From: Humidesulfovibrio sp.
GTDB taxonomy: Bacteria > Desulfobacterota > Desulfovibrionia > Desulfovibrionales > Desulfovibrionaceae
Assembly: GCA_031292175.1 (NCBI GenBank)
Contig: JARLHQ010000008.1
Span: 1 to 64,000 of the forward strand
Reading direction: 5' to 3'
DNA length: 64,000 nucleotides
The position numbers and the translations under genes were made by a program. Position 1 is the first letter of the stretch; every line of letters begins with the position of its first letter. Below are positions 1 through 64,000 of the stretch, piece after piece. Below the pieces are notes generated by a model that was not told the DNA's origin, did no database searches, and was given only the letters and a program-made list of their open reading frames with translations.

Positions 1-37
1 CTCAAACGAAAGAGCCAGCGAGTTGCCACGCTGGCTC
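1..37 (-). terminator. Candidate terminator downstream of the diguanylate cyclase
   Basis: A 9-bp perfect stem (GAGCCAGCG / CGCTGGCTC, 12-37) is followed on the minus strand by a T-rich tail (TTTCGTTT). It lies about 100 bp past the stop codon of the GGDEF gene, in the right orientation to end that transcript. Confidence 0.55.
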
Positions 38-135
38 CACGAATACAACTTCTACAGAAATCACTCTGCGTTACAAAACAAACCGCCCATCAGCCGAGTC
101 GGTGAGGTTGTGAACAACGTCTTGCAACTCCACAG

Positions 136-1587
136 CTAGTCCGCCACGCACACGCGGTTGCGTCCGGCCAGTTTGGCCTCGTACAAGGCCTTGTCGGCCC
201 GGCCGACCAGGTTCTCCTCGGTTTCACCCGCCGAGAGCTGGGCCACCCCGAAGCTCAGCGTGACGCCATCCGGAGTCAGCGCACGCAACTCGGCGTCCGC
301 CTCCACGGCCTGGCGCAGCTTTTCCGCCAGGGCCCTGCCCGCCTGGGCATCGCAGTTCTTCAGGATCATGAGAAATTCCTCGCCGCCCCAGCGGCACACC
401 GTGTCCGAGGCCCGCAGGTTCTGGCGCAGGCACGCGGCCACGCATTTGAGCGCCCCGTCTCCCGCCAGGTGCCCGTGCCGGTCGTTGACGGCCTTGAAGT
501 AGTCGATGTCCGCCAGGAGGACGGCCAAGGGCTCTCCCGCGCGCTGGGCCAGGCTGATGGCCTGCTGGAACAGGACGTCCAGGGTCTGCCGGTTCAATAG
601 CCCGGTCAGCTTGTCCGTGGTGGCCATCTCCTCCACGCGGTTCTGATAACGGGTGAGGACCATGCCGGTGATGCACACGACCAGGAACGTGACGGCCAGG
701 CACACGGCCAAATTCACGTAGAGCGTGCGGCGGATGCCCGCAAGCGCCCTGTCCTCGGTCTTGTCCACGAACAGGAACCACTTGAGCTCCGGGATGTAGC
801 GCACGTTCAACAGGTGTGTCTGGCCGCCGCTCTCGTACTCGTACGAGCCGTTTTTTGTGCCCAGGAGGGCTGGGGCCTGGTCGCGCAGGCCCTCCATGAA
901 GTGGATGTTGGTCTCCCTTTGACCGTGGTCGGCGGAAAGCAGGATGCGCCCCTGGGCGTCCACGAAGGAGATGCGCCGGTCGAAGCGCTCCTGATACTTG
1001 GCGATGGCCGTGCGCACGGCCTCCACGGTGAGCCCCACTCCGGCGACGCCGAGGTAGCGGCCCTGGTAGTCGAGCACGCGGTAGTTGATGAAGATGGTCA
1101 AAAGGTCGTGGTTGGCCATGTCCTGGTCCACGTTGATCTCATACGGCTCTTTCATGCCGCGCACGCGGAAGTACCAGAGATCGCGGGGCTCAAGCGCGCT
1201 GATCTGCTTGAGCACGCCGGAGGGGTGGTAGTAGTTGTGTGTGGCGGCGGACACGAAGAAGCTGGTGAAGGCCCCGTAGCGGGCCATGATCTCCGCCAGA
1301 TAGCGGGTCACCTGGGTCTTGTCGTGCTCGCCGCTCAGCGTCCAGTCGCGCAGGAAGGTGTCGTTGCCCATCATGGAGGCCACATAGATCGGCCGCACCA
1401 GGTCTTTTAGGATCTCGGAGTACACGGTGTCCGAGGTCAGGGGCAATTCCTGGGTGAGGATGGAGTCGCGGATGGCCTGGCGCGACACCTGGTAGCTCAC
1501 CAGGGTGGTGCCAAGGAAGCCGAGCGCCAGAACCAGCGTCACCAAAAGCAGGACCGGACGTTTTCGGGGCAGGGCGATACGGAACAT
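136..1587 (-). CDS. Membrane diguanylate cyclase with periplasmic Cache-like sensor
   Basis: This 483-aa inner-membrane protein should make cyclic di-GMP from two GTP. A first TM segment near residues 12-32 is followed by a periplasmic region of about 250 residues that looks like a double-Cache ligand sensor, then a second TM near 285-312. The C-terminal GGDEF domain (about 325-480) carries TTDKLTGLLNR at its entry and an intact RWGGEEF active-site loop, so cyclase activity is expected. No EAL or REC domain is present. The start is an ATG with a modest purine-rich stretch upstream. It runs on the same strand as glmS, but a hairpin separates the two, so it may be a separate transcript. The ligand cannot be told from sequence. 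Confidence 0.92.
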   Translation of the reverse strand: MFRIALPRKRPVLLLVTLVLALGFLGTTLVSYQVSRQAIRDSILTQELPLTSDTVYSEILKDLVRPIYVASMMGNDTFLRDWTLSGEHDKTQVTRYLAEIMARYGAFTSFFVSAATHNYYHPSGVLKQISALEPRDLWYFRVRGMKEPYEINVDQDMANHDLLTIFINYRVLDYQGRYLGVAGVGLTVEAVRTAIAKYQERFDRRISFVDAQGRILLSADHGQRETNIHFMEGLRDQAPALLGTKNGSYEYESGGQTHLLNVRYIPELKWFLFVDKTEDRALAGIRRTLYVNLAVCLAVTFLVVCITGMVLTRYQNRVEEMATTDKLTGLLNRQTLDVLFQQAISLAQRAGEPLAVLLADIDYFKAVNDRHGHLAGDGALKCVAACLRQNLRASDTVCRWGGEEFLMILKNCDAQAGRALAEKLRQAVEADAELRALTPDGVTLSFGVAQLSAGETEENLVGRADKALYEAKLAGRNRVCVAD

Positions 1588-1611
1588 GGCATTGCCTGCT
1601 TCCCGCCAGAA

Positions 1612-1639
1612 GCTGGCCGGGCGCTATGCCCCGGCCAGC
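1612..1639. terminator. Strong hairpin between glmS and the GGDEF gene
   Basis: A 10-bp perfect inverted repeat (GCTGGCCGGG / CCCGGCCAGC) sits 12 bp after the glmS stop codon. It has no clear T-tract on the minus strand, so it may be a weak terminator or an RNA-stabilising stem rather than a classical intrinsic terminator. Confidence 0.4.
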
Positions 1640-1651
1640 CTGACGGCGGGG

Positions 1652-3478
<1,827 letters not shown>

Positions 3479-3505
3479 GGGGGACCTCCGTAGACGGCAG
3501 GGGGG

Positions 3506-4144
3506 TTAGGATTGTTTCGAAGCGCGGGCCCAGAAGTCCGGCCAGGCCTCAAGCAGCGCGCGCAGGGCATGTCCCCGGTGCGAGCGCGCGTTCTTTTCTT
3601 CCCGCGAGAGTTCGGCCGCGCTGCGGCCCAGCTCCGGGTCCAGGAATAGCGGATCGTAGCCGAAGCCGGCGCTGCCGCGCGGCGCGTCGAGCACGCGTCC
3701 TTCCCAGCGGCCTTCGGCGAAAATTTCCGCGCCGTTTGGCGCAATGGCCGCGACCAAACTGACGAAGCGGCAGTTCCGCTTGGCTTCGGGCACGTCCTGC
3801 ATGACGTCCAGCAGCTTCTGGTTGTTGCGCGCGTCCGTGGCGCCGGGATCGGAATAGCGGGCGGAGTAGACGCCGGGCGCTCCGCCCAGGGCTTCGACCA
3901 CGAGGCCGGAGTCGTCGGCCAGGGCGACGAGCTTCGTGGCCTGGGCCACGGTGCGGGCCTTGAGCGCCGCGTTTTCGGCAAAGGTCGTCCCGGTCTCCTC
4001 GATCTCCCCGATCTCCGGGAAGTCGTCCAGACCCAGCACGGTGAGACCGAATCCGGTCAGCAGGTCGTTGAGTTCCTTTATCTTGCCCGTGTTCCGGGTG
4101 GCCAGGACGATGCGTTTCTCCAAGGGCTCTTTGGCGATGCTCAT
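3506..4144 (-). CDS. rdgB: RdgB/HAM1-type non-canonical purine NTP pyrophosphatase
   Basis: This enzyme removes ITP, dITP and XTP from the nucleotide pool by hydrolysis to the monophosphate. The family signature LATRNTGKIKEL is at the N-terminus, with ADDSGLVVEALGG and SAGFGYDPLF in the order expected for Ham1 proteins. The ORF track begins 12 codons further up, but the ATG at 4144 (MSIAKEP) fits the family better and lies just after the upstream kinase stop codon. The resulting 212 aa is a little longer than the roughly 200 aa common in the family because of a C-terminal extension. It follows the sensor kinase gene by 10 bp and precedes glmS by 27 bp, suggesting one minus-strand transcript. 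Confidence 0.94.
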   Translation of the reverse strand: MSIAKEPLEKRIVLATRNTGKIKELNDLLTGFGLTVLGLDDFPEIGEIEETGTTFAENAALKARTVAQATKLVALADDSGLVVEALGGAPGVYSARYSDPGATDARNNQKLLDVMQDVPEAKRNCRFVSLVAAIAPNGAEIFAEGRWEGRVLDAPRGSAGFGYDPLFLDPELGRSAAELSREEKNARSHRGHALRALLEAWPDFWARASKQS

Positions 4145-4154
4145 GGAGCCTAGT

Positions 4155-5633
4155 CTACCTGTCCGGTTCGGGTTTCGCAACCGCCAGTTGCGGGGGCAGG
4201 CGCAGGATCACGCGGGTGCCCTCGCCCGGGATGCTGACCAGCTCCAGGGTGCCGCCCATGTCATCCAGGATCTTCTTGATCATGGCGAGCCCCAGGCCGG
4301 AGCCTCGGCCCTTGGTGCTGAAGAAGGGACTGAAGACCCTGTCGCGGATGTCCGGGGCGATGCCCGTGCCCGAGTCCTCGACCTCCAGGATGACGTGGGC
4401 CGGGCCCAGGCCAGTGCGCACGTTGAGCGTCCCGCCGCTGGGCATGGCCTCCACGGCGTTCTTGACCAGATTGATGAGGCACTGCTTGATGAGCTCGGGG
4501 TCGGCCTTGATCTTGGGCAGTTCCTCGCTCAGGTGCAGCACGGTTTCGATGCCCTGCCCCTCGCAGGCCATGCCCATGAGCTCCATGGTGTCGCGCACGA
4601 TCTGGTTGAGGTCCGCGTGTCCACTGCCGGGGGCCACAGGCTTGGCGAAGGTCAGAATGCTCTTCAGGATGCTGTCCAGGCGTTTGGATTCCTCGATAAT
4701 GATCTCGATCTTCTCGCGTGCGGCGGGTTCACTCACGGTGCGCAGGAGCTGGTGGGCGAAGCCGCCGATGGCGAAGAGCGGGTTTCTGATCTCGTGCGCA
4801 ATGTAGGTGCTCATCTCGCCGATGGAGGCCAGCCGCTCGGACTGCTGGAGCCGCTGTTCCATCTGGGTGCGGCTTGTGATGTCGCGGCGGATGCACAGAA
4901 AACTCGCGGGGGCGCCGTCGGTGTCCTGGATGGGGTAGACATACTCGCGCGTGTAGTGCAGCCCACCTTCCGTGTCCACGTGGGCCAGGGTGGCCTCCGC
5001 GCTTTCGCCTGTGGCCAGCGCGTGCTCCAGGGGGTGCAGGGTCTCGGCGTTGTTGCCCAGGCCCTCCGGCAGGCGGAAGAACTCGCGCAGATGCTGGCCC
5101 ATGATTTCCCCCTTTTGCAGGCCCTGGGCCTCCAGCACGGCCTTGTTGCAGTCGAGCACCAGTCCCTGGCCGTCCACCAGGGCGATCTCCTCGCGCAGTT
5201 GGTCGATGATGCCCTTGACCAGACTCTGGCTTTGCAGCAGATCGAGCTTGCAGGCCACCCACATCTGGTCCGAGGACAACAGCCGCACGAAGAAGCTGGC
5301 GGCGGAGCGCTCCACGAGGCCCACGCTCGCGGGCAGCTCCTGGCGCAGTCCGGTGAGCAGGGCGGGGCGTCCCGTGGTCTCTATGACCAGGGTGATGTCT
5401 GGATGTGCGGCGAGCATCTCGCGCCAGCCCGGGTAGACGGGCAGATCAAGCCCGGGCGGCGCGCCTCCGCCGGTCTGGGCCTCGTCGTGCAGGGCCAGAG
5501 CCTGGAGTCCCAATTGCCCGATGATCCGCTCATTGCCGAACGAGGCGAAAAGTTCCCAGAAAGGCACAAGGGATGACTTGTCGCCTATGAGGCCGATGCG
5601 GTATTGCTTCTTCGCCCGCAAGGATTCCACCAT
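4155..5633 (-). CDS. Sensor histidine kinase with Rossmann-like N-terminal domain and PAS
   Basis: A 492-aa soluble histidine kinase with no TM segment. Residues 1 to about 120 look like a nucleotide-binding fold (RIGLIGDKSSL start, later DITLVIETTG), reminiscent of the NAD/CoA-binding half of dehydrogenases; this is inference from pattern. A PAS domain follows (about 140-265), then a HisKA segment with the phospho-acceptor in AHEIRNPLFAIGG, and a HATPase with N-box NLVKNAVEA and G-boxes DSGTGIA and GRGSGLGLA. There is no receiver domain or adjacent response regulator, so it is an orphan kinase. The ATG has a strong AAAGGAGG upstream. It is divergent from rimO across about 125 bp. Confidence 0.9.
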   Translation of the reverse strand: MVESLRAKKQYRIGLIGDKSSLVPFWELFASFGNERIIGQLGLQALALHDEAQTGGGAPPGLDLPVYPGWREMLAAHPDITLVIETTGRPALLTGLRQELPASVGLVERSAASFFVRLLSSDQMWVACKLDLLQSQSLVKGIIDQLREEIALVDGQGLVLDCNKAVLEAQGLQKGEIMGQHLREFFRLPEGLGNNAETLHPLEHALATGESAEATLAHVDTEGGLHYTREYVYPIQDTDGAPASFLCIRRDITSRTQMEQRLQQSERLASIGEMSTYIAHEIRNPLFAIGGFAHQLLRTVSEPAAREKIEIIIEESKRLDSILKSILTFAKPVAPGSGHADLNQIVRDTMELMGMACEGQGIETVLHLSEELPKIKADPELIKQCLINLVKNAVEAMPSGGTLNVRTGLGPAHVILEVEDSGTGIAPDIRDRVFSPFFSTKGRGSGLGLAMIKKILDDMGGTLELVSIPGEGTRVILRLPPQLAVAKPEPDR

Positions 5634-5687
5634 GCGCGGGCCTCCTTTCGCGCCGGGGGGACGCGCCGTGAGGATAACCTGATACGT

Positions 5688-5693
5688 TATACT
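5688..5693 (+). promoter_or_regulatory. Candidate -10 element upstream of rimO
   Basis: TATACT lies 65 bp before the rimO ATG in the divergent gap. No convincing -35 is seen at 16-18 bp, so this is only a candidate. Confidence 0.3.
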
Positions 5694-5758
5694 ACACGAG
5701 TCCGGGCAAAGCGCAACAACCTCCCAAGAATGTCCCTACACCTATCGAGGAGAATCAT

Positions 5759-7063
5759 ATGCCGTCGACCCGCGTCCACACCATCAGCCTGGGCTGTCCC
5801 AAAAACCGCGTGGACACGGAACGGATGCTGGGCGTTCTCGGGCGCGGCCTCGTTCCCGTGGACAGCGTGGCCGAGGCCGATCTGGTGTTGGTGAACACCT
5901 GCGGGTTCATCCGCCCGGCCGTGGAGGAGAGCGTGGACACCGTGCTCTCCGTCATCCGCGAGGCCGAGGGCGCGGCGAAAAAACCCGTCGTCGCCGTCAC
6001 CGGCTGCATGGTGAGCCGCTACGGAGCGGCGGACCTGGCGGCGGACCTGCCGGAGGTGGACCTGTGGCTCTCCACGCGGGAGCTGGACCACTGGCCCGCC
6101 CTGGTTGGCGCGGCCCTGGGCAAAAAGAACCTCGACACCATGGGACCGCGCCGGCTGAGCACCGCGCCGGGCTTCGCCTACCTCAAGATCAGCGAGGGCT
6201 GCTCGCACAAGTGCGCCTTCTGCACCATCCCGAGCATCCGCGGCAAGCACGTGAGCCGAGGGCTGGACGAGCTGGAGCGCGAGGCGCGCCTGCTTGTGGA
6301 GCAGGGCGGGGTGCCGGAATTGGTGCTGGTGGGCCAGGACGTGACCAGCTACGGCCACGACCTGGGGCTCACGGACGGGCTCAAGCACCTGCTGGACCGG
6401 CTCATGCCCATCAAAGGGCTCAAGTGGCTCAGGCTCATGTACCTGTATCCCGCCGGGCTCACGGACGGGCTTTTGAAGCATCTTGCTGGCCTCGGCCGGC
6501 CGCTGCTGCCCTATTTCGACATCCCGCTGCAGCACGCCCATCCGGAGATCCTGGCCGCCATGGGCCGGCCTTTCGCCCAGGATCCCTCGCTGGTCATCGA
6601 CCGCGTGCGCGCGCACTTTCCGGAGGCCGCCCTGCGCACCAGCCTCATCGTGGGCTTTCCCGGCGAGACGGACAAGCACTTCAAAGCGCTCAAGGGCTTC
6701 GTGGAGCGCTCCCGCTTCACCAATCTTGGCGTCTTCCCCTACCATCAGGAGGAGGGCACCAAGGCCGCGGACCTGCCCGGACAGGTGCCGCAGGGCACCA
6801 AGACCCGACGCCGCAATTCCCTGATGAAGCTGCAGGAGGAGATCAGCCGCGAGCGGCTGGAGGCGCTCATCGGCACCCGGCAGGAGGTGCTGGTGGAGGA
6901 GGAGAGTCCGGAGTGGCCCGGCCTGCACGTGGGCCGCGTCTGGTTCCAGGCCCCGGAGGTGGACGGCGTGACCTACGTGAGCGGCCCCAAGGTCAAACCG
7001 GGGCGCATGGTCCTGGCCGACATCGAGCAGGCCAAAAGCTACGACCTGGTGGCGCTGGCGTAA
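5759..7063 (+). CDS. rimO: Ribosomal protein S12 methylthiotransferase
   Basis: RimO is a radical SAM enzyme that places a methylthio group on a conserved aspartate of ribosomal protein S12. The 434-aa length is normal. The N-terminal UPF0004 domain starts with HTISLGCPKNRVDTE and supplies cluster cysteines (GCPKN, NTCGF, GCM). The radical SAM motif is in GCSHKCAFCTIPSIRG, and a C-terminal TRAM domain ends the protein. SIRGKHVSR favours RimO over MiaB. The ATG is preceded by GAGGAG at good spacing. It is divergently transcribed from the PAS kinase. Confidence 0.96.
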   Translation: MPSTRVHTISLGCPKNRVDTERMLGVLGRGLVPVDSVAEADLVLVNTCGFIRPAVEESVDTVLSVIREAEGAAKKPVVAVTGCMVSRYGAADLAADLPEVDLWLSTRELDHWPALVGAALGKKNLDTMGPRRLSTAPGFAYLKISEGCSHKCAFCTIPSIRGKHVSRGLDELEREARLLVEQGGVPELVLVGQDVTSYGHDLGLTDGLKHLLDRLMPIKGLKWLRLMYLYPAGLTDGLLKHLAGLGRPLLPYFDIPLQHAHPEILAAMGRPFAQDPSLVIDRVRAHFPEAALRTSLIVGFPGETDKHFKALKGFVERSRFTNLGVFPYHQEEGTKAADLPGQVPQGTKTRRRNSLMKLQEEISRERLEALIGTRQEVLVEEESPEWPGLHVGRVWFQAPEVDGVTYVSGPKVKPGRMVLADIEQAKSYDLVALA

Positions 7064-7125
7064 GCCGCCATCTCCCTGTTGCGCAGCACTGTGGCGCGGG
7101 CAGATGCAATGAGTCTGGAAGGCCA

Positions 7126-7422
7126 TCAGCGCATGGCGCGCTTGAAGACATAAGCCAGCTCGAAGATCTCCTCGCCCACGCGCAGACTCTCGGCGATGCC
7201 GCGCGAGTAGATGAAGTCCGGCCCGCGCAGATTCACGAAGATGTCCAGGTCCTGGAGGAAGCGCAGGGCGCGCCCCTCGCTCTCCGCGTCGGCCGCGCTG
7301 CCGTCGCCGCCTGCCCCCTGCATGTGCTCAGTCAGGGCTTCATCTATCTTCCGGCGCAGGACGGGACGTTCGTCCTCGCGCAACAAGTCCATCAGTTTTG
7401 CCAGAAGCGCTTCTCGTTCCAT
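7126..7422 (-). CDS. Small conserved-looking cytoplasmic protein
   Basis: A 98-aa acidic, helical protein with no signal peptide, TM segment or recognised motif. The ATG at 7422 (MEREALLAK) is preferred over the longer ORF-track start because GGAGAG sits 7 bp upstream, while the extra upstream residues are Arg/Pro-rich and look like noise. It lies downstream of the haem-sensor kinase on the same strand after about 110 bp. I do not recognise the family. The LxDLDIFVNLRG and YSRGIAESLRVGEEIFELAY stretches look protein-like and could anchor a homology search. Confidence 0.7.
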   Translation of the reverse strand: MEREALLAKLMDLLREDERPVLRRKIDEALTEHMQGAGGDGSAADAESEGRALRFLQDLDIFVNLRGPDFIYSRGIAESLRVGEEIFELAYVFKRAMR

Positions 7423-7534
7423 ACTTCTCTCCGCGAATCTTGGTTTGTCCGGTGGTTCCGCACATGTGTTCCAACGCCTTCGACAAAAAGTGCGCTGGCG
7501 TTTCCGTAAATATCGCCCCGCGCCGCGCGCGTGT

Positions 7535-9988
7535 TCATGCGCGCGCCCCACGCGCAGCAGCCCGCGCGGCAGAGGACTCTCCCAAAACATGGGAGGGCGC
7601 GGCTGGAAAGGTCAAGAGGAAAGTGGCCCCGTCTCCACCCAGCACCTCCACCACGCCGTTCAGTTCGCGCATGAGCTCATGCACCACGGTGAGCCCGAGG
7701 CCGGTGCCTTTGCCGATCTCCTTGGTGGTGAAGAACGGGTCGAAGATCTGGCCCAGGTTTTCGGGGGGGATGCCCGGTCCGTTGTCCGCCACGCGCAGAC
7801 GCACGCTTTTGCCATCCGCGCCCGCCTCGGTGCCCACGCGGATGCGTCCGTTTCCCGGGGGCGCGGCGTCGAAGGCGTTCACCAGCAGGTTGGTCAGGAT
7901 CTGCTCCAGGGTCGAGACGCTGGCGGTGACGCGCGGCAGGCCCTCGGCCAGGTCTAAGGTCAGCGCCACACCGTTCTTGTCCGCCTGCGGGCGGAAGATC
8001 CGCGTCAGGTCGCGCGCCACGGCGTTCAGGTCGCTGGGGCCCGTGCCGGAAGCGTCGGCCCGCGCCAGGCCCAGCAGGTCCCGCAGCACCTTCTGAGCCA
8101 CCTTCGTGTGGCGCACGATGACCTCAAGGTCCTCCTGGGCCTGGCTGTCCTGCTGGCTCTTTTGCAGCAGTTGGGCGTAGCAGCTGATGACGCCGAGGGG
8201 GTTGTTGATTTCGTGCGCCAGGCCAGCGGCCAGCTTGCCCAGGGCGGCCAGCTTTTCGCTCTGCTGCATCTGGGCGCGCAGACGTTTCTCCGCAGTGGTG
8301 TCGTGGATATAGACCACGGCCCGGCCCATGCCGCCGCCGTCGCTTAAAGGGTACACGCTCACGGTCAGGGTGCGCGGTCCGGTCAGTTCGAACTCCAGGC
8401 TGGAGGGCGCGGCGCCACTGATGGCCGCGGCCAGGGTGCCATCCTCCACCGCCGGTGCGGAGATGCTGGCGAACCAGGTTTCGATGCGCGAACCGGGACG
8501 GATGCCTTCGGCCAGGGCGCGGGCCGAGGAATTGGCCAGCACCACGGCTCCGCTTTCGTCCACCAGGAGCAACGGGTCGGAGATGCCCTCGAAGATTCGC
8601 TCCAGCAGCCGGTTCTGGCGCAGGAGCGCGTCGATGGCCTCCAGGTTTTCAATGGCGATGCCGAGCTGCTGCCCAAGGGCAAGGAGCACCTCCGGCGCGA
8701 CCTCAGGCCTGTGGCTGTTTTCCCAGAACAGGCCCATGAGGCCCCGGTTGGAGTCCGAGGTGCTCACGGGCACGAAGACGCGGTCGGCCTCTATGCGCAC
8801 GCGGCCCGCATTCGCCACCACCACCCAGTCCTTGGGCATGAGGGCTTGGCAGTCCGGGCCGGGCCAGGCGTATTGCTGGCGGCCCAGGGGCGCGCAGAGG
8901 TAGGCCGCCCGCGTGGCGCCGAACCGCTCCGCGATGCGTGGCAGGGCGCTCTCCAGAAGCTCTGCGTGATCCTGGCTGCGGTTCAGGTCGCCCAAAAGCT
9001 CCACGAACAGGCGTACGTCGGTCCTGTGCTCCGCCGCCTCCAGACCCAGGTCCGCCGTGCGGTCGCGGACCTTCTCCTCCAGGTTGGCGGCGTAGTCCTC
9101 CAGTTGGCTTCTGGCCTCGCGCAGGTGGGCGGCAAAGGCCCCGAAGGCCTCCAGCAGCGAGTTGATCTCGTCGCCCTTGTCCAGGTGGTCCAGTATGCCC
9201 TGATCCTTGGGGCTGTTGAAATTTTCGCGGAAGATGGCGGAGAGCCGCCGCAGGTTCGTCACCACCAGGCGGTTGAAGAAAATCATGATGAGCAGGAACA
9301 CGCCCGCGGCCACGGCGAAAAAAAAGCCGCCGAACAGGACAATGGACCGCCGGATGTGCTGGACGCTCTTGTCCACAGGCATGCCCACGAAATCGAGTCC
9401 GGCCAGTTCGCCCACTTTGCGGCCAAAACCGCGCGTCGCGCCGTAGCGTTCAATGAGCACGCGGGGCGCGTCCTTGGGGTCGCCGTGGCAGGCCATGCAC
9501 TCCTGCTCGAAATGCACAGGCCGGGCCATGACAAAGCACTCCACCCCGCCGATGGTCCGGTAGCCGTGGTATTTTGGAGACTCCGGGTGGCTCTGGAAGT
9601 AGCGGATAAGCCCGCGCTCCATTTCATTGGCCAAGGAAGCCGGGTTGCGGGGCGAGAGCGCCACGCGGCGGTACAGGTACTGGTCGCGCTGGGCGTTCAG
9701 GTCCACCAGCACCTCGCGCGTGACGAACGAGGTGCTCATGGCCTCCAGCAGGAATTGGTCCGGCGGCAGGGCCTGGCGCAGCGTGGGCCGCAGAACCATG
9801 CGCACGTAGTTCTGCACGGAGGACAGGTGCGAGAACACGAGTTCGGCTTTGGCCTCGGCCTCGATGTGCAGCATTTCGCGCAGGTGTATGTGGAGGGAAA
9901 CGAGAAAAATGCCTCCAAGCAGGAGGAAGATGCCCGCCAGGCCCAGAAGAAACTTGTTTTGGAGCTTGTCAGGGAGAGGGTGCGACAT
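7535..9988 (-). CDS. Haem-binding (Tll0287/DUF3365-like) PAS sensor histidine kinase
   Basis: A membrane sensor kinase of 817 aa from the ATG at 9988; the ORF-track start adds 46 Pro/Arg-rich residues that look spurious. A TM near residues 9-31 is followed by a periplasmic domain of about 200 residues with a c-type haem motif CMACH, typical of the DUF3365/Tll0287-like family, so it may sense redox state, NO or a similar ligand. A second TM (about 225-248) leads to HAMP, a GAF-like region, a PAS domain, HisKA (AHEINNPLGVIS) and HATPase (NLLVNAFDA, DNGPGIP, GTGLGLTV). It lies just downstream of the tiny membrane protein and the UPF0324 transporter on the same strand, which suggests a linked function. 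No partner response regulator is adjacent. Confidence 0.92.
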   Translation of the reverse strand: MSHPLPDKLQNKFLLGLAGIFLLLGGIFLVSLHIHLREMLHIEAEAKAELVFSHLSSVQNYVRMVLRPTLRQALPPDQFLLEAMSTSFVTREVLVDLNAQRDQYLYRRVALSPRNPASLANEMERGLIRYFQSHPESPKYHGYRTIGGVECFVMARPVHFEQECMACHGDPKDAPRVLIERYGATRGFGRKVGELAGLDFVGMPVDKSVQHIRRSIVLFGGFFFAVAAGVFLLIMIFFNRLVVTNLRRLSAIFRENFNSPKDQGILDHLDKGDEINSLLEAFGAFAAHLREARSQLEDYAANLEEKVRDRTADLGLEAAEHRTDVRLFVELLGDLNRSQDHAELLESALPRIAERFGATRAAYLCAPLGRQQYAWPGPDCQALMPKDWVVVANAGRVRIEADRVFVPVSTSDSNRGLMGLFWENSHRPEVAPEVLLALGQQLGIAIENLEAIDALLRQNRLLERIFEGISDPLLLVDESGAVVLANSSARALAEGIRPGSRIETWFASISAPAVEDGTLAAAISGAAPSSLEFELTGPRTLTVSVYPLSDGGGMGRAVVYIHDTTAEKRLRAQMQQSEKLAALGKLAAGLAHEINNPLGVISCYAQLLQKSQQDSQAQEDLEVIVRHTKVAQKVLRDLLGLARADASGTGPSDLNAVARDLTRIFRPQADKNGVALTLDLAEGLPRVTASVSTLEQILTNLLVNAFDAAPPGNGRIRVGTEAGADGKSVRLRVADNGPGIPPENLGQIFDPFFTTKEIGKGTGLGLTVVHELMRELNGVVEVLGGDGATFLLTFPAAPSHVLGESSAARAAARGARA

Positions 9989-10083
9989 GCTGCTGGGTCC
10001 TGGTTGGGCCCGCCGCGCCGGGGCCGGGGCACGGCGGGCATGGCCCGGGCCGGGGCACTCGCCCGGCCCGGGTGGACGATGGA

Positions 10084-10254
10084 CTAGACGCCGTGAGCGA
10101 CGGGGAAGAAGGTTGTGCTGACCCAATAGAGCAGCACCAGGGAGACGACGCCGATGCCGATGCTCCAGACGATGAGCTTCTTCTCAATGTCATTGAGGGG
10201 CTCGTACTCCATCTTTTGCATCTCTTCCGCGATCTTGTTTTCCTCAAGCTGCAT
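10084..10254 (-). CDS. 56-aa single-pass membrane protein paired with the transporter
   Basis: This gene is missing from the ORF track. It reads MQLEENKIAEEMQKMEYEPL and continues to one hydrophobic helix (about residues 29-47, VWSIGIGVVSLVLLYWV), then a short tail ending in TAG. AAGGAG sits 7 bp before the ATG. It starts about 40 bp after the transporter gene on the same strand, so co-translation as a small accessory subunit or stabiliser of the transporter is likely by inference. The charged N-terminus followed by one helix fits an N-in orientation. I know of no named family. Confidence 0.72.
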   Translation of the reverse strand: MQLEENKIAEEMQKMEYEPLNDIEKKLIVWSIGIGVVSLVLLYWVSTTFFPVAHGV

Positions 10255-10293
10255 TATAGTGCTCCTTTTCGTTTTGCGCGGCGTTTTGCATTC

Positions 10294-11730
10294 CTAGACG
10301 ACGGGCGGCTTCACGCCGTGGAAGAACAGCCAGGAGATGAAGAGTCCGATCCAGATGATGAAGCCACACAGGCAGACGACATACACGGCGGCCAGCTTGC
10401 CGATGCCTTCGGCCCAGAGCTTCTTGAAGTTCGATACGACGCCGATGGTGAAGAAGGTGAGCACGAAGAAGATGCCGCGGAAGGTGCCGGTGCCGGCGAT
10501 GGTGGCCTTGCCGAGCTTCACCAGGTCCGGACCCATGGCGCACAGGGTCAGCATGATCAAAAAGGTGATGACGTAACCGGCCACGAAACGGGGGAAGCGG
10601 TCCAGCACGGCGCTGAACTTCATGCGTTCGCCGGGCTTGCATTCGATGAACGTGCACCACACCATGGCCAGGACGAAGGCCCAGATGCCGATGAACACGT
10701 CGATGAAGATCTTGATGGTCGTGGCGGTCATGGTGATCCAACCGGCCTGGTACTGCACGCCGGTGTCGGCGAACACCTTGGCGCGGATCAACGCGTCGGT
10801 GATGGCGCCGGAGGCGACGGCGCCGCCGTCGGACTTCACGGCCAGGCCCATCCAGGCGCCGGCGACCATGGGCTCGCCAGAAAGCCACCACTGCGCGACG
10901 AAGGGCAGGATGAGCATCTCGATACAGGTGAACACGACCACCAGCGAGGAGACCATGATGGGCACGATGGGCCGGGCGCGGATGGCGCCGCCGGTGGCGA
11001 TGGCGGCTGAAACGCCGCAGATGGAGATGCCGGAGGCCAGGGGCGCGGCCCATTCCTTGCTGAACTTGAAGTGCTTGCGGGCGACGTAATACACGAGCGC
11101 CCAGTAGATCAGATAGGCTTCAACGATGGCGCACAGGCCTCGGAAGATGACCGCGGAGGCCAGGCCCAGGGCGTCGACGGCCTTGACGCCAAGTTCCGCG
11201 CCCAGGATGACGATGGCGATCTTGATGTACATTTCCGGGCGCAGGGCCTCCTTCAATTCCTCGGAAACGCCGGGCATGAAGTTGCCGATGAGAATGCCTC
11301 CCACGAGGGCGACGATGAAGCCCGCCTCACCGGTGAGACCCATGGCCCAGGTGAGGTTGAACTTGGCCAGCTGGTCCGGGGTGGCGGCGATCACGGCATA
11401 GTGGCCGGCCGCCCAGCAGGCCATGCTGACAAAAAACACGATGGTGAAGGACTTGACGAACTTGGGCACATCGCCGCCCAGGAATTTCACGCCCACGCTC
11501 AGAAACGCGGTGATGAACGCATAGGTCAGCCCCAGGGATACGTAGCCGGGCAGCCACTTGTAGCCCTTGGCGGAGGCTGAGAAGATTTTATCCACGCTCA
11601 TCCAGGTGCCTGTATCGACGCTCCATCCCAGGACATCCAGCCCGGCGAAGTTGAGCATCCCGAGGGCAAAGAGGATAAGCCCCATGATGAGGGCGAGCTT
11701 ATCCTCGTTCAGCCATCTCTGTTCTGCCAT
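10294..11730 (-). CDS. UPF0324/YeiH-type membrane transporter (putative sulfate exporter family)
   Basis: A polytopic inner-membrane protein of 478 aa with about 11-12 hydrophobic segments. It resembles the family often labelled 'putative sulfate exporter' (Cons_hypoth698): GISICGVSAAIATGGAI and the repeated small-residue helices are typical. It is longer than the usual 330-350 aa YeiH proteins because of extra N-terminal and internal segments. The ATG at 11730 (MAEQRW) has a perfect GGAGG five bases upstream. The substrate is not shown by the sequence; in a sulfate reducer a sulfur oxyanion or sulfonate is a reasonable guess. The downstream gene encodes a 56-aa membrane protein, then the haem sensor kinase. 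Confidence 0.88.
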   Translation of the reverse strand: MAEQRWLNEDKLALIMGLILFALGMLNFAGLDVLGWSVDTGTWMSVDKIFSASAKGYKWLPGYVSLGLTYAFITAFLSVGVKFLGGDVPKFVKSFTIVFFVSMACWAAGHYAVIAATPDQLAKFNLTWAMGLTGEAGFIVALVGGILIGNFMPGVSEELKEALRPEMYIKIAIVILGAELGVKAVDALGLASAVIFRGLCAIVEAYLIYWALVYYVARKHFKFSKEWAAPLASGISICGVSAAIATGGAIRARPIVPIMVSSLVVVFTCIEMLILPFVAQWWLSGEPMVAGAWMGLAVKSDGGAVASGAITDALIRAKVFADTGVQYQAGWITMTATTIKIFIDVFIGIWAFVLAMVWCTFIECKPGERMKFSAVLDRFPRFVAGYVITFLIMLTLCAMGPDLVKLGKATIAGTGTFRGIFFVLTFFTIGVVSNFKKLWAEGIGKLAAVYVVCLCGFIIWIGLFISWLFFHGVKPPVV

Positions 11731-12302
11731 GTGAACCTCCTTGCAACGCATGTTCGATGTGCTGGTCGCGGCGGCCTCTCCTGGCGCGCCGAACCGGACG
11801 CTTGTGAACCAGGGGCCTGGGACCGACTCCCTGCCCTGGCTAGAAGCGCCTGCTGCGAAAGAGGGCAGCCCCCCCTCGCCTCACTCCGCTTCCGGTTAAG
11901 CAAGTCCGGGGCCAGGACATCGTTATTGCTATCAAGCTGCTTTTCAAGGATATTTTATGTCATCTTGCCGGGTGTCCGCAAACTTGCGGCTACACGGTGC
12001 CTCCAAGCGGAAGCAGGCCGCGGGGTCGGGGGAGATGGAAACAGCGACGCAGTCTGTGCCGTGCCCCGGCGATGGATTCGCGGAAACGAGACTTGTGCGG
12101 GAACGAATTGCCTAGGCTGAAGTCTGGGCAGGCGGCAATATTTTCCAGATTATTTCTAAAATTTCTCTTATGTATGAGGCTGTCTCCGGCTTCCTCACCC
12201 CCCCCTGCTCAAGTCCGGCACGGCCTCTCTGGCCGCGTGCTGCGTATGTGAAGGGCCGGGAAACTTACCCAGAAGGGCATGCAGGCACCGGTGGGCAAAA
12301 GA
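11731..12302. other. Intergenic region with no gene recognised
   Basis: About 570 bp upstream of the transporter. The ORF-track entries here are short, start in poor contexts and have no family-like sequence. I see no tRNA, riboswitch or repeat that I can support. It must hold the transporter promoter, but no clear -35/-10 pair stands out on the minus strand. Confidence 0.4.
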
Positions 12303-12340
12303 GAAACGCCAGCCCCTGTTCTCGCAGGGGCTGGCGTTTC
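12303..12340 (-). terminator. Terminator of serS
   Basis: A 16-bp perfect stem (GAAACGCCAGCCCCTG and its complement) with a 6-nt loop lies 37 bp past the serS stop codon and is followed on the minus strand by TCTTTT. Confidence 0.75.
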
Positions 12341-12376
12341 GGCAGCGCGTTTATTTGGGGGGGGAGCCCCTCGTCC

Positions 12377-13654
12377 TTATTTCATTGCAATCCTTTCCAG
12401 CCCACCCATGTACGGGCGCAGCGCCTTGGGCAGGACAATGCTGCCGTCGGCCTGCTGGCCGTTTTCGAGCACGGCCACCAGGGTGCGGCCCACGGCCAGG
12501 CCGGAGCCGTTCAGGGTATGCAGATACTCACTCTTCTTCGCGCCCTTGGCCTTGAAGCGGATGTTCGCGCGGCGGGCCTGGAAGTCCACGAAGTTCGAGC
12601 AGGACGAAATCTCACGGTACTTGTCCTGGCCGGGCAGCCAGACCTCAATGTCGTAGGTCTTGCAGGAGGAGAAGCCGATGTCGCCGCCGCAGAGCGCGAT
12701 GACGCGGTAGTGCAGGCCCAGGCGTTTGAGCACCGTCTCCGCGTGGCCGGTCAGGAGTTCCAGCTCCTCGAAGGACTGGTCCGGATGGGCGAAGCGCACA
12801 AGCTCCACCTTGTGGAACTGGTGCTGGCGGATGAGGCCCTTGGTGTCCTTGCCGTAGCTGCCGGCCTCGGAGCGGAAGCAGGGGGTCAGCGCGCAGTATG
12901 CCGTGGGCAGCTGGTCCTCTTCGAGCACCTCGCCGGAGTGCAGATTGGTGACGGGCACCTCGGCCGTAGGGATGAGGTAGTATTCCTGCCCCTCGATCTT
13001 GAAGAGGTCCTCCGCGAACTTGGGCAGCTGGCCGGTGCCAATCATGGCCTGCCTGTTGACGATGAAGGGCGGCAGCACTTCCGTGTAGCCGTTCTCGGCG
13101 GCGCAATCGAGCATGAACGCCCCCAGGGCGCGTTCGAGGCGGGCGGCCCAGCCGAAGCTGACGCAGAAGCGCGAGCCCGTGAGCTTGCCCGCGCGCTCAA
13201 AGTCGAGCCCGCCCAGGGTCTGGCCCAGCTCCCAGTGCTCCTTGGGCGTGAAGTCCAGCTTCGGCTTCTCGCCCCAGACGCGGATGACCGGATTGTCCTC
13301 CTCGGAGCAGCCGTCGGGCGTGGATTCGTGCGGGATGTTCGGAACCTTCAAGAGCCAGTCCGACTCCTTGGCCTCGATGACGGCGAGCTCGGCGTCCAGT
13401 TCCTTGATGCGCTCGCCCATCTTGGACAGCGAGGCCATGAGTTCGCTGGCGTCCTGGCCCGCGCGCTTGAGCTTCGCCACCTCCGCAGAGCCCTGGTTGC
13501 GCTCGGACTTGAGGCCCTCGGCCTCGCGGATGAGTGCGATGCGGGATTCGTCCAGGCGGGCGAACTCGGCCACGTCGGGCTCGGTCTTGCAGCGTTTCTT
13601 GAGGCCCTGGCTCACCGCGTCCAGGTTCTTTTGCACGAATTTGAGGTCAAGCAT
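12377..13654 (-). CDS. serS: Seryl-tRNA synthetase
   Basis: SerRS charges tRNA-Ser with serine in the cytoplasm. The true start is the ATG at 13654 (MLDLKFVQ) with AAGGAG upstream. The ORF track runs 207 codons further through non-coding sequence that overlaps the next gene. The 425-aa length matches the family. The N-terminal coiled-coil arm (about 30-100) precedes class II synthetase motifs: motif 2 around [22 protein letters not shown] and motif 3 in [25 protein letters not shown] and [15 protein letters not shown] are also diagnostic. It is followed by its own terminator and seems to be a single-gene unit. Confidence 0.97.
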
Positions 13655-13749
13655 GCTCTGTCTCCTTGAAATAAAGGCGCGGGCGTTTCCGCTCCCCGCC
13701 GTGTACCCAATGCCGGGCCGGGAATAAAGGGGGAAATTTCTTGCGGCGC

Positions 13750-14208
13750 TTACGGGTCGATGCCCTGTTCGATGTTCTTGCGCCGCACATGGAGCAGAAA
13801 GAACACCGCGATGGCCAGGCCGATGGGCCCCAGATCCTGCAGCCACAGGAACAGGGCGGCCAACGGCGCGCCCGCGCAGAGGAACCACACTTGCCGCTTC
13901 TTGCGGCGGTCTATGGGCTTGGCCAGCCAGACGCTCTCCTGGCCGATGAGCCGTTCGAGCGTGGGCAGCAGGCGGCGCAGCTCCGTGTGCTGCATGGGCG
14001 GCAGGGGCAGCTTGAGGCAGCCCGCGGCGGCGCCCAGAAGCGACAGGACGATGAGCGACGGGCTGTGGAAGAGCAGGCCGGGCGGCAGCAGGGCCAGGCT
14101 CGCGTTCTGCACGAGCCAGTTCCAGGGCTCGCGCCGCCGCAGGCGCAGCTTCTGCCACACGTTTTCCGCGCGCTGGCGGAGCAGGGGGATCAGGGTTCCG
14201 CTTTCCAT
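13750..14208 (-). CDS. Small membrane protein of unknown function
   Basis: A 152-aa protein from the ATG at 14208 (MESGTLIP), with GGAAGG upstream. The ORF-track start is 45 codons longer and reads into the divergent cinA-like gene, so it was rejected. Hydrophobic stretches near residues 35-65 and 110-145 suggest two to four TM helices separated by a basic loop ([10 protein letters not shown]). The tail is [13 protein letters not shown]. No named family is recognised. It is divergent from the CinA-type gene with about 56 bp between them, so the two may share a promoter region. Confidence 0.65.
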
Positions 14209-14264
14209 GCCTTCCAATTGCCACGCGCGGCCCGCTTCTGTAAACAAGAGCCGGGGGGAGGCAC

Positions 14265-14798
14265 ATGAAAAACACCGCGCATCACGATCTGTTGGAACAG
14301 GAAGGCGCGCTCCGGCTGGAGCGCCTGGCCTCGGACGCCGCACGGCTGGTGACGAAGAACGGCTGGCTGCTCGCCACGGCGGAGTCGTGCACCGGCGGAC
14401 TTCTGGCCAGCACGCTCACCAATCTGTCCGGCAGCTCGACCTGGTTCCACGGCGGGGTGGTGGCCTATTCCAACGCCCTCAAAAGCGGGCTTCTCGGCGT
14501 CGATCCCGCGCTCATCGAGACGCATGGGGCCGTGAGCGAGGCCGTGGTGCTGGCCATGGCCCAGGGCGCGCTCGCGCTGCCCGGAATGCCCGAGGGCAAG
14601 GGCTGTTCCGTGGCCATCTCCGGCATCGCCGGACCCACCGGCGGCACGCGGGAAAAGCCTGTGGGCACGGTGTGGATCGGCTGGGCCTGGCCAGGCGGTG
14701 GCAGGGCCGAGGCCTTTCTGTTCCGGGGGGCGCGCGCGGCCGTGAAGGCCCAGAGCGTGGCCGGGGCGCTTTTCGGCATGGTGACGTTCGTCAGATAA
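14265..14798 (+). CDS. pncC: CinA C-terminal-type nicotinamide-nucleotide amidase
   Basis: A stand-alone CinA C-terminal domain (PncC type), expected to deamidate nicotinamide mononucleotide to nicotinate mononucleotide in NAD salvage. The 177-aa length fits a PncC without the N-terminal MoaB-like part of full CinA. Signature pieces are [12 protein letters not shown] near residue 38, [23 protein letters not shown] and [12 protein letters not shown]. The ATG is preceded by GGGGGAGG. thpR starts 17 bp after its stop, so the two form a probable operon. Confidence 0.93.
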
Positions 14799-14815
14799 CC
14801 CGCAGGAGACGGCGC

Positions 14816-15430
14816 ATGGCCGGAACCTTCCGCTGTTTCGTGGGGCTGCCCCTGCCGCGGGACTGGGGCGTGTCCCTTTCCCGTGTGGCCGGCCGGCTTT
14901 CCGGGCGGCTCGCCTCGCGCATTTCCTGGACCCGGCCGGACAACTGGCACATCACCTTGAAGTTTTTGGGTGAGGTGGAGCAAGCGCGGGTGCCGGAGAT
15001 CACCTCGGCGCTCGTGGAGATTTCCTTTGCGCCCCTGGCGCTGCGCCTGGGCGGGGCGGGGACGTTTTCGGCGGATGCGCGGTCTGGGGCGCACGCGCCG
15101 CGAACGCTTTGGGTCGCCCTGGCCGAAGGGGACGCGGCGGTTTCGCGGTTGGCGGAGTGGGTGGAACAGGTCCTCGCGCCTTTGGGCTTCGGCGCGCGCG
15201 CGAACGGTTTCCGGGCGCACGTGACCCTGGGCCGGGTGAAGGCGCCGGCTGCGGGCGAGGACTGGGGGCTTGTGGACCGCGAACTGGGGGCCGAGAATTT
15301 CGCACCCGCGCTGGTGGGGGAGATGGTGCTCTGGCGGAGCATACTTGGGCCCGCGGGGCCCAAGTACGTCGCCCTGGAAGGTTATCCGGCCCGCGGCAAC
15401 GGCGGGGGGCTGGCTGGAGGGACCGCCTAG
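14816..15430 (+). CDS. thpR: RNA 2',3'-cyclic phosphodiesterase (LigT/ThpR family)
   Basis: A 204-aa 2H-phosphoesterase. The ORF track joins it to a long upstream shadow frame; the real start is the ATG at 14816 with AGGAGA upstream. Both catalytic HxT motifs are present: HITLKFLGE (about residue 45) and HVTLGRV (about 135). FRCFVGLPLP at the N-terminus is typical. The enzyme opens 2',3'-cyclic phosphates on RNA ends in vitro; its role in the cell is poorly known. It follows pncC closely. Its TAG stop overlaps the TAG stop of the convergent next gene in a shared CTAG. Confidence 0.93.
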   Translation: MAGTFRCFVGLPLPRDWGVSLSRVAGRLSGRLASRISWTRPDNWHITLKFLGEVEQARVPEITSALVEISFAPLALRLGGAGTFSADARSGAHAPRTLWVALAEGDAAVSRLAEWVEQVLAPLGFGARANGFRAHVTLGRVKAPAAGEDWGLVDRELGAENFAPALVGEMVLWRSILGPAGPKYVALEGYPARGNGGGLAGGTA

Positions 15431-15927
15431 GCTGCGGTGTAGTCCCCCCGGTTGAACTTGATCCGCTCCGTCACCGTCATGGCTTCAAGCTCGGAGACCA
15501 CGCCCTGAAGCGCGGGGTGGCTCTGGGCAAGATTGGGATTGGCGCTCTTTATGTCCTGCACGGCGCTGTCAATGTCGTCGAGCACCCCATACGCCGTCTT
15601 CAGGCTGGAGGAACTCGACGTGCTCTGCAGATTCTGAGCGTACTGGTCCCATTTGTTGAGCACGCTGTCCACCTTGTCCATAATCCCACTCTCCGCCTTG
15701 GTTACCTCGCCTGTGGCCTCGACATTCTGCGTCCCGATAAGGGCCGAAAGGGTGCCGAGCCCGCCTGGAGGAAGCAGGGAAGTGGTGCTGCTCGTGGTCT
15801 GCGCGCTCGTCTTGGCGACTTCATCGCTCAAGATGTCGCCGAATGCGGTGTTGGACTGTGTGCCGCGGTTCGTCTGGGGGGTCTGGTCCAGACGGACGCT
15901 CTCCAACTGGTCAGGAAGGATCTTCAT
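15427..15927 (-). CDS. Ser/Thr-rich protein of unknown function
   Basis: A 166-aa hydrophilic protein starting MKILPDQLESV, without signal peptide or TM. The N-terminal half is rich in Ser, Thr and Gln, and the C-terminal half (about 75-160) is predicted helical (IMDKVDSVLNKWDQYA, AYGVLDDIDSAVQDIK). The composition resembles small flagellar or secreted export-apparatus proteins, but no family motif supports that. It is convergent with thpR and monocistronic as far as can be seen. The ATG has a GAGGAG-like site a few bases upstream. Confidence 0.7.
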   Translation of the reverse strand: MKILPDQLESVRLDQTPQTNRGTQSNTAFGDILSDEVAKTSAQTTSSTTSLLPPGGLGTLSALIGTQNVEATGEVTKAESGIMDKVDSVLNKWDQYAQNLQSTSSSSSLKTAYGVLDDIDSAVQDIKSANPNLAQSHPALQGVVSELEAMTVTERIKFNRGDYTAA

Positions 15928-16203
15928 GGCAACTCCTCACCCTGTGTTTTGCTTTCGATGTGCAGAGACCATGCCAAGGCGCTGTGTCTCATTTATGCTG
16001 AAATTGTATGACTTTTTGTGACAGCGCGGGGGGAAAATCTTGCCACACGGACATGCGCACACCCGGCTGCGGCTTGATTTTTGATACAGGATGCCGCCTT
16101 GCTTGTCCATCCGGCGCCCGCCCCCATCCCCGCTCTCTGGGCCATTCCGGGCGGGTTGCGCTGGCCGCGTTCGTCCACCTTTCTTATCGACGGTTATTTG
16201 TGC

Positions 16204-16232
16204 TTGCATTAGCGGACATTGGTGATTAATTT
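16204..16232 (+). promoter_or_regulatory. Candidate promoter of the universal stress gene
   Basis: TTGCAT and TAATTT are separated by 17 bp, about 60 bp before the UspA start. Both hexamers match consensus only in part. The rest of the 367-bp gap (15928-16294) holds no gene I can support. Confidence 0.3.
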
Positions 16233-16294
16233 CACAGTGTCCCATTTCCTCTCTTCGCTGAAGGGGGGCAACACAAGCCACAAGGGAGAGCGCC

Positions 16295-16738
16295 ATGGCC
16301 CAAATCAAGAAGATTCTTTGCGCAGTGGACTTTTCCGAGCACAGCCCCGCCGTTGCGGAGTACGCCCGGATTCTGGCCCAGGGCCTGGGGGCCAAGGTTG
16401 TCTGCCTGTACGTCGCCCCATCCCTGTCCCAGTACGTGGGCTTCCATGTGCCGCCCAGCTCCATTGAGAACTTCGTGGGCGAGATCGTCACGGGCGCCGA
16501 GGCCACCATGAGCGCCTTCCTGAACGAGAACTTCCAAGGCGCAGTGGTCGAGGGCCACGTGGTCACCGGCTACGCGGCCGAGGAGATTTTCGCCATGGCG
16601 GACAAGGAGAAGGCGGACCTCATCATCATGGGCACCCATGGCCGCAAGGGCATCGACCGCATCCTCTTCGGCTCCGTGGCCGAGAAGGTGGTCAAGGGCG
16701 CCAAGTGCCCGGTGATGACCATCCGTCCCGCAGGGTAA
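16295..16738 (+). CDS. Universal stress protein, UspA family
   Basis: A 147-aa single-domain Usp protein: KKILCAVDFSEHSPAVAEYA at the N-terminus, HVVTGYAAEEIF in the middle, and the ATP-binding-type loop GTHGRKGIDRILFGSVAEKVVKGAKCPV near the C-terminus. The G-2x-G-9x-G(S/T)-like spacing suggests nucleotide binding. Such proteins act in the cytoplasm under starvation or oxidative stress; the exact role is unknown. An AAGGGAGAG site precedes the ATG. A structured terminator follows, so it is probably transcribed alone. Confidence 0.93.
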   Translation: MAQIKKILCAVDFSEHSPAVAEYARILAQGLGAKVVCLYVAPSLSQYVGFHVPPSSIENFVGEIVTGAEATMSAFLNENFQGAVVEGHVVTGYAAEEIFAMADKEKADLIIMGTHGRKGIDRILFGSVAEKVVKGAKCPVMTIRPAG

Positions 16739-16746
16739 CAACCAGA

Positions 16747-16829
16747 GACGCCTGGACGACCGGGCGGGTTACGTATATGAAGGCGCTTCTTGGGGCGGCC
16801 CGCCGGGCTGCCCCAGGCGTCCTTTTTTT
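16747..16829 (+). terminator. Branched terminator after the universal stress gene
   Basis: GACGCCTGG (16747) pairs with CCAGGCGTC just before a run of seven T's (16823-16829). An inner GC-rich stem (GGGGCGGCCCG with CGGGCTGCCCC) sits within, giving a long hairpin that ends in a T-tract. Confidence 0.65.
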
Positions 16830-16868
16830 ATTGCGCACACGCCATTGCGCCAACGTACAGGAGCATCC

Positions 16869-17969
16869 ATGTCCAGCCAGCGCGTCCGGCCAGAGATCCT
16901 CGACTTCGTTCCCTACGTGCCGGGGCTCTCCATTGAGGAGATCAAGGCCAAGTACGGTCTTGAGAATGTCATCAAGCTCGCCAGCAACGAGAATCCCCTG
17001 GGCGTCTCGCCCCTGGTGGCCGAGGCCATCATCCGCGCGGCCACGGAAGTGCACCGCTACCCCCAGAACCACACCCCGCGCCTGGCCCAGGCCATCGCCG
17101 CGGCCATGGGCGTCGCCGCCGAGCAGGTGGTGACGGGCAACGGCTCGGACGAGATCATCGACCTGCTGATGCGCGTGGTGGCCCAGCCGGGCAAGGATAA
17201 CGTGCTCTGCTATGAGCACTCCTTCAGCATGTACGGGCTCACGGCGCGGCTGTGCGGCGTGGCCTACCGCGAGGTTCCGCGGGGCGAGGGCTACCGTCTC
17301 CCGCTGGAGTCCCTGGCCGAGGCCGTGGACGAGAACACCGCGCTCGTTTTTGTCACCAGCCCGGACAACCCGACGGGCCAGACCGCGCGCGCGGAGGAGC
17401 TCCTGGTCCTCTCCGGCGTGCTGCCCGCCGGGGCGCTCCTGGTGGTGGACGAGGCTTACATGGATTTCGCCTGGCCGCCGGAGGAATACTCCATGTTGAA
17501 CATGGTGGCCGAGCTGGACAACCTGGTCGTGCTGCGCACCTTCTCCAAGGCCTACGGGCTGGCCGGCCTACGCCTGGGTTACGGCGTCATGCCCCTGTGG
17601 CTGGCTTCGCTGGTGCGACGCGCCCGGCCTCCGTTCACGGTGAACCTCATCGCCGAGGAGGCCGCGCTGACCGCGCTCGCGGACGACAACTACTACAGCG
17701 CCACTTTGGAGGTGGTGTTCCAGGGCCGGGAGCGGCTGCTCACCCGTCTGCCGGAGCTCGGCTGCGAGGTCTGGCCCTCGCAGGCCAACTTCGTCATGTT
17801 CCGCCCGCCGTATCCGGCCGGGGACGTGTGCGAGGAACTGCTCAAGCGCGGCGTCATCGTGCGGCATCTGAAGAGCTTCGGCCTGCCCGACAACATCCGC
17901 GTCAACGTGGGCACCAAGGCCGAGACCGAGGCGTTCCTGAAGGCCCTTGAGGAGATCCTGCATGGCTAG
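16869..17969 (+). CDS. hisC: Histidinol-phosphate aminotransferase
   Basis: A PLP-dependent class I/II aminotransferase that converts imidazole-acetol phosphate and glutamate to histidinol phosphate in histidine synthesis. The start is the ATG at 16869 (MSSQRVRPEI), eight codons inside the ORF-track start, with CAGGAG upstream. The protein is 366 aa. Diagnostic pieces are LASNENPLG, NGSDEIIDLL, TSPDNPTGQ, the PLP-loop FSKAYGLAGLRLGY with the Schiff-base lysine, and C-terminal IRVNVGT. The cmk start codon overlaps its 3' end by 8 bp, so translation of the two is coupled. Confidence 0.96.
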   Translation: MSSQRVRPEILDFVPYVPGLSIEEIKAKYGLENVIKLASNENPLGVSPLVAEAIIRAATEVHRYPQNHTPRLAQAIAAAMGVAAEQVVTGNGSDEIIDLLMRVVAQPGKDNVLCYEHSFSMYGLTARLCGVAYREVPRGEGYRLPLESLAEAVDENTALVFVTSPDNPTGQTARAEELLVLSGVLPAGALLVVDEAYMDFAWPPEEYSMLNMVAELDNLVVLRTFSKAYGLAGLRLGYGVMPLWLASLVRRARPPFTVNLIAEEAALTALADDNYYSATLEVVFQGRERLLTRLPELGCEVWPSQANFVMFRPPYPAGDVCEELLKRGVIVRHLKSFGLPDNIRVNVGTKAETEAFLKALEEILHG

Positions 17970-18630
17970 CGACACGCCAATGATCGTGACCCTGGACGGC
18001 CCGGCCGGCGTGGGCAAAAGCACCTTGGCCGCGCGCCTGGCCGGCGAGCTGGGCCTCGCCTTTCTGGACACCGGGGCCATGTTCCGCGCCGCGGCCTATA
18101 CCCTGGGCGAGGGCGCCTGGGACTGGACCCAGGGCATTTTGCAGCAGAAGCTGGGCGACTTCGATTTTTCGCTCCGAGGCAGCGGCAAGGACACGCAGCT
18201 TTTGCTGAACGGCCAGCCCCTGCCCGAGGCGATCCGCAGCGAGGAGGCCGGACGTTGGGCCTCGCAGCTCGCGGTGGTGCCCTCGGTGCGCGCGTACATG
18301 AAGATGGCGCAGATCTTCCTGGGCCAGACCACGGCGCTGGTGGCCGAGGGCCGCGACATGGGCACCGTGGTGTTCCCCGGCGCGCGGCACAAGTTCTTCC
18401 TCGACGCCGACCCGGACGAACGCGCGCGCAGGCGTTGCCTTCAGCTGGAGACCCAGGGCAAGCCCGCCGATCTCTCGACCATTGCCGCGAGCATCCGCCA
18501 GCGCGACGACCAGGACCGCAACCGCAGCATCGCGCCGCTCAAGCCCGCTCCGGACGCCGTTGTGGTGGACACCACGCGTTTGACAGAAGATGAGGTGCTG
18601 GAAAAGGTGCTTGGCCTCGTCCGTGGATAG
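17962..18630 (+). CDS. cmk: Cytidylate kinase
   Basis: Cmk phosphorylates CMP and dCMP to the diphosphates. The start chosen is the ATG at 17962 (MASDTP), which overlaps the hisC stop; the ORF-track start is five codons upstream and less likely. The 222-aa protein has a Walker A loop LDGPAGVGKSTLAARLA at the N-terminus, the FLDTGAMFRA substrate segment, AEGRDMGTVVFP and the lid-region RDDQDRNRSIAPLKPA. All are standard for the family. The pairing of hisC with cmk makes a two-gene unit. Confidence 0.95.
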   Translation: MASDTPMIVTLDGPAGVGKSTLAARLAGELGLAFLDTGAMFRAAAYTLGEGAWDWTQGILQQKLGDFDFSLRGSGKDTQLLLNGQPLPEAIRSEEAGRWASQLAVVPSVRAYMKMAQIFLGQTTALVAEGRDMGTVVFPGARHKFFLDADPDERARRRCLQLETQGKPADLSTIAASIRQRDDQDRNRSIAPLKPAPDAVVVDTTRLTEDEVLEKVLGLVRG

Positions 18631-18697
18631 GCTTCCGGGCTGAGGCCCGCCAACGGGGCTTGGCTGGCCGGGCGCACGGCCCGGCGGGTCAGAGGCG

Positions 18698-18979
18698 TCA
18701 GGCCCCGCGCTTGTAGCCGATGGTGACGGTTTCCCCCCGGGCGATGACCGGGATGCGGCGCACCCCGCCGGAAAGCCGGAGCATCTCCGCCAGGGCCTCG
18801 GGGTCGGCCTCCACATCCAGAAATTCAGCGCGTGGCATGGCCTTGCGCGCACGGTTCGTGTGCGGGCAGCCCACCTTGCCGTAGATGCGCGCGCCCGCGC
18901 CCCGGTCCCCAACAGGGGCCTCGGGTAAGGCGCCACCCGCCAGGGGCAGGGAGCGGAAGCCCTTGTCCGCCTCGCTCAT
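18698..18979 (-). CDS. UXX-star-type glutaredoxin-like protein (cysteine form)
   Basis: A 93-aa thioredoxin-fold protein whose core IYGKVGCPHTNRARKAMP matches my memory of the UXX-star (seleno)protein family, in which the first redox residue is often selenocysteine. Here that codon is TGC, so it is a plain cysteine form. There is no second Cys in the motif (CPHT), so it would work by a monothiol mechanism. LDVEADPEALAEMLRLSGG and IPVIARGE follow as expected. It lies on the minus strand, convergent with cmk. The Ala/Gly-rich first 25 residues may be linker or a start-site error. Confidence 0.8.
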   Translation of the reverse strand: MSEADKGFRSLPLAGGALPEAPVGDRGAGARIYGKVGCPHTNRARKAMPRAEFLDVEADPEALAEMLRLSGGVRRIPVIARGETVTIGYKRGA

Positions 18980-18984
18980 GCTCC

Positions 18985-19647
18985 CTAGATCGTCGCCAGA
19001 AGATTGGTGGTCAACGTGCTGAGCTTCTGCGTGCCACCGTTCTTGTAGTACTTGTAGATGCTCTCACCCTGGCCAGACAGGGCGTTTTCCAATTCCGACA
19101 GGCTCAGGGAGCCGTTGGAGTTGGTGTCCATCTTGACGAAGGCGTTGGAGGTGAGCGAGACTTCGGAGGCGGAAAGCTTGCCGTCGCCATTGGTGTCGTT
19201 GGCGGAGATGTATGCCTTGGCGGCCATCTTCACGTAGGTGTTGACGGCGGCGTTGCTGCTGGTGGAGCTCGTGCCATTAAGCAGCGAGGTGGTCACGTCC
19301 TTTTGCCCGGAGCTGGCGCCGCCGTTCTTGTAATAAGCGAAGATGGCGTTGTCGTCGCCGGAGAGGGCGGTCTTCATCTCCGAGAGGCTGACGTAGCCGT
19401 CGCTGTTCTTATCGAGAGCGGCGAAGGCCGCGGCGGAGATGCTCACCTCGTCGCTGCTGAGCTTGCCGTCGTTGTCCTTGTCGTTGTCCTTGATGTATTT
19501 GGCGGCCGCGAGGTTCGAGTACGTCCCCTTGGGCAGGATGGACGTGGCTGTGGATGAGGACGAGGATGAGGTGCTGTCGGTGCTCGAATTGCTCTCGCTC
19601 TCGTAGTTCAGGTACATTTCATTGGCGATGGCTGGGTTGATGCGCAT
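18985..19647 (-). CDS. EF-hand calcium-binding protein
   Basis: A 220-aa protein from the ATG at 19647 (MRINPAIAN) with AGGAGGG upstream; the ORF track starts 60 codons too early. After a Ser/Thr-rich segment (about 18-40) come two paired EF-hand units: DKDNDGKLSSDE and DKNSDGYVSLSE, then DTNGDGKLSASE and DTNSNGSLSLSE. All keep the 12-residue loop with acidic position 12. The two halves are clearly an internal duplication (YYKNGG occurs in each). No classical signal peptide is visible, so location is unsure. It could be a calcium buffer or a non-classically exported protein. It is divergent from the DUF4197 gene. Confidence 0.85.
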   Translation of the reverse strand: MRINPAIANEMYLNYESESNSSTDSTSSSSSSTATSILPKGTYSNLAAAKYIKDNDKDNDGKLSSDEVSISAAAFAALDKNSDGYVSLSEMKTALSGDDNAIFAYYKNGGASSGQKDVTTSLLNGTSSTSSNAAVNTYVKMAAKAYISANDTNGDGKLSASEVSLTSNAFVKMDTNSNGSLSLSELENALSGQGESIYKYYKNGGTQKLSTLTTNLLATI

Positions 19648-19772
19648 ATTTTTCCCTCCTGCCGCGAATTTGCATAATTCAGTCCAGCCTTCCGTGCGGG
19701 ACATTCTTGCCGTCGGCCCCGGCTCGCGGTACACAGAACATACCTTGGAACGCATACCCTCAGGAGCCCGCC

Positions 19773-20525
19773 ATGAAGCGCACCCTTTCCCTCGCCCTTG
19801 CCATGAGCCTGTTCGCGGCGCCCGCATTCGCCGGCTGGACCGACGTGCTGGACAAGGTCCAGCAGCAGATCCCCGCCGCCAGCCCCGGCTCGTCCAGTTC
19901 CTCCAATCTTGGCGCGGGCCTCTCGGATACGGAAATCACCAAGGGCCTGAAGGAGGCCCTGGCCAAGGGCGCCACCTCGGCCGTGAACAACCTGGGCAAA
20001 AGCGACGGCTACTTCGCCAACCAGGCCGTGAAGATCCTGCTGCCTGATTCCCTGCGGAAACTTGAAACGCCCCTGCGCTTGGCCGGGCAGGGCCAGCTCG
20101 TCGACGACCTGGTGCTGGCCATGAACCGTGCGGCGGAGAAGGCCGTGCCTCAGGCCGCGAACATCCTGGGCGACGCGGTGAAGAGCATGAGCGTCTCCGA
20201 CGCCAAGGGCATCCTGACCGGCGGGGAGGACTCGGCCACGCAGTACTTCCGCAAGTCGAGCGGGGAGAAGATCGGCGAAATGATGAAGCCGATCATCGCC
20301 AAGAGCATGGAGTCCGTGGGCGTGGCCAAGGCCTACAAGCGGCTCACCTCCAGCCCCCTGGCCGCCAGCGCGGCCCAGGCCTACGGTCTGGACCTGGACT
20401 CCTATGTGAACACCAAGGCCCAGGATGGCCTGTTCTACATGATCGCCAAGGAGGAGAAGGACATCCGTGAAAACCCGGCGCAGCGCACCACGTCCATCCT
20501 CAAGCAGGTTTTCGGCGGCAAGTAG
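19773..20525 (+). CDS. Exported DUF4197 protein
   Basis: A 250-aa protein starting at the ATG at 19773 (MKRTLSLAL), with CAGGAG upstream, instead of the ORF-track start 22 codons earlier. Residues 1-20 form a signal peptide with an AFAG-type cleavage region. The mature part matches the DUF4197 pattern: LSDTEITKGLKEALAKGATSAV, LPDSLRKLE, MNRAAEKAVPQA, ILTGGEDSATQYFR and KAKDGLFY-like TKAQDGLFYMIAKEEKDIRENP near the end. The function of the family is unknown; a periplasmic role is likely. Confidence 0.88.
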   Translation: MKRTLSLALAMSLFAAPAFAGWTDVLDKVQQQIPAASPGSSSSSNLGAGLSDTEITKGLKEALAKGATSAVNNLGKSDGYFANQAVKILLPDSLRKLETPLRLAGQGQLVDDLVLAMNRAAEKAVPQAANILGDAVKSMSVSDAKGILTGGEDSATQYFRKSSGEKIGEMMKPIIAKSMESVGVAKAYKRLTSSPLAASAAQAYGLDLDSYVNTKAQDGLFYMIAKEEKDIRENPAQRTTSILKQVFGGK

Positions 20526-20563
20526 CCGCGCCCCGCAACAGGCCAAGCCCCAAGGAGGCAGCC

Positions 20564-21649
20564 ATGCACAAGGTGCTCATTGAGCCCGCTGATTATCAGA
20601 GCTGCCGCCCGGCAGTGGAGAAGGCCTTCACGACCTTCGCCCCGAAGGTGCGCGGTCGGAAGGTGTTGGTGAAACCCAACGTGCTGCGCGCCGCGCGGCC
20701 CGAGGAGGCCGTGACCACGCATCCGGCCGTGCTGCGCGCCGTGGTGGAATGCCTGCGGGACCTGGGCGCGGGCGACATCACCGTCGGCGACAACCCCGGG
20801 GTCATGGGCTATGGGGCCAACGAGGCCAGCTTCGAGCGCGCCGGGCTCATCGAGGCCTCCCTTGGCCACTACAAGAACATCGGCCTGGACGCGGAGGAGG
20901 TGCCTTTCTCGGTTTTGGGCGACACCTCGGCCCTGTCCGCCGTGAGCGTGTCGCGCGCGGTCCTGGAGGCGGATGTCTACATCTCCCTGCCCAAGTTCAA
21001 GACCCACGGCCTCACGGTCATGACCGGAGCGGTGAAGAACAGCTATGGTATTCTGCCCGGCGCGCAGAAGGCGCGCCTGCACAAGCTGGCCGGCAGCCCG
21101 GAGCGCTTTCAGGAGGTGGTGGTGGATGTGTTCCGCCTGCGCCCGCCAGACCTGATCCTGGTGGACGCCGTCCTGGGCATGCAGGGCAACGGTCCGGCCT
21201 CCACGGACCTGCGCTGGGTGGGGCGGCTGCTTGCGGGCGACAACGCCGTGGCGGTTGATGCCGTCATCTGCCGCCTGATGGGCCTGGACCCGGCGTTGCT
21301 CCGGCTGCTCACCAAAGCCAAGGATTTGGGGTTGGGTGATTTTTCACCCGAGGCCATCATGGTGCTCGGCGACCTCGTGCCCCTGGAGGGCTTCCGCCTG
21401 CCGCCGCTCGACGGTGGGGCCACCCACCGCTCGCCCGGCCTCCAACAGCTGCTGGAGAACCGCATCGCCATGCGCCCCAAGGCGGACCCCGCGCGCTGCA
21501 CGGGCTGCGGCACCTGCGTGGCCCAGTGCCCGGCCCAGGCGCTGTCCGTGGTGGACGGCGTGGCCGTGGCGGACAAGGACAAGTGCATCGGCTGCTTCTG
21601 TTGTCAGGAGATGTGCCCGGAGAAGGCCATCTCTCTTGTGGCGGCGTAG
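20564..21649 (+). CDS. DUF362 protein with C-terminal 2x[4Fe-4S] ferredoxin domain
   Basis: A 361-aa cytoplasmic iron-sulfur protein. The DUF362 part (about 1-290) includes VLVKPNVL and FKTHGLTVMTGAVKN; the last 60 residues carry two CxxCxxCxxxCP-type clusters (CTGCGTCVAQCP and CIGCFCCQEMCP). Such proteins are common in strict anaerobes; the reaction is not established. The ATG has AAGGAGG upstream. It follows the DUF4197 gene by 38 bp and precedes the DUF2939 gene by 57 bp on the same strand, so a three-gene transcript is plausible. Confidence 0.92.
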   Translation: MHKVLIEPADYQSCRPAVEKAFTTFAPKVRGRKVLVKPNVLRAARPEEAVTTHPAVLRAVVECLRDLGAGDITVGDNPGVMGYGANEASFERAGLIEASLGHYKNIGLDAEEVPFSVLGDTSALSAVSVSRAVLEADVYISLPKFKTHGLTVMTGAVKNSYGILPGAQKARLHKLAGSPERFQEVVVDVFRLRPPDLILVDAVLGMQGNGPASTDLRWVGRLLAGDNAVAVDAVICRLMGLDPALLRLLTKAKDLGLGDFSPEAIMVLGDLVPLEGFRLPPLDGGATHRSPGLQQLLENRIAMRPKADPARCTGCGTCVAQCPAQALSVVDGVAVADKDKCIGCFCCQEMCPEKAISLVAA

Positions 21650-21706
21650 GCTGGCGGGGCCCGGAAATCGCGCCGCGCAACCGCGACGGAAACAGGAGGG
21701 GGCGCT

Positions 21707-22294
21707 ATGCGCAGACGAATGAAATGGATGCTGGCGGGAGGCGTGCTTGCGCTGCTCATGCTCGGCGGGTTCGCGTTCGCCTCGCCCTACCTCTCCGTGC
21801 ATGCCCTGCGCCAGGCGGCGGTGAACAAGGACACGGCCACGCTCTCGGAGCACGTGGACTTCCCGGCGTTCCGCCAGAGCCTCAAGGACAATTTCAGCGC
21901 TTGGCTGAACGAGGAGCTGCGCAAGGATCCGAAGAATCCGCTGGCGGCCATCGGGCTCATGTTCGGCGGGAGCCTCGTCGATCAGCTGGTGGATGCCTTC
22001 ACCACCCCGGAGAATCTCGCCCGGCTGGTGCGCGGACACGTGCCGCAGGACCCCGCGTCCGGCCCCATGGCGTTCGCCCCCGTGCTTTCACCCGGGGCCC
22101 CGGCCGCGCCCTCCATGTCCGTGTCGGAAGCGGGCGCCGCCGCGCCGCCCTCGGTGAGCATGGGCTATGAGGGGGTGAGCCGCTTTGTGGTGCGCATTGC
22201 GGACCACAAGCCGGGAGCCCGGCCGCTGACGCTGGAGTTCCGGCGCGACGGGCTCTTTTCCTGGAAGCTTTGCGCCCTGCGACTGCCGAGGTAG
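21707..22294 (+). CDS. DUF2939 exported or membrane-anchored protein
   Basis: A 195-aa protein with basic residues then a hydrophobic helix at 7-27 (signal anchor or signal peptide). SPYLSVHALRQAAVNKDTATLSEHVDFPAFRQSLKDNF is the typical DUF2939 core. The middle (about 110-150) is Pro/Ala-rich, and the C-terminal SRFVVRI and LTLEFRRDGLFSWKLCALRLP are also family-like. The function is unknown. An AGGAGGGGG site precedes the ATG. It is convergent with the radical SAM gene, with only about 9 bp between stop codons. Confidence 0.85.
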   Translation: MRRRMKWMLAGGVLALLMLGGFAFASPYLSVHALRQAAVNKDTATLSEHVDFPAFRQSLKDNFSAWLNEELRKDPKNPLAAIGLMFGGSLVDQLVDAFTTPENLARLVRGHVPQDPASGPMAFAPVLSPGAPAAPSMSVSEAGAAAPPSVSMGYEGVSRFVVRIADHKPGARPLTLEFRRDGLFSWKLCALRLPR

Positions 22295-22303
22295 AGCTTT
22301 CGG

Positions 22304-24982
22304 CTACTCCTCCGGAAACTCCTGCCCCACCTTGAGCACGTGCGCGGCCAGCGGCGTGATGGGCGCGCCCACGGCCAGCACCAGCGCCTGCGGGCTCATG
22401 TAGTCCTTGGCCCAGTCGAGGGTCAGCGCGACGCCGCCGTCCGGCAGCAGCTCGGCGCTCGCCACCAGGGCCCGCAAATCCGTGGGCTTCGGCCCGTTCT
22501 TGCTCTTGCGGTCGAACATGACCACGTCGCGCTCCATGAAGGCCGCCCAGCCGGCCCGCCAGCGCGCCACGTCCTCCGGGCTTCCGGTGTAGCGCACCAG
22601 GAAGTGCTCACGCACGGCCTGTACCGGACGCTTCAGCACCGGCAGGCTTTCGATGCGGACGGGGTTCAGCCCGCCGGGCATCTGCGCGGCCAGGGTGTCG
22701 AGCACGTACTCCGGGCCCAGGGCCTCACGCAGGGTCAGGGTGAACCACTCGCTTTCGCTCTCCACACCCACGGGCAGGGCCCGGCCAAAGGAGATGCGTG
22801 GCATGGGGTGGTAGCCCGCGCTGAAGGACAGGGGGAAGCGCGTGCGCCTAAGCGCCCGTTCGAGGATGCTCTGCAGTTCCAGCTGGCTCAAGTAGGCGGC
22901 CTCGGCGCGCTTCTCATACCAGATGCGGTACTGGGCCTGGCGGTCGGACAGCCCCAAATCGGGCGGGCCGTCGGCCTTGGTCCGTTTTTCGGGGGCCTGG
23001 TTCACAAACGCGGCGGGCGTTGGCGTCTTGTCCGGCATGGCGGCCTCGGCCGGCGGGGCCTGGCCCGCCGCGGCTTCCCCGGACGCCGTTTCCGCGGCGT
23101 TGGCGGGCTCCTGGTCGCGGTGGGCGTAAACCACGCGCGGGCGGATGTCCTTGGTCCCGGCCTGGGCGGAAAGCTCGGAGGCGTGGCCGTCCATGTTGCA
23201 CACGCCGCAACCCCGGCAAGCCCCGTAGCGGCAGTCGCCGCTGATCTTTTCCTCCAGCGCGCGCCGGCGCTCGGTGAGCAAAAATTGCTTGGACACGCCG
23301 CAGCTCAGATGGTCCCAGGGCAGGGGAGCGTCCACCTCGCGCGCTCCCTGGAACTCCTCCGCGCTCAGGCCGTGCTCGGCCAGGGCCTCCAGGTAGGGCT
23401 CCAGGCGCAGGTGGTCGCGCCAGCTGGAGAAGAGCGCGCCCTTGCGGTAGGCCGTTTCCAGCACCGGGCCCAGGCGGCGGTCCCCGCGTGAGAACACGCC
23501 TTCCAGAAAGCTCATCTCCGGCTGATGGTACTTGAGGGTGATGCGCTTGTAGGGCTTGAGCGCGTCCTTGATGCGATAGATGCGGCGGCGGATCTCCTCC
23601 ATGCCGATCTGCGCCTCCCACTGGAAGGGCGTGTGCGTCTTGGGCACAAAGGGCGAAACGGCCGCCGTGACCTGCAGACGCTTCACGTGGCGGCCCGCGG
23701 CGTCGCGCACCTTGACGCACAGCTCGGCGATGGCGTCCAGGTCGGCGTCGGTCTCGGTGGGCAGGCCGATCATGAAGTAGAGCTTCACCTGCTGCCAGCC
23801 GTGCTCGAACAGCGTGCGCACGTGCTCGATGAGCGCCTCTTCGCTGACGCCCTTGTTGATGACGTCGCGCAGGCGCTGGCTGCCGGCCTCCGGCGCCAGG
23901 GTGGCCCCGGTGCGGCGGATGCTTGCGATGCGCTCCATGATGTGCTCGGACAGCGAGCCCACGCGCAAGGAGGGCAGGGAGATGGACACCTGCTCGGCGG
24001 CGCAGCGGTCGAACACGGTGTCGAACAGTTTCTCCAGGGCGGAGTAGTCGCCGGTGGAGAGGGACAAAAGCGAGACCTCTTCAAAGCCCGTGGCGGCCAC
24101 GGCCCGGGTGAGCATGTCGCCCAGCTGCTCCGGCGTCTTCTCGCGCACCGGGCGGTAGACCATGCCCGCGTGGCAGAAGCGGCAGCCGCGCGTGCAGCCG
24201 CGCGCCAGCTCCAGGGTGTAGCGGTCGTGCACGGCCTGGCCGAAGGGCACGGAGGGTGCGAGCGGGAAGGGCGCGGACGCGAGGTCCGTGACGATGGCTT
24301 TCTCCACGCGCGCATAGCCGGGTGCGAGGGGCCGCACGGGCTGGCCCGGGCCGTCCCAGGCGAAAAGCGAGGGCACGTACACGCCCGGCAGGCGCGCCAG
24401 CTCGCGCAGAAGCTCGGCCCTGGGGGTGCCCGCCTTGTGCGCGTCGGCGATGCGGCTCACCAGCTCGGGCATCACCTCCTCGCCGTCGCCCAGGACCAGG
24501 AGGTCCAGGAAATCGGCCAGGGGCTCGGCGTCGTAGCAAGCCCCGCCGCCCGCCATGATGATGGGCCACGCGCCGCCTGGGCCGCCGGTCTGGCGGTCCG
24601 CCGCGCGCAGGGGGATGTGCGCCAGGTCGAGCATGTACAGCACGTTGGTGTAGCACAGCTCGTGCGTGAGGCTGAAACCCACGGCGTCCAGCCGGGCCAG
24701 CGGGGTGTCGGTCTCCAGCGTGGCCAGCGGGGTGCCGTGCTCGCGCAGGATGCCTGCGGCGTCCAGGCTGGGCGCGTACACGCGCTCGGCCAGGAGGTCT
24801 GGGCGGTCGTTGATGGCCTGGAGGAGGATTTTCTGCCCCAGATAGCTCATGCCCACCTCGTACGTGTCGGGGAAGGCCAGGGCGATGCGCCCCCGCACCA
24901 AGGCTGGGTCCTTGAGCGTCACGCCCCATTCATTGCCGAGGTAGCGGCTGGGACGGGGCAGAAGAGGCAGAAGTTCCTTCAA
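22304..24982 (-). CDS. TIGR03960-type radical SAM protein fused to a TIGR03936/DUF2344 domain
   Basis: An 892-aa fusion. The N-terminal half (about 1-600) has a B12-binding-like region and a radical SAM cluster motif ARGCTRGCRFCHAGMVYRP. A Pro/Ala-rich linker (about 640-685) leads to a C-terminal DUF2344 domain (YRIWYEKRAEAAYLSQLEL, YHPMPRISFGRALPVGVES). A Cys cluster CRYGACRGCGVCN lies before the linker. The family has been suggested to act in RNA or ribosome modification; that is not proven. The start appears to be TTG at 24982 (KELLPLLPRPSRYLGNEWG) with AAGGAG upstream; the next ATG would cut conserved residues. Confidence 0.9.
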   Translation of the reverse strand: MKELLPLLPRPSRYLGNEWGVTLKDPALVRGRIALAFPDTYEVGMSYLGQKILLQAINDRPDLLAERVYAPSLDAAGILREHGTPLATLETDTPLARLDAVGFSLTHELCYTNVLYMLDLAHIPLRAADRQTGGPGGAWPIIMAGGGACYDAEPLADFLDLLVLGDGEEVMPELVSRIADAHKAGTPRAELLRELARLPGVYVPSLFAWDGPGQPVRPLAPGYARVEKAIVTDLASAPFPLAPSVPFGQAVHDRYTLELARGCTRGCRFCHAGMVYRPVREKTPEQLGDMLTRAVAATGFEEVSLLSLSTGDYSALEKLFDTVFDRCAAEQVSISLPSLRVGSLSEHIMERIASIRRTGATLAPEAGSQRLRDVINKGVSEEALIEHVRTLFEHGWQQVKLYFMIGLPTETDADLDAIAELCVKVRDAAGRHVKRLQVTAAVSPFVPKTHTPFQWEAQIGMEEIRRRIYRIKDALKPYKRITLKYHQPEMSFLEGVFSRGDRRLGPVLETAYRKGALFSSWRDHLRLEPYLEALAEHGLSAEEFQGAREVDAPLPWDHLSCGVSKQFLLTERRRALEEKISGDCRYGACRGCGVCNMDGHASELSAQAGTKDIRPRVVYAHRDQEPANAAETASGEAAAGQAPPAEAAMPDKTPTPAAFVNQAPEKRTKADGPPDLGLSDRQAQYRIWYEKRAEAAYLSQLELQSILERALRRTRFPLSFSAGYHPMPRISFGRALPVGVESESEWFTLTLREALGPEYVLDTLAAQMPGGLNPVRIESLPVLKRPVQAVREHFLVRYTGSPEDVARWRAGWAAFMERDVVMFDRKSKNGPKPTDLRALVASAELLPDGGVALTLDWAKDYMSPQALVLAVGAPITPLAAHVLKVGQEFPEE

Positions 24983-25079
24983 GCGGGGGCTCCTTCACGC
25001 GGGTGGCGCGCGGAAATAAAACAGGGGGCGGCAGGACCGGTCGTCCCGCCGCCCCCAAGTGGATTCGGGCGGATGCGGG

Positions 25080-25394
25080 TTATTTCGTGATGAGCTGGGA
25101 GAGGTTGCCCGCGCCGGGAGCGGAAAGCGTGAGGTTGCTCGCGGCCTCCAGGTACTTGGTCTTCAGTTCCTCGGGCGCATTGGTGTACTCGTACAGCACG
25201 TGCTTGGAGGAAATGGAGCCGGTGATCTCCTGCTCGAAGGGATAGCCGAAGGGCAGAAGCATCATCTGCACGCCCTGCTGCGTGGGCACGGTCTGGATCA
25301 CGGCGGGGTCGTTGATGGTCTGGCCGTCCTCGCTCCACTTGCCGATGACGGTTTCGCCGTTGATGAGTTTGACGAGGCGGATATCGTAAGCCAT
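25080..25394 (-). CDS. Small conserved-looking protein, possibly Sm-like fold
   Basis: A 104-aa protein with no signal peptide or TM. The first half (IRLVKLINGETVIGKWSEDG) is a run of short beta strands of the kind seen in Sm-like or small beta-barrel proteins; this is only a pattern impression. The second half ends in a helical, Leu/Ala-rich tail. AAGGAG precedes the ATG. It lies 97 bp upstream of the radical SAM gene and is divergent from the lipoprotein gene. Confidence 0.7.
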   Translation of the reverse strand: MAYDIRLVKLINGETVIGKWSEDGQTINDPAVIQTVPTQQGVQMMLLPFGYPFEQEITGSISSKHVLYEYTNAPEELKTKYLEAASNLTLSAPGAGNLSQLITK

Positions 25395-25509
25395 GTGGGT
25401 GACTCCTTGGTTTTGGTGAGGCGGAAGTTAGGGGCTCAACCCCCGGCTGTCAAGAGACGGCGCCGCGCGCCTTGCCAGCAGGGCTCGGCGGAGATAGCAT
25501 GCCGCAACC

Positions 25510-26241
25510 ATGAACACCAGGATGCCAAACATGACGCGCCATTGCCTCCACCGTCTTCCCCTCGTCGCGCTCGCCCTGGCGCTTTTCGTGTCTGTCCTGG
25601 CCGGGTGCTGGGTGCCGGAGCACTACCTCGGGCGCATCAGGATCAAGCGCGACGGCTCCTATGTCGTGAGCCTGGAGGGCACGGCGGTGCACCCGGAGGC
25701 CTTGCGCGCCATGCGCCGCCTGGACGCGGCGGGCAAGGGCGGCGCGCTCAAGCCCGAGGAGCTGCAAAAGCGCCAGGCCGAGGCGCTGGCCCCGCTGCAG
25801 AAGGATCTGGACGCGCTTAAAGGCGAGTCCAGCATCCAGACCGTGAAGTCCGTCGGCGACGGCCGGGTGCGCTTTATCCTGCTGGGCGAATGGCGCATCG
25901 AGACCGACCGGATCGTTTCCATGGAGCTGCGTGAGCCTTTGGCCTACGCCGTGGGCCAGGACGGCTCGCTGAGCGTGCGGGTGAAGGACGCCCTCCCGGG
26001 CTGGGAAGGCCGTGAGCTTGGCGTGGCCGTGGATGGCGACCTCTCCATCGTTTTGGACGAGGGCATCCAGGTGCTGGAAAGCAATGCGCAGCAGAAACCC
26101 ACCACGCCGCGCGGGGCCTACCACTGGCATATCGACGGCGCGACGACCCAGGCTCCGTACCTGAAGCTGCGTTTGCCAAGCGCTGAACCGGCCCCGGAAC
26201 CGCGAAGTTCCCAAGTGCAAAAAAAACTTGCCCACCACTGA
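25510..26241 (+). CDS. Predicted lipoprotein of unknown function
   Basis: A 243-aa exported protein. The N-terminus has basic residues, a hydrophobic core and a lipobox VLAGC with the acylated cysteine at about residue 33; a later in-frame Met (MTRHC) could be the true start. After the lipobox come GRIRIKRDGSYVVSLEGTAVHPEALRAMRR, then a helical segment and a beta-rich C-terminal half. I do not recognise the family. It is the last chromosomal gene before the tRNA-Ala/attL junction, about 50 bp away. Confidence 0.75.
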   Translation: MNTRMPNMTRHCLHRLPLVALALALFVSVLAGCWVPEHYLGRIRIKRDGSYVVSLEGTAVHPEALRAMRRLDAAGKGGALKPEELQKRQAEALAPLQKDLDALKGESSIQTVKSVGDGRVRFILLGEWRIETDRIVSMELREPLAYAVGQDGSLSVRVKDALPGWEGRELGVAVDGDLSIVLDEGIQVLESNAQQKPTTPRGAYHWHIDGATTQAPYLKLRLPSAEPAPEPRSSQVQKKLAHH

Positions 26242-26289
26242 GAAACAAGCTAAATGTTCCCTCCGTTCTGGCGAACCAGAACGCCCAAT

Positions 26290-26365
26290 GGGGACGTAGC
26301 TCAGCTGGGAGAGCGATGCGTTCGCAACGCATAGGCCAGGAGTTCAATCCTCCTCGTCTCCACCA
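26290..26365 (+). tRNA. tRNA-Ala, anticodon CGC
   Basis: A full cloverleaf can be drawn by hand: acceptor GGGGACG / CGTCTCC, D arm GCTC-GAGC, anticodon stem ATGCG / CGCAT with loop TTCGCAA (anticodon CGC, reads GCG), T arm AGGAG-TTCAATC-CTCCT, and an encoded CCA end. The gene is complete although an element is integrated in its 3' half, because the element restores that half. Confidence 0.95.
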
Positions 26366-26366
26366 A
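26309..26366 (+). repeat. attL: 58-bp direct repeat in the tRNA-Ala 3' part
   Basis: Identical base for base to 43433-43490. It spans the D-stem 3' side to the CCA end plus one A. This is the usual signature of tyrosine-integrase insertion into a tRNA gene. Confidence 0.95.
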
Positions 26367-26373
26367 AGAAAAC

Positions 26374-26408
26374 AGCCCCTTACGAGAGAAATCCGTAAGG
26401 GGCTTTTT
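26374..26408 (+). terminator. Element-borne terminator for tRNA-Ala
   Basis: An 11-bp stem (AGCCCCTTACG / CGTAAGGGGCT) followed by TTTTT begins 8 bp inside the island and would end the tRNA transcript after integration. Confidence 0.85.
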
Positions 26409-26641
26409 CAATGGGATACAGGAATGGGATACAGCGCCAGAGCATGGGCGCTCCGTGAAACATCCCGCAGGGAGGCGGCCATTCCCCGGCAATACGTGAT
26501 GTCGGTCGGGACACTCACCTAAGGTCGAGTAACCTAAACTAGGCGTGGTTAGTGCGCAGCACTATTCTTTTTTCGAAATGTGTTGCATTTCTTGTTGACA
26601 TCAAAACCTGTGTAAGGGAATATCCCAAGCCCACATTTGCC

Positions 26642-26670
26642 TTGACGTCGCCCCGGCTTTCATGTATACG
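26642..26670 (+). promoter_or_regulatory. Promoter of the first island gene
   Basis: TTGACG and TATACG are spaced by 17 bp, 39 bp upstream of the ATG at 26709, in an AT-rich stretch that contrasts with the surrounding GC-rich DNA. Confidence 0.55.
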
Positions 26671-26708
26671 TCTTTTCGTCGTCAAGACATCAGCCCAAAG
26701 AGGACAAC

Positions 26709-27185
26709 ATGAATACCTGCCGCCCCCAGCCGATTGAATGCCCGTTTTTGTACACGCGTATGCCTTGGGAGATGTCTCTCGAAGGCCCGGGCAGAAAGAA
26801 ACAATCGACCTGGGAGGTCAACACCATGTCCAAGCGCAAGAAGCAGATCATCGTGGCTGAGGAGAACTTCTGGAACAACCTCAAAATGGAGACTCTGCGG
26901 GAGATCTCTGAGTTCTGCGACTCCGTCCCTCTGGGGAATGCGGCGCTTATCACCCTCCCGAGTGCTCCGGGCCACTGGGAATTGACCCTCGCCATGCCTG
27001 GCGAGTGGATGTTTCCGCTCTCCAGGGGGCTCAACAAGCTCCTTGGTTTGGAGGGCCCCAGCTTCCCCGGCGGCAGCGAGGAGAGCATGAACGAAATCAT
27101 CGAGGCATGCGCCCACGGCAACCCCGTTAAACTTGCTCGGAGCTTGGCGGAAATCCGCAGGCGGTTGAACAAAACCCTGCACTAG
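26709..27185 (+). CDS. Island protein of unknown function
   Basis: A 158-aa hydrophilic protein. Two starts are possible: the ATG at 26709 with AGAGGA upstream, and an internal ATG at 26826 (MSKRKKQIIV) with a stronger GGGAGG. The second would give about 119 aa and may be the main product. ENFWNNLKMETLREISEFCDS and a C-terminal helical SLAEIRRRLNKTLH are visible. There is no TM and no known motif. It is flanked by its own promoter and a clear terminator, so it is transcribed alone at the tRNA end of the island. Confidence 0.6.
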   Translation: MNTCRPQPIECPFLYTRMPWEMSLEGPGRKKQSTWEVNTMSKRKKQIIVAEENFWNNLKMETLREISEFCDSVPLGNAALITLPSAPGHWELTLAMPGEWMFPLSRGLNKLLGLEGPSFPGGSEESMNEIIEACAHGNPVKLARSLAEIRRRLNKTLH

Positions 27186-27210
27186 TACCAGCCCACCACT
27201 CGCAGCAACT

Positions 27211-27238
27211 AGCCCCCGAAAGGGGGCTTTTTGTTTTA
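27211..27238 (+). terminator. Intrinsic terminator
   Basis: AGCCCCC-GAAA-GGGGGCT followed by TTTTTGTTTT, 26 bp after the stop of the preceding gene. Confidence 0.85.
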
Positions 27239-27552
27239 GCCTGCCAAGAAAATTCTCACGCAAACGGTCCAAGGTTGGGGTCATCTTCAGTTGTGCAGAA
27301 TACGACAGACGAGAAGGTGGTCATCATGAGGCTCCCCCTCTCCCATTTCGAGCTGTACCCGGTCGTGTTCACGTCAAGACCGTCAAGGGGGCTCCAGTCT
27401 ATCGCGTTTCCACGGCGCAGGTCATTGTTTATCGGTACATCATTCTCAACCCTGGCCGTGATGACCAGGGCGTATCTAAAATCAACACGCGTGTAAAGTT
27501 TCGAGATAACACGACTTTTCTCTTGCGCAACGGACGGGGTGTGGTATTGTAA
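27238..27552 (+). other. Open frame without a start codon, possible gene remnant
   Basis: One plus-strand frame stays open from about 27238 to the TAA at 27550-27552 and reads plausibly near its end (YRVSTAQVIVYRYIILNPG, VKFRDNTTFLLRNGRGVVL). It has no ATG, GTG or TTG in frame after the terminator, so it may be a decayed 3' end. The ORF-track entries on both strands here look like shadows. Confidence that this was once coding is low. Confidence 0.25.
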
Positions 27553-27669
27553 ACGTGTCCTCTGGGGGTGCGATGGCGCAATTAGTTGGACAAGCTTGAC
27601 AATGAGGGGCGCGACAAGTCGCAAAAGCGACGTCGCATGAAAGGTTCGCAACGCTCGGAAGGCAAAATA

Positions 27670-28131
27670 ATGGGTAAGCTCATCTCTTGCTATGAGGCCG
27701 CCAAACTGGTGAAGCGGCATCCAAGCACGCTGTATCGGCTAGTCAGCACCAATAAAATCAAGGGTTACGGAGAGAAGGGCAGCTGGCGCGTTGACACCAC
27801 GGAACTTCTCAAGATGTTCGCGGAGGACGCGCGTGAAATCACTGCAGCAGTCAGCGAACTGTCGCACACTCTCGACGATCGCGACAAGTGCGACAACCCC
27901 GCGCCGACCCCCTCAACGGCTAATGTCGGAGCGACGCAACAGGCCATACAGCAGCTTGAGAAGCTGTTCACCGCGCTTGAAGGATTGACTCAACAAGTCC
28001 AGGAGATGAACAAGACCCTGAATGAGGATCGCGCGAGACAGCTGGAACAGACGCCGCCGCAGACAAGCTGGGGCAGGCGGCTGCTTCAGGCATTGCGCAA
28101 CAGGTGCGGCGCGCTCAAGTCCGGAAACTGA
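27670..28131 (+). CDS. HTH (excisionase/MerR-type) DNA-binding protein with coiled-coil tail
   Basis: A 153-aa protein from the ATG at 27670 (MGKLISCYEAAKLV), with GGAAGG upstream; the track's TTG start 28 codons earlier is unlikely. Residues 1-50 fit the short helix-turn-helix of excisionase/HTH_17 proteins (EAAKLVKRHPSTLYRLV, then KGYGEKGSWRVDTTELLK). Residues about 85-125 form a Gln-rich coiled coil, and the basic end is RRLLQALRNRCG. It is probably a regulator of the island; an excision role is possible but the integrase lies at the other end. Confidence 0.65.
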   Translation: MGKLISCYEAAKLVKRHPSTLYRLVSTNKIKGYGEKGSWRVDTTELLKMFAEDAREITAAVSELSHTLDDRDKCDNPAPTPSTANVGATQQAIQQLEKLFTALEGLTQQVQEMNKTLNEDRARQLEQTPPQTSWGRRLLQALRNRCGALKSGN

Positions 28132-28241
28132 TTTTTGTAGAGAATCTAGGCCGGCTCACCAACTCAAGTGGGGGAAACGGCCGGCTATGCCGGTCGGCTT
28201 CAAGCTTGGTTTTCCACACTTTGAAGGCTAGGAGGCCTGTC

Positions 28242-28394
28242 TCATTTGCCATCTTGCTCGCTAACGATAGACTCCATGCTGCCCTCTGTGGGTTCCGCCA
28301 CCGCCCTGAACTGCTCCAGCGCCGCCGCGAGGCTCTCGACAATCCACGCCGCGATGACATCCGGCGCTGGCAGGTTGTCCATGTCGTCAAGGTT
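28242..28394 (-). pseudogene. 3' fragment of a second hsdM
   Basis: Read on the minus strand, this gives LDDMDNLPAPDVIAAWIVES followed by LAAALEQFRAVAE and a short new tail to TGA. It matches the last 40 residues of the intact hsdM of this island with a few substitutions. The fragment overlaps the last codons of the PIN gene in another frame. It is the leftover C-terminus of a related methyltransferase gene, cut by recombination. Confidence 0.75.
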
Positions 28395-30318
28395 GTAAGA
28401 TTTCACCAGCGATCAGCAGGAGCCTTCGAAGAATCCACCGCTCTAGCGACCTCTCCAAAGACTCGTGAATGCTCCGAACCGATGTGCCCCATATCATGTT
28501 CGCGAGAGTAAAGACGAAGAAGGCGGACAGCAGGCCTGTTGTGAGATACCGGTACCAGGCCTGTGCAAGTTGAGGTAGCGTCCATGGAAAGCTCAATAGG
28601 GCACCAGCAGCCAGAACGACGAGGAGGCCGCCACACATGACCTTTGAGGTCACGCGTGCAATACCGGCGGCTCGGCCCCTTATCCTCTCCTGGCGGGCGT
28701 TGTCTCGTTGCTCCAGGGTCGACACAACCTGTTCCGCATCATCGGCCTTTCGGCGTTCACGCGCGACTTGCTCAGTCAAGTCTGCACGGAGGTGTTCCGC
28801 CGCTACGCGGAGAACTTCGGCAATGGTTCCCTCGGCAAAGGTCGAGGTGTCGCCCGCAGTCATGTCCATGAGAGCCCGCTTTGCACTGAGGCTATGGCGC
28901 AATGTAAAATATTCATCTGTTGTGATCTGCCCTTGCTCCTTGAGGCGCGCGATCTCGGTAAGATATGTTTTCCATAGCTCATCAGGCGGCTGCAGGGCTG
29001 CATACGCGTCGGCGAGTAGAAACTTCAGGGGCAAGTCTGGAGCTTGAGTGGGGTTCTTCAGCCAAAGGAGATTCCCCAGAGAGTAGTCAGTCACGCAGAG
29101 GGCAGCACTTCCCTCTGGAGCATCGGCCTGGAAAAAGGCTCGACTCTCCTTCGCGAGTTCGACATTCGTCGTGACAAAGACTGCACCGGACGTCTCTATG
29201 TCGCGGGTGTGTCGGCCACGACGGAGCAGCGCGATTGCCGCGACACAGTCAACATCATGTTCCCGCGCCTTGGGATTTCGATAGCCAATCTTGTTGTCGA
29301 GAGCTTTCTCGAAGCCGCTTTCGTCGACATTAAACTCGGGAATCCGTGCCGGAGGGCCCTCAACCAAGATGCCGTGTGACCTCAACTTCTCTGGAAACCT
29401 GGCGATCATTAGTTCGACATCGGAGGCAGATCTGCCGCTCTCAATGAACCACTCGATGGTAGGGCCATAGGCGTCTTGAAGCTGTCCGCGCCGGAGACGG
29501 GCAGCACACGCGTCCAGAATCCCTTTGGCTTCCTCGAGCGTGAAGTCAAAGCAATATAGCCTGGCCCCGTGGTCACGCAGAATGCGCAGCAGTTCCTCAC
29601 AAGGTGCCTGACGCTCTGGCCCAGCGTAGCCCGCCGCAAAGACCAGGATACTAGTATCGATGTATATCTTTGTGTTTTCAAATTTCTGCGCGACGCGTCC
29701 TGGATCGGGGAGGTATATCGCACTCGCAAGCAGACGCCCCTTCGCGAGGGTCGTGAAGTCGGCAAGGATGTCGGGCTCTGAGTCGCGAGCCCTGGCGAGG
29801 AAAGAGGCCACGGAGTAGACCGCCTCACGGGAGATTCCTTTTGTGTTGAGGGGGGTCTGCTCCGCCTGGGCGTAGAGGAGTTTCAAACTATGATCGGCCA
29901 GGAATTCGCTGACCGCCGCGGCAGCGTCTTCCTCGGACCACTCGGCTCGGCGTTCAGTCCGCACAAACTCGCGCAACCTGGACAGTAAGCGATCATGTAT
30001 TGAGACCACAGAGTTGCGGACATCCGCAAAATTGAGACTGGAGAGCTCAACCGGATTGCGGTAGAAGACACCTGACTGACGCCGGACGTAGTTATGTTTC
30101 GCGGCGCGCTGTAGGACTTGGCGAAGAGGATTCAAGGGCAGATCGAGGCCAAAGCGTTCGCGGAGGTCATTCTGTAGAGCAGGCAACGAAACGACGTCGT
30201 CGCCGCTGTCGCGAAGGGCTTCTGCCACGAAGGGGACGAAGTTCTCGATGTAGTCTCGGCCGCGCTTATCCCAGTTGACCTTGAGAATCGCTAAACTGAC
30301 GAGCGTGTCTATAGACAT
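28387..30318 (-). CDS. wHTH-PIN-coiled coil-two TM protein, candidate defence effector
   Basis: A 643-aa protein of uncommon layout. The N-terminal 110 residues look like a winged-helix or HTH fold (LPALQNDLRERFG). A PIN-like nuclease domain spans about 215-395: KIYIDTSIL with Asp221, an acidic HDVDC around Asp355/Asp357 and VFVTTN near 380, matching the spaced acids and Thr-x-Asn of PIN domains. Residues about 480-550 are helical or coiled coil. Two TM helices lie near 565-585 and 595-615. PIN domains usually cut RNA; a membrane-tethered one beside hsd genes suggests an abortive-infection or toxin role, by inference. The ATG lacks a strong RBS. Confidence 0.75.
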   Translation of the reverse strand: MSIDTLVSLAILKVNWDKRGRDYIENFVPFVAEALRDSGDDVVSLPALQNDLRERFGLDLPLNPLRQVLQRAAKHNYVRRQSGVFYRNPVELSSLNFADVRNSVVSIHDRLLSRLREFVRTERRAEWSEEDAAAAVSEFLADHSLKLLYAQAEQTPLNTKGISREAVYSVASFLARARDSEPDILADFTTLAKGRLLASAIYLPDPGRVAQKFENTKIYIDTSILVFAAGYAGPERQAPCEELLRILRDHGARLYCFDFTLEEAKGILDACAARLRRGQLQDAYGPTIEWFIESGRSASDVELMIARFPEKLRSHGILVEGPPARIPEFNVDESGFEKALDNKIGYRNPKAREHDVDCVAAIALLRRGRHTRDIETSGAVFVTTNVELAKESRAFFQADAPEGSAALCVTDYSLGNLLWLKNPTQAPDLPLKFLLADAYAALQPPDELWKTYLTEIARLKEQGQITTDEYFTLRHSLSAKRALMDMTAGDTSTFAEGTIAEVLRVAAEHLRADLTEQVARERRKADDAEQVVSTLEQRDNARQERIRGRAAGIARVTSKVMCGGLLVVLAAGALLSFPWTLPQLAQAWYRYLTTGLLSAFFVFTLANMIWGTSVRSIHESLERSLERWILRRLLLIAGEILQP

Positions 30319-30411
30319 GGAGTTGCCCCTGCTAAATCGGACACCCTGCGGTTGCTGACGCGCGGATGAGTTTCCTGGGCGACGTTATCCGCAGCCCCTT
30401 GTTGGGGCCCC

Positions 30412-30636
30412 TCACCTTGTAACCGTTGAACCATCCCTGTAGCTGGTCAGAACCGTTGCCACATTGGGATGAGCGTGAACACGTACGTAATCTCGTTCAA
30501 GGTGTTTATCAAAATCTCGGTCGTGCCATTGCTCTCCGGACTTCGCTAAGGCGTGAGCCACAGGAGCAAGCCGAGCATGGAGGCCAACCTCGCAGTTTGC
30601 TTGGTCTGACTGTCTGATCACCTTTAGCTTTTTCAC
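30412..30636 (-). CDS. Doubtful small ORF
   Basis: A 74-aa frame beginning with GTG (KKLKVIRQSDQANCEVG). No clear ribosome binding site or recognised motif is seen, and it lies in the 535-bp gap between hsdM and the PIN gene. It could be real, but the composition (many His, Arg and Val) is also what a shadow frame might give. Confidence 0.2.
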   Translation of the reverse strand: MKKLKVIRQSDQANCEVGLHARLAPVAHALAKSGEQWHDRDFDKHLERDYVRVHAHPNVATVLTSYRDGSTVTR

Positions 30637-30696
30637 ATAGATTCATTTTCCGATATATGTCAACGCCAACCTGCGTGACCAAGCCCACAAGTGATG

Positions 30697-30813
30697 TCGC
30701 CCCGCCGCCACAACCAGGGCATCGATTCTTTTCCGGGCCTGCTACTCGGGCGTGAGGGGCGTTTCGGCGGCGGTCATGTTCACTGTTCTCGGTCGTACGT
30801 GCGGAAGCTTTCG
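30697..30813 (-). pseudogene. 5' fragment of a second hsdR
   Basis: The minus strand reads MTAAETPLTPE, then a TAG, then QARKRIDALVVAAGRH, closely matching the hsdR N-terminus (MTAPETPLTPEQQARKKID). The bases just upstream of the start (GAACAGTGAAC) match too, so the fragment includes the leader. A Gln codon has become TAG and the match then fades. It lies just downstream of hsdM. Confidence 0.75.
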
Positions 30814-30853
30814 TTCCCTGCGTTGGCCTCGACCAGCGAACGACAGGCTAATT

Positions 30854-32320
30854 TCAACAGCTTTCTGGCGTTGCCTCAAGCTCCCCCGCCACAGCCCGGA
30901 ACTGCTCCAGCGCCGCCGCGAGGCTCTCGACAATCTCCGCCGCGATGACACCCGGCGCGGGCAGGTTGTCCAGGTCGTCCAGGCTCTCGTCCTTGAGCCA
31001 GAAGATGTCCATGTTGAGTTTGTCGCGGTTCACAAGCTCCTCATAGCCGAAGCGCTTGAAGCGCTCCGACTCCTGGCGCTGGGCGCGATTCCCCGTGCTA
31101 TAGCACGAGATGAAGTCGTCGAGGTCCGCCCGCGTGAGGGGGTTCTGGACAAGGGTGAAGTGCTTGTTCGTGCGCAGGTCGTAGATCCAGAGCTCTTTGG
31201 TCCAGGGCTCGGTCGCCGCCGGTTTGCGGTCGAAGAAGAGCACGTTGGCTTTTACGCCGGGCTTGTAGAAGATGCCCGAGGGCAGGCGCAACAGGGTGTG
31301 GAAGTCGCAGGCGTCCAGGAGTCGGCGCCGCAGCCCTTCGCCCGCGTTTCCGGCCTCGAAGAGCACGTTGTCAGGCAGGACCACCGCCGCCTTTCCGTCC
31401 TGCTTGAGGATGCTCATGATGTGCTGGAGGAAGTTGAGCTGCTTGTTCGAGGTGGTGTACTTGAAGTCCTCGCGCTCGTAGATTTCCCGCTCCGTGGCGA
31501 CACTCCCGTCCTCTCCCACCACCTTGTAGCTGGACTTCTTGCCGAAGGGCGGGTTCGTCAGCACCATGTCGAAGGACGTCGAGGGCTTCGCGGCGAGGGC
31601 GTCCCCCTGGGTCACGGGGCTTTCGCCGTTGCCGATGCCGTGCAGGTAGAGGTTCATTGCTGACAGGCGCACCACCTCGTCCACGATGTCCACGCCGGTC
31701 AGGGTGGCCTCGCGCAACTTCCTTTGCAGGTCGCGGTCCTGGGATTGCCCCTTCATGTACTCGTAGGCCGCCAGCAGGAAGCCGCCTGTGCCGCAGGCAG
31801 GGTCGCAGATGGTCTGTCCGATTTTCGGGCGCATGACTTCCACCATGGCCTGAATGACCGGGCGCGGCGTGAAGTACTGCCCTGCGCCGGACTTCACCTC
31901 GGCGGCGTTGCGCTCCAGCAGCCCCTCGTAAATGGACCCCTTCACGTCAACGCCGATGGCCAGCCAGTCCTGGTCGTTGATGAGGGACACGACGCGCTTG
32001 AGCTTGGCCGGGTCGGCGAGCTTGTTCTGCGCCTTGCGGAAGATGGTGCCGATGATGCCCTTTTCGAGGGCGAGGGCTTCCAGGGTGCGCCGGTAGTGCA
32101 CTTCCAGCTCGTCGCCGTCCTTGGACGCCAGCGTGCCCCAGCGCCATTTCTCAGGCACGGTGGAGCCTTCCCCAAGCAGGGCGACCCTCTCGGCGTCCAT
32201 CTTGAGGAAGAGCAGGTAGGTGATCTGCTCCACGTAATCGCCATATGAAATGCCCTGGTCGCGCAGGACGTGGGCGTAGTTCCAAACCTTGGCGACGAGT
32301 GCGGAGTGGTCGTTGCTCAT
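30854..32320 (-). CDS. hsdM: Type I restriction-modification DNA methyltransferase subunit
   Basis: HsdM is the N6-adenine methyltransferase of a type I system; it acts with HsdS to protect host DNA. The 488-aa length fits. An N-terminal helical HsdM_N domain (MSNDHSALVAKVWNYAHVLR) is followed by the SAM-binding motif CDPACGTGGFL and catalytic NPPF in VLTNPPFGKKSS. The C-terminus ends LDDLDNLPAPGVIAAEIVES plus a short tail. AAGGA lies before the ATG. It is the last gene of the hsdR-hsdS-nuclease-hsdM run and starts 13 bp after the FokI-like gene, so it shares the transcript. Confidence 0.95.
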   Translation of the reverse strand: MSNDHSALVAKVWNYAHVLRDQGISYGDYVEQITYLLFLKMDAERVALLGEGSTVPEKWRWGTLASKDGDELEVHYRRTLEALALEKGIIGTIFRKAQNKLADPAKLKRVVSLINDQDWLAIGVDVKGSIYEGLLERNAAEVKSGAGQYFTPRPVIQAMVEVMRPKIGQTICDPACGTGGFLLAAYEYMKGQSQDRDLQRKLREATLTGVDIVDEVVRLSAMNLYLHGIGNGESPVTQGDALAAKPSTSFDMVLTNPPFGKKSSYKVVGEDGSVATEREIYEREDFKYTTSNKQLNFLQHIMSILKQDGKAAVVLPDNVLFEAGNAGEGLRRRLLDACDFHTLLRLPSGIFYKPGVKANVLFFDRKPAATEPWTKELWIYDLRTNKHFTLVQNPLTRADLDDFISCYSTGNRAQRQESERFKRFGYEELVNRDKLNMDIFWLKDESLDDLDNLPAPGVIAAEIVESLAAALEQFRAVAGELEATPESC

Positions 32321-32332
32321 TCTTTCTATCCT

Positions 32333-33760
32333 TTATGCGAGGGCTTCCCGCACCATGTCGCCGGTGAGGATGCCGCTCAGGCAAAAGAGGCGCTGGAGGC
32401 CGCTGGACCCCAAATCGACCTGCCGGGGGTCGCGCAGCTTCGCCTCCACCATGGCCACCAGGGCGTCGACCTGGATGAGGCAGACCTCGTTGACGTGGGT
32501 TTCCATCTTGATGGCGCGGATGGCCTCTTCGTAATCGTCCTTGAAGGTGCTGGAGACGAGGACGTAGTAAATGTTGCGGAGCGACCGGCGGCGCTTGAGC
32601 TCCCGGCTCTGCGTAGCGATGTACTCGCGGATGGTCCTGTCGTCGGTGCCCATGCTGTAGCCGTCCGTGCGCACCTTGGCATCCCAGATGACGGCGTAGG
32701 AGTTGTCCTCGTCGAGCGCGCGACCGTCCGGCACGCGGCCTTGCCCCTGGCCCAGGAGCAGCGTGTCGTACCCCAGGATGGTGAAGGCCGCATGGACGTG
32801 CTTTTCAAAGGCCCGCTCCAGGCTGGTCCCCGTGTTCTTGGCCGCAGTGGCCAGGGCGGGGTCGTTCACGGCCATGCGCGGCAGGATGGCGACGATGGGC
32901 GGCACGTAGCTGTCCGGCAGACGCTCCGGCGCGGGCTGGGGCGTGGTGGTCTTGGCCGACTCCACCTGAAGGGCCTTGGCCGGTTCTTGTCCCTTGGGTG
33001 CCTTGGCGGGCTCCACCGGGGCGGGCGCTTCGGATTTTGCGGCAAGCCCGTGTTTGAGCCAGAAGACGTGCTCGACCTCGTACAGGCCGAAAGGCTGCTT
33101 GCCGGTAGTAGTGAAGAGTTGCACCAGTTCCTCGTGGAGGTGCTTGAAGGCGAGATAGTTCTCGGCCAGATCCTCGCCGGGGCTCCACAGGTTGGCGTCG
33201 CCCAGAATGGTGACGCTGCTCTTGTAATACACGGGCCACACGTCCGGGGCCTGCACCTGCCAGAAGTAGGACAGGAAGAAGGGCACGCTGCCGGGGTTGA
33301 CGCAACGCGACTTGGGGTTGCCGAGTTCGACGATGCGCTCGTTTTGCCGCCGCACGAAGTCGGCGAATTCGGAAAGCTGGGCCTTGGCTGCGGCCTCGTC
33401 CTGCGGGGCGGCGATGGCCCGTTGCAGGGGCGGCACGAACTCCTCGACCGAAATTCCGTAGTTGGGCTCGCGGGTCCAATTGAAGAGCATGTTGAAGAAC
33501 ATCTGGCCGTTGAAGCCCCGGAAGCCCCAGCAGTTGTGCGATTTATTGATGCTGTCCACGCCGGATTTGAACTCGCCCAGCGGCGTTTCTCCGGCCAAAA
33601 AGCCCGCGAGGAGCGGCATCAGCTTGGACTTGATGACCTCGCGCCGCTCTGCGTCGAAGGTGATGTTCTCTTCCCAGCACTTCTTGCCGTCCGGGTTCTT
33701 GGCGGCGAGGTACTCCTGCATAAGCTGCACGGCGCGGTCTTTCTGTTCCTGGGTGAGCAT
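32333..33760 (-). CDS. Protein with C-terminal FokI-like nuclease domain inside the hsd operon
   Basis: A 475-aa cytoplasmic protein between hsdS and hsdM. Residues about 1-240 form a helical domain (FNMLFNWTREPNYGISVEEF, PFFLSYFWQVQAPDVWPVYY) of a type seen at the front of some restriction proteins. A Pro/Ala-rich linker (about 245-290) leads to a nuclease-like domain: PDG with Asp345, then IWDAKVRTDGYSMG with Asp360 and Lys362. This D-x14-D-x-K layout and the following GY and E residues closely resemble the cleavage domain of FokI (PDG, VDTK). A strong GGGAGG precedes the ATG. It should be a DNA nuclease recruited to the type I complex or a linked defence effector; this role is inference. 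Confidence 0.85.
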   Translation of the reverse strand: MLTQEQKDRAVQLMQEYLAAKNPDGKKCWEENITFDAERREVIKSKLMPLLAGFLAGETPLGEFKSGVDSINKSHNCWGFRGFNGQMFFNMLFNWTREPNYGISVEEFVPPLQRAIAAPQDEAAAKAQLSEFADFVRRQNERIVELGNPKSRCVNPGSVPFFLSYFWQVQAPDVWPVYYKSSVTILGDANLWSPGEDLAENYLAFKHLHEELVQLFTTTGKQPFGLYEVEHVFWLKHGLAAKSEAPAPVEPAKAPKGQEPAKALQVESAKTTTPQPAPERLPDSYVPPIVAILPRMAVNDPALATAAKNTGTSLERAFEKHVHAAFTILGYDTLLLGQGQGRVPDGRALDEDNSYAVIWDAKVRTDGYSMGTDDRTIREYIATQSRELKRRRSLRNIYYVLVSSTFKDDYEEAIRAIKMETHVNEVCLIQVDALVAMVEAKLRDPRQVDLGSSGLQRLFCLSGILTGDMVREALA

Positions 33761-33772
33761 GGGGCCTCCCGG

Positions 33773-35557
33773 TTATGCCTGGGTGAGGGCGGATGGTGCG
33801 ATGCCGAGGGCGCGGGCCAGGGCTTCGGCCTGTTCGGCGGTGATGGCGCGCTTGCCGGTCTCCATCTGGGACACGTAGGCCTGATTGATGCCTGCGCGGT
33901 CGGCGAGCTGGGCCTGCGAGAGCCCGGCGGCCTTGCGCACGGCGGCGAGACCCGGCACGGAAGAAGAGGCCACGGCGGCAGAAGGCGCGGCTGGTGACGA
34001 AGCGGACGGCTGCGCGGCAGCACGCGCCTTGCTGGGCTTGCTGGGCGTGCGCTGCGCTGCGCTCCTGGCCGGGCGCGCACTCTGCGCGGCACGCTCGGCG
34101 GCGATGCGCTTCAGCAACTCCTCGGCGGGCTCGTCGTTCGGGTCCTGGGGCACCAGCTTGCCGGAGAAGGCGGCCTTTAGGATGGACTGGCGAAGGCCCC
34201 CTGTGCTGGTGGCAACCTTGGCCAGCTCCTTTGCCATCACATCGGCGATGACCAACCGCCGTTCCAGGTCATCGACCAACTCGGCAAGTTCTTGAAGCGG
34301 GGGGAGCGGGACAGGGATACTTTGCACCAAATCTTTGTTGAGCGCAGGCTGGTTGCCGCCTTGGCCGCGCTTCCGATTCAGGTCATAACGGGACGCAAGG
34401 TAGTGGTAGATATACTCCGGTGGCACCGGCGTCTCGGAGACACGAATTGCCGCACTGTTCTGGCTATGGCAGGCAGGAATGTCCAAGATGGCGACTTGGC
34501 CGCGCGTCTTGCCCTCGCCAATCATGGCAATCAGAATTGTCCCCTTGGGGTGGAGCTTGATGGATGAGTTTTGGTAGCCCAACTCGCTAACGGTCTCCTT
34601 GGTCGCCTTGATACGGCAAAACGCGACCTCCCCGCTGCTTGCCCAAGGGATTCCACCATTCCAGTATGTGGACTCCTTTCGCGATGGGGTGGAGCCAATG
34701 AACACGTTGAAGAGCTGGCCGATGGAAGTCCACGCCCACCCCTGCGGCAACTCCGGCAGCCCCTCGGTGTTCGGCCCCTGCGGCTCCACGTAGCGGGACT
34801 TCCAGGCGTCGTCCGTGGGGCGCTTGCCCTTGGCGCGCAGCTTCTCCAGCTCGGCCTTTTCCCAGGCTGCGCGCCGGGCCTTGAGGATGCGCTTCAGCAG
34901 CGCCTCGCCGCTCTCCAGCGTGTCCGCGTTCCGCTCGCGCCAGGCGCGGGTCAACTCGCCCGTCACCGCCGCCTTGAGCACGGACTGCCGGTAACGCTTG
35001 AGCTGCGCCTGCGCGCGCCGCAGGTTCTCCTCGCCCTTGTCCAGGTCGGAGAAGAGTTCCTCGATGCGGGAGACGATGCGGGCCTGTTCGGCGGAGGGGG
35101 GCAAAGGGAAAGGATACGGGGCGACGGTGGATGGCTTGACCCGCATGAGAGAGCCGCCGACACCGGACACATTCTGGGCCAAAAAAATCTTCACGCAATC
35201 TTGGTTGAGAAAGAGCTTCAAATATGCGGCTTGGCAGGCTCCCGAAGGCGAAAACCGGATCCACTCCGTCGACGCAATGGTCGGGGGGGCATGGACTCCG
35301 ACCACCCAGGAACGGTTGATGCGCGGATTGATTTTGCACAGGAGCACGTCGCCGGGGTCAACCTGCTGCTTTGTCGAGCCGACCTCTTTGCCGTATACGA
35401 CCTCGGGGCTTCCGGTCTCGAAGCTCGGAACGCTGTAAAGAACAAAGCGCGTTTCTGGCTGTCTTGCAGGGTCAACGGTCGTCCCTCTGGCCGAGAGAAA
35501 TTCTCCCAGGGACGTGAGTACCCAGCTTTCCGGCAATGCAAATGCAGGGGTTGTCAT
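33773..35557 (-). CDS. hsdS: Type I specificity subunit fused to a C-terminal XRE-type HTH
   Basis: HsdS sets the DNA target of the type I complex. Two target-recognition halves are visible: LPESWVLTSLGEFLS near residue 8 and LPQGWAWTSIGQLFN near 270, each ending in PLPP plus a conserved helical spacer (AEQARIVSRIEELFSDLD; LQELAELVDDLERRL). After about residue 460 an Ala/Pro/Ser-rich linker leads to a complete XRE-like HTH (LAAVRKAAGLSQAQLADRAG, then YVSQMETGKRAITAEQAEAL). That fusion is unusual. The start is taken as the ATG at 35557, overlapping the hsdR stop as TGATG; the track's GTG is one codon earlier. The length is 594 aa against about 400-450 for ordinary HsdS. Confidence 0.93.
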   Translation of the reverse strand: MTTPAFALPESWVLTSLGEFLSARGTTVDPARQPETRFVLYSVPSFETGSPEVVYGKEVGSTKQQVDPGDVLLCKINPRINRSWVVGVHAPPTIASTEWIRFSPSGACQAAYLKLFLNQDCVKIFLAQNVSGVGGSLMRVKPSTVAPYPFPLPPSAEQARIVSRIEELFSDLDKGEENLRRAQAQLKRYRQSVLKAAVTGELTRAWRERNADTLESGEALLKRILKARRAAWEKAELEKLRAKGKRPTDDAWKSRYVEPQGPNTEGLPELPQGWAWTSIGQLFNVFIGSTPSRKESTYWNGGIPWASSGEVAFCRIKATKETVSELGYQNSSIKLHPKGTILIAMIGEGKTRGQVAILDIPACHSQNSAAIRVSETPVPPEYIYHYLASRYDLNRKRGQGGNQPALNKDLVQSIPVPLPPLQELAELVDDLERRLVIADVMAKELAKVATSTGGLRQSILKAAFSGKLVPQDPNDEPAEELLKRIAAERAAQSARPARSAAQRTPSKPSKARAAAQPSASSPAAPSAAVASSSVPGLAAVRKAAGLSQAQLADRAGINQAYVSQMETGKRAITAEQAEALARALGIAPSALTQA

Positions 35558-38349
35558 CACGCCACCAGCGCCTCATTCAAGTCCGCCAGCAGCGTGTCCA
35601 GGTCCTGGCCGAAGAGCTTGCGCGCGGCGATGAGGCCGCCACGGTCGCTGAAGGACGGGAACTGCATGAAGTCGCGCGGGGCGATTTCCACGTTGGCGGC
35701 CAGGTGGTCGCGGATGAGCCGGAGCCAGTCCATCTGCTCGTCCGTGAACTCGCGCCCGGCCTTCTTCTGGCGGCCCACCCACAGGTTGAAGCGCTGCTCC
35801 ACCTTGGCGCTGAAAGGCTCCAGCACGTCGTCGTAGCCCAGCGTAAAGCGCACCAGGGAAATGATGTCCGTCAGCAGTTGATCGGCGGGCGCGCCGCGCA
35901 CCTTGCTCGCCTGCAAGCGCTTGTACGCCTGCCACACTGTCGCCGTGGTCAGGCGCTGCGGCGGGTCCGCCAGCCTGTGCGTCAGCTCCTTCACCGCGTC
36001 GTAGGTGAGGTGCCGCTTGCCGTAGGGCTGGCTGTAAAGGATTTGCAGGGCGGTCAACTCGTCCTTGTGGGCTTCCATGAATTCCTTGAAGCTGGTTATG
36101 CGCGCTTCCGACTGCTTGAGGTCGTAGCCCGCGCCGGTCACGATGTCCGTGGAGATGGCGTCGATGACGATGTCCGTCTTCTGCTTCAGATCCAGCAGGA
36201 GCTGACGCACCTTGGGGTCGTCGAAGGGCGCGCAGGCCGCGTCCTTGAGCTGCTCCGTTGCGGCGGCAAGCTGCGCCTCGGTGAGCGCCCCGGCCAGTGT
36301 GTCTGCGGACTGCCCCGTCGCCGCGATGGCCGCCTTTTCCACCTCGTCGGGGTCGATGGCGGTGAGCAGGCCGGAGGCCAGGCCGTGCAGGTCTGCCCCG
36401 CCGCTGGCCTGGGCCACGCGCTCGCGGTCCTCCTCGTCCAGCTTGCCTTCCAGCAGGGCCAGCCGCCCGGCCAGGCTCGAAAGGGCGTCGTCGTCCCGGC
36501 GGCCTGCGGCAATCTGCTCCAAAAGAGCCTGGAAAGAAAGGGTTCGTTTGCGCTCCAAGGGTTGCGACACGGTCTTGATGGTCTCGGTGACGCCCACGGC
36601 GTCCACCAGGATGAAGCGTGTCTTGGTGTGGGCGTCGGGCGTCACCTGGCGCAGGGTGGCCTCGTCGATGGAGCGCACGCCCCGGCCCTTCATCTGCTCG
36701 AAGTACCCGGCGGACTTCACGTCGCGCATGAAAAGCAGCACCTCAACGGGCTTGATGTCCGTGCCGGTGGCAACCATGTCCACGGTGACGGCGATGCGCG
36801 GCATGGGGTCCACGCGGAAGCCCTTGATGAGCGCCTTGGGGTCTTCGCTGGTGTTGCGGTAGGTGATTTTCTTGCAGAACTCGTTGCCCTCGCCGAACAC
36901 CTCGCGCACGATGTGCACGATTTCCTCGGCGTGGTTGTCGTCCTTGGCGAAAACGAGGGTCTTGGGCACCCACTCGCCGCTGCGCTCCGGGAAGAGTTCG
37001 GTAAACAGGTTGTCCTTGAAGCATTGGATGACCGTGCGGATCTGGTTGGGCACGGTGACGGAGCGGTCCAACTCCTGGGCCTGATACTCCAGGTTCTCGT
37101 CGAGTTCCCGGTAACGAATCTGGCGGGTGCGCTTGTCACGCACGGGCACGGTGTACTCGGCGGGGATTTCGCCGCCAGCCTCGGTGATTTGCGTGCGGAT
37201 GCGGAAGACCTCGTAGCCCACGTTGACGCCGTCCACCACGGAGCGCTCGTAGGGGTATTCCGCCACAAGGTTCCGATTAAAGAAGCCCAGGGTGTGCTTC
37301 GAGGGCGTGGCGGTGAGGCCGATGATGTGGGCGTCGAAATATTCCAGCACCTGCCGCCACAAGCCGTAGATGGAGCGGTGGCACTCGTCGGTGACGATGA
37401 TGTCGAAGGTCTCGATGGGGATGTCGGGGTTGTAGGCCACGGGCGGGATTTCACCCTCGTCAGTGGCCCAGGTCTCAAAGGCGGAAGTCTCCTCCAGCTC
37501 TTCATCCAGCTCCTCGCCCTTGAGCATGGAATAGAGGCGCTGGATGGTGGTGATGACCACCTTGGCGTCCCGGTCGATGCCGGTGCCGTGGAGGTGTTGC
37601 ACGTTGTAGGTGTCGGCGAAGCGGTTGGCCGTGCCTGGCGGGTGGTACTGCTGGTACTCGCGCAGGGTCTGGTCGCCCAGATTGTTGCGGTCCACCAGGA
37701 ACAGGATGCGCCGCGCCCCAGCGTGCTTGATGAGGCGGTAGCTGAAGGTGCAGGCGGTGAAGGTCTTGCCGGCACCGGTGGCCATCTGGATGAGGCCGCG
37801 CTGGTCGCCCCGCGCCAGGGAGCGCTCCAAGCCCTCCACGGCCTCGGTCTGGCAGTCGCGCAGGCCGGTGGCGTCGAGCGCTGGCATGGTGGTGAAGCGG
37901 GTGCGCATGGACTCGGGAGCTGCGGCCCAGGCGAGCAGCGTCTCGGGCCGGTGGAAGGCGAACACTCGGCGCGAACGCGGCTTGGGGTCGCGCATGTCCT
38001 TGAAGAACACTTCCTCGCCGTTGGACTCATAGTCGAAGATGAGCGTGTCGGACCAGCGTGCGAGGTGCTCCGGCAGTTTGGCCATGTAGCGGTCGGACTG
38101 TTCGGCAACGGCGCTCAAGGTCGTACCGGCCTTCTTGGCCTCGATGACGCCTGCGGCCTTGCCGCCGACAAAGAGCAGGTAGTCGCACGGGCCATTGGGC
38201 AAGGGGAATTCGCGCACGGCCACGCCGGGCCCGGCGTTGCGGTTGAAGCCGTCCTTGTTTTGAATATGCCACCCCGCCGCTACAAGCAGCGCGTCTATCT
38301 TCTTCCGGGCTTGTTGCTCGGGGGTGAGGGGCGTTTCGGGGGCGGTCAT
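35557..38349 (-). CDS. hsdR: Type I restriction endonuclease subunit
   Basis: HsdR is the motor and nuclease of the type I complex. This one is 930 aa from the ATG at 38349; the ORF track uses a GTG two codons upstream, and both sit behind a weak site. The N-terminal nuclease region has CDYLLFVGGKAAGVIEAKK, with the D and ExK of the PD-(D/E)xK fold. The SF2 helicase motor has Walker A TGAGKT near residue 190, a DECH box (TDECHRS) and motif VI-like QMKGRGVRS. The C-terminal part (about 690-930) contacts the rest of the complex. It is the first gene of the minus-strand hsdR-S-nuclease-M operon. Confidence 0.95.
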   Translation of the reverse strand: MTAPETPLTPEQQARKKIDALLVAAGWHIQNKDGFNRNAGPGVAVREFPLPNGPCDYLLFVGGKAAGVIEAKKAGTTLSAVAEQSDRYMAKLPEHLARWSDTLIFDYESNGEEVFFKDMRDPKPRSRRVFAFHRPETLLAWAAAPESMRTRFTTMPALDATGLRDCQTEAVEGLERSLARGDQRGLIQMATGAGKTFTACTFSYRLIKHAGARRILFLVDRNNLGDQTLREYQQYHPPGTANRFADTYNVQHLHGTGIDRDAKVVITTIQRLYSMLKGEELDEELEETSAFETWATDEGEIPPVAYNPDIPIETFDIIVTDECHRSIYGLWRQVLEYFDAHIIGLTATPSKHTLGFFNRNLVAEYPYERSVVDGVNVGYEVFRIRTQITEAGGEIPAEYTVPVRDKRTRQIRYRELDENLEYQAQELDRSVTVPNQIRTVIQCFKDNLFTELFPERSGEWVPKTLVFAKDDNHAEEIVHIVREVFGEGNEFCKKITYRNTSEDPKALIKGFRVDPMPRIAVTVDMVATGTDIKPVEVLLFMRDVKSAGYFEQMKGRGVRSIDEATLRQVTPDAHTKTRFILVDAVGVTETIKTVSQPLERKRTLSFQALLEQIAAGRRDDDALSSLAGRLALLEGKLDEEDRERVAQASGGADLHGLASGLLTAIDPDEVEKAAIAATGQSADTLAGALTEAQLAAATEQLKDAACAPFDDPKVRQLLLDLKQKTDIVIDAISTDIVTGAGYDLKQSEARITSFKEFMEAHKDELTALQILYSQPYGKRHLTYDAVKELTHRLADPPQRLTTATVWQAYKRLQASKVRGAPADQLLTDIISLVRFTLGYDDVLEPFSAKVEQRFNLWVGRQKKAGREFTDEQMDWLRLIRDHLAANVEIAPRDFMQFPSFSDRGGLIAARKLFGQDLDTLLADLNEALVA

Positions 38350-39069
38350 GTTCACTGTTCTCGAATATGTGGTATGAGATGCCGTGTACCCTGAAATTAA
38401 TCAAAACATCAAGGAGCACTACGCCTCGGTAATGCTACACGCCGTCTCCCTTAAGCTCTTGCTAAAAATTCGCGCATGGGCTTGACTTCAGGTCAAGGCA
38501 TAGCGCAACATTTAAGAAAGCCGTATTCCTTCCTTTTTTCGGGCTATCCCGGCCTGCCTTGAGCGGGGCGGTACCGACCAACATGTCTCGCCGCGTGCCG
38601 ACGGGTGCGCGGAACACCATGAATTGCTGTCCTGTGGCAGCCATCATTTCTGCCCTTGCGGCCAAGAGCGCGAAGCCCGTCACGACGGCGGAGCGCACAA
38701 TATCGAGGTCGGATCGTGAACCGGCCCTTTTAACACAAACGCGCAAGAGAGAGTCGGTACGGCTTGGCTCCGCGCGTTTTTTTCGTCCGTCAGTATTCCC
38801 AAAAGAATACTGACGGACGCTGAATTCCTCTTTCAAGCCTTGTCACTTAAGGCTTCCACATACATATGCGGACATTTCCGCGCTTCTCCTACCCCCTGGA
38901 GTTACGCTGCCACCACATTCGAACGCCGCCACGGAGCCTTTCCGCCTTGCGGCGGAGTGCCGGTTCACCGGCACTGGCTCAACTCGCATTGAACTTTCAA
39001 TGCCTCCTGGCTTTTTGGGGAGGCAGTCGGCGAGGGATGAATGGCGATAACCACAACAGGGAGTACATC
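38350..39069. other. Intergenic region between hsdR and the second recombinase
   Basis: About 720 bp with no convincing gene. A minus-strand frame (38462-38836) and plus frames are open but lack ribosome sites and recognisable motifs. The region holds a 15-bp inverted repeat (38784-38819) and, just before the recombinase gene, short hairpins such as GTGCCGGttcaCCGGCAC near 38956. The hsdR promoter should lie on the minus strand near 38360-38420. Confidence 0.4.
38784..38819. repeat. Perfect 15-bp inverted repeat with 6-nt spacer
   Basis: CGTCCGTCAGTATTC and its exact complement flank CCAAAA. It is preceded on the plus strand by TTTTTTT and not followed by T's in either direction, so it does not look like an intrinsic terminator. 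It could be an operator, a recombination site or part of an origin of the mobile element. Confidence 0.8.
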
Positions 39070-40017
39070 ATGGCAGGCAAACAAGATCCCCTCCTTTACG
39101 CCCTGGGCAGGGCGCGACTCACAGGGAGCCGCAAGACCCAGTACAACCACCGCTTGGAGGCTCGCCGTTTCGTCATGACCCTGCGCGAGTTCGGCAACGG
39201 CGTGGCGAAGTGGGCAAACATCACGAACAAGCACGTCGCCGCCGTGGTGGCGCAGTGGCGGGCAGACGGGCTTTCGCTAGGAACCATCAAAAACAACCTA
39301 GCAGGCGTCCGGGCTGTCTGCATGACGTACGGCAACGAAGCCATCGCGTCATCGAATTCTGCCTTCGGGGTCGGGCGTCGCGCGTACATCACAAACGTGA
39401 ACCGCGCTGTTGCCGACGTCGAGTTTGAACGTGTTACGGGGCACCTGTGCGCTTCCGGAAATCCGCAGAGTGATCGTGTGGCGCTCATGCTCGGTTTTCA
39501 GCGCGAATTCGGGATGCGCCTCGAAGAAAGCATGAAGTTCAACCCGCTCCGTGACGTAGGTGGCAACCTGGTCCACATCCACGTGGGCACGAAAGGCGGT
39601 CGACCTCGCTGGCTTGTCATCCGCACTGCTGGACAGCGCGAGCTTCTTGATGCGGCAAAGACGAGCGGTTTCTACCGTGACCTTCGGCATGGAATTATTC
39701 CTGAGCGATGCCGCGAGGAACAATGGCGGGGTTTTGTGTACCGCACTGTGCGCCAAGCAAGCTTCGAAACCGGCGGCACTGGCCTGCGCATGCACGGCCT
39801 CCGGCACGCCTATGCGCACAAACGATACGAAGAGCTGACAGGCTTCCTGCCCCCGTGCCGTTACGACTCGCGCGAATCATATCACGCCGCCGCGATGAAA
39901 GCGGCGGGGCAGGATTGGCGTGAGCGCGACGAACTCGCGCGCTGCACAATTCGCGAGGAACTCGGACACTCGCCCGACCGGGTAGACATCGACGCACAGT
40001 ATCTTGGGAAACGCTGA
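39070..40017 (+). CDS. Second tyrosine recombinase (integrase-like)
   Basis: A 315-aa tyrosine recombinase from the ATG at 39070 (MAGKQDPLLY), with AGGGAG upstream; the track start is 68 codons too early. An N-terminal SAM-like DNA-binding part (about 1-110) precedes the catalytic domain: first Arg in EFGMRLEES, then GLRMHGLRHAYAHKR for the HxxR box, then EELGHSPDRVDIDAQYLGK with the late His and the nucleophilic Tyr near the end. It resembles the 'integrase domain' recombinases of integrative elements rather than XerC/D. It is convergent with the polymerase-like gene across a terminator. Its job beside the island's own integrase is unclear; it may mark a nested element. Confidence 0.88.
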   Translation: MAGKQDPLLYALGRARLTGSRKTQYNHRLEARRFVMTLREFGNGVAKWANITNKHVAAVVAQWRADGLSLGTIKNNLAGVRAVCMTYGNEAIASSNSAFGVGRRAYITNVNRAVADVEFERVTGHLCASGNPQSDRVALMLGFQREFGMRLEESMKFNPLRDVGGNLVHIHVGTKGGRPRWLVIRTAGQRELLDAAKTSGFYRDLRHGIIPERCREEQWRGFVYRTVRQASFETGGTGLRMHGLRHAYAHKRYEELTGFLPPCRYDSRESYHAAAMKAAGQDWRERDELARCTIREELGHSPDRVDIDAQYLGKR

Positions 40018-40032
40018 CAAGCACCGAACAAG

Positions 40033-40057
40033 AAGCCCCGCCAAAAGTGCGGGGCTT
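40033..40057 (+). terminator. Terminator of the second recombinase
   Basis: AAGCCCCGC-caaaagt-GCGGGGCTT, 15 bp after the stop codon; the T-tract is short (TTTGT). Confidence 0.7.
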
Positions 40058-40169
40058 TGTCGTGGGGGGTGCCTGGTGCGCCGGCGCGCGAAATATATCC
40101 CACATATTTACTTCCCTTCTTGGATCTCAGATCCACGGTGCCCCATGGTCAGAGGCATAACAGCCTCTC

Positions 40170-40230
40170 GACAGCCACCCCCACCACACACTCCCCCCAC
40201 ACACACTCCTCCCCCCATTACTCATCCCAA
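40170..40230 (-). repeat. G-rich low-complexity tract (C/A-rich on the plus strand)
   Basis: The minus strand has closely spaced G-runs (two of six G and one of five G among GTGTGT), just past the stop codon of the polymerase-like gene. It has potential to form a G-quadruplex in DNA or in the 3' RNA. Confidence 0.5.
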
Positions 40231-40281
40231 TTCATGCGCCGCCCTGTCCTCGCCTGCCGGAAAGCGCCTGAACAGACGTAT

Positions 40282-41721
40282 TCAAGCCGCGATGAGCTTG
40301 CGGTCATGGTCAGAGAGGTGCTGGTCCCCGTGCTCGATGTCGACGGGGAGGGCCGTGCCGAGGTGCTTCTCGGATGCTGTGCGCATCGCTGTGTGGAGTG
40401 CAACGGCATGAGGAGCAGGCACGAGAAACGAGTCATGGAGCGGGATAGACGGGATGCCCAGCTCTGCCAGTGTCAGCATGACGCTCTCCGCGATTTCGCT
40501 GTCGATGTTTTGTAAGCGGAGCCCCGCCCCGCTGCCAAACTGACCGGAGATGGCCCTGTGCTTCTCTTTGATGCTGGCGACGATTTGTAGCACCTGATTC
40601 CGGTCAAGCCCATACGCGCGTGCGATGCCTTCTTGCCCGTCAGACCCATGCAACGCGCTGTTGACTGCGGCCAATTCAGTCCGGGCATTGATGAGCGCAT
40701 TGAGCAATTTCTTGATGACGGGCCGGTAGTAGGGATCCCTGTTGTCCAGCGCGTACAGGTCCCCCACGGGCGGAACAACACCCGCAAGAGCATACAGCAT
40801 GCGTGGGTGCATGGATGAAAAATCGAGTTCCACGACGGGGCAGCCCATGAGAGTCAGAAGCGGTCGGAATTCCCCCGGGATATTCTGGCACCAGTGCCCG
40901 TAGAATCGACCTCCATGAGCGAAGTCGCCATTGAAAACACGGTAAACCGTGTTTCTTGTCGTGTCGACGTGGCATCGGCGCAACAGGTCTACCCGCTGCT
41001 CTCTCGTCAAATGGAGCTGAATATCCGCGTCCCGGAGCATCATGTTGATGCGTTCAACGCCCGAGAAGAACCCGGCAGCTTCCTGCATGTCGGTGGTGTC
41101 CACGTCCCGCCCATGGTCATCGCGAAGCACGATAAGCGGGTGTCCTCTGCTCACCATTCTGGGCGTCAGCCTGTGCGCGAGATGCAATTCCATCAGCGCG
41201 AGTGTCGCGCGCATTCGTGACTGACGGCCAACACCTGTCCGTCGGTCATGAAAGCCCATCCGATGCTCGATGAGTCCGAGTTCAACAAGCCCGTCCACTG
41301 CCGCCATCATCAAACGGTACTTGAGGTGCAGGGCCGCGTATCGGGAACCGGTTCGATATGCGTTTTTGTCTCGGGAATAGGCGACGTACGGTCGACCGAG
41401 GACGGATTTCAAATCCTCAGGGTCGGTGTTCTCCGCCCAAGCGATGAAGAGATCCAACACGATGACGGAAACATGTTCGCGGAGTCGCCGACGCTGCTTG
41501 GTGCTCGCAAGGTTGAGCGCCGCCAAGCGAGGATGGGCGCTCTGCGTGAGTGTAGAAATGATGTCGTCGACGGCAGCCCTGATGCTCGGGTGGTCGCTCC
41601 GCTTGTAGACGTCAAGTGGGCGTGAATTGTCGAGGGCCTGGAGAAGGCTCCCGTCTGGCTCAAGTACGATGCATGATACGCCATCCGCCGCCTCGGGCTG
41701 CTCTCTCTCTTTGTCCAACAT
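40282..41721 (-). CDS. Compact protein with family-A DNA-polymerase-like palm motifs
   Basis: A 479-aa cytoplasmic protein. The C-terminal half has three motifs in the order and spacing of a family-A polymerase: motif A-like VVELDFSSMHPRMLY (Asp300), motif B-like RPVIKKLLNALINA (Arg333, Lys337; R-x3-K) and motif C-like PLHDSFLV (His-Asp430). No 3'-5' exonuclease domain precedes it. The first 250 residues are helical and of unknown role (DDIISTLTQ, RRRLREHVSVIVL, then RVFNGDFAHGGRFYGHWCQNIP). It may copy DNA or RNA for the element, or be a derived nucleotidyltransferase. It runs alone on the minus strand, divergent from the small HTH gene. Confidence 0.65.
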   Translation of the reverse strand: MLDKEREQPEAADGVSCIVLEPDGSLLQALDNSRPLDVYKRSDHPSIRAAVDDIISTLTQSAHPRLAALNLASTKQRRRLREHVSVIVLDLFIAWAENTDPEDLKSVLGRPYVAYSRDKNAYRTGSRYAALHLKYRLMMAAVDGLVELGLIEHRMGFHDRRTGVGRQSRMRATLALMELHLAHRLTPRMVSRGHPLIVLRDDHGRDVDTTDMQEAAGFFSGVERINMMLRDADIQLHLTREQRVDLLRRCHVDTTRNTVYRVFNGDFAHGGRFYGHWCQNIPGEFRPLLTLMGCPVVELDFSSMHPRMLYALAGVVPPVGDLYALDNRDPYYRPVIKKLLNALINARTELAAVNSALHGSDGQEGIARAYGLDRNQVLQIVASIKEKHRAISGQFGSGAGLRLQNIDSEIAESVMLTLAELGIPSIPLHDSFLVPAPHAVALHTAMRTASEKHLGTALPVDIEHGDQHLSDHDRKLIAA

Positions 41722-41937
41722 GCTCCCTCCGGGCGAACCGATTTGGCTCGCCCGGAGAGGCTACGGCTTGCGGAGAATAGATCTCCAGCACGGAACACGG
41801 GGAAAATGAGCCTCCAAAAATAATCGCTCCCCCCCCAATTTCTTCTTGTCAGTTTTGCTGAACCTCCTTCAGAGGTGTTACTGCGGGTGGTTTTCGGCCC
41901 GAAGTGTCTTCACCTTAGAGATGAGTACGAACCCTGT

Positions 41938-41947
41938 TAACCGGTTA
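41938..41947. promoter_or_regulatory. Palindromic candidate operator
   Basis: TAACCGGTTA, a 10-bp perfect palindrome in the 280-bp divergent gap between the polymerase-like gene and the excisionase-like gene. It is a possible binding site for the island's small HTH protein. Confidence 0.35.
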
Positions 41948-42002
41948 CCAATCCACCACTACCCAGGTTGCGACTCGAAACTAGCGAAAAGTGAGACAGA
42001 AG

Positions 42003-42302
42003 ATGAGCAGCACCTCGTACCTCCTCCGGCTGACGGAAGCCGCCGAACTTTTGGGCCTCACAGGTCCGGGAGCAGCGCGCCGTTGGCTTGAGCAGAACAA
42101 GGTGCCGATGATCGACTACGGGCCGGGTAGGGGCCTTGGACCACGGTGGCCGCGCGACAGCATCGTGGAGGCCATCAACGCGAACCTCGTCTACCAGCCT
42201 GGAGCGGAGCCGAAGCGCCGCAAGAAGGCTTCCAGGCCCATCACCGGGCGCAGCACGCGGGAGCTGATTGCCGAACTTGCCAGCCCTCGCGACATACAGT
42301 AG
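42003..42302 (+). CDS. Small excisionase-like HTH protein
   Basis: A 99-aa basic protein from the ATG at 42003 (MSSTSYLLRLTEAAELL); a GTG four codons upstream is the track start. LRLTEAAELLGLTGPGAARRWLEQ followed by DYGPGRGLGPRWPRDSIVEAI fits the winged-helix of AlpA/Xis-type proteins, while the tail (EPKRRKKASR) is strongly basic. It ends 9 bp before the integrase gene, so the two are one unit; such neighbours usually control excision direction. Confidence in the fold is moderate. Confidence 0.7.
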   Translation: MSSTSYLLRLTEAAELLGLTGPGAARRWLEQNKVPMIDYGPGRGLGPRWPRDSIVEAINANLVYQPGAEPKRRKKASRPITGRSTRELIAELASPRDIQ

Positions 42303-42311
42303 GGGGCAGGA

Positions 42312-43424
42312 ATGGCGATTGAAAGACGAGGCAAGAGCTACCGCGTATATTGGCGCAACCCTCAAACCGGAAAACTGGAGCGGGAAACCTGCGCCGATCT
42401 GCGCGCCGCCAAAAAGCTTGATAGCCTCATCAAGCATCGCCTGGAGCATGAGCGAGAGAGCTTCGTCCAAAAGGAGAAGCCGCGCCCCGATGGAATGACC
42501 GTCGAGGATGTTGTCTACGCGCACCTCAAAGCCTTAAAACTGACCCCGCTCAACCTGCGCCACACGCTTTCGCACACCAAGCCCTGTCTTGAGTCTATAG
42601 GCTCCGTGCTTGTTTCTGAACTCTCCAAGAAGCACATGCGCGGGCTTGTCGCCAAGATGAGCGACACTGGCGTGACACAACTCACGCTGAACCGCCGCGT
42701 CAGCATCATCCAGGCCGCGCTGAATTGGGCGGCTGGCGATGAAGAGTTGATAGAGTCCAATCCCGTCGCATCGTTCAAGTGCCCCAGGGGGGAAGACAAG
42801 AAGATCGTCCCGCCCAGCCCTGCCGATATTCGTAAAATCCTTTCCGTTGCCCCCCCCCATGTCTACCGGGCCGTTCTGCTGTCGTTCTATCTTGGCGTGC
42901 GCGTGGGTTCATCCGAACTCTTCCGGCTGTCCTGGGAGTACGTGGACATGGAGCGCAGGGTTGTGCATGTCCAGGCAGCCAAGAAGAATAAGAAGGTGGT
43001 TTGGCGCGAGGTGGGGGGTACCGCTGACCTTGCTCCGATGCTGTCCGCCTGGGGTGATGAGGACGGCTGGAAGGGGCCGCTGGTGCACTACAATGGCCAT
43101 CCCATTGGGCACATGAAACGGGCATGGGAATCCACGTTGAAGGCCGCAGGAATCAAGCGCTGGTTCACTCCGTACGCCATGCGCCACGCCTTCGCCACTT
43201 ACGCTCTGTCGAACGGCGCGGACGTCGGCGCGCTTGCCAAGGTAATGGGCCACAGCAGCACAGCGATGATCCACAAGCACTATCAGCACGTTTTGGACAA
43301 GCAGCGCAGACAGGTCATGGACTCCCTGCCAAATGTGGTTGGGATACAGTCGGGGATACAAACAGACCCGGTTTCGGCCTCTTTTTGTATCCCAAACACA
43401 AAAGAAAGCGAATTAAAACAATAG
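42312..43424 (+). CDS. Tyrosine integrase of the tRNA-Ala island
   Basis: A 370-aa phage-type integrase. An N-terminal arm-binding part (MAIERRGKSYRVYWRNPQTG) and a core-binding SAM-like domain (about 55-150) lead to the catalytic domain: Arg in FYLGVRVGSSELFRLSW, then TPYAMRHAFATYAL for box II, where the usual first His is replaced, and KVMGHSSTAMIHKHYQHVL with the late His and the nucleophilic Tyr. AGGGGGCAGGA lies before the ATG. The stop codon is 8 bp from attR, the normal place for an element's own integrase, so it should target the tRNA-Ala 3' part. Confidence 0.95.
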   Translation: MAIERRGKSYRVYWRNPQTGKLERETCADLRAAKKLDSLIKHRLEHERESFVQKEKPRPDGMTVEDVVYAHLKALKLTPLNLRHTLSHTKPCLESIGSVLVSELSKKHMRGLVAKMSDTGVTQLTLNRRVSIIQAALNWAAGDEELIESNPVASFKCPRGEDKKIVPPSPADIRKILSVAPPHVYRAVLLSFYLGVRVGSSELFRLSWEYVDMERRVVHVQAAKKNKKVVWREVGGTADLAPMLSAWGDEDGWKGPLVHYNGHPIGHMKRAWESTLKAAGIKRWFTPYAMRHAFATYALSNGADVGALAKVMGHSSTAMIHKHYQHVLDKQRRQVMDSLPNVVGIQSGIQTDPVSASFCIPNTKESELKQ

Positions 43425-43432
43425 ACTACCTA

Positions 43433-43490
43433 GAGAGCGATGCGTTCGCAACGCATAGGCCAGGAGTTCAATCCTCCTCGTCTCCACCAA
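43433..43490 (+). repeat. attR: second copy of the 58-bp tRNA-Ala repeat
   Basis: Identical to 26309-26366. It lacks the 5' acceptor strand and most of the D arm, so it is not a tRNA gene. Confidence 0.95.
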
Positions 43491-43496
43491 GAAAAC

Positions 43497-43537
43497 ACGG
43501 GTTGCAGCAGAAATGCTGGGACCCGTTTTTCTTTTTC
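43497..43537 (+). terminator. Original chromosomal terminator of tRNA-Ala
   Basis: ACGGGT...ACCCGT with an inner CAGCA-GAAA-TGCTG stem, followed by TTTTTCTTTTT. It starts 7 bp beyond attR, where the tRNA terminator would sit in the empty site. Confidence 0.8.
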
Positions 43538-43695
43538 CTAACGTATTCCTAATGGATTGAATATCGCGCTGCAAAAAACCGCGCCATGTTTTGCTACTTT
43601 TGGGTGGGGCTGTTCCAGCAAGAGAAACGTGGGGGCTTGATATTTGGCCTGACCTGCCTTATTTTCTGCTTGGCTCTAACTTTGAGGGAAACGAA

Positions 43696-43827
43696 ATGAA
43701 CGACTTCGCGTGGTACATTGCAAGCGCCATTGTGGCCGTTGTCGGCATCCTGACTCTTTTGCTGCCTACAGACCGTAAGTCCATCATCTGCTCTCCTTCT
43801 CGCCGCCGCCCTCACCCTCGCCCTTAG
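43696..43827 (+). CDS. Possible 43-aa membrane peptide
   Basis: The frame reads MNDFAWYIASAIVAVVGILTLLLP, then a basic tail (RRRPHPRP) to TAG. GAGGGAAA lies 6-8 bp before the ATG. One TM helix spans about residues 5-24. It ends 8 bp before the first CRISPR repeat, so it may be a real small gene or a chance frame in the array leader. The basic tail is encoded by a CG-rich stretch, which lowers confidence. Confidence 0.4.
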   Translation: MNDFAWYIASAIVAVVGILTLLLPTDRKSIICSPSRRRPHPRP

Positions 43828-43835
43828 TCAAGGGC

Positions 43836-44399
43836 GTTGCGGCTTGACCTCGTTTCCCCTTCTGCTACTTTATCTGCCTGTAATTCGGCGATAAGGTCTT
43901 CGTTGCGGCTTGACCTCGTTTCCCCTTCTGCTACTTTAGCCTGGATGCCGTCCTGGATGGGCAAGTTGTTGCGGCTTGACCTCGTTTCCCCTTCTGCTAC
44001 TTTAAGGCGGAAGGTCCATTCCATGAATTGACAGTTGCGGCTTGACCTCGTTTCCCCTTCTGCTACTTTGCTCCATTCTAAATGGTCTGCGGCGATGTTG
44101 TTGCGGCTTGACCTCGTTTCCCCTTCTGCTACTTTGCCCGGCACGGTCGCCGCAAGCTGGCCGGAGTTGCGGCTTGACCTCGTTTCCCCTTCTGCTACTT
44201 TATCCGTCCTGACCGCGCGCGGGTATGCTTAGTTGCGGCTTGACCTCGTTTCCCCTTCTGCTACTTTCCCGGACAGCCAGCGCGGGATCTATCTTGAGTT
44301 GCGGCTTGACCTCGTTTCCCCTTCTGCTACTTTCGAAAGCAAGGACTTACTTAATATCATGCTGTTGCGGCTTGACCTCGTTTCCCCTTCTGCTACTTT
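43836..44399 (+). CRISPR. Type II-C CRISPR array, 9 repeats and 8 spacers
   Basis: Nine identical 36-bp repeats (GTTGCGGCTTGACCTCGTTT, then CCCCTTCTGCTACTTT) start at 43836, 43902, 43968, 44034, 44100, 44166, 44232, 44298 and 44364. All eight spacers are exactly 30 bp and unrelated to each other. The plus strand is the crRNA strand, because its repeat pairs with the predicted tracrRNA at 48890. No repeat is degenerate. A 6-bp hairpin (GCCCTT-agtc-AAGGGC, 43820-43835) abuts the first repeat. The repeat ends in TGCTACTTT, which resembles the extended -10 inside some II-C repeats (for example TGCTACAAT in Neisseria). Confidence 0.97.
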
Positions 44400-44401
44400 C
44401 G

Positions 44402-44437
44402 ATCCTGGGTAACATATTCTCAGGATTGGATATTTTT
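44402..44437 (+). terminator. Candidate terminator of the crRNA transcript
   Basis: ATCCTG and CAGGAT (6-bp stem, 13-nt loop) lie 2 bp past the last repeat and are followed by TGGATATTTTTACG. Orientation and place suit the 3' end of a plus-strand array transcript; the stem is short. Confidence 0.45.
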
Positions 44438-44471
44438 ACGAAGTTGGCTTGGAAAACTGGCCTGACTTTAC

Positions 44472-44801
44472 CTAGAAAAGGGTAAGTTGGGTTGGCTTTT
44501 TGTTTTTCTTCCTGGCGCTGGTTTGGAAGCTGATGATGTTTTCAAACTGCCTGTCCGTAAAAGACAGAATGTCCACCTTGCCACCCTCAGGCAGGCGGTC
44601 TTTGATCTTGCGCACGTAGAATTCAATCTTCTCCTTGCCTGGGCAGCAGCGCATGTACACCGAGAACTGGCAGCGTTCGAACCCGAGGTTTTGCAGGTGC
44701 GTCCGGAATGTGTTCGCTTCTTTCCGCTCTTTCTTTGTCAGGACAGGCAGATCAAACATGACGAGCATCCACATGATTCGAAACCCGCTCAACTGGCTCA
44801 T
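44472..44801 (-). CDS. cas2: CRISPR-associated endoribonuclease/integration factor Cas2
   Basis: A 109-aa Cas2. MWMLVMFDLPVLTKKERKEANTFR gives the ferredoxin-like first strand with the conserved Asp of VMFDLP, followed by LQNLGFERCQFSVYMR as usual in type II Cas2 proteins. Cas2 bridges two Cas1 dimers during spacer capture. The ATG at 44801 overlaps the cas1 stop (TGATG), so translation is coupled. The family-like start MWMLV nine codons in is a possible alternative. The gene ends 72 bp from the array. Confidence 0.95.
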   Translation of the reverse strand: MSQLSGFRIMWMLVMFDLPVLTKKERKEANTFRTHLQNLGFERCQFSVYMRCCPGKEKIEFYVRKIKDRLPEGGKVDILSFTDRQFENIISFQTSARKKNKKPTQLTLF

Positions 44802-45709
44802 CAGTCTGCGCTGCGCGTTGTCTTTGGCAAACGGTCGGGCAAAATCAAGGCCCGCCGCTCTCCCGCAAGAACATCCGCGAGGGAGTTGGCCAGCACTTTG
44901 AGGGTGGTGGAAATGGTGCTGGTCTCGCCCTGCAGTCGCACGTCCAGGTCTGGCAACCCGGCGAGGCGCTCCTTGACCTTCTTGTCAACTTCCCGCTTGC
45001 CGGAATCCAGCAGGCCAAGCACAAGAGCGTCCACTGCGGGGCGTAGCACCTCCATAAGATCATCAACGAGCGGCGTGGGGTTCTTGGCGTTTTTATGGTG
45101 TACCCCGAAGGCGGGGTGTAGCCCGGCGAGCATGACCGCGCGCGCCGTTGCAGCGCGCAGGATCGCGTAGCCATAATTGAGCATGGCGTTCACGCCCGGC
45201 AGGTCAGGGTCGCGGCGGAAGTCTGGTCCAAAGCATAGCTGCCAATAGTGGCGCGCGGCAATTCCCTCCATGTTTCCAGAGTCGCCAGATCCGACGCGGC
45301 GCTCAAAGGCCAGCAGTTGGTCGGTGGAGAGTCCACGTAGCGCTGCCACCTGGGCTTGGCCTCGAATTTTCGCCTGAATGAGAGCCTGCCAGATTCGTTT
45401 GTTGACCGGTGCCGGAGCTTTTGCTTGCTGTCGGATGCGCCCGGCCTGTAGATGGTGCCCCTCAAGGGACCAGAGAAGGGCTACGGGGCGCATGGCCTTG
45501 CCGCACAGGATCACTGGGACGCAACGCTCCGCCAGGGCAACAAGCAGATCGTTGCTCCACGTGAGGCCGTGGCCCACGGCAAGCACTGCCCCCAGGTCAT
45601 CAAGGGGAAGACGCCCAAGAAGCTCCCCTTTGCAGAGTACGGACAGAAATCCGAGTTCTTTGCACAGGTAGCGGTTATCTCCCGCAATCTCCACGGTCTT
45701 CTGTTGCAT
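44801..45709 (-). CDS. cas1: CRISPR integrase Cas1
   Basis: A 302-aa type II Cas1, the metal-dependent integrase that inserts new spacers. The N-terminal beta domain (VEIAGDNRYLCKELGFL) is followed by the helical catalytic domain with the conserved Glu in GNMEGIAARHYW, His in PAFGVHHKN and Asp in NPTPLVDDLME. ALNYGYAILRAA-like NAMLNYGYAILRA is typical. It overlaps cas9 by 35 bp upstream and cas2 by one base downstream. Together they form a cas9-cas1-cas2 operon without csn2 or cas4, which defines type II-C. Confidence 0.97.
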   Translation of the reverse strand: MQQKTVEIAGDNRYLCKELGFLSVLCKGELLGRLPLDDLGAVLAVGHGLTWSNDLLVALAERCVPVILCGKAMRPVALLWSLEGHHLQAGRIRQQAKAPAPVNKRIWQALIQAKIRGQAQVAALRGLSTDQLLAFERRVGSGDSGNMEGIAARHYWQLCFGPDFRRDPDLPGVNAMLNYGYAILRAATARAVMLAGLHPAFGVHHKNAKNPTPLVDDLMEVLRPAVDALVLGLLDSGKREVDKKVKERLAGLPDLDVRLQGETSTISTTLKVLANSLADVLAGERRALILPDRLPKTTRSAD

Positions 45710-48700
45710 GGCCCGGCACCTCCAGATAGCGCACCTTGCCGATAGGGCTAACGGAAATGGGACAAGCCCGCGTTTTTTGTAGCGCGGCAGGGCTTCGCGT
45801 CGTGTACGTGAAGGTTTTTGCCTCCACCCGTTTGCGTAAGTTGGCTTCGCAGTGTTCCGCGAGAACGATTTTCCCCTCCGATATCTTCACCACATAGTAG
45901 AAACGCTGGGCGCCATTTTCGCTGATTGCCAGCATGTCATTGCGGAACAGCCGCGCTACAAGCGGTAGCTTTTGCAGCGTCTGCGATCCTTGCGGGCCAG
46001 GGCCATTGGCCTCGAAGGTGGATATGATTTCGCCAATCCACTTGCCGTCCGCACCGAGATGGATGGCGTAGTATGCGTTGCTATCACCCTTGAACCCTTT
46101 ATAAACTTTGCCTTGTTTGTCCTGTATGGGGATCAGGCTCAAGGTTTCCAGAATGCGCACCCTCCGGATGCTTCTGCGCGCACAAAAATCCAGTAGCTTT
46201 TGCGCAAACGCCTTGTCTGGCGTTTGGACGAGGGACTTAATCCTGGCTTTGGCTTCCTTTTCGCAGAGCCCGGCCACTTCAATGAGCCCAGCCCGGCATT
46301 GCGCCAATGGAAGGTCCGAGACAGCTCGAAGCATCTGTGCCCTCAGGCCTATGCCTTTGACCGCGAGCAGGTGAGCTGGTTCGGTGAGAGACGCGGCCGG
46401 TATGCGGTGTTGGGCATTGTGCAGCGTGCCATTTTCTCCCAGAACTCCATATGCCGTATCATTGTGCAACCGTCCCGCCACGCCGTGATCCGCCTTGTGC
46501 GACACGATGATTTGATCAAGCTGCGTGGACAACTCCCCTCGGAAGCCCGGCCAGGGCTCTTCGAGTCCGGTAAGGATGCGGCTTGCGGCCTGCTCGATGT
46601 TCAGCGCGCTCTGGCGTGCGGCCTTTTGCAAAATAGCCCGGTCGGTCACGCCAATGACCGCCGCATCCTGAGCGTGGTGGCGGTGGTCGTCACGGTTTTT
46701 GCGCGGCAAGCCCCAGTTGCGGGCCAAAAGGAAGGTGAGCCGTCCCGGTGTGACCCAAACTTGACGCGGATCGCACACGGAGCAGAGGTACCCCTTGGTG
46801 ATTCTGGAGATATACTGCGTATCAACCAATTGGCGGTCCAGGAAATCCCCTTCCTCCTCATAACGCAGTAGCGCGTCCTCGCTGAAGCGCTTCCGTTTGT
46901 TCGCAGGCATGAGCGCCGCCCGCTCCAGGATGCTGGTCCAAGAATACCCGTCCGCAGAGGCTCCAAAGGCCTCGAACGGGGTGTTGTTTGACTTGTAGCG
47001 GTTGGCCCGGCGCAGGCAGATGGTTTTGTTGGCTGGGCTGTCATCCAGCGTGCGGGCAAACGGAAGAATGTGTTCGATCTCAACTTCCGAGGAGAGCACT
47101 TGGCGCATGGACAAGGGCTCCCCAGTATAGGGGCAGCGGCGTTCCGCCGGGCTCGCGGCAAGCTCCTCCCAAAGTCGCAGCCGCATCAGATTCTCGGCGC
47201 TTACTGATTCCCCAAGTCCCTCCAAATCCTGTCGCCTGCGGTCATTGGCCTTGCGTTGTTCTTCCTGGCGTTTTTGGATTTCCTTACGGGCCTGAAGGCC
47301 GTTCTTTAGGTCGCGTGCGACCTCCAGAATGATCTGTTGCGGGTGCCCATAGTCTTTGATGAGTTCGTTCACCACCCGGCGAACCTGATTTAAAGCCACG
47401 TGCACGGTTGGGTTGGTGATGCGTCCATAACGGGCTTCGAGCCGGTCCGCCGGATGGTTTGTTCCGAAGCCAACATGGCGTTGCAGCACAATGGCGTAAT
47501 ACGGCAGGCGGTCGTGGATTTCCCCGGTGCTAAAATCGGAGTGTGAAACATACCCCGCCCTGACCACGGCTTCGGAATACGGAATGACCTCCGCGCGTAA
47601 TTGGGCGGTAACATTCGTCAGTGCATCGCGGCACAGGCGGGAGTAGCCATTTGGCAAATCAAGGGCAGCCAAGGCGCGGGACTGCGACTCTGGCAACCCC
47701 CAATCATCCATGAGCGTTTGCAGGAGCAAGTCCTCATTTTCCTCTTCAAGCAGCAGGAGCACAAGGCGTTCCTGCTGTTCCGCGCTCAGTTGGAACCAGC
47801 CTGGACCGAAGTGCTCTTTTTTCGAGAGTAGGGCCGCCGTAATATCCTTCTTCAGGCGGTCCCTGCTGGCACCCTCAAGATTGAAGGCGTGCCCGGGAGC
47901 GAGTTTCAGTTTCCCTCGCATGGAATCAAAGGCCAGATCCTTGCCGGAGAGCAGTATCCCTGCGATTGTGTCTCGTTCGCTGGGAGTAAGGGGGCGTTCG
48001 TGCAACTCGGGGGTGATGACCCGCAGTTGGTTCACCTCCTGGAAAATGCGGAAATGTTGGGCAACAGGTAATGCCAACGAAGCCCGCTCCTTTGGGGGCT
48101 CCAGCGTACACCGGCCGGGTTGCACGGGCTTGAGGGACCTCTGGTGGAAGATGATGCCGTGAAGTTCCTCGCGTGCGGCCGTTGTAAGCCGGGGATGAAA
48201 TTGCGCCTGCGTTGACCACAGCAGGTTGAATTCTTGCTCCATCAATACCCGTTCTGGGTAGAAGTCGTACTGCGCTCGCGCGCCAGCGCCCTGGAGTCGC
48301 GCGCGGACGGAATGCCCTTCAACCTTGCGTACGTGCAGATACGCACCAATCGTGCGCGTCCCAGCCTCTTGCATCAAAGCTTTGAGGCGTTGAATGGCTG
48401 GATGGATTTTGCCTGCCTCGGCATTCTTGTCAGTCTTCCGATTACTTCGGAAACCACGGCGTTGGTTCAAGTGAAATAAGGCCCGGCCAAGCTGGAACAA
48501 TTCAAGGCGAGTGGTGATGCCTTTGGCCCGGAGGGCATAAGGATCTGCGGCCTCCAGCCCTTTGCGCTCGCGTTCATCTGGGGGCATGAGCCCGTGCCCG
48601 ATGAGTGCCTGCATGAGCTTCCCGCGTCGGAGCAGATACCGATCCCGCCGTCTGCGGGCTTGTCGAGCCAAACGCCTGTCAACGGCAAGCGATGCTTCAG

Positions 48701-48836
48701 TCTTTGCGTCACGCCCATCCGGGAAGATGCGAACTCCCATGCGACGAATTGCGCATGGTTCGTTCTCAGCATCCAGATTGAATACGCACCACCCAATGGA
48801 ATTGGTTCCGATGTCTAGCGCGAGCCGGTAGCTCAT
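45675..48836 (-). CDS. cas9: Type II-C Cas9 nuclease
   Basis: A 1053-aa Cas9, in the usual size range for II-C (about 1000-1100). RuvC-I is at the N-terminus (LALDIGTNSIGW, Asp8), with an Arg-rich bridge helix near 60-80 (RRLARQARRRRDRYLLRRGK). RuvC-II is IILEVARDL (Glu505). The HNH domain has EIEHILPFARTLDDS with His589, preceded by Glu588 where many Cas9s have Asp, and NKT for the Asn. RuvC-III is HRHHAQDAAVIG (His-His, Asp724). All catalytic sites look present, so an active dual-RNA-guided nuclease is expected. AAGGGG lies before the ATG. The gene is divergent from the tracrRNA. Confidence 0.97.
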   Translation of the reverse strand: MSYRLALDIGTNSIGWCVFNLDAENEPCAIRRMGVRIFPDGRDAKTEASLAVDRRLARQARRRRDRYLLRRGKLMQALIGHGLMPPDERERKGLEAADPYALRAKGITTRLELFQLGRALFHLNQRRGFRSNRKTDKNAEAGKIHPAIQRLKALMQEAGTRTIGAYLHVRKVEGHSVRARLQGAGARAQYDFYPERVLMEQEFNLLWSTQAQFHPRLTTAAREELHGIIFHQRSLKPVQPGRCTLEPPKERASLALPVAQHFRIFQEVNQLRVITPELHERPLTPSERDTIAGILLSGKDLAFDSMRGKLKLAPGHAFNLEGASRDRLKKDITAALLSKKEHFGPGWFQLSAEQQERLVLLLLEEENEDLLLQTLMDDWGLPESQSRALAALDLPNGYSRLCRDALTNVTAQLRAEVIPYSEAVVRAGYVSHSDFSTGEIHDRLPYYAIVLQRHVGFGTNHPADRLEARYGRITNPTVHVALNQVRRVVNELIKDYGHPQQIILEVARDLKNGLQARKEIQKRQEEQRKANDRRRQDLEGLGESVSAENLMRLRLWEELAASPAERRCPYTGEPLSMRQVLSSEVEIEHILPFARTLDDSPANKTICLRRANRYKSNNTPFEAFGASADGYSWTSILERAALMPANKRKRFSEDALLRYEEEGDFLDRQLVDTQYISRITKGYLCSVCDPRQVWVTPGRLTFLLARNWGLPRKNRDDHRHHAQDAAVIGVTDRAILQKAARQSALNIEQAASRILTGLEEPWPGFRGELSTQLDQIIVSHKADHGVAGRLHNDTAYGVLGENGTLHNAQHRIPAASLTEPAHLLAVKGIGLRAQMLRAVSDLPLAQCRAGLIEVAGLCEKEAKARIKSLVQTPDKAFAQKLLDFCARRSIRRVRILETLSLIPIQDKQGKVYKGFKGDSNAYYAIHLGADGKWIGEIISTFEANGPGPQGSQTLQKLPLVARLFRNDMLAISENGAQRFYYVVKISEGKIVLAEHCEANLRKRVEAKTFTYTTRSPAALQKTRACPISVSPIGKVRYLEVPGHATEDRGDCGR

Positions 48837-48848
48837 TGATGCTTCCCC

Positions 48849-48877
48849 TTGCGAAAAGGTGAAAATTGGATTATCTA
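48849..48877 (+). promoter_or_regulatory. Candidate tracrRNA promoter
   Basis: TTGCGA and TATCTA are spaced by 17 bp and would start transcription about 8 bp later, near the first base of the anti-repeat. Both hexamers match consensus partially. Confidence 0.4.
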
Positions 48878-48885
48878 TTCATACC

Positions 48886-48980
48886 CTTTGTAGCAGAAGG
48901 GGAAACGAGGTCTTCAGCAAGCCGTTAACAAGCTGAAGAGCACCAGTAAGGCGGGCTCCGGTCCGCCTTTCTGATTTTCC
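48886..48980 (+). ncRNA. Predicted tracrRNA
   Basis: GTAGCAGAAGGGGAAACGAG plus GTC (48890-48912) is an exact 23-nt complement of the CRISPR repeat. It is followed by a 6-nt bulge TTCAGC, then AAGCCG and TTAAC, which pair with the 5' end of the repeat with one bulged base. The tail holds a 7-bp stem (CTTCAGC / GCTGAAG) that competes with the bulge, and a terminator stem AAGGCGG / CCGCCTT with a T-rich end. It lies between cas9 and the IS3 remnant, divergent from cas9. Confidence 0.9.
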
Positions 48981-49215
48981 TGCCCCATTGCCTCCAAACA
49001 TTCCAAAATACTTCACGATGTTTTGATATCGACTATACGCTTTGCGCGGGCTGGAGACAAGTCTTTCTGGCTCGCTGGCTCATCTCTGAAAGTTGCCGTT
49101 TCACCTCTGTTTCGCAATTGTTCGTTCGCCGCTGCGCGGTGAGGACTGAAAATTCCCGTGTGGGAGTTCGGTTCTTCCCCCCGTTCTGTCTCCCAGCCAT
49201 ACGTTTGTGGCTCCG
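48981..49215. other. Intergenic region beyond the tracrRNA
   Basis: 235 bp of lower-GC DNA with no gene, repeat or RNA that I can support. It joins the CRISPR locus to the IS3 remnant. Confidence 0.4.
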
Positions 49216-49350
49216 GTAAAGAAGAATCCGAGGCTAAGGAATCGCAGGTTCAGCAAGGCGCAGATGATCGGGTTTTTGAAGTAGGCGGAGGCCGGGCGTC
49301 CTGTGCTGGAGTTGTGCCGCCAGGGAACGACCCAGGCACAAGCGCGCGAG
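49216..49350 (+). pseudogene. Decayed IS3-family orfA fragment
   Basis: The plus strand reads VKKNPRLRNRRFSKAQMIGF, then LK-stop-AEAGRPVLELCRQG. This matches the N-terminal HTH of IS3-type OrfA proteins (RFSEEQIIGILKEAEAG, ELCRKHG) with an in-frame TAG replacing a Gln or Glu codon, and then loses the pattern. No orfB and no clear inverted repeats are seen. It marks old transposition at the CRISPR boundary. Confidence 0.7.
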
Positions 49351-49403
49351 GTTTAACCCGGAAGGTGTTGCGGTTCCAGGGAACTCTTTGTACACACGCT
49401 CCC

Positions 49404-50144
49404 ATGAAGATAAACCGCTCAACATTTCTGCTTCTGGGTATCATTATTCTGGGTTTGAACCTTGCCTTCTGCGCCCTGGCCCAAGCGGAGCAGCCGCAGG
49501 AAGATGTCTTGGACGCCGGGGCCTTCGCCCGTCAGGAGCGCCACGGCCATTCCTGCGCAATCACCTTCGACGATGGCCCAAACAAGCACACCGCAGAACT
49601 GCTCGACATCTTGAAGGGGCGCGGCATCCACGCCACCTTCTTCGTATTGGGCGAGAACGTGGAAAAGGAGCCGGACTTGGTGCGGCGCATGGCCCAAGAG
49701 GGGCATGAGGTCGATAACCATTCCTTCGACCACCCCAAACTGCGCGCCCTGAACGCCCAGCAGCAGTGGGAGGAAATCGAGCATACGGAGCGCCTTCTGA
49801 AAGGGCTCGGGGTCGTGCCGAAGTTCTTCCGCCCTCCTTACGGCAGCTACAATGCGGAGACTGTGCGCGACGCCGCGCGGGACAATCTTGTGCTTGTGCT
49901 GTGGAGTGTGGACAGCCTGGATTGGAAGTACCGCACGGTCCACGACATTGAAGCGCATGTTGTTCCAAAGACACCAAGTACCGCACGCGGCATATTCCTG
50001 TTTCATGATATCCATGAAACCACGGTGACGGCCATGCCCGACATCTTGGACAAGCTCGCCAAAAGCGGCTGCAGCTTCGTCACCTTGAGCCAGTGGCTTG
50101 CGCTGCACCCCGATGCCGCAAAGCAACAGCAAAACGGGAAATAG
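49404..50144 (+). CDS. Secreted polysaccharide deacetylase (NodB family)
   Basis: A 246-aa protein from the ATG at 49404 (MKINRSTFLLLG), with a signal peptide of about 29 residues ending AQAEQ. The ORF-track start reads through the IS3 remnant and is not real. The NodB domain has AITFDDGPNKHT (catalytic DD), HSFDHPKL (metal-binding H-x3-H), FRPPYGSYN and DIHETT near the end. It should remove acetyl groups from GlcNAc-containing glycans such as peptidoglycan or exopolysaccharide in the periplasm. Its ribosome site is weak, perhaps because the upstream sequence was replaced by the insertion. Confidence 0.9.
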   Translation: MKINRSTFLLLGIIILGLNLAFCALAQAEQPQEDVLDAGAFARQERHGHSCAITFDDGPNKHTAELLDILKGRGIHATFFVLGENVEKEPDLVRRMAQEGHEVDNHSFDHPKLRALNAQQQWEEIEHTERLLKGLGVVPKFFRPPYGSYNAETVRDAARDNLVLVLWSVDSLDWKYRTVHDIEAHVVPKTPSTARGIFLFHDIHETTVTAMPDILDKLAKSGCSFVTLSQWLALHPDAAKQQQNGK

Positions 50145-50258
50145 CCTGCCGCGCTTGTGATGCGGCATTTGTTTGAGACCGCTGGCGGTTGCCCGCAACC
50201 TCGGGCAGGCCCCCCGGCTTGGGCAGGACAATCCGTTGCTGAAAAAGGGAGAAACACC

Positions 50259-51257
50259 ATGACGAGCCCCGCGCCGCACCCGGAGACCATCCAGAAGCTT
50301 GGCTCCGCCGCGTTCCCCGCCTTTGCAATGGTGGCGGGCATGCAGCTGGACCTGTTCACCCCGCTTGGCGCGCGCCCGATGGACGCGGAGCAGCTCGCGG
50401 GGGTGCTCGGCGTTGAGCCGGCGAAGCTGGCCCCGCTGCTGTACGCCTTGGTCGCGGCAGGGCTGTTGACGGTCGAGGACGGGCTCTTCGCCAACACGCC
50501 CGAGGCGGATTGCTTCCTGGTGCGCGGCAAGCCGACGTATTTTGGCGAGCGGCACGCGTTTTACACCGCCCGCTATCAGGAACTCCTGCAGACCGCCGCG
50601 TCCATCCGCACCGGCCGTCCCCAGGCCAAGCTTGATTTCGCCTCCATGTCGGCTGAAGCGCTGGAGAAGTACCTGAAGGGCCTGCATCCAGGCACCATGG
50701 CCACCGGGCGCGCTCTGGTAAAGCGTCTGGATCTCTCGTCCCACCGCCACCTCCTGGATGTTGGCGGCGGGTCGGGCGGGCTGGCGCTGGCTCTCGCAAA
50801 GGCGTGCCCGGAGCTCCGCGTCACGGTGCTTGAGTTGCCCTCCGTCACCCCGGTCACGCGGCGCTTCATCGAGCAAGAGGGCATGGCCGAACGGGCCGAC
50901 GTGGTTGCGGAGGATGTTGTGCGCGGCCCGCTGACGGGCGTGTATGATGGAGCCGTCCTGCGCGCGTTCCTGCAGGTCTTGTCGCCGGACGATGCCAAAC
51001 GGACCCTCCAGAACCTCATCAAGGTTCTCGCGCCGGGCAGCCCGATCTACATCCTCGGGCAGGTTCTCGATGACTCCCGCCTCGCTCCTCCGGAGACCGT
51101 GGCGTTCAATCTGGTCTTCCTCAACGTCTACGACGAGGGGCAGGCGTACGCCGAGCACGAATACCGGGGCTGGCTGACGGAAGCCGGTTTTACCGGGATC
51201 GAGCGGGTCCTCCTCGCAGGCGGAGAGAGCCTCGTCACCGCGCGCAAGCCAGCTTGA
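50259..51257 (+). CDS. SAM-dependent O-methyltransferase of the plant/hydroxyneurosporene type
   Basis: A 332-aa methyltransferase from the ATG at 50259 (MTSPAPHPETI), with AAGGGAG upstream; the track start is 34 codons too early. An N-terminal dimerisation winged-helix (about 15-95, LAPLLYALVAAGLLTVEDG) precedes a Rossmann domain with SAM motif I LLDVGGGSGGLALALA near residue 165, motif II VTVLELPSV and GWLTEAGFTGIERV near the end. Such enzymes methylate hydroxyls on small aromatic or carotenoid-like compounds. The substrate is unknown. Its stop codon TGA is the first part of a tandem repeat of terminator half-arms. Confidence 0.88.
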   Translation: MTSPAPHPETIQKLGSAAFPAFAMVAGMQLDLFTPLGARPMDAEQLAGVLGVEPAKLAPLLYALVAAGLLTVEDGLFANTPEADCFLVRGKPTYFGERHAFYTARYQELLQTAASIRTGRPQAKLDFASMSAEALEKYLKGLHPGTMATGRALVKRLDLSSHRHLLDVGGGSGGLALALAKACPELRVTVLELPSVTPVTRRFIEQEGMAERADVVAEDVVRGPLTGVYDGAVLRAFLQVLSPDDAKRTLQNLIKVLAPGSPIYILGQVLDDSRLAPPETVAFNLVFLNVYDEGQAYAEHEYRGWLTEAGFTGIERVLLAGGESLVTARKPA

Positions 51258-51356
51258 CCAAAAAAGGCCGGAGCCCGTCTGACCTGAAAAAGGCCGGAGC
51301 CCGTCTGACCAAAAAAGGCCGGAGCCCGTCTGACCTGAAAAAGGCCGGGGACTGTT
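51255..51356 (+). repeat. Two 51-bp tandem units made of terminator half-arms
   Basis: TGACCAAAAAAGGCCGGAGC, then CCGTC and a second half (TGACCTGAAAAAGGCCGGAG...) make a 51-bp unit, repeated at 51306 with divergence at the end. Every half unit carries the AAAAAGGCCGG that forms the 5' arm of the terminator below. Confidence 0.85.
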
Positions 51357-51368
51357 CTCCGGCCTTTT
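51339..51368 (+). terminator. Terminator of the methyltransferase gene
   Basis: AAAAGGCCGG and CCGGCCTTTT form a 10-bp stem with a 10-nt loop and end in TTTT. Up to four upstream copies of the 5' arm could compete for the single 3' arm. Confidence 0.8.
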
Positions 51369-51523
51369 CGTTAGGCGGCTGACCCCAGCCTGGGGCATTT
51401 GGTGTGCGGATGTCTTCGGGCTGTGCCCCGGGCCAGGCACGCCGCGCGTCAACGCGGTTGAGACGTGCGGCTGATTCCCGCTGGGCCTGTCCGTTGCCCG
51501 CCTGGACCGCCGGGCCTGTCCGC

Positions 51524-51802
51524 TCAGTCCTTGAGGTCCTGCTTCATGCGCTCGAAGTCCTCTTTTGTGATCTCGCCCTTGGCGTAACGCTTCTTGAGGA
51601 TGTCCAGCGCCGATTCTGTCTGCCCGCAGCTGGGGCGGTGTGCGAGCCTGGAGAATAGGAAGAGAACCGAAACGAGCACAAGAATCATGAACAGCCCGCC
51701 ACCAAGGGGGGACATCATGTGGAAGCCGCCGTACCCGTAGCCGGGGCCGGCGTCACCGTACTGGCACAGAAAACCGAAAGACTCCAGGGCGTTGATCAGC
51801 AT
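51524..51802 (-). CDS. Small membrane protein with C-terminal SHOCT domain
   Basis: A 92-aa protein from the ATG at 51802 (MLINALESFG), with AAGGAG upstream; the track start is 104 codons too early. A Gly/Tyr-rich N-terminus is followed by one TM helix (about 34-51, GGLFMILVLVSVLFLF). The C-terminal ESALDILKKRYAKGEITKEDFERMKQDL is a canonical SHOCT motif, common in small membrane proteins of unknown role. It is on the minus strand, convergent with the methyltransferase gene. Confidence 0.85.
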   Translation of the reverse strand: MLINALESFGFLCQYGDAGPGYGYGGFHMMSPLGGGLFMILVLVSVLFLFSRLAHRPSCGQTESALDILKKRYAKGEITKEDFERMKQDLKD

Positions 51803-52198
51803 CGTAAACTCCTTGTTGTGAGCCAGCGGGAAGACGGCATGCCCGAAATACCGGGCCGCGCACCTGCGCTTCGGCCGTCCGTCAGGAACCTGCTTCGGAC
51901 CCTGTATACGCCAACGGCGGGGGAATTTCCATGTCCCTGCACAAGAAACCACAGCGCGGGACGTCATGGTGGCATGTCCTCCCGCAAGCGCCCTTGAAGG
52001 CCCTGGCCGCCCAGGAAAAGGGTTGTGCTCGGATGGTTCGTTGTTTCGCCGGGGCAATGCTCCTTTTGTGGCTTGAAGCGGCTCCGGGGGAGGGGGGGTA
52101 AGAGTTGCCGACAATTATTCGGCAGGCCATTGACACAAACCATCAGGGGGGGCATGCGAAAAGTATTCCCCCTAATGTTTTGCCCTAAGGAGGAGCCC
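51803..52198. other. Intergenic region before the solute-binding protein gene
   Basis: About 395 bp without a supported gene. It contains a 6-bp hairpin (TGCCGA / TCGGCA, 52106-52124) and a TTGACA (52130) that lacks a well-spaced -10. The divergent neighbours both need promoters here. Confidence 0.4.
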
Positions 52199-52972
52199 AT
52201 GAAACGCGTAAGGCTTACAGCCCTGCTTGTGGTGGCGTGTCTGCTTCTGGCGCAGCCGCTTTATGCTCAAAGCAAGAAGGTCACCCTCACCACGCTGGAT
52301 TGGGAGCCGTATATCGGGGAAAAGCTGCCAGGGCATGGCTATGTGTACGAAATCGTCGCCAAGGCCTTCAAAAGCATGGGCTACCAGGTCGATATCCAGT
52401 TCTACCCCTGGACCAGAGCCCTCGCGCTGGCGCAATCCGGGAAGGCCGACGGCTTGTTCCCGGAATACTACGACGATTCCAGAAAAACTGAATTTGTATT
52501 TTCCGATTCCTTTCCCGGCGGGCCTGTCGGTTTCATGGCCCGCGCGGACAGCAGGATCAGCTTTCCGTCTGACCCTCGCAAGGACCTGACGGCGACCTTG
52601 CAGGGAATGAAGCAGTACACCTATGGCGTCGTCCGCGGGTATATCAACACCAAGGCCTTCGACGCCGCCAGCTTCCTCAGGAAGGAAGAGGCGGACAGCG
52701 ATGACCAGAACATCGTGAAGCTCCACGGCAAGAGAATCCAGGTCATCTTCATCGATAAGTTTGTCGCCCAGTATATCCTGAAAACGCAGTACCCTCAGTT
52801 CACGAAGGCTCTCACCTTCATGGAGCCTCCGCTGGAAGTGAAGCCGTTGTATATCGTCTTTTCCAAGAAGGCGCCGAACTACGAGCAGAAGATGAGGGAC
52901 TTCAACGCTGGATTGGGCAAGCTCAAGGCCAGCGGGGCCCTCAAAGCCATCATGGGGAAGTACGGGTTCTAA
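52199..52972 (+). CDS. Periplasmic solute-binding protein (SBP_bac_3 type)
   Basis: A 257-aa exported protein from the ATG at 52199 (MKRVRLTALLV), with AAGGAG upstream; the track start is 58 codons too early. A signal peptide of about 24 residues ends LYAQS. The mature protein has VTLTTLDWEPYIGEKLPGHGYVYEIVAKAFKSMGY and VDIQFYPWTRALALAQSGKADG, typical of polar amino-acid-like binding proteins. No permease or ATPase is adjacent, so it may be an orphan sensor-type binding protein. It is convergent with the cyclic-nucleotide-binding gene across a shared terminator. Confidence 0.9.
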   Translation: MKRVRLTALLVVACLLLAQPLYAQSKKVTLTTLDWEPYIGEKLPGHGYVYEIVAKAFKSMGYQVDIQFYPWTRALALAQSGKADGLFPEYYDDSRKTEFVFSDSFPGGPVGFMARADSRISFPSDPRKDLTATLQGMKQYTYGVVRGYINTKAFDAASFLRKEEADSDDQNIVKLHGKRIQVIFIDKFVAQYILKTQYPQFTKALTFMEPPLEVKPLYIVFSKKAPNYEQKMRDFNAGLGKLKASGALKAIMGKYGF

Positions 52973-53046
52973 GTAACCGCAGCCCCTGCGTTTCGTCGCC
53001 TCCCCTCCACAGCTAGCCCCACCCGAAGCGTTTTGTATGCACAAGA

Positions 53047-53074
53047 AAAAGGCCCCGCAAGTGCGGGGCCTTTT
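53047..53074. terminator. Bidirectional terminator
   Basis: AAAAGGCCCCGC-aagt-GCGGGGCCTTTT, a 12-bp perfect stem with T's on both strands, between convergent genes. It can serve both. Confidence 0.9.
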
Positions 53075-53081
53075 GGTGCGG

Positions 53082-53765
53082 TTAATCCGTCTGATGGTCC
53101 ATTTTGTTCGTATCGGGATGCTTTCCTGGCTGTTCGGCCGTCGCGGCTTCACACTTCGCCTGCAGGTGTGCGTAGTCTTCTTTGAGTTTCAGGATTGTCG
53201 TGTGCGCATCCTGCAGTTGCCCAACAAGTTTCTCGGCAAAAACACGATAGATGATGCCATAAAATTTGATCAGCGCATCATTTGCGATAACTTCCGGGAA
53301 CTTGGACGCCATGATTAGGCACGTCGTATCCTTTACGGCAATGATTGTTTCAGGCGTGACAGCGTCGTCAATCACCGCCTCCTCGCCGAACACATCCCCG
53401 CGACGGTGCATTTGGGATACCATCACACCATGCTTGACCGACTTCACGTGCCCGCTGACCATGAAATAGACTTGGCTTTTTTCGCCTTCCCTCACGATGC
53501 GTTCGCCAGCCTTGAATGACTTCACCGTGCAGGTCGGCAGGAACATCGACTGGATCTCTTCCTCGCTGAAGAGCCTGAACGTGTCGAGTTTCTTCAACCC
53601 TTGCGCCAGCAGCGCCATGGGGTCCTTGACCCCCTGGGGCTTTTGCCCCTCCGGGGCCTTGGCCTGCGCCTCGGATGGCGGCTTTTGCCCAGCCGGAGCC
53701 TGTGGGCTCTCTTCGGATGGCGTTTGCCCGTTCTGCTGCAGGTCGGAAGCTGTTTTCTCGGACAT
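53082..53765 (-). CDS. Cyclic-nucleotide-binding-domain protein
   Basis: A 227-aa soluble protein. The first 45 residues are Pro/Gln/Lys-rich (PSEAQAKAPEGQKPQG) and disordered. A cNMP-binding fold covers about 60-170: FRLFSEEEIQSMFLPT, KSFKAGERIVREGEKSQVYFMVSGHVK and RRGDVFGEEAVIDD, with the phosphate-binding GE position kept. A C-terminal helix (about 180-210) could form a coiled coil. No HTH is seen, so it is not a CRP-type regulator. It is last in a same-strand run after the chemoreceptor, so it may feed cyclic-nucleotide input into that signalling group, by inference. Confidence 0.88.
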   Translation of the reverse strand: MSEKTASDLQQNGQTPSEESPQAPAGQKPPSEAQAKAPEGQKPQGVKDPMALLAQGLKKLDTFRLFSEEEIQSMFLPTCTVKSFKAGERIVREGEKSQVYFMVSGHVKSVKHGVMVSQMHRRGDVFGEEAVIDDAVTPETIIAVKDTTCLIMASKFPEVIANDALIKFYGIIYRVFAEKLVGQLQDAHTTILKLKEDYAHLQAKCEAATAEQPGKHPDTNKMDHQTD

Positions 53766-53845
53766 GGTGTAGGCTCCGTGTGTCTGTGCTGTCCGTCCAG
53801 CGGCCGTCCAGCGGCCCGGCCGCGCCTGCGCGCGAACGGGGCCTC

Positions 53846-55633
53846 CTATGCCTTGTCGCGCTTGCGCGTGGCCGCGGGGCTGTAGCCCTGGGCCGCCTTC
53901 GTCCCGCCGGACGCGCTCAGAGGCTTGGAGGCGGCAGGCCTGGCCTTGCGCTCCAGGCCGCCAGCCGACTCCATCTGCTCAATGAGATTGCGCAGGATGA
54001 GCGCCTGGCTGGCCAGCTCGGTGACCGCCGTCGCCGACTGGCGCATGGCGTCCGCCGTGTCCGCGGAAAGCCTGTTCACATCCTCCACGGAGCGGGCGAT
54101 CTCCTCGCTTGCCGCGGATTCCTCCTCCGACGCGGTGGCGATGAGGCGCACCTGGTCCGTGGTCTCGTCCACAAGGCTCACGATCTCGCTCAGCGCCTCG
54201 CCAGACTTTCCAGCCATCTCGGTTGATTGCAAAATAAGCCGACCCGTGTGCTCCACGTTCTCAATGTTCTTGCGCGCGCCTTCCTGGATGCCGCGGATGG
54301 CTTCGCCAACCTCCTTGGTGGCCAGCATCGTCTTTTCGGCGAGCTTGCGCACCTCGTCGGCGACCACCGCGAAGCCCCTGCCCGCGTCGCCAGCGCGGGC
54401 GGCCTCAATGGCGGCATTGAGCGCCAGCAGGTTGGTCTGGTCGGCGATGTCGTTGATGACGTTCATCACCTGGCTGATGTCCTTGGCGCGGTTGCCCAGG
54501 GTGTCCATGTCCGTCTTGAGGGCCTGGGCCTGGGCCTGCACCTCGCCAATGCTTCGGACGACCTGGTCGACGAGCTTGGCGCCATCGATGGCCTTGTTCC
54601 TGGCCATGTCCGCCTTCGTGGCCGCCTGGGCGGTGTTCTTGGCCACCTCAAGCACGGTGGCGTTCATTTCGGTCACCGCGGTCGCGGTATCGCCGATGCG
54701 GTGGGACTGCTCCTCCGAGCTCCTGGTCGATCCGTCTATCTGGGCCGACAGCTCCTCGGAGGCGCTGGTCACGATCTCGACCACGCCCTCAAGCTGCTGC
54801 GCGGCCTGGAGCATGCCTTCCTCCTTGGCCTTCTCCGCGCGCGCCTGGGCTGCTTCGGCCGCCATGCGCGCCTCTTCGGCCTGCGCGGCGCTCTCGGCCG
54901 CCTCGACGCCCTTTTGCCGGGCCTCTTCGATCTTGGCCGACAGGTTGCCGACCATGCCCTCCAGGTGGGTCTTCAAGGCCCGCAGCTCGCCAAGGAAGAA
55001 CCCGGTCACCTCCTTGCAGGCCAGGTTGCCCGAGCCCACCTCCCGGGCGTATTCCTGCATGGCCGCAAGGGGGCGGATGACGATGACGCGGATCACCAGA
55101 AACAGGATCAGCACCACCGCCAGATCCACGATGAGGGTGCCGATGGTGGAGGTCCACAGCATGCGCCGCAGCTCTCCCTGGATGAACTTGCGGCTGAGCG
55201 TCACCCCGACGGTGCCGATGACCTTGCCCTGGCGTTCGACCTTGGCCTTGGCGACGACGTCCCCCGGCTGGGGGGCGGGCGGCTCCGTGATGTCCACGGG
55301 CTTCCAGTCCTTGTCACGCCCCTTGGCCGCGAAGATCTTCACGCCATCTTGATCAAAGATGATGATGGAATGCACCTGCTTCTCGCCCATCTCCGACAGG
55401 AGGGCTTCCTGGGCCTGCGTGGTGTCCATGTTCCAGATGGCTTGAACGGCGCTCTTGGACAGCCGTGCCGCCACAAGCTTGGCGTTCTCGTTCAGATCGG
55501 CGGAGGCCGTGGCCGAGCGTTCACTGTAGTTGTAGATGCCGAAAGCGAAGAGGATGACCGTGGTGATAAGCACCAGGGCCACAGTCAGAAACATGCCCAC
55601 TGACTGCGAAAGCAATGACCTGTGTTGATTCAC
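53846..55633 (-). CDS. Methyl-accepting chemotaxis protein
   Basis: A 595-aa chemoreceptor. TM1 (about 12-34) and TM2 (about 165-185) flank a periplasmic domain of about 130 residues that looks like a single Cache-type sensor ([18 protein letters not shown]). A HAMP-like linker (about 186-240) and an Ala/Glu-rich coiled coil precede the signalling hairpin [43 protein letters not shown]. No CheR-binding pentapeptide is visible at the tail (TRKRDKA). The start is GTG at 55633 (NQHRSLLS) with GAGGAGGA upstream. It follows a binding-protein gene by 129 bp, so the two may work together. Confidence 0.93.
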
Positions 55634-55762
55634 GGCATCCTCCTCATTGTTCGGCGATTCATTGGAGCGCTGTCTGTGCCCGTCCGTGGGCGGCTACGCG
55701 GACGCGTCGGCAAGACGCGGCCGTGTAGCCAATGTTGCCCACAACGGCTGGTCCACGCTGGG

Positions 55763-56500
55763 TTATTGGGCCCACTTCTTCATAATGGCCTTATAGGTTC
55801 CATCAGCCTTCATGCTGTCCAGGGCCGCGGTCCACTTCTTCACCACATCGGCGGGCGTGGCCTTGGAAAAGGCCATATACAGCTCCGTCTTCTTCACGGT
55901 GAGCAGGGGGACCAGCTCTGCGGGCTTGATGCCCTGCTTCTTGGCCATTTCGTTGTATTCGGTCTTGTCCGTGAGCCACAGGTCATTGCGGCCCGAAAGC
56001 ATCTTCTTCAGGATCGTTTCGGGTTCGCTTGCGCTGTCGATGTTCGTGAAGCCTTGCGCCTTGAGGAACAGCTCGCGGGCGTCATTCTTGTACGCGCCAA
56101 TGGTGCCCACCTTCTTTGCGTCCGCCAGGCTGCTCAGATGTATGGGCGAGCCCTTCTTGGCCAGAAACACCCATTCGTTGAAGCCGACCGGGCCGACCCA
56201 CTGGAACAGCTTTTCACGCTCCTCGGTGCGGGTGGTGGAAAAGAGCATGACGCTCGCATTGCTCTGGGCCAAACTGTATCCTCTGGCCCAGGGCATGACC
56301 TCGATCTGGCTGGTGTCGCCGACACGCTTCTGGACTTCCCGGACGATGTCCACGGCCTGGCCCATGGCCTTGCCCGTTTCCGTGCCATCCTGCGTGTAGT
56401 TCAAGGGTGGGGCGATCTCGGTGATGATGCGCAGGTTCGCGCCCCAAGCCACGCTCGACAAGCTCAGAAGAGCGATCAAAGACAAGAGGAGCCGTTTCAT
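55763..56500 (-). CDS. Periplasmic solute-binding protein (SBP_bac_3 type)
   Basis: A 245-aa exported protein from the ATG at 56500 (MKRLLLSL), with AAGGAG upstream; the track start is 13 codons earlier. The signal peptide ends AWGAN (about residue 20). IITEIAPPLNYTQDG and IEVMPWARGYSLAQSNASVMLFSTTRTEERE are typical of the family that also includes the protein at 52199, though the two are not close copies. No transporter genes lie near. It sits between an HD-GYP regulator and a chemoreceptor, so a sensory role is more likely than uptake, by inference. Confidence 0.9.
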   Translation of the reverse strand: MKRLLLSLIALLSLSSVAWGANLRIITEIAPPLNYTQDGTETGKAMGQAVDIVREVQKRVGDTSQIEVMPWARGYSLAQSNASVMLFSTTRTEEREKLFQWVGPVGFNEWVFLAKKGSPIHLSSLADAKKVGTIGAYKNDARELFLKAQGFTNIDSASEPETILKKMLSGRNDLWLTDKTEYNEMAKKQGIKPAELVPLLTVKKTELYMAFSKATPADVVKKWTAALDSMKADGTYKAIMKKWAQ

Positions 56501-56557
56501 GCTGATCTCCTTGGTTGGGTGTTGGGACACACGTGTCATTCCTGCCAGTACGGAAAA

Positions 56558-57670
56558 TTATTTCGCCATTTCCAGGAGCGCGGGGCGTAAGCTTTGTGGT
56601 TCAGACTCGTTGTCTGAATGGGTTTGGGCGATCCTGCGGAAGCTCTCCTGGAGCGTGATGAAGGCGTCCACCAGACTGGGGTCGAAATGCGTGCCCCGGC
56701 CTTCGACAATGATCCTGGCCGCGTCCTCGTGGGGCATGGCCCCCTTGTACACACGCTTGCTGGTCAGGGCGTCGTACACGTCGGCGATGGCCATGATCCG
56801 TCCGGAGAGGGGGATGTCCTCGCCCGCCAGGCCCAGGGGATAGCCTTCGCCGTCCCAGCGTTCGTGGTGGGAATGGGCGATTTCCCGGGCGTAGCGGAAG
56901 AAGGAGTTGTTGCCCAGGCGCGCCTCCACGCCCCGCAGGGCCTCGTAGCCGATCGTCGTGTGGGTCTTCATGATCTCGAACTCCTCCATGGTCAGGCACC
57001 CGGGCTTGTTCAGGATGGCGTCGGGCACGCCCACCTTCCCGATATCGTGCAGCGGCGCGGACTTGTGGAGCAGTTCGATGACCTCCGGCGGCAGGGCGGC
57101 CATGAACTTCTGGTCGCGGCAGAGGTGCTCGGCCAGGAGGAGGACAAAGGCCTTGGTGCGCACGATGTGGTTGCCGGTCTCCGGATCGCGGTATTCCACC
57201 AGGGACGCCAGGCTCTCGATGGCCACGTCCTTGATCTTCTCCACCTCTTGGGTGCGCAGGCGCACCAGCTTTTCCAGATTGTCGCGGTGGAGCTTGAGCT
57301 CCATCTGGTTGTGGATGCGCGCCTTGACGAGGCTGGGGGTGAAGGGCTTGGTGACGAAGTCCACGGCCCCCAGATCCAGGCCTCTGGCCTCGCTGGCCTC
57401 GTCGCTTAAGGCCGTGACGAAGAGCACCGGGATGTCTCGGGTCTCCGGGTTCGCCTTGAGCCGGGCGCAGGTCTCGTAGCCGTCCATGCCGGGCATCATG
57501 ACGTCGAGCAGAATGATGTCCGGCATGGGTTTGCGCGAGGCCATGGCCAGGGCCCGTTCGCCATTGATGGCCACGACGATGGCATAGTCGTCCTTCAGCA
57601 TCTCCATCAGGATGTGGATGTTGTCCGGAGTGTCGTCGACGACGAGAACCTTGGGCTTTGGGTTAAGCAT
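56558..57670 (-). CDS. Response regulator with HD-GYP phosphodiesterase output
   Basis: A 370-aa RpfG-like regulator. The receiver domain (about 7-125) has KVLVVDDTPDN, the phospho-acceptor Asp in IILLDVMMPGMDG and Lys in FVTKPF. A short helical linker leads to an HD-GYP domain (about 145-355) with APLHDIGKVGVPDAIL and HHERWDGEGYPLGLAGEDIPLSGR, so it should degrade cyclic di-GMP. The ATG overlaps the stop of the large hybrid kinase by 8 bp, which strongly suggests that kinase is its partner. It opposes the GGDEF-type activity seen elsewhere in the window. Confidence 0.95.
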   Translation of the reverse strand: MLNPKPKVLVVDDTPDNIHILMEMLKDDYAIVVAINGERALAMASRKPMPDIILLDVMMPGMDGYETCARLKANPETRDIPVLFVTALSDEASEARGLDLGAVDFVTKPFTPSLVKARIHNQMELKLHRDNLEKLVRLRTQEVEKIKDVAIESLASLVEYRDPETGNHIVRTKAFVLLLAEHLCRDQKFMAALPPEVIELLHKSAPLHDIGKVGVPDAILNKPGCLTMEEFEIMKTHTTIGYEALRGVEARLGNNSFFRYAREIAHSHHERWDGEGYPLGLAGEDIPLSGRIMAIADVYDALTSKRVYKGAMPHEDAARIIVEGRGTHFDPSLVDAFITLQESFRRIAQTHSDNESEPQSLRPALLEMAK

Positions 57671-60600
57671 GCTCCGCCTCGCTCATGTGCTTGGTGATCT
57701 CTTGGGCGATGGCCGCGAGCGTTGTTCTGGCCGCTTCGGTGTCGTAGGCGGAAAGATTGCGGCGGAGGTCCGCGTAGGAGGTCATGGAGACTCTGCGGCC
57801 GAGCGTCCGGCCTAGATCGTCCGCCAATTGCAGGGCTTCCACGAAGTTGTCCTCCAGGCTGCGCCCGATGCGCTGCAGCAGCGCCTGTATGTCCCTGAGC
57901 TTCGCCGGGGGCCCCGGCTCGGGCGCGGGGGCAAGGTTCTGGTCGGTTTCGCCCAGAAGCTGCAGCAGGGTCTTGATGGATTGGTCAGCCTCCGCGAAGC
58001 GCGCGTCGAAGCGGTCCAGCAGGTCGGCCGCCAGGGGCAGTTCCGCCTTCAAGGTATGCTCCAGCTCCTCGGAAACCAGCCGGAGGGCGTAGGCCCCGAG
58101 ATTTCCGGCCACGCTCTTCATCGTGTGCGCCGCCAGGGTGGCGGTCTTGATGTCGCCGCACTCCACGGCGCCCCGGATGCGCTGGGGCATGTCCTTGTAA
58201 CGCTCGTTGAAACTCGCAAGCAGGCTGCGGTAAAGGGCCAGGTTGCCGCCTAGGCGGTGGATGGACTCCTTGGGGTTAAGCCCGGGCAAGTCCGCATCCG
58301 GCAGGATGCTCTCGACCGCCGGACTGACGGAAAGCTCCGCATCCGGCAGGTCGCAGCTCACCTTTGCTGCCCTGGGCTTGACCCAGCGGGCCAGGGCGTT
58401 GAAGAGCTCCTCCACGTTGATGGGCTTGGCCACAAACCCGTTCATCCCGACGGCCAGGCTCTTGGCGCGGTCCGAATCCAGGGCGGCGGCGGTCATGGCG
58501 ATGATGGGCAAATCCTTCAGGGACTCATTGGCGCGCATGAGCCGTGTGGCCTCGTAACCGTCCATGTCCGGCATATGGATGTCCATGAGCACGGCGTCGA
58601 AGCGCTTTGTCCCGACCAGCTCCAGCGCCTCCACGCCGTTGCTGGCGATGGTCAGCTGGAAGCCCGCGCCCTCAAGGATGCCCTGGGCCACCTCCTGGTT
58701 GGTCGGGTCGTCCTCCACCAGAAGCAGATGCGCGCCGCGGATGCTCGTCAGGCTGACGCATTCCGCGCCCAGGTCCATCCCCGCCCCCGGGGCCTCCTGC
58801 TCGTTCCAGCCCAGCACCCCGATGAGGGTGTTGAACAGCACGGAGGGGCTCACGGGCTTGACCAGGAAGGCGTCGAAACCCAGGCTATGGGCCTCCTCCA
58901 TGATCTCGTCCGAGGCGAAGGCGGTGATGAGGAGAAAGATGGGCCGGGGGCCGTCCTGGATCTCCTGCTGCATGGCCTTGAAGGTGGCGAGTCCGTCCAT
59001 CTCCGGCATTTTGAAGTCCAGGACCACGACGTCGAAGGGCTTGTCCACGGAGCGCATGGCCGCCAGGGCCTCGGCTCCGGAGCGGACGGGCAGGGCCGAA
59101 ATGTGGAAGGTGCGGACCATGTCGGTCAGCGAGGACAGGGCCGTCTCGTTGTCATCCACCAGCAGCATGCGCAGGGCGGACAAGGGCTGGAACCTGTGCG
59201 ACAGCGCGCAGGAGTCCTGCGCCACGGTGCCCAGCAGGGCGGTGAAGAAGAAGGTGCTGCCCTTGCCGTACTCGCTCTCCACGCCGATTTCGCCGTGCAT
59301 GAGCTCCACGAGCCGGCGGGAGATGGACAGGCCCAGGCCTGTGCCGCCGTACTTGCGGCTGGTGGAGGAGTCGGCCTGGGTGAATGGCTGGAAGAGGGCG
59401 TCCTGCTGCTCCGGCGTCATGCCGATGCCTGTGTCGCGCACGGAGAAGCGCAGCACCACCCGCCCGTCGTCCAGGCGGTGGTCCACGGCGATGGCCACTA
59501 CCACCTCGCCCGCGGAGGTGAACTTCACGGCATTGCCCGCAAGGTTGGCCAGCACCTGCCCCAGGCGAAGGGAGTCGCCCACCATGGTTTCGGGCACGTC
59601 GGGCTCCACGCGGTAGAGATACTCCAGGTTCTTTTCCCAAGCCTTCACACCGATGACGTTCCCGAGCTGGGAGAGCACCTCGGCCAGGCGGAAGGGATGC
59701 TGCTCCAGGGAGAGCCGACCGGCCTCGATCTTGGAGTAGTCGAGGATGTCATTCAAGATCTGCAACAGCGACTTGGCCGCTGAGTCTATCTTATCCAGGT
59801 AGTTGTGCTGCTTGGGCGTCAGCTCGGTCTTGAGGGCCAGCATGCACATGCCGATGATGGCGTTCATGGGCGTGCGGATTTCGTGGCTCATGGTGGCGAG
59901 GAACTCGCTCTTGGCCTTGTTGGCGGCCTCGGCGGCCACCCGGGCGCGGTTGTATTCGTCGGCCCGCTTGCGCTGGGTGATGTCCTCCAGCATGAACAGG
60001 TGGTAGAGCGGCTCCCCGGCCTCGCTCCGCACGTGCTTCACCGAGAGATGGGTCCAGAGCAACCCGCCGTTCTTGTGTCGGCAGCGGCGTTCCGCCTTGA
60101 ACGAGTGGTCGCTGCTTTGCGACAGGGCGGTGAAGGCCTGCTCGCTCTCGGCCACTTCGTCGGGATGGATGATCTCATGCACGCCCCGGGACAGGAGCTC
60201 GGCCTCGGAGTAGCCCAGAATGCCGCAAAGCACATTGTTCACACGCTTGAAGCGCAGGTCCAGGGAGAGCATGGCCATGCCGATGGGCGATTGGTCGAAG
60301 GTGTAGCGGAAGTACTCATTGGCCCGCCGGAGGCCTTCCTCGGCGGCCTTGCTGTCGGAGATGTCCCGCGAGAAGCTGGCCAGTTGGCGGGGCACTCCAT
60401 TGGCGTCCAGGATGGGATAGAGGTTGATGGCGTAAAAGTGGCCCTCGCGCTCCTCCTCAAAGGCGCGCGGGCTTCCGGTGCGCAAGGCCGTCTGGGTCTG
60501 GAGCCTGCGGGTCTCCGCGGACGTGGGCGGGAGATGGTCGTAGATGCAGCGCCCGATCATCCCCTCCGGGGTCAGCCCACGCCGTTTGGCGCCGTGCTCG

Positions 60601-61775
60601 TTGATGGCCAGGATGACGCCCTCGGCATTCATGAGGATCACGGAGTCGAAGGTGGCGTCGAACAGGGCGTGGATGTGGGTCTCGCTTTCGCGCAGCTCCT
60701 CCACGGCGGCCTTGCGGGCGGAGATGTCGATGATGGAGCCCTCAATGGTTTCGACGCCATCCTTCGCGCGGACGACGCGGGCGTTGATGGACACGGCCAC
60801 GCTGCCACCGCCCTGGACCCTGAGCATGGACTCGAAGTCCGTGACCAGGCCCTTGGGGTTCAAGATGGAGAAGAAGGCGGCCTTGAGTTCCTCCGTGGCG
60901 AAGAAGTGCTCCTCCCCGGCCAGATCTTCCAGCGCGGCCTGGGGAGAGGCGCAGCCCATGATCCTTGCGCCGGACTGGTTGATGCGCAGGAGCTTCCCTC
61001 CGAGGGAGGTCTGGAAGATGCCCTCCACCGCGTTCTCGAAGATGGAACGGTACTTCTCCTCGGCGGCCACGATTTCGCTGAGGATTCTGTGCAGCGCCTC
61101 ATTGAGGCTGGCGAATTCACCGATGAGCACGGGCGCGTCGGTGCCGGGCTGTTGCCCCCGGCCCAGGATGATGTCCTGGGCGTTTTTCTCGATCAGGCGC
61201 ACCGGGTGGATGATGAGCCTTTCAAAGAAATGGTAGGTGAACAGCGTGAGGATGAAACAGGTCAGCAACATGCAGATGGCGAACTGGAAAAGGACGTAGG
61301 TCAACTCCTCGCCCAGGAGCTTGTTGCTGGCCGTGAGGATGATCTTGCCAATGGGCTGGCCGTGCCAGGTGATTGTGCGCTGTTCGACGTACAGGCTCTT
61401 GCGGAAGACATCCATGCCCCCCAGGCGCGCCGGCCTTTCCCGGGGCAGTTCGCTGGCAAACACTTCGACATCGCCCGTGTTGTCGGACAATTCGACGCGC
61501 TCCACATAGCTGCGCGCCAGGGCGCTCTCCACGATTCTTTTGGACTGGACCCTGTCCAGATTCCACATGGGAATGGCCAGACTTTCCGAAAGCTGGTCCG
61601 CCAGCTTGGAGAGGTCGCTGCGGATCTGAACATTCTTCTGGGTATACTCGTACCCGAAAAGAAGCACCCCCAAGAGTGAGAACACAACGATGGCCACAAC
61701 CGTCGACACCGTGACCACGGCGGTGGCGATGGAGACCCGGGAATTGGCGAAGAATGTGCTGAGACGTGCGTACAT
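57663..61775 (-). CDS. Large hybrid sensor histidine kinase (3 PAS, HisKA, HATPase, 2 REC, Hpt)
   Basis: A 1370-aa membrane kinase. TM1 (about 15-42) and TM2 (about 178-202) bound a periplasmic domain of about 135 residues. PAS domains lie at roughly 235-355, 365-485 and 490-615. The HisKA box is [17 protein letters not shown] with phospho-acceptor His631, followed by HATPase ([27 protein letters not shown]). REC1 has Asp920 ([12 protein letters not shown]) and REC2 has Asp1065 ([12 protein letters not shown]). A C-terminal Hpt has His1217 ([11 protein letters not shown]). This full phosphorelay ends in the HD-GYP regulator whose gene overlaps by 8 bp. The ATG has only a weak ribosome site. 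Confidence 0.95.
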
Positions 61776-61991
61776 TCGTAACTCGCTGTGTTGCGCATCA
61801 GGGCGTGGTGACAGATTTTTTTTCAGTGCCGCCGGACTCCAGACGCTGCTTCAAGACATTTATCACAATATGCCATACGCAAATGAAAATTGCTATGGGG
61901 GGCAACAAAAATATGGCAGCTCCTGCCGGGAACGCGGGGGGCGAGATGCCGCAACGCGTTGGCCAGCGGTCAATATCCCTTTCCCCGTTAG

Positions 61992-62028
61992 GAAAAAATA
62001 TGACCCGCACGAGAGATGCCCGTGCGGG
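61992..62028 (-). terminator. Terminator of the right-edge hybrid kinase
   Basis: CCCGCACG and CGTGCGGG form an 8-bp stem followed on the minus strand by TCATATTTTTTCC, about 170 bp after the stop codon. The rest of the 420-bp gap (61776-62197) shows no gene. Confidence 0.8.
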
Positions 62029-62197
62029 CCCAATTTGCTGTGCCGAATGAGGCACGCGGTGTGCGTGTGTGTGTGGCGTTTTGTCCGGAGCCTCCTTGTC
62101 GGAGGCAGAGTGTGGCGCGCGCCACGACATGTATTGTGCTGGGCAGGATGCCGGCACGGACAGGGCGGAGCCGTTGCCGTTCAGGCAGTGGTGGGGC

Positions 62198-64000
<1,803 letters not shown>

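Follow-up and report, generated by a model that had tools for sequence, protein, structure and literature searches.

Whether a compact polymerase-like gene is a genuine polymerase, and what it does for the mobile element that carries it, is the question raised by a locus in the 64,000 nucleotide stretch of the Humidesulfovibrio sp. contig JARLHQ010000008.1 analysed here (the window). A preliminary description had proposed that a small integrative element encodes a family-A polymerase with no exonuclease, and had suggested roles in element replication, repair at integration or a defence reaction that makes nucleic acid. The 479 aa ORF has an ATG start and lies at the position given earlier (Table 1), on the minus strand, which had not been stated. 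Upstream of the ATG is GGAGGGAGC, a good Shine-Dalgarno-like sequence; a consensus scan for a promoter, of a kind that says little, found none. The motifs ELDFSSMHPRMLY, RPVIKKLLNALINA and LHDSFLV are all present in the protein as quoted, with D300, R333, K337 and D430 as the key residues. As the ordered motif set was found in 113 of 132 family members and in 0 of 881 other ORFs of at least 300 aa and 0 of 20,000 shuffles of the protein, it is beyond chance.

Conservation was counted over 132 distinct homologue sequences, with denominators that vary by position. The four key residues, which had been proposed for this check, are near-invariant: D300 is Asp in 131/132, R333 is Arg in 129/131, K337 is Lys in 131/131 and D430 is Asp in 128/129. 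R286 is kept in all 132 sequences and R272, in the hairpin formed by strands 260–264 and 270–274 of the model described below, in 131/132. Y323 and H429 are kept in 131 and 126 members of the 132-sequence set, the fingers residue D321 in 115/132 and S431 in 120/129, so that motif C reads HDS. Five residues past the motif-A Asp, H305 is His in 110/132 homologues, and eight residues past the fingers Lys, N345 is Asn in 114/131, while Pol I homologues within the window's phylum have Glu and Tyr at these positions. We take the two positions to be E710 and Y766 of Pol I, which line the ribose pocket (the sugar gate). By the alignment, E710 is changed to His and Y766 to Asn, both of them positions with a link to sugar selection in Pol I. 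The active-site residues are under selection in nearly all family copies, and the window copy is apparently intact as a polymerase.

No Pfam or NCBIfam model matched the protein, and the PF00476 model was silent even at E 10. An AlphaFold2 model of the full protein, built from a 96-row alignment of genome loci only (phage and plasmid rows were left out), had a mean pLDDT of 92.1 and a pTM of 0.89. When it was used to query the PDB with Foldseek, 89 matches were returned at E ≤ 0.001 (best E 7.5e-6), and the best 50 of the 89 were family-A DNA polymerases and a mitochondrial RNA polymerase, with probabilities of approximately 1.00. Taq, Bst and apicoplast PolA were among the matches with probability 1.00, and the top matches were all DNA Pol I. 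A differing N-terminal half keeps the full-chain TM-scores low (0.3); the common palm and fingers part covers approximately 280 columns at 6–6.5 Å. In profile comparisons with the PDB, the best genuine match of the family was Taq Pol I in the register GR..LQNIP..DYSQIE, at a non-significant E of approximately 1.1, and an hhalign comparison with PolA sequences scored E 0.008 at a probability of 5%, with GR/LQ and RxxxK in register and motif A offset. As this alignment is weak, it is the structure model that carries the case for a PolA fold. Together with the conserved residues, the modelled palm and fingers bear out the proposed identity: the 479 aa protein is predicted to be a compact family-A-type polymerase, and neither the Pfam and NCBIfam searches nor the model revealed an exonuclease domain. 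Neither of the two outcomes named beforehand as refuting that identity, variable catalytic acids or a model lacking a palm, was seen. Modelled alone, the N-terminal residues ~34–210 gave a pLDDT of 91.3, and their top PDB matches were mostly winged-helix proteins of the MarR, CodY, TFE, PadR and ORC types. As these matches are singly non-significant (best E 0.12), the domain is termed winged-helix-like only. This is not a new kind of enzyme, as the family was described in 2008 under the name TV-Pol.

The polymerase gene lies inside a 17,124 bp interval bounded by an exact 58 bp direct repeat that consists of the last 57 nt of a tRNA-Ala(CGC) gene (26290–26365) and one A. With the flanks joined at one copy of the repeat, they aligned unbroken with sequences in the relatives G504 (92%, 141 bp), G040 (89%, 140 bp), and G501 and G506 (81%, 203 bp). 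Thus, the uninterrupted site exists in nature, and the small integrative element that had been supposed is an island with clean att sites, reported here for the first time. The gene for integrase 2, which presumably integrates the island, ends 9 bp from attR, and the 103 aa helix-turn-helix protein encoded beside it is a possible excisionase. The integrase 1 gene is convergent with the polymerase gene. No helicase domain was found in the island genes other than hsdR, and no ORF adjoining the polymerase gene is a candidate for an OB-fold SSB partner.

Table 1. Features of the tRNA-Ala island (window coordinates) and of the polymerase it encodes (residue numbers)
Feature	Position	Strand	Basis
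attL, left copy of 58 bp repeat	26309–26366	+	tRNA gene and repeat
HTH_17 protein, 181 aa, near attL	27586–28131	+	PF12728, E 4.4e-8
Cargo protein, 643 aa	28387–30318	-	no Pfam or PADLOC match
Type I restriction-modification cargo	30854–38355	-	Pfam and PADLOC
hsdM	30854–32320	-	Pfam/PADLOC
FokI-domain protein, 475 aa	32333–33760	-	PF09254, E 1.4e-6
hsdS	33773–35560	-	Pfam/PADLOC
hsdR	35557–38355	-	Pfam/PADLOC
Tyrosine integrase 1, 383 aa (Phage_int_SAM_2/Integrase_1)	38866–40017	+	PF12834, E 6.7e-9; PF12835, E 9.9e-8
Probable TV-Pol gene, 479 aa	40282–41721	-	ORF, conservation, AlphaFold2, Foldseek
HTH_17-like protein, 103 aa (below cut-off)	41991–42302	+	Pfam; gene immediately precedes integrase 2
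Tyrosine integrase 2, 370 aa	42312–43424	+	PF00589, E 5.9e-16
attR, right copy of 58 bp repeat	43433–43490	+	repeat; joined flanks align to relatives
Winged-helix-like N-terminal domain	residues ~34–210		AlphaFold2 model and Foldseek
Putative thumb helices, before hairpin	residues ~213–250 (213–231, 240–249)		AlphaFold2 model; by position along the chain
Beta-hairpin with R272	residues 260–275		AlphaFold2 model, conservation
Palm strands with D300 and D430	residues 294–301, 426–435		AlphaFold2 model, conservation
Fingers helix with R333-x3-K337	residues 330–345		AlphaFold2 model, conservation

The cargo includes a complete type I restriction-modification (R-M) system, in whose operon a gene for a protein with a FokI-type cleavage domain (PF09254) is placed between hsdM and hsdS. 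Two pairs of 98 bp repeats, one of the hsdM 3′ end (28295–28392 and 30886–30983; 92%) and one of the hsdR 5′ end (30694–30791 and 38266–38363; 85%), enclose the 643 aa gene, as if it had replaced one R-M operon between two scars. Approximately 340 bp past attR, a CRISPR array with a 66 bp period and an apparent type II-C Cas9/Cas1/Cas2 set occupy 43828–48836. In G040, sequence matching the window at ~51.5 kb is found within ~1 kb of tRNA-Ala, and the segment from 43.5 to 51.5 kb therefore looks like a second insertion. In a further relative, G505, another TV-Pol, of distant kinship to that of the window, is found ~3 kb away from this tRNA-Ala. The segment around it also carries a serine recombinase and a 590 aa integrase and is closed by an 18 bp copy of the tRNA end and sequence like the right flank in the window. 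Thus, this tRNA-Ala is one hot spot that has received two different TV-Pol islands.

Elsewhere, PHROG 4756, a phage family of unknown function, matches residues 113–462 of the window protein with E 2.6e-47. By this match, PHROG 4756, which includes proteins of ICP1 and other phages, is assigned to the same family, a new link. A viral scan from the single sequence found no relatives; the pattern search was built on a five-sequence alignment, an 18-sequence alignment being too divergent. Using tblastn, family members were found in 166 phage records, mostly from phages of Vibrio (ICP1 and others), Aeromonas, Pseudoalteromonas and Shewanella, and in 3 plasmid records. Carriers make up 37 of 348 genomes of the window's class, with only two outside its own taxonomic family, and 6 of 297 genomes in a sample of the phylum; the named relatives in the window's group are Desulfovibrio species. 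Scanning GTDB contigs returned 256 relatives (80 were kept) in Alphaproteobacteria, Desulfobacterota, Nitrosospira and others. The window's own genome has one family copy and a true PolA elsewhere (G000:C25). In a tree, the window copy clusters with Desulfovibrionaceae copies (support 0.934), and the phage copies fall, together with two bacterial ones, in a single clade (support 0.989).

The phage copies have the same motifs as the window protein and often adjoin homing endonucleases. As all 10 phages examined also encode a separate PF00476-type polymerase elsewhere, the family protein is accessory there. Each of these phages has one to three TV-Pol copies, and two copies are interrupted by stops. 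In phage genomes L017, L018, L019 and L020, two or three divergent copies are found far apart, some of them remnants or with in-frame stops. Among ICP1 isolates (L009; H71-H100), matches of two kinds were seen, one of 22.5% over 71% and the other of 29.3% over 35%, which suggests replaced or diverged alleles.

The surroundings of the family were compared with background in 19.5 kb regions (±8.5 kb), 28 containing TV-Pol and 20 control regions hand-placed in the same genomes, far from the polymerase gene. Of the 28 TV-Pol regions, 22 had tyrosine integrases, against 3 of the 20 controls (p 1.4e-5); serine recombinases were present in 18 and 1 of them, respectively (p 2.3e-5), and recombinases of either kind in 24 and 3 (Fisher p 1.1e-6). 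The neighbouring recombinases are of many unrelated types, at varied positions. Integrase 1 was considered as a constant partner and rejected: a close relative was found at only 1 of 132 family loci, ~7.7 kb off, so there is no fixed polymerase-integrase pair. A conserved 272 aa protein adjoins TV-Pol on the same strand at 10 loci (e.g. L084:8083–8901), in nearly every case immediately downstream of it; most of these loci are from Desulfovibrionaceae. It had no Pfam, PADLOC or phage match and is a possible functional partner.

With a conserved core, a PolA fold, a recombinase-linked family and an att-bounded island as the basis, and by analogy with CcPol of SCCmec, the sole biochemically studied TV-Pol, we favour element replication among the roles suggested earlier. 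At a little above even odds (roughly 55%), the window TV-Pol would prime and/or extend DNA during replication of the excised island, without a helicase or SSB partner of its own. We infer excision by the integrase, origin binding, and strand start and extension. Integrase 2 would excise the island as a circle, the winged-helix-like domain would attach to the element, possibly at its origin, and at the bound site a new strand would be started and/or extended by the polymerase core. Copying of this kind would keep the island from being lost when it is excised or transferred. Because the island has no recognisable helicase or SSB-like partner, the host helicase, SSB and Pol III would supply the remaining functions. 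With no MP/SSB-like partner or helicase recognised near the gene, priming may be impossible and the enzyme perhaps performs primer extension only, or the N-terminal domain may replace the missing priming partner. A bolder version, which we consider a long shot, is that helicase-less winged-helix TV-Pols are initiator-polymerase fusions that recognise the origin and lay the first strand, a relaxed sugar gate (His, Asn) allowing a ribonucleotide start. If true, replication would be initiated without a DnaG/AEP primase or SSB partner.

Repair at integration is possible as a role of the enzyme, but a polymerase that does no priming and simply extends 3′ ends, arising from recombinase strand exchange or the conversion of transferred ssDNA, seems unlikely as the general explanation. 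Strand exchange by tyrosine or serine recombinases produces no gaps, and Pol I is already available in the host, so the need for such an enzyme is unclear, and the winged-helix-like domain points to binding of a DNA site, not general gap repair. On the other side stand the strong recombinase linkage, the lack of an SSB or helicase partner in the island and the behaviour of CcPol, which without its MP/SSB partner only extends primers, priming requiring the partner (PMC10061031). A miniature T7-type enzyme making RNA primers or element transcripts is a weaker candidate. The mitochondrial RNA polymerase among the fold matches and the His and Asn at the ribose gate would suit it, as would motif C, which is HDS, not HDE, in T7-type RNA polymerases. 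However, every top fold match is a DNA Pol I, the protein also lacks the other gate residue (Y639 of T7 RNA polymerase), the promoter-binding N-terminal domain and the specificity loop, and no promoter set is known.

That the gene is selfish, hitchhiking in islands and phages via recombinases or homing nucleases and useless to the island, is similarly doubtful. Divergent phage copies dispersed over the genome, in some cases interrupted by stop codons and often beside homing endonucleases, and the unrelated types of adjoining recombinases are consistent with it, but selection on the active site in nearly all copies and a recombinase association far above background argue against it. Least credible is the suggested anti-phage defence reaction. 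Type I R-M genes adjoin the polymerase gene in the window, and are neighbours at about a tenth of family loci, but PADLOC returned no match to the 479 aa protein, the family is common in virulent-phage genomes and no recurrent effector partner was seen at family loci. With no positive support of any kind, this role was rejected.

Compared with known enzymes, the window protein shares with PolA the palm and fingers fold, the D/RxxxK/D catalytic set and the GR...Q hairpin motif, but has no exonuclease, an apparently short thumb, no match to PF00476, and D-x4-H for D-x4-E, K-x7-N for K-x7-Y and HDS for HDE. T7-type RNA polymerases are about 800 aa or more, not 479 aa, and differ in having an N-terminal promoter-binding domain and Tyr, not N345, in motif B. 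The closest agreement is with TV-Pol as described by Iyer, Abhiman and Aravind (PMC2579912), a family of 400–600 aa proteins with a thumb of two antiparallel helices, a hairpin with an invariant Arg, a two-Asp palm, and fingers with a conserved Asp and RxxxK. They occur with an extra N-terminal domain, with a D5 helicase or stand-alone, and without a nuclease fusion; the subset with the N-terminal domain is linked to gamma-delta resolvases, lambda-type integrases and R-M operons, and transposases are also among the neighbours. The family was predicted to act as primase and DNA polymerase and to come closest to the ancestral form behind DNA Pol I and T7 RNA polymerase (PMC2579912). The window protein has the two-Asp palm (D300, D430), D321 and R333-x3-K337 in the fingers, the hairpin with a near-invariant Arg (R272), a modelled extra N-terminal domain and no nuclease, and two tyrosine integrases and R-M genes are near. 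The N-terminal domain was described as all-helical (PMC2579912), whereas that of the window protein is winged-helix-like in the model. Phage Ma-LMM01, named in the 2008 paper, gave no significant match in an HMM search with the family profile. Its gp030, which lies beside transposases and is likely the published member, has the R-x-Y, Q, R, D-x4-H and K-x7-N of the family and aligned at the hairpin and motif A (hhalign E 0.016, probability only 2.8%); the link to gp030 therefore rests on common motifs and a weak profile comparison. With the described palm, fingers, hairpin, N-terminal domain and neighbourhood present and the sequence link to a published member weak, membership of TV-Pol, judged against the published description, is highly probable.

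PHROG 4756 matches directly and has the same motifs, but the phage copies are without an integrase and group in the clade described above; through this link a phage family of unknown function, including an ICP1 gene, is tied to TV-Pol enzymes. CcPol, which its authors place in or close to TV-Pol (PMC7581432, PMC10061031), is likewise a mobile-element family-A polymerase near site-specific recombinases, and in vitro CcPol-MP can copy a DNA template without needing a primer (PMC7581432, PMC10061031). Among TV-Pols, this atypical pair is the only one assayed so far, to our knowledge of the literature. CcPol lacks the N-terminal domain of the window protein and shares an operon with genes for an OB-fold partner and a helicase; neither was recognised beside the window gene, which therefore falls outside the PolA-SSB primase definition. 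CcPol also keeps the Pol I sugar-gate residues, as E174 and F225 (PMC7581432). As H305 and N345 are unlike those of both CcPol and Pol I, substrates and the direction of the effect are not predictable from them, and these residues and the winged-helix-like domain are the exact features worth testing. Beside CcPol, the locus adds an intact TV-Pol example in a defined 17 kb island with known ends, which, together with the connection to phages and the changed sugar gate, is where its value lies.
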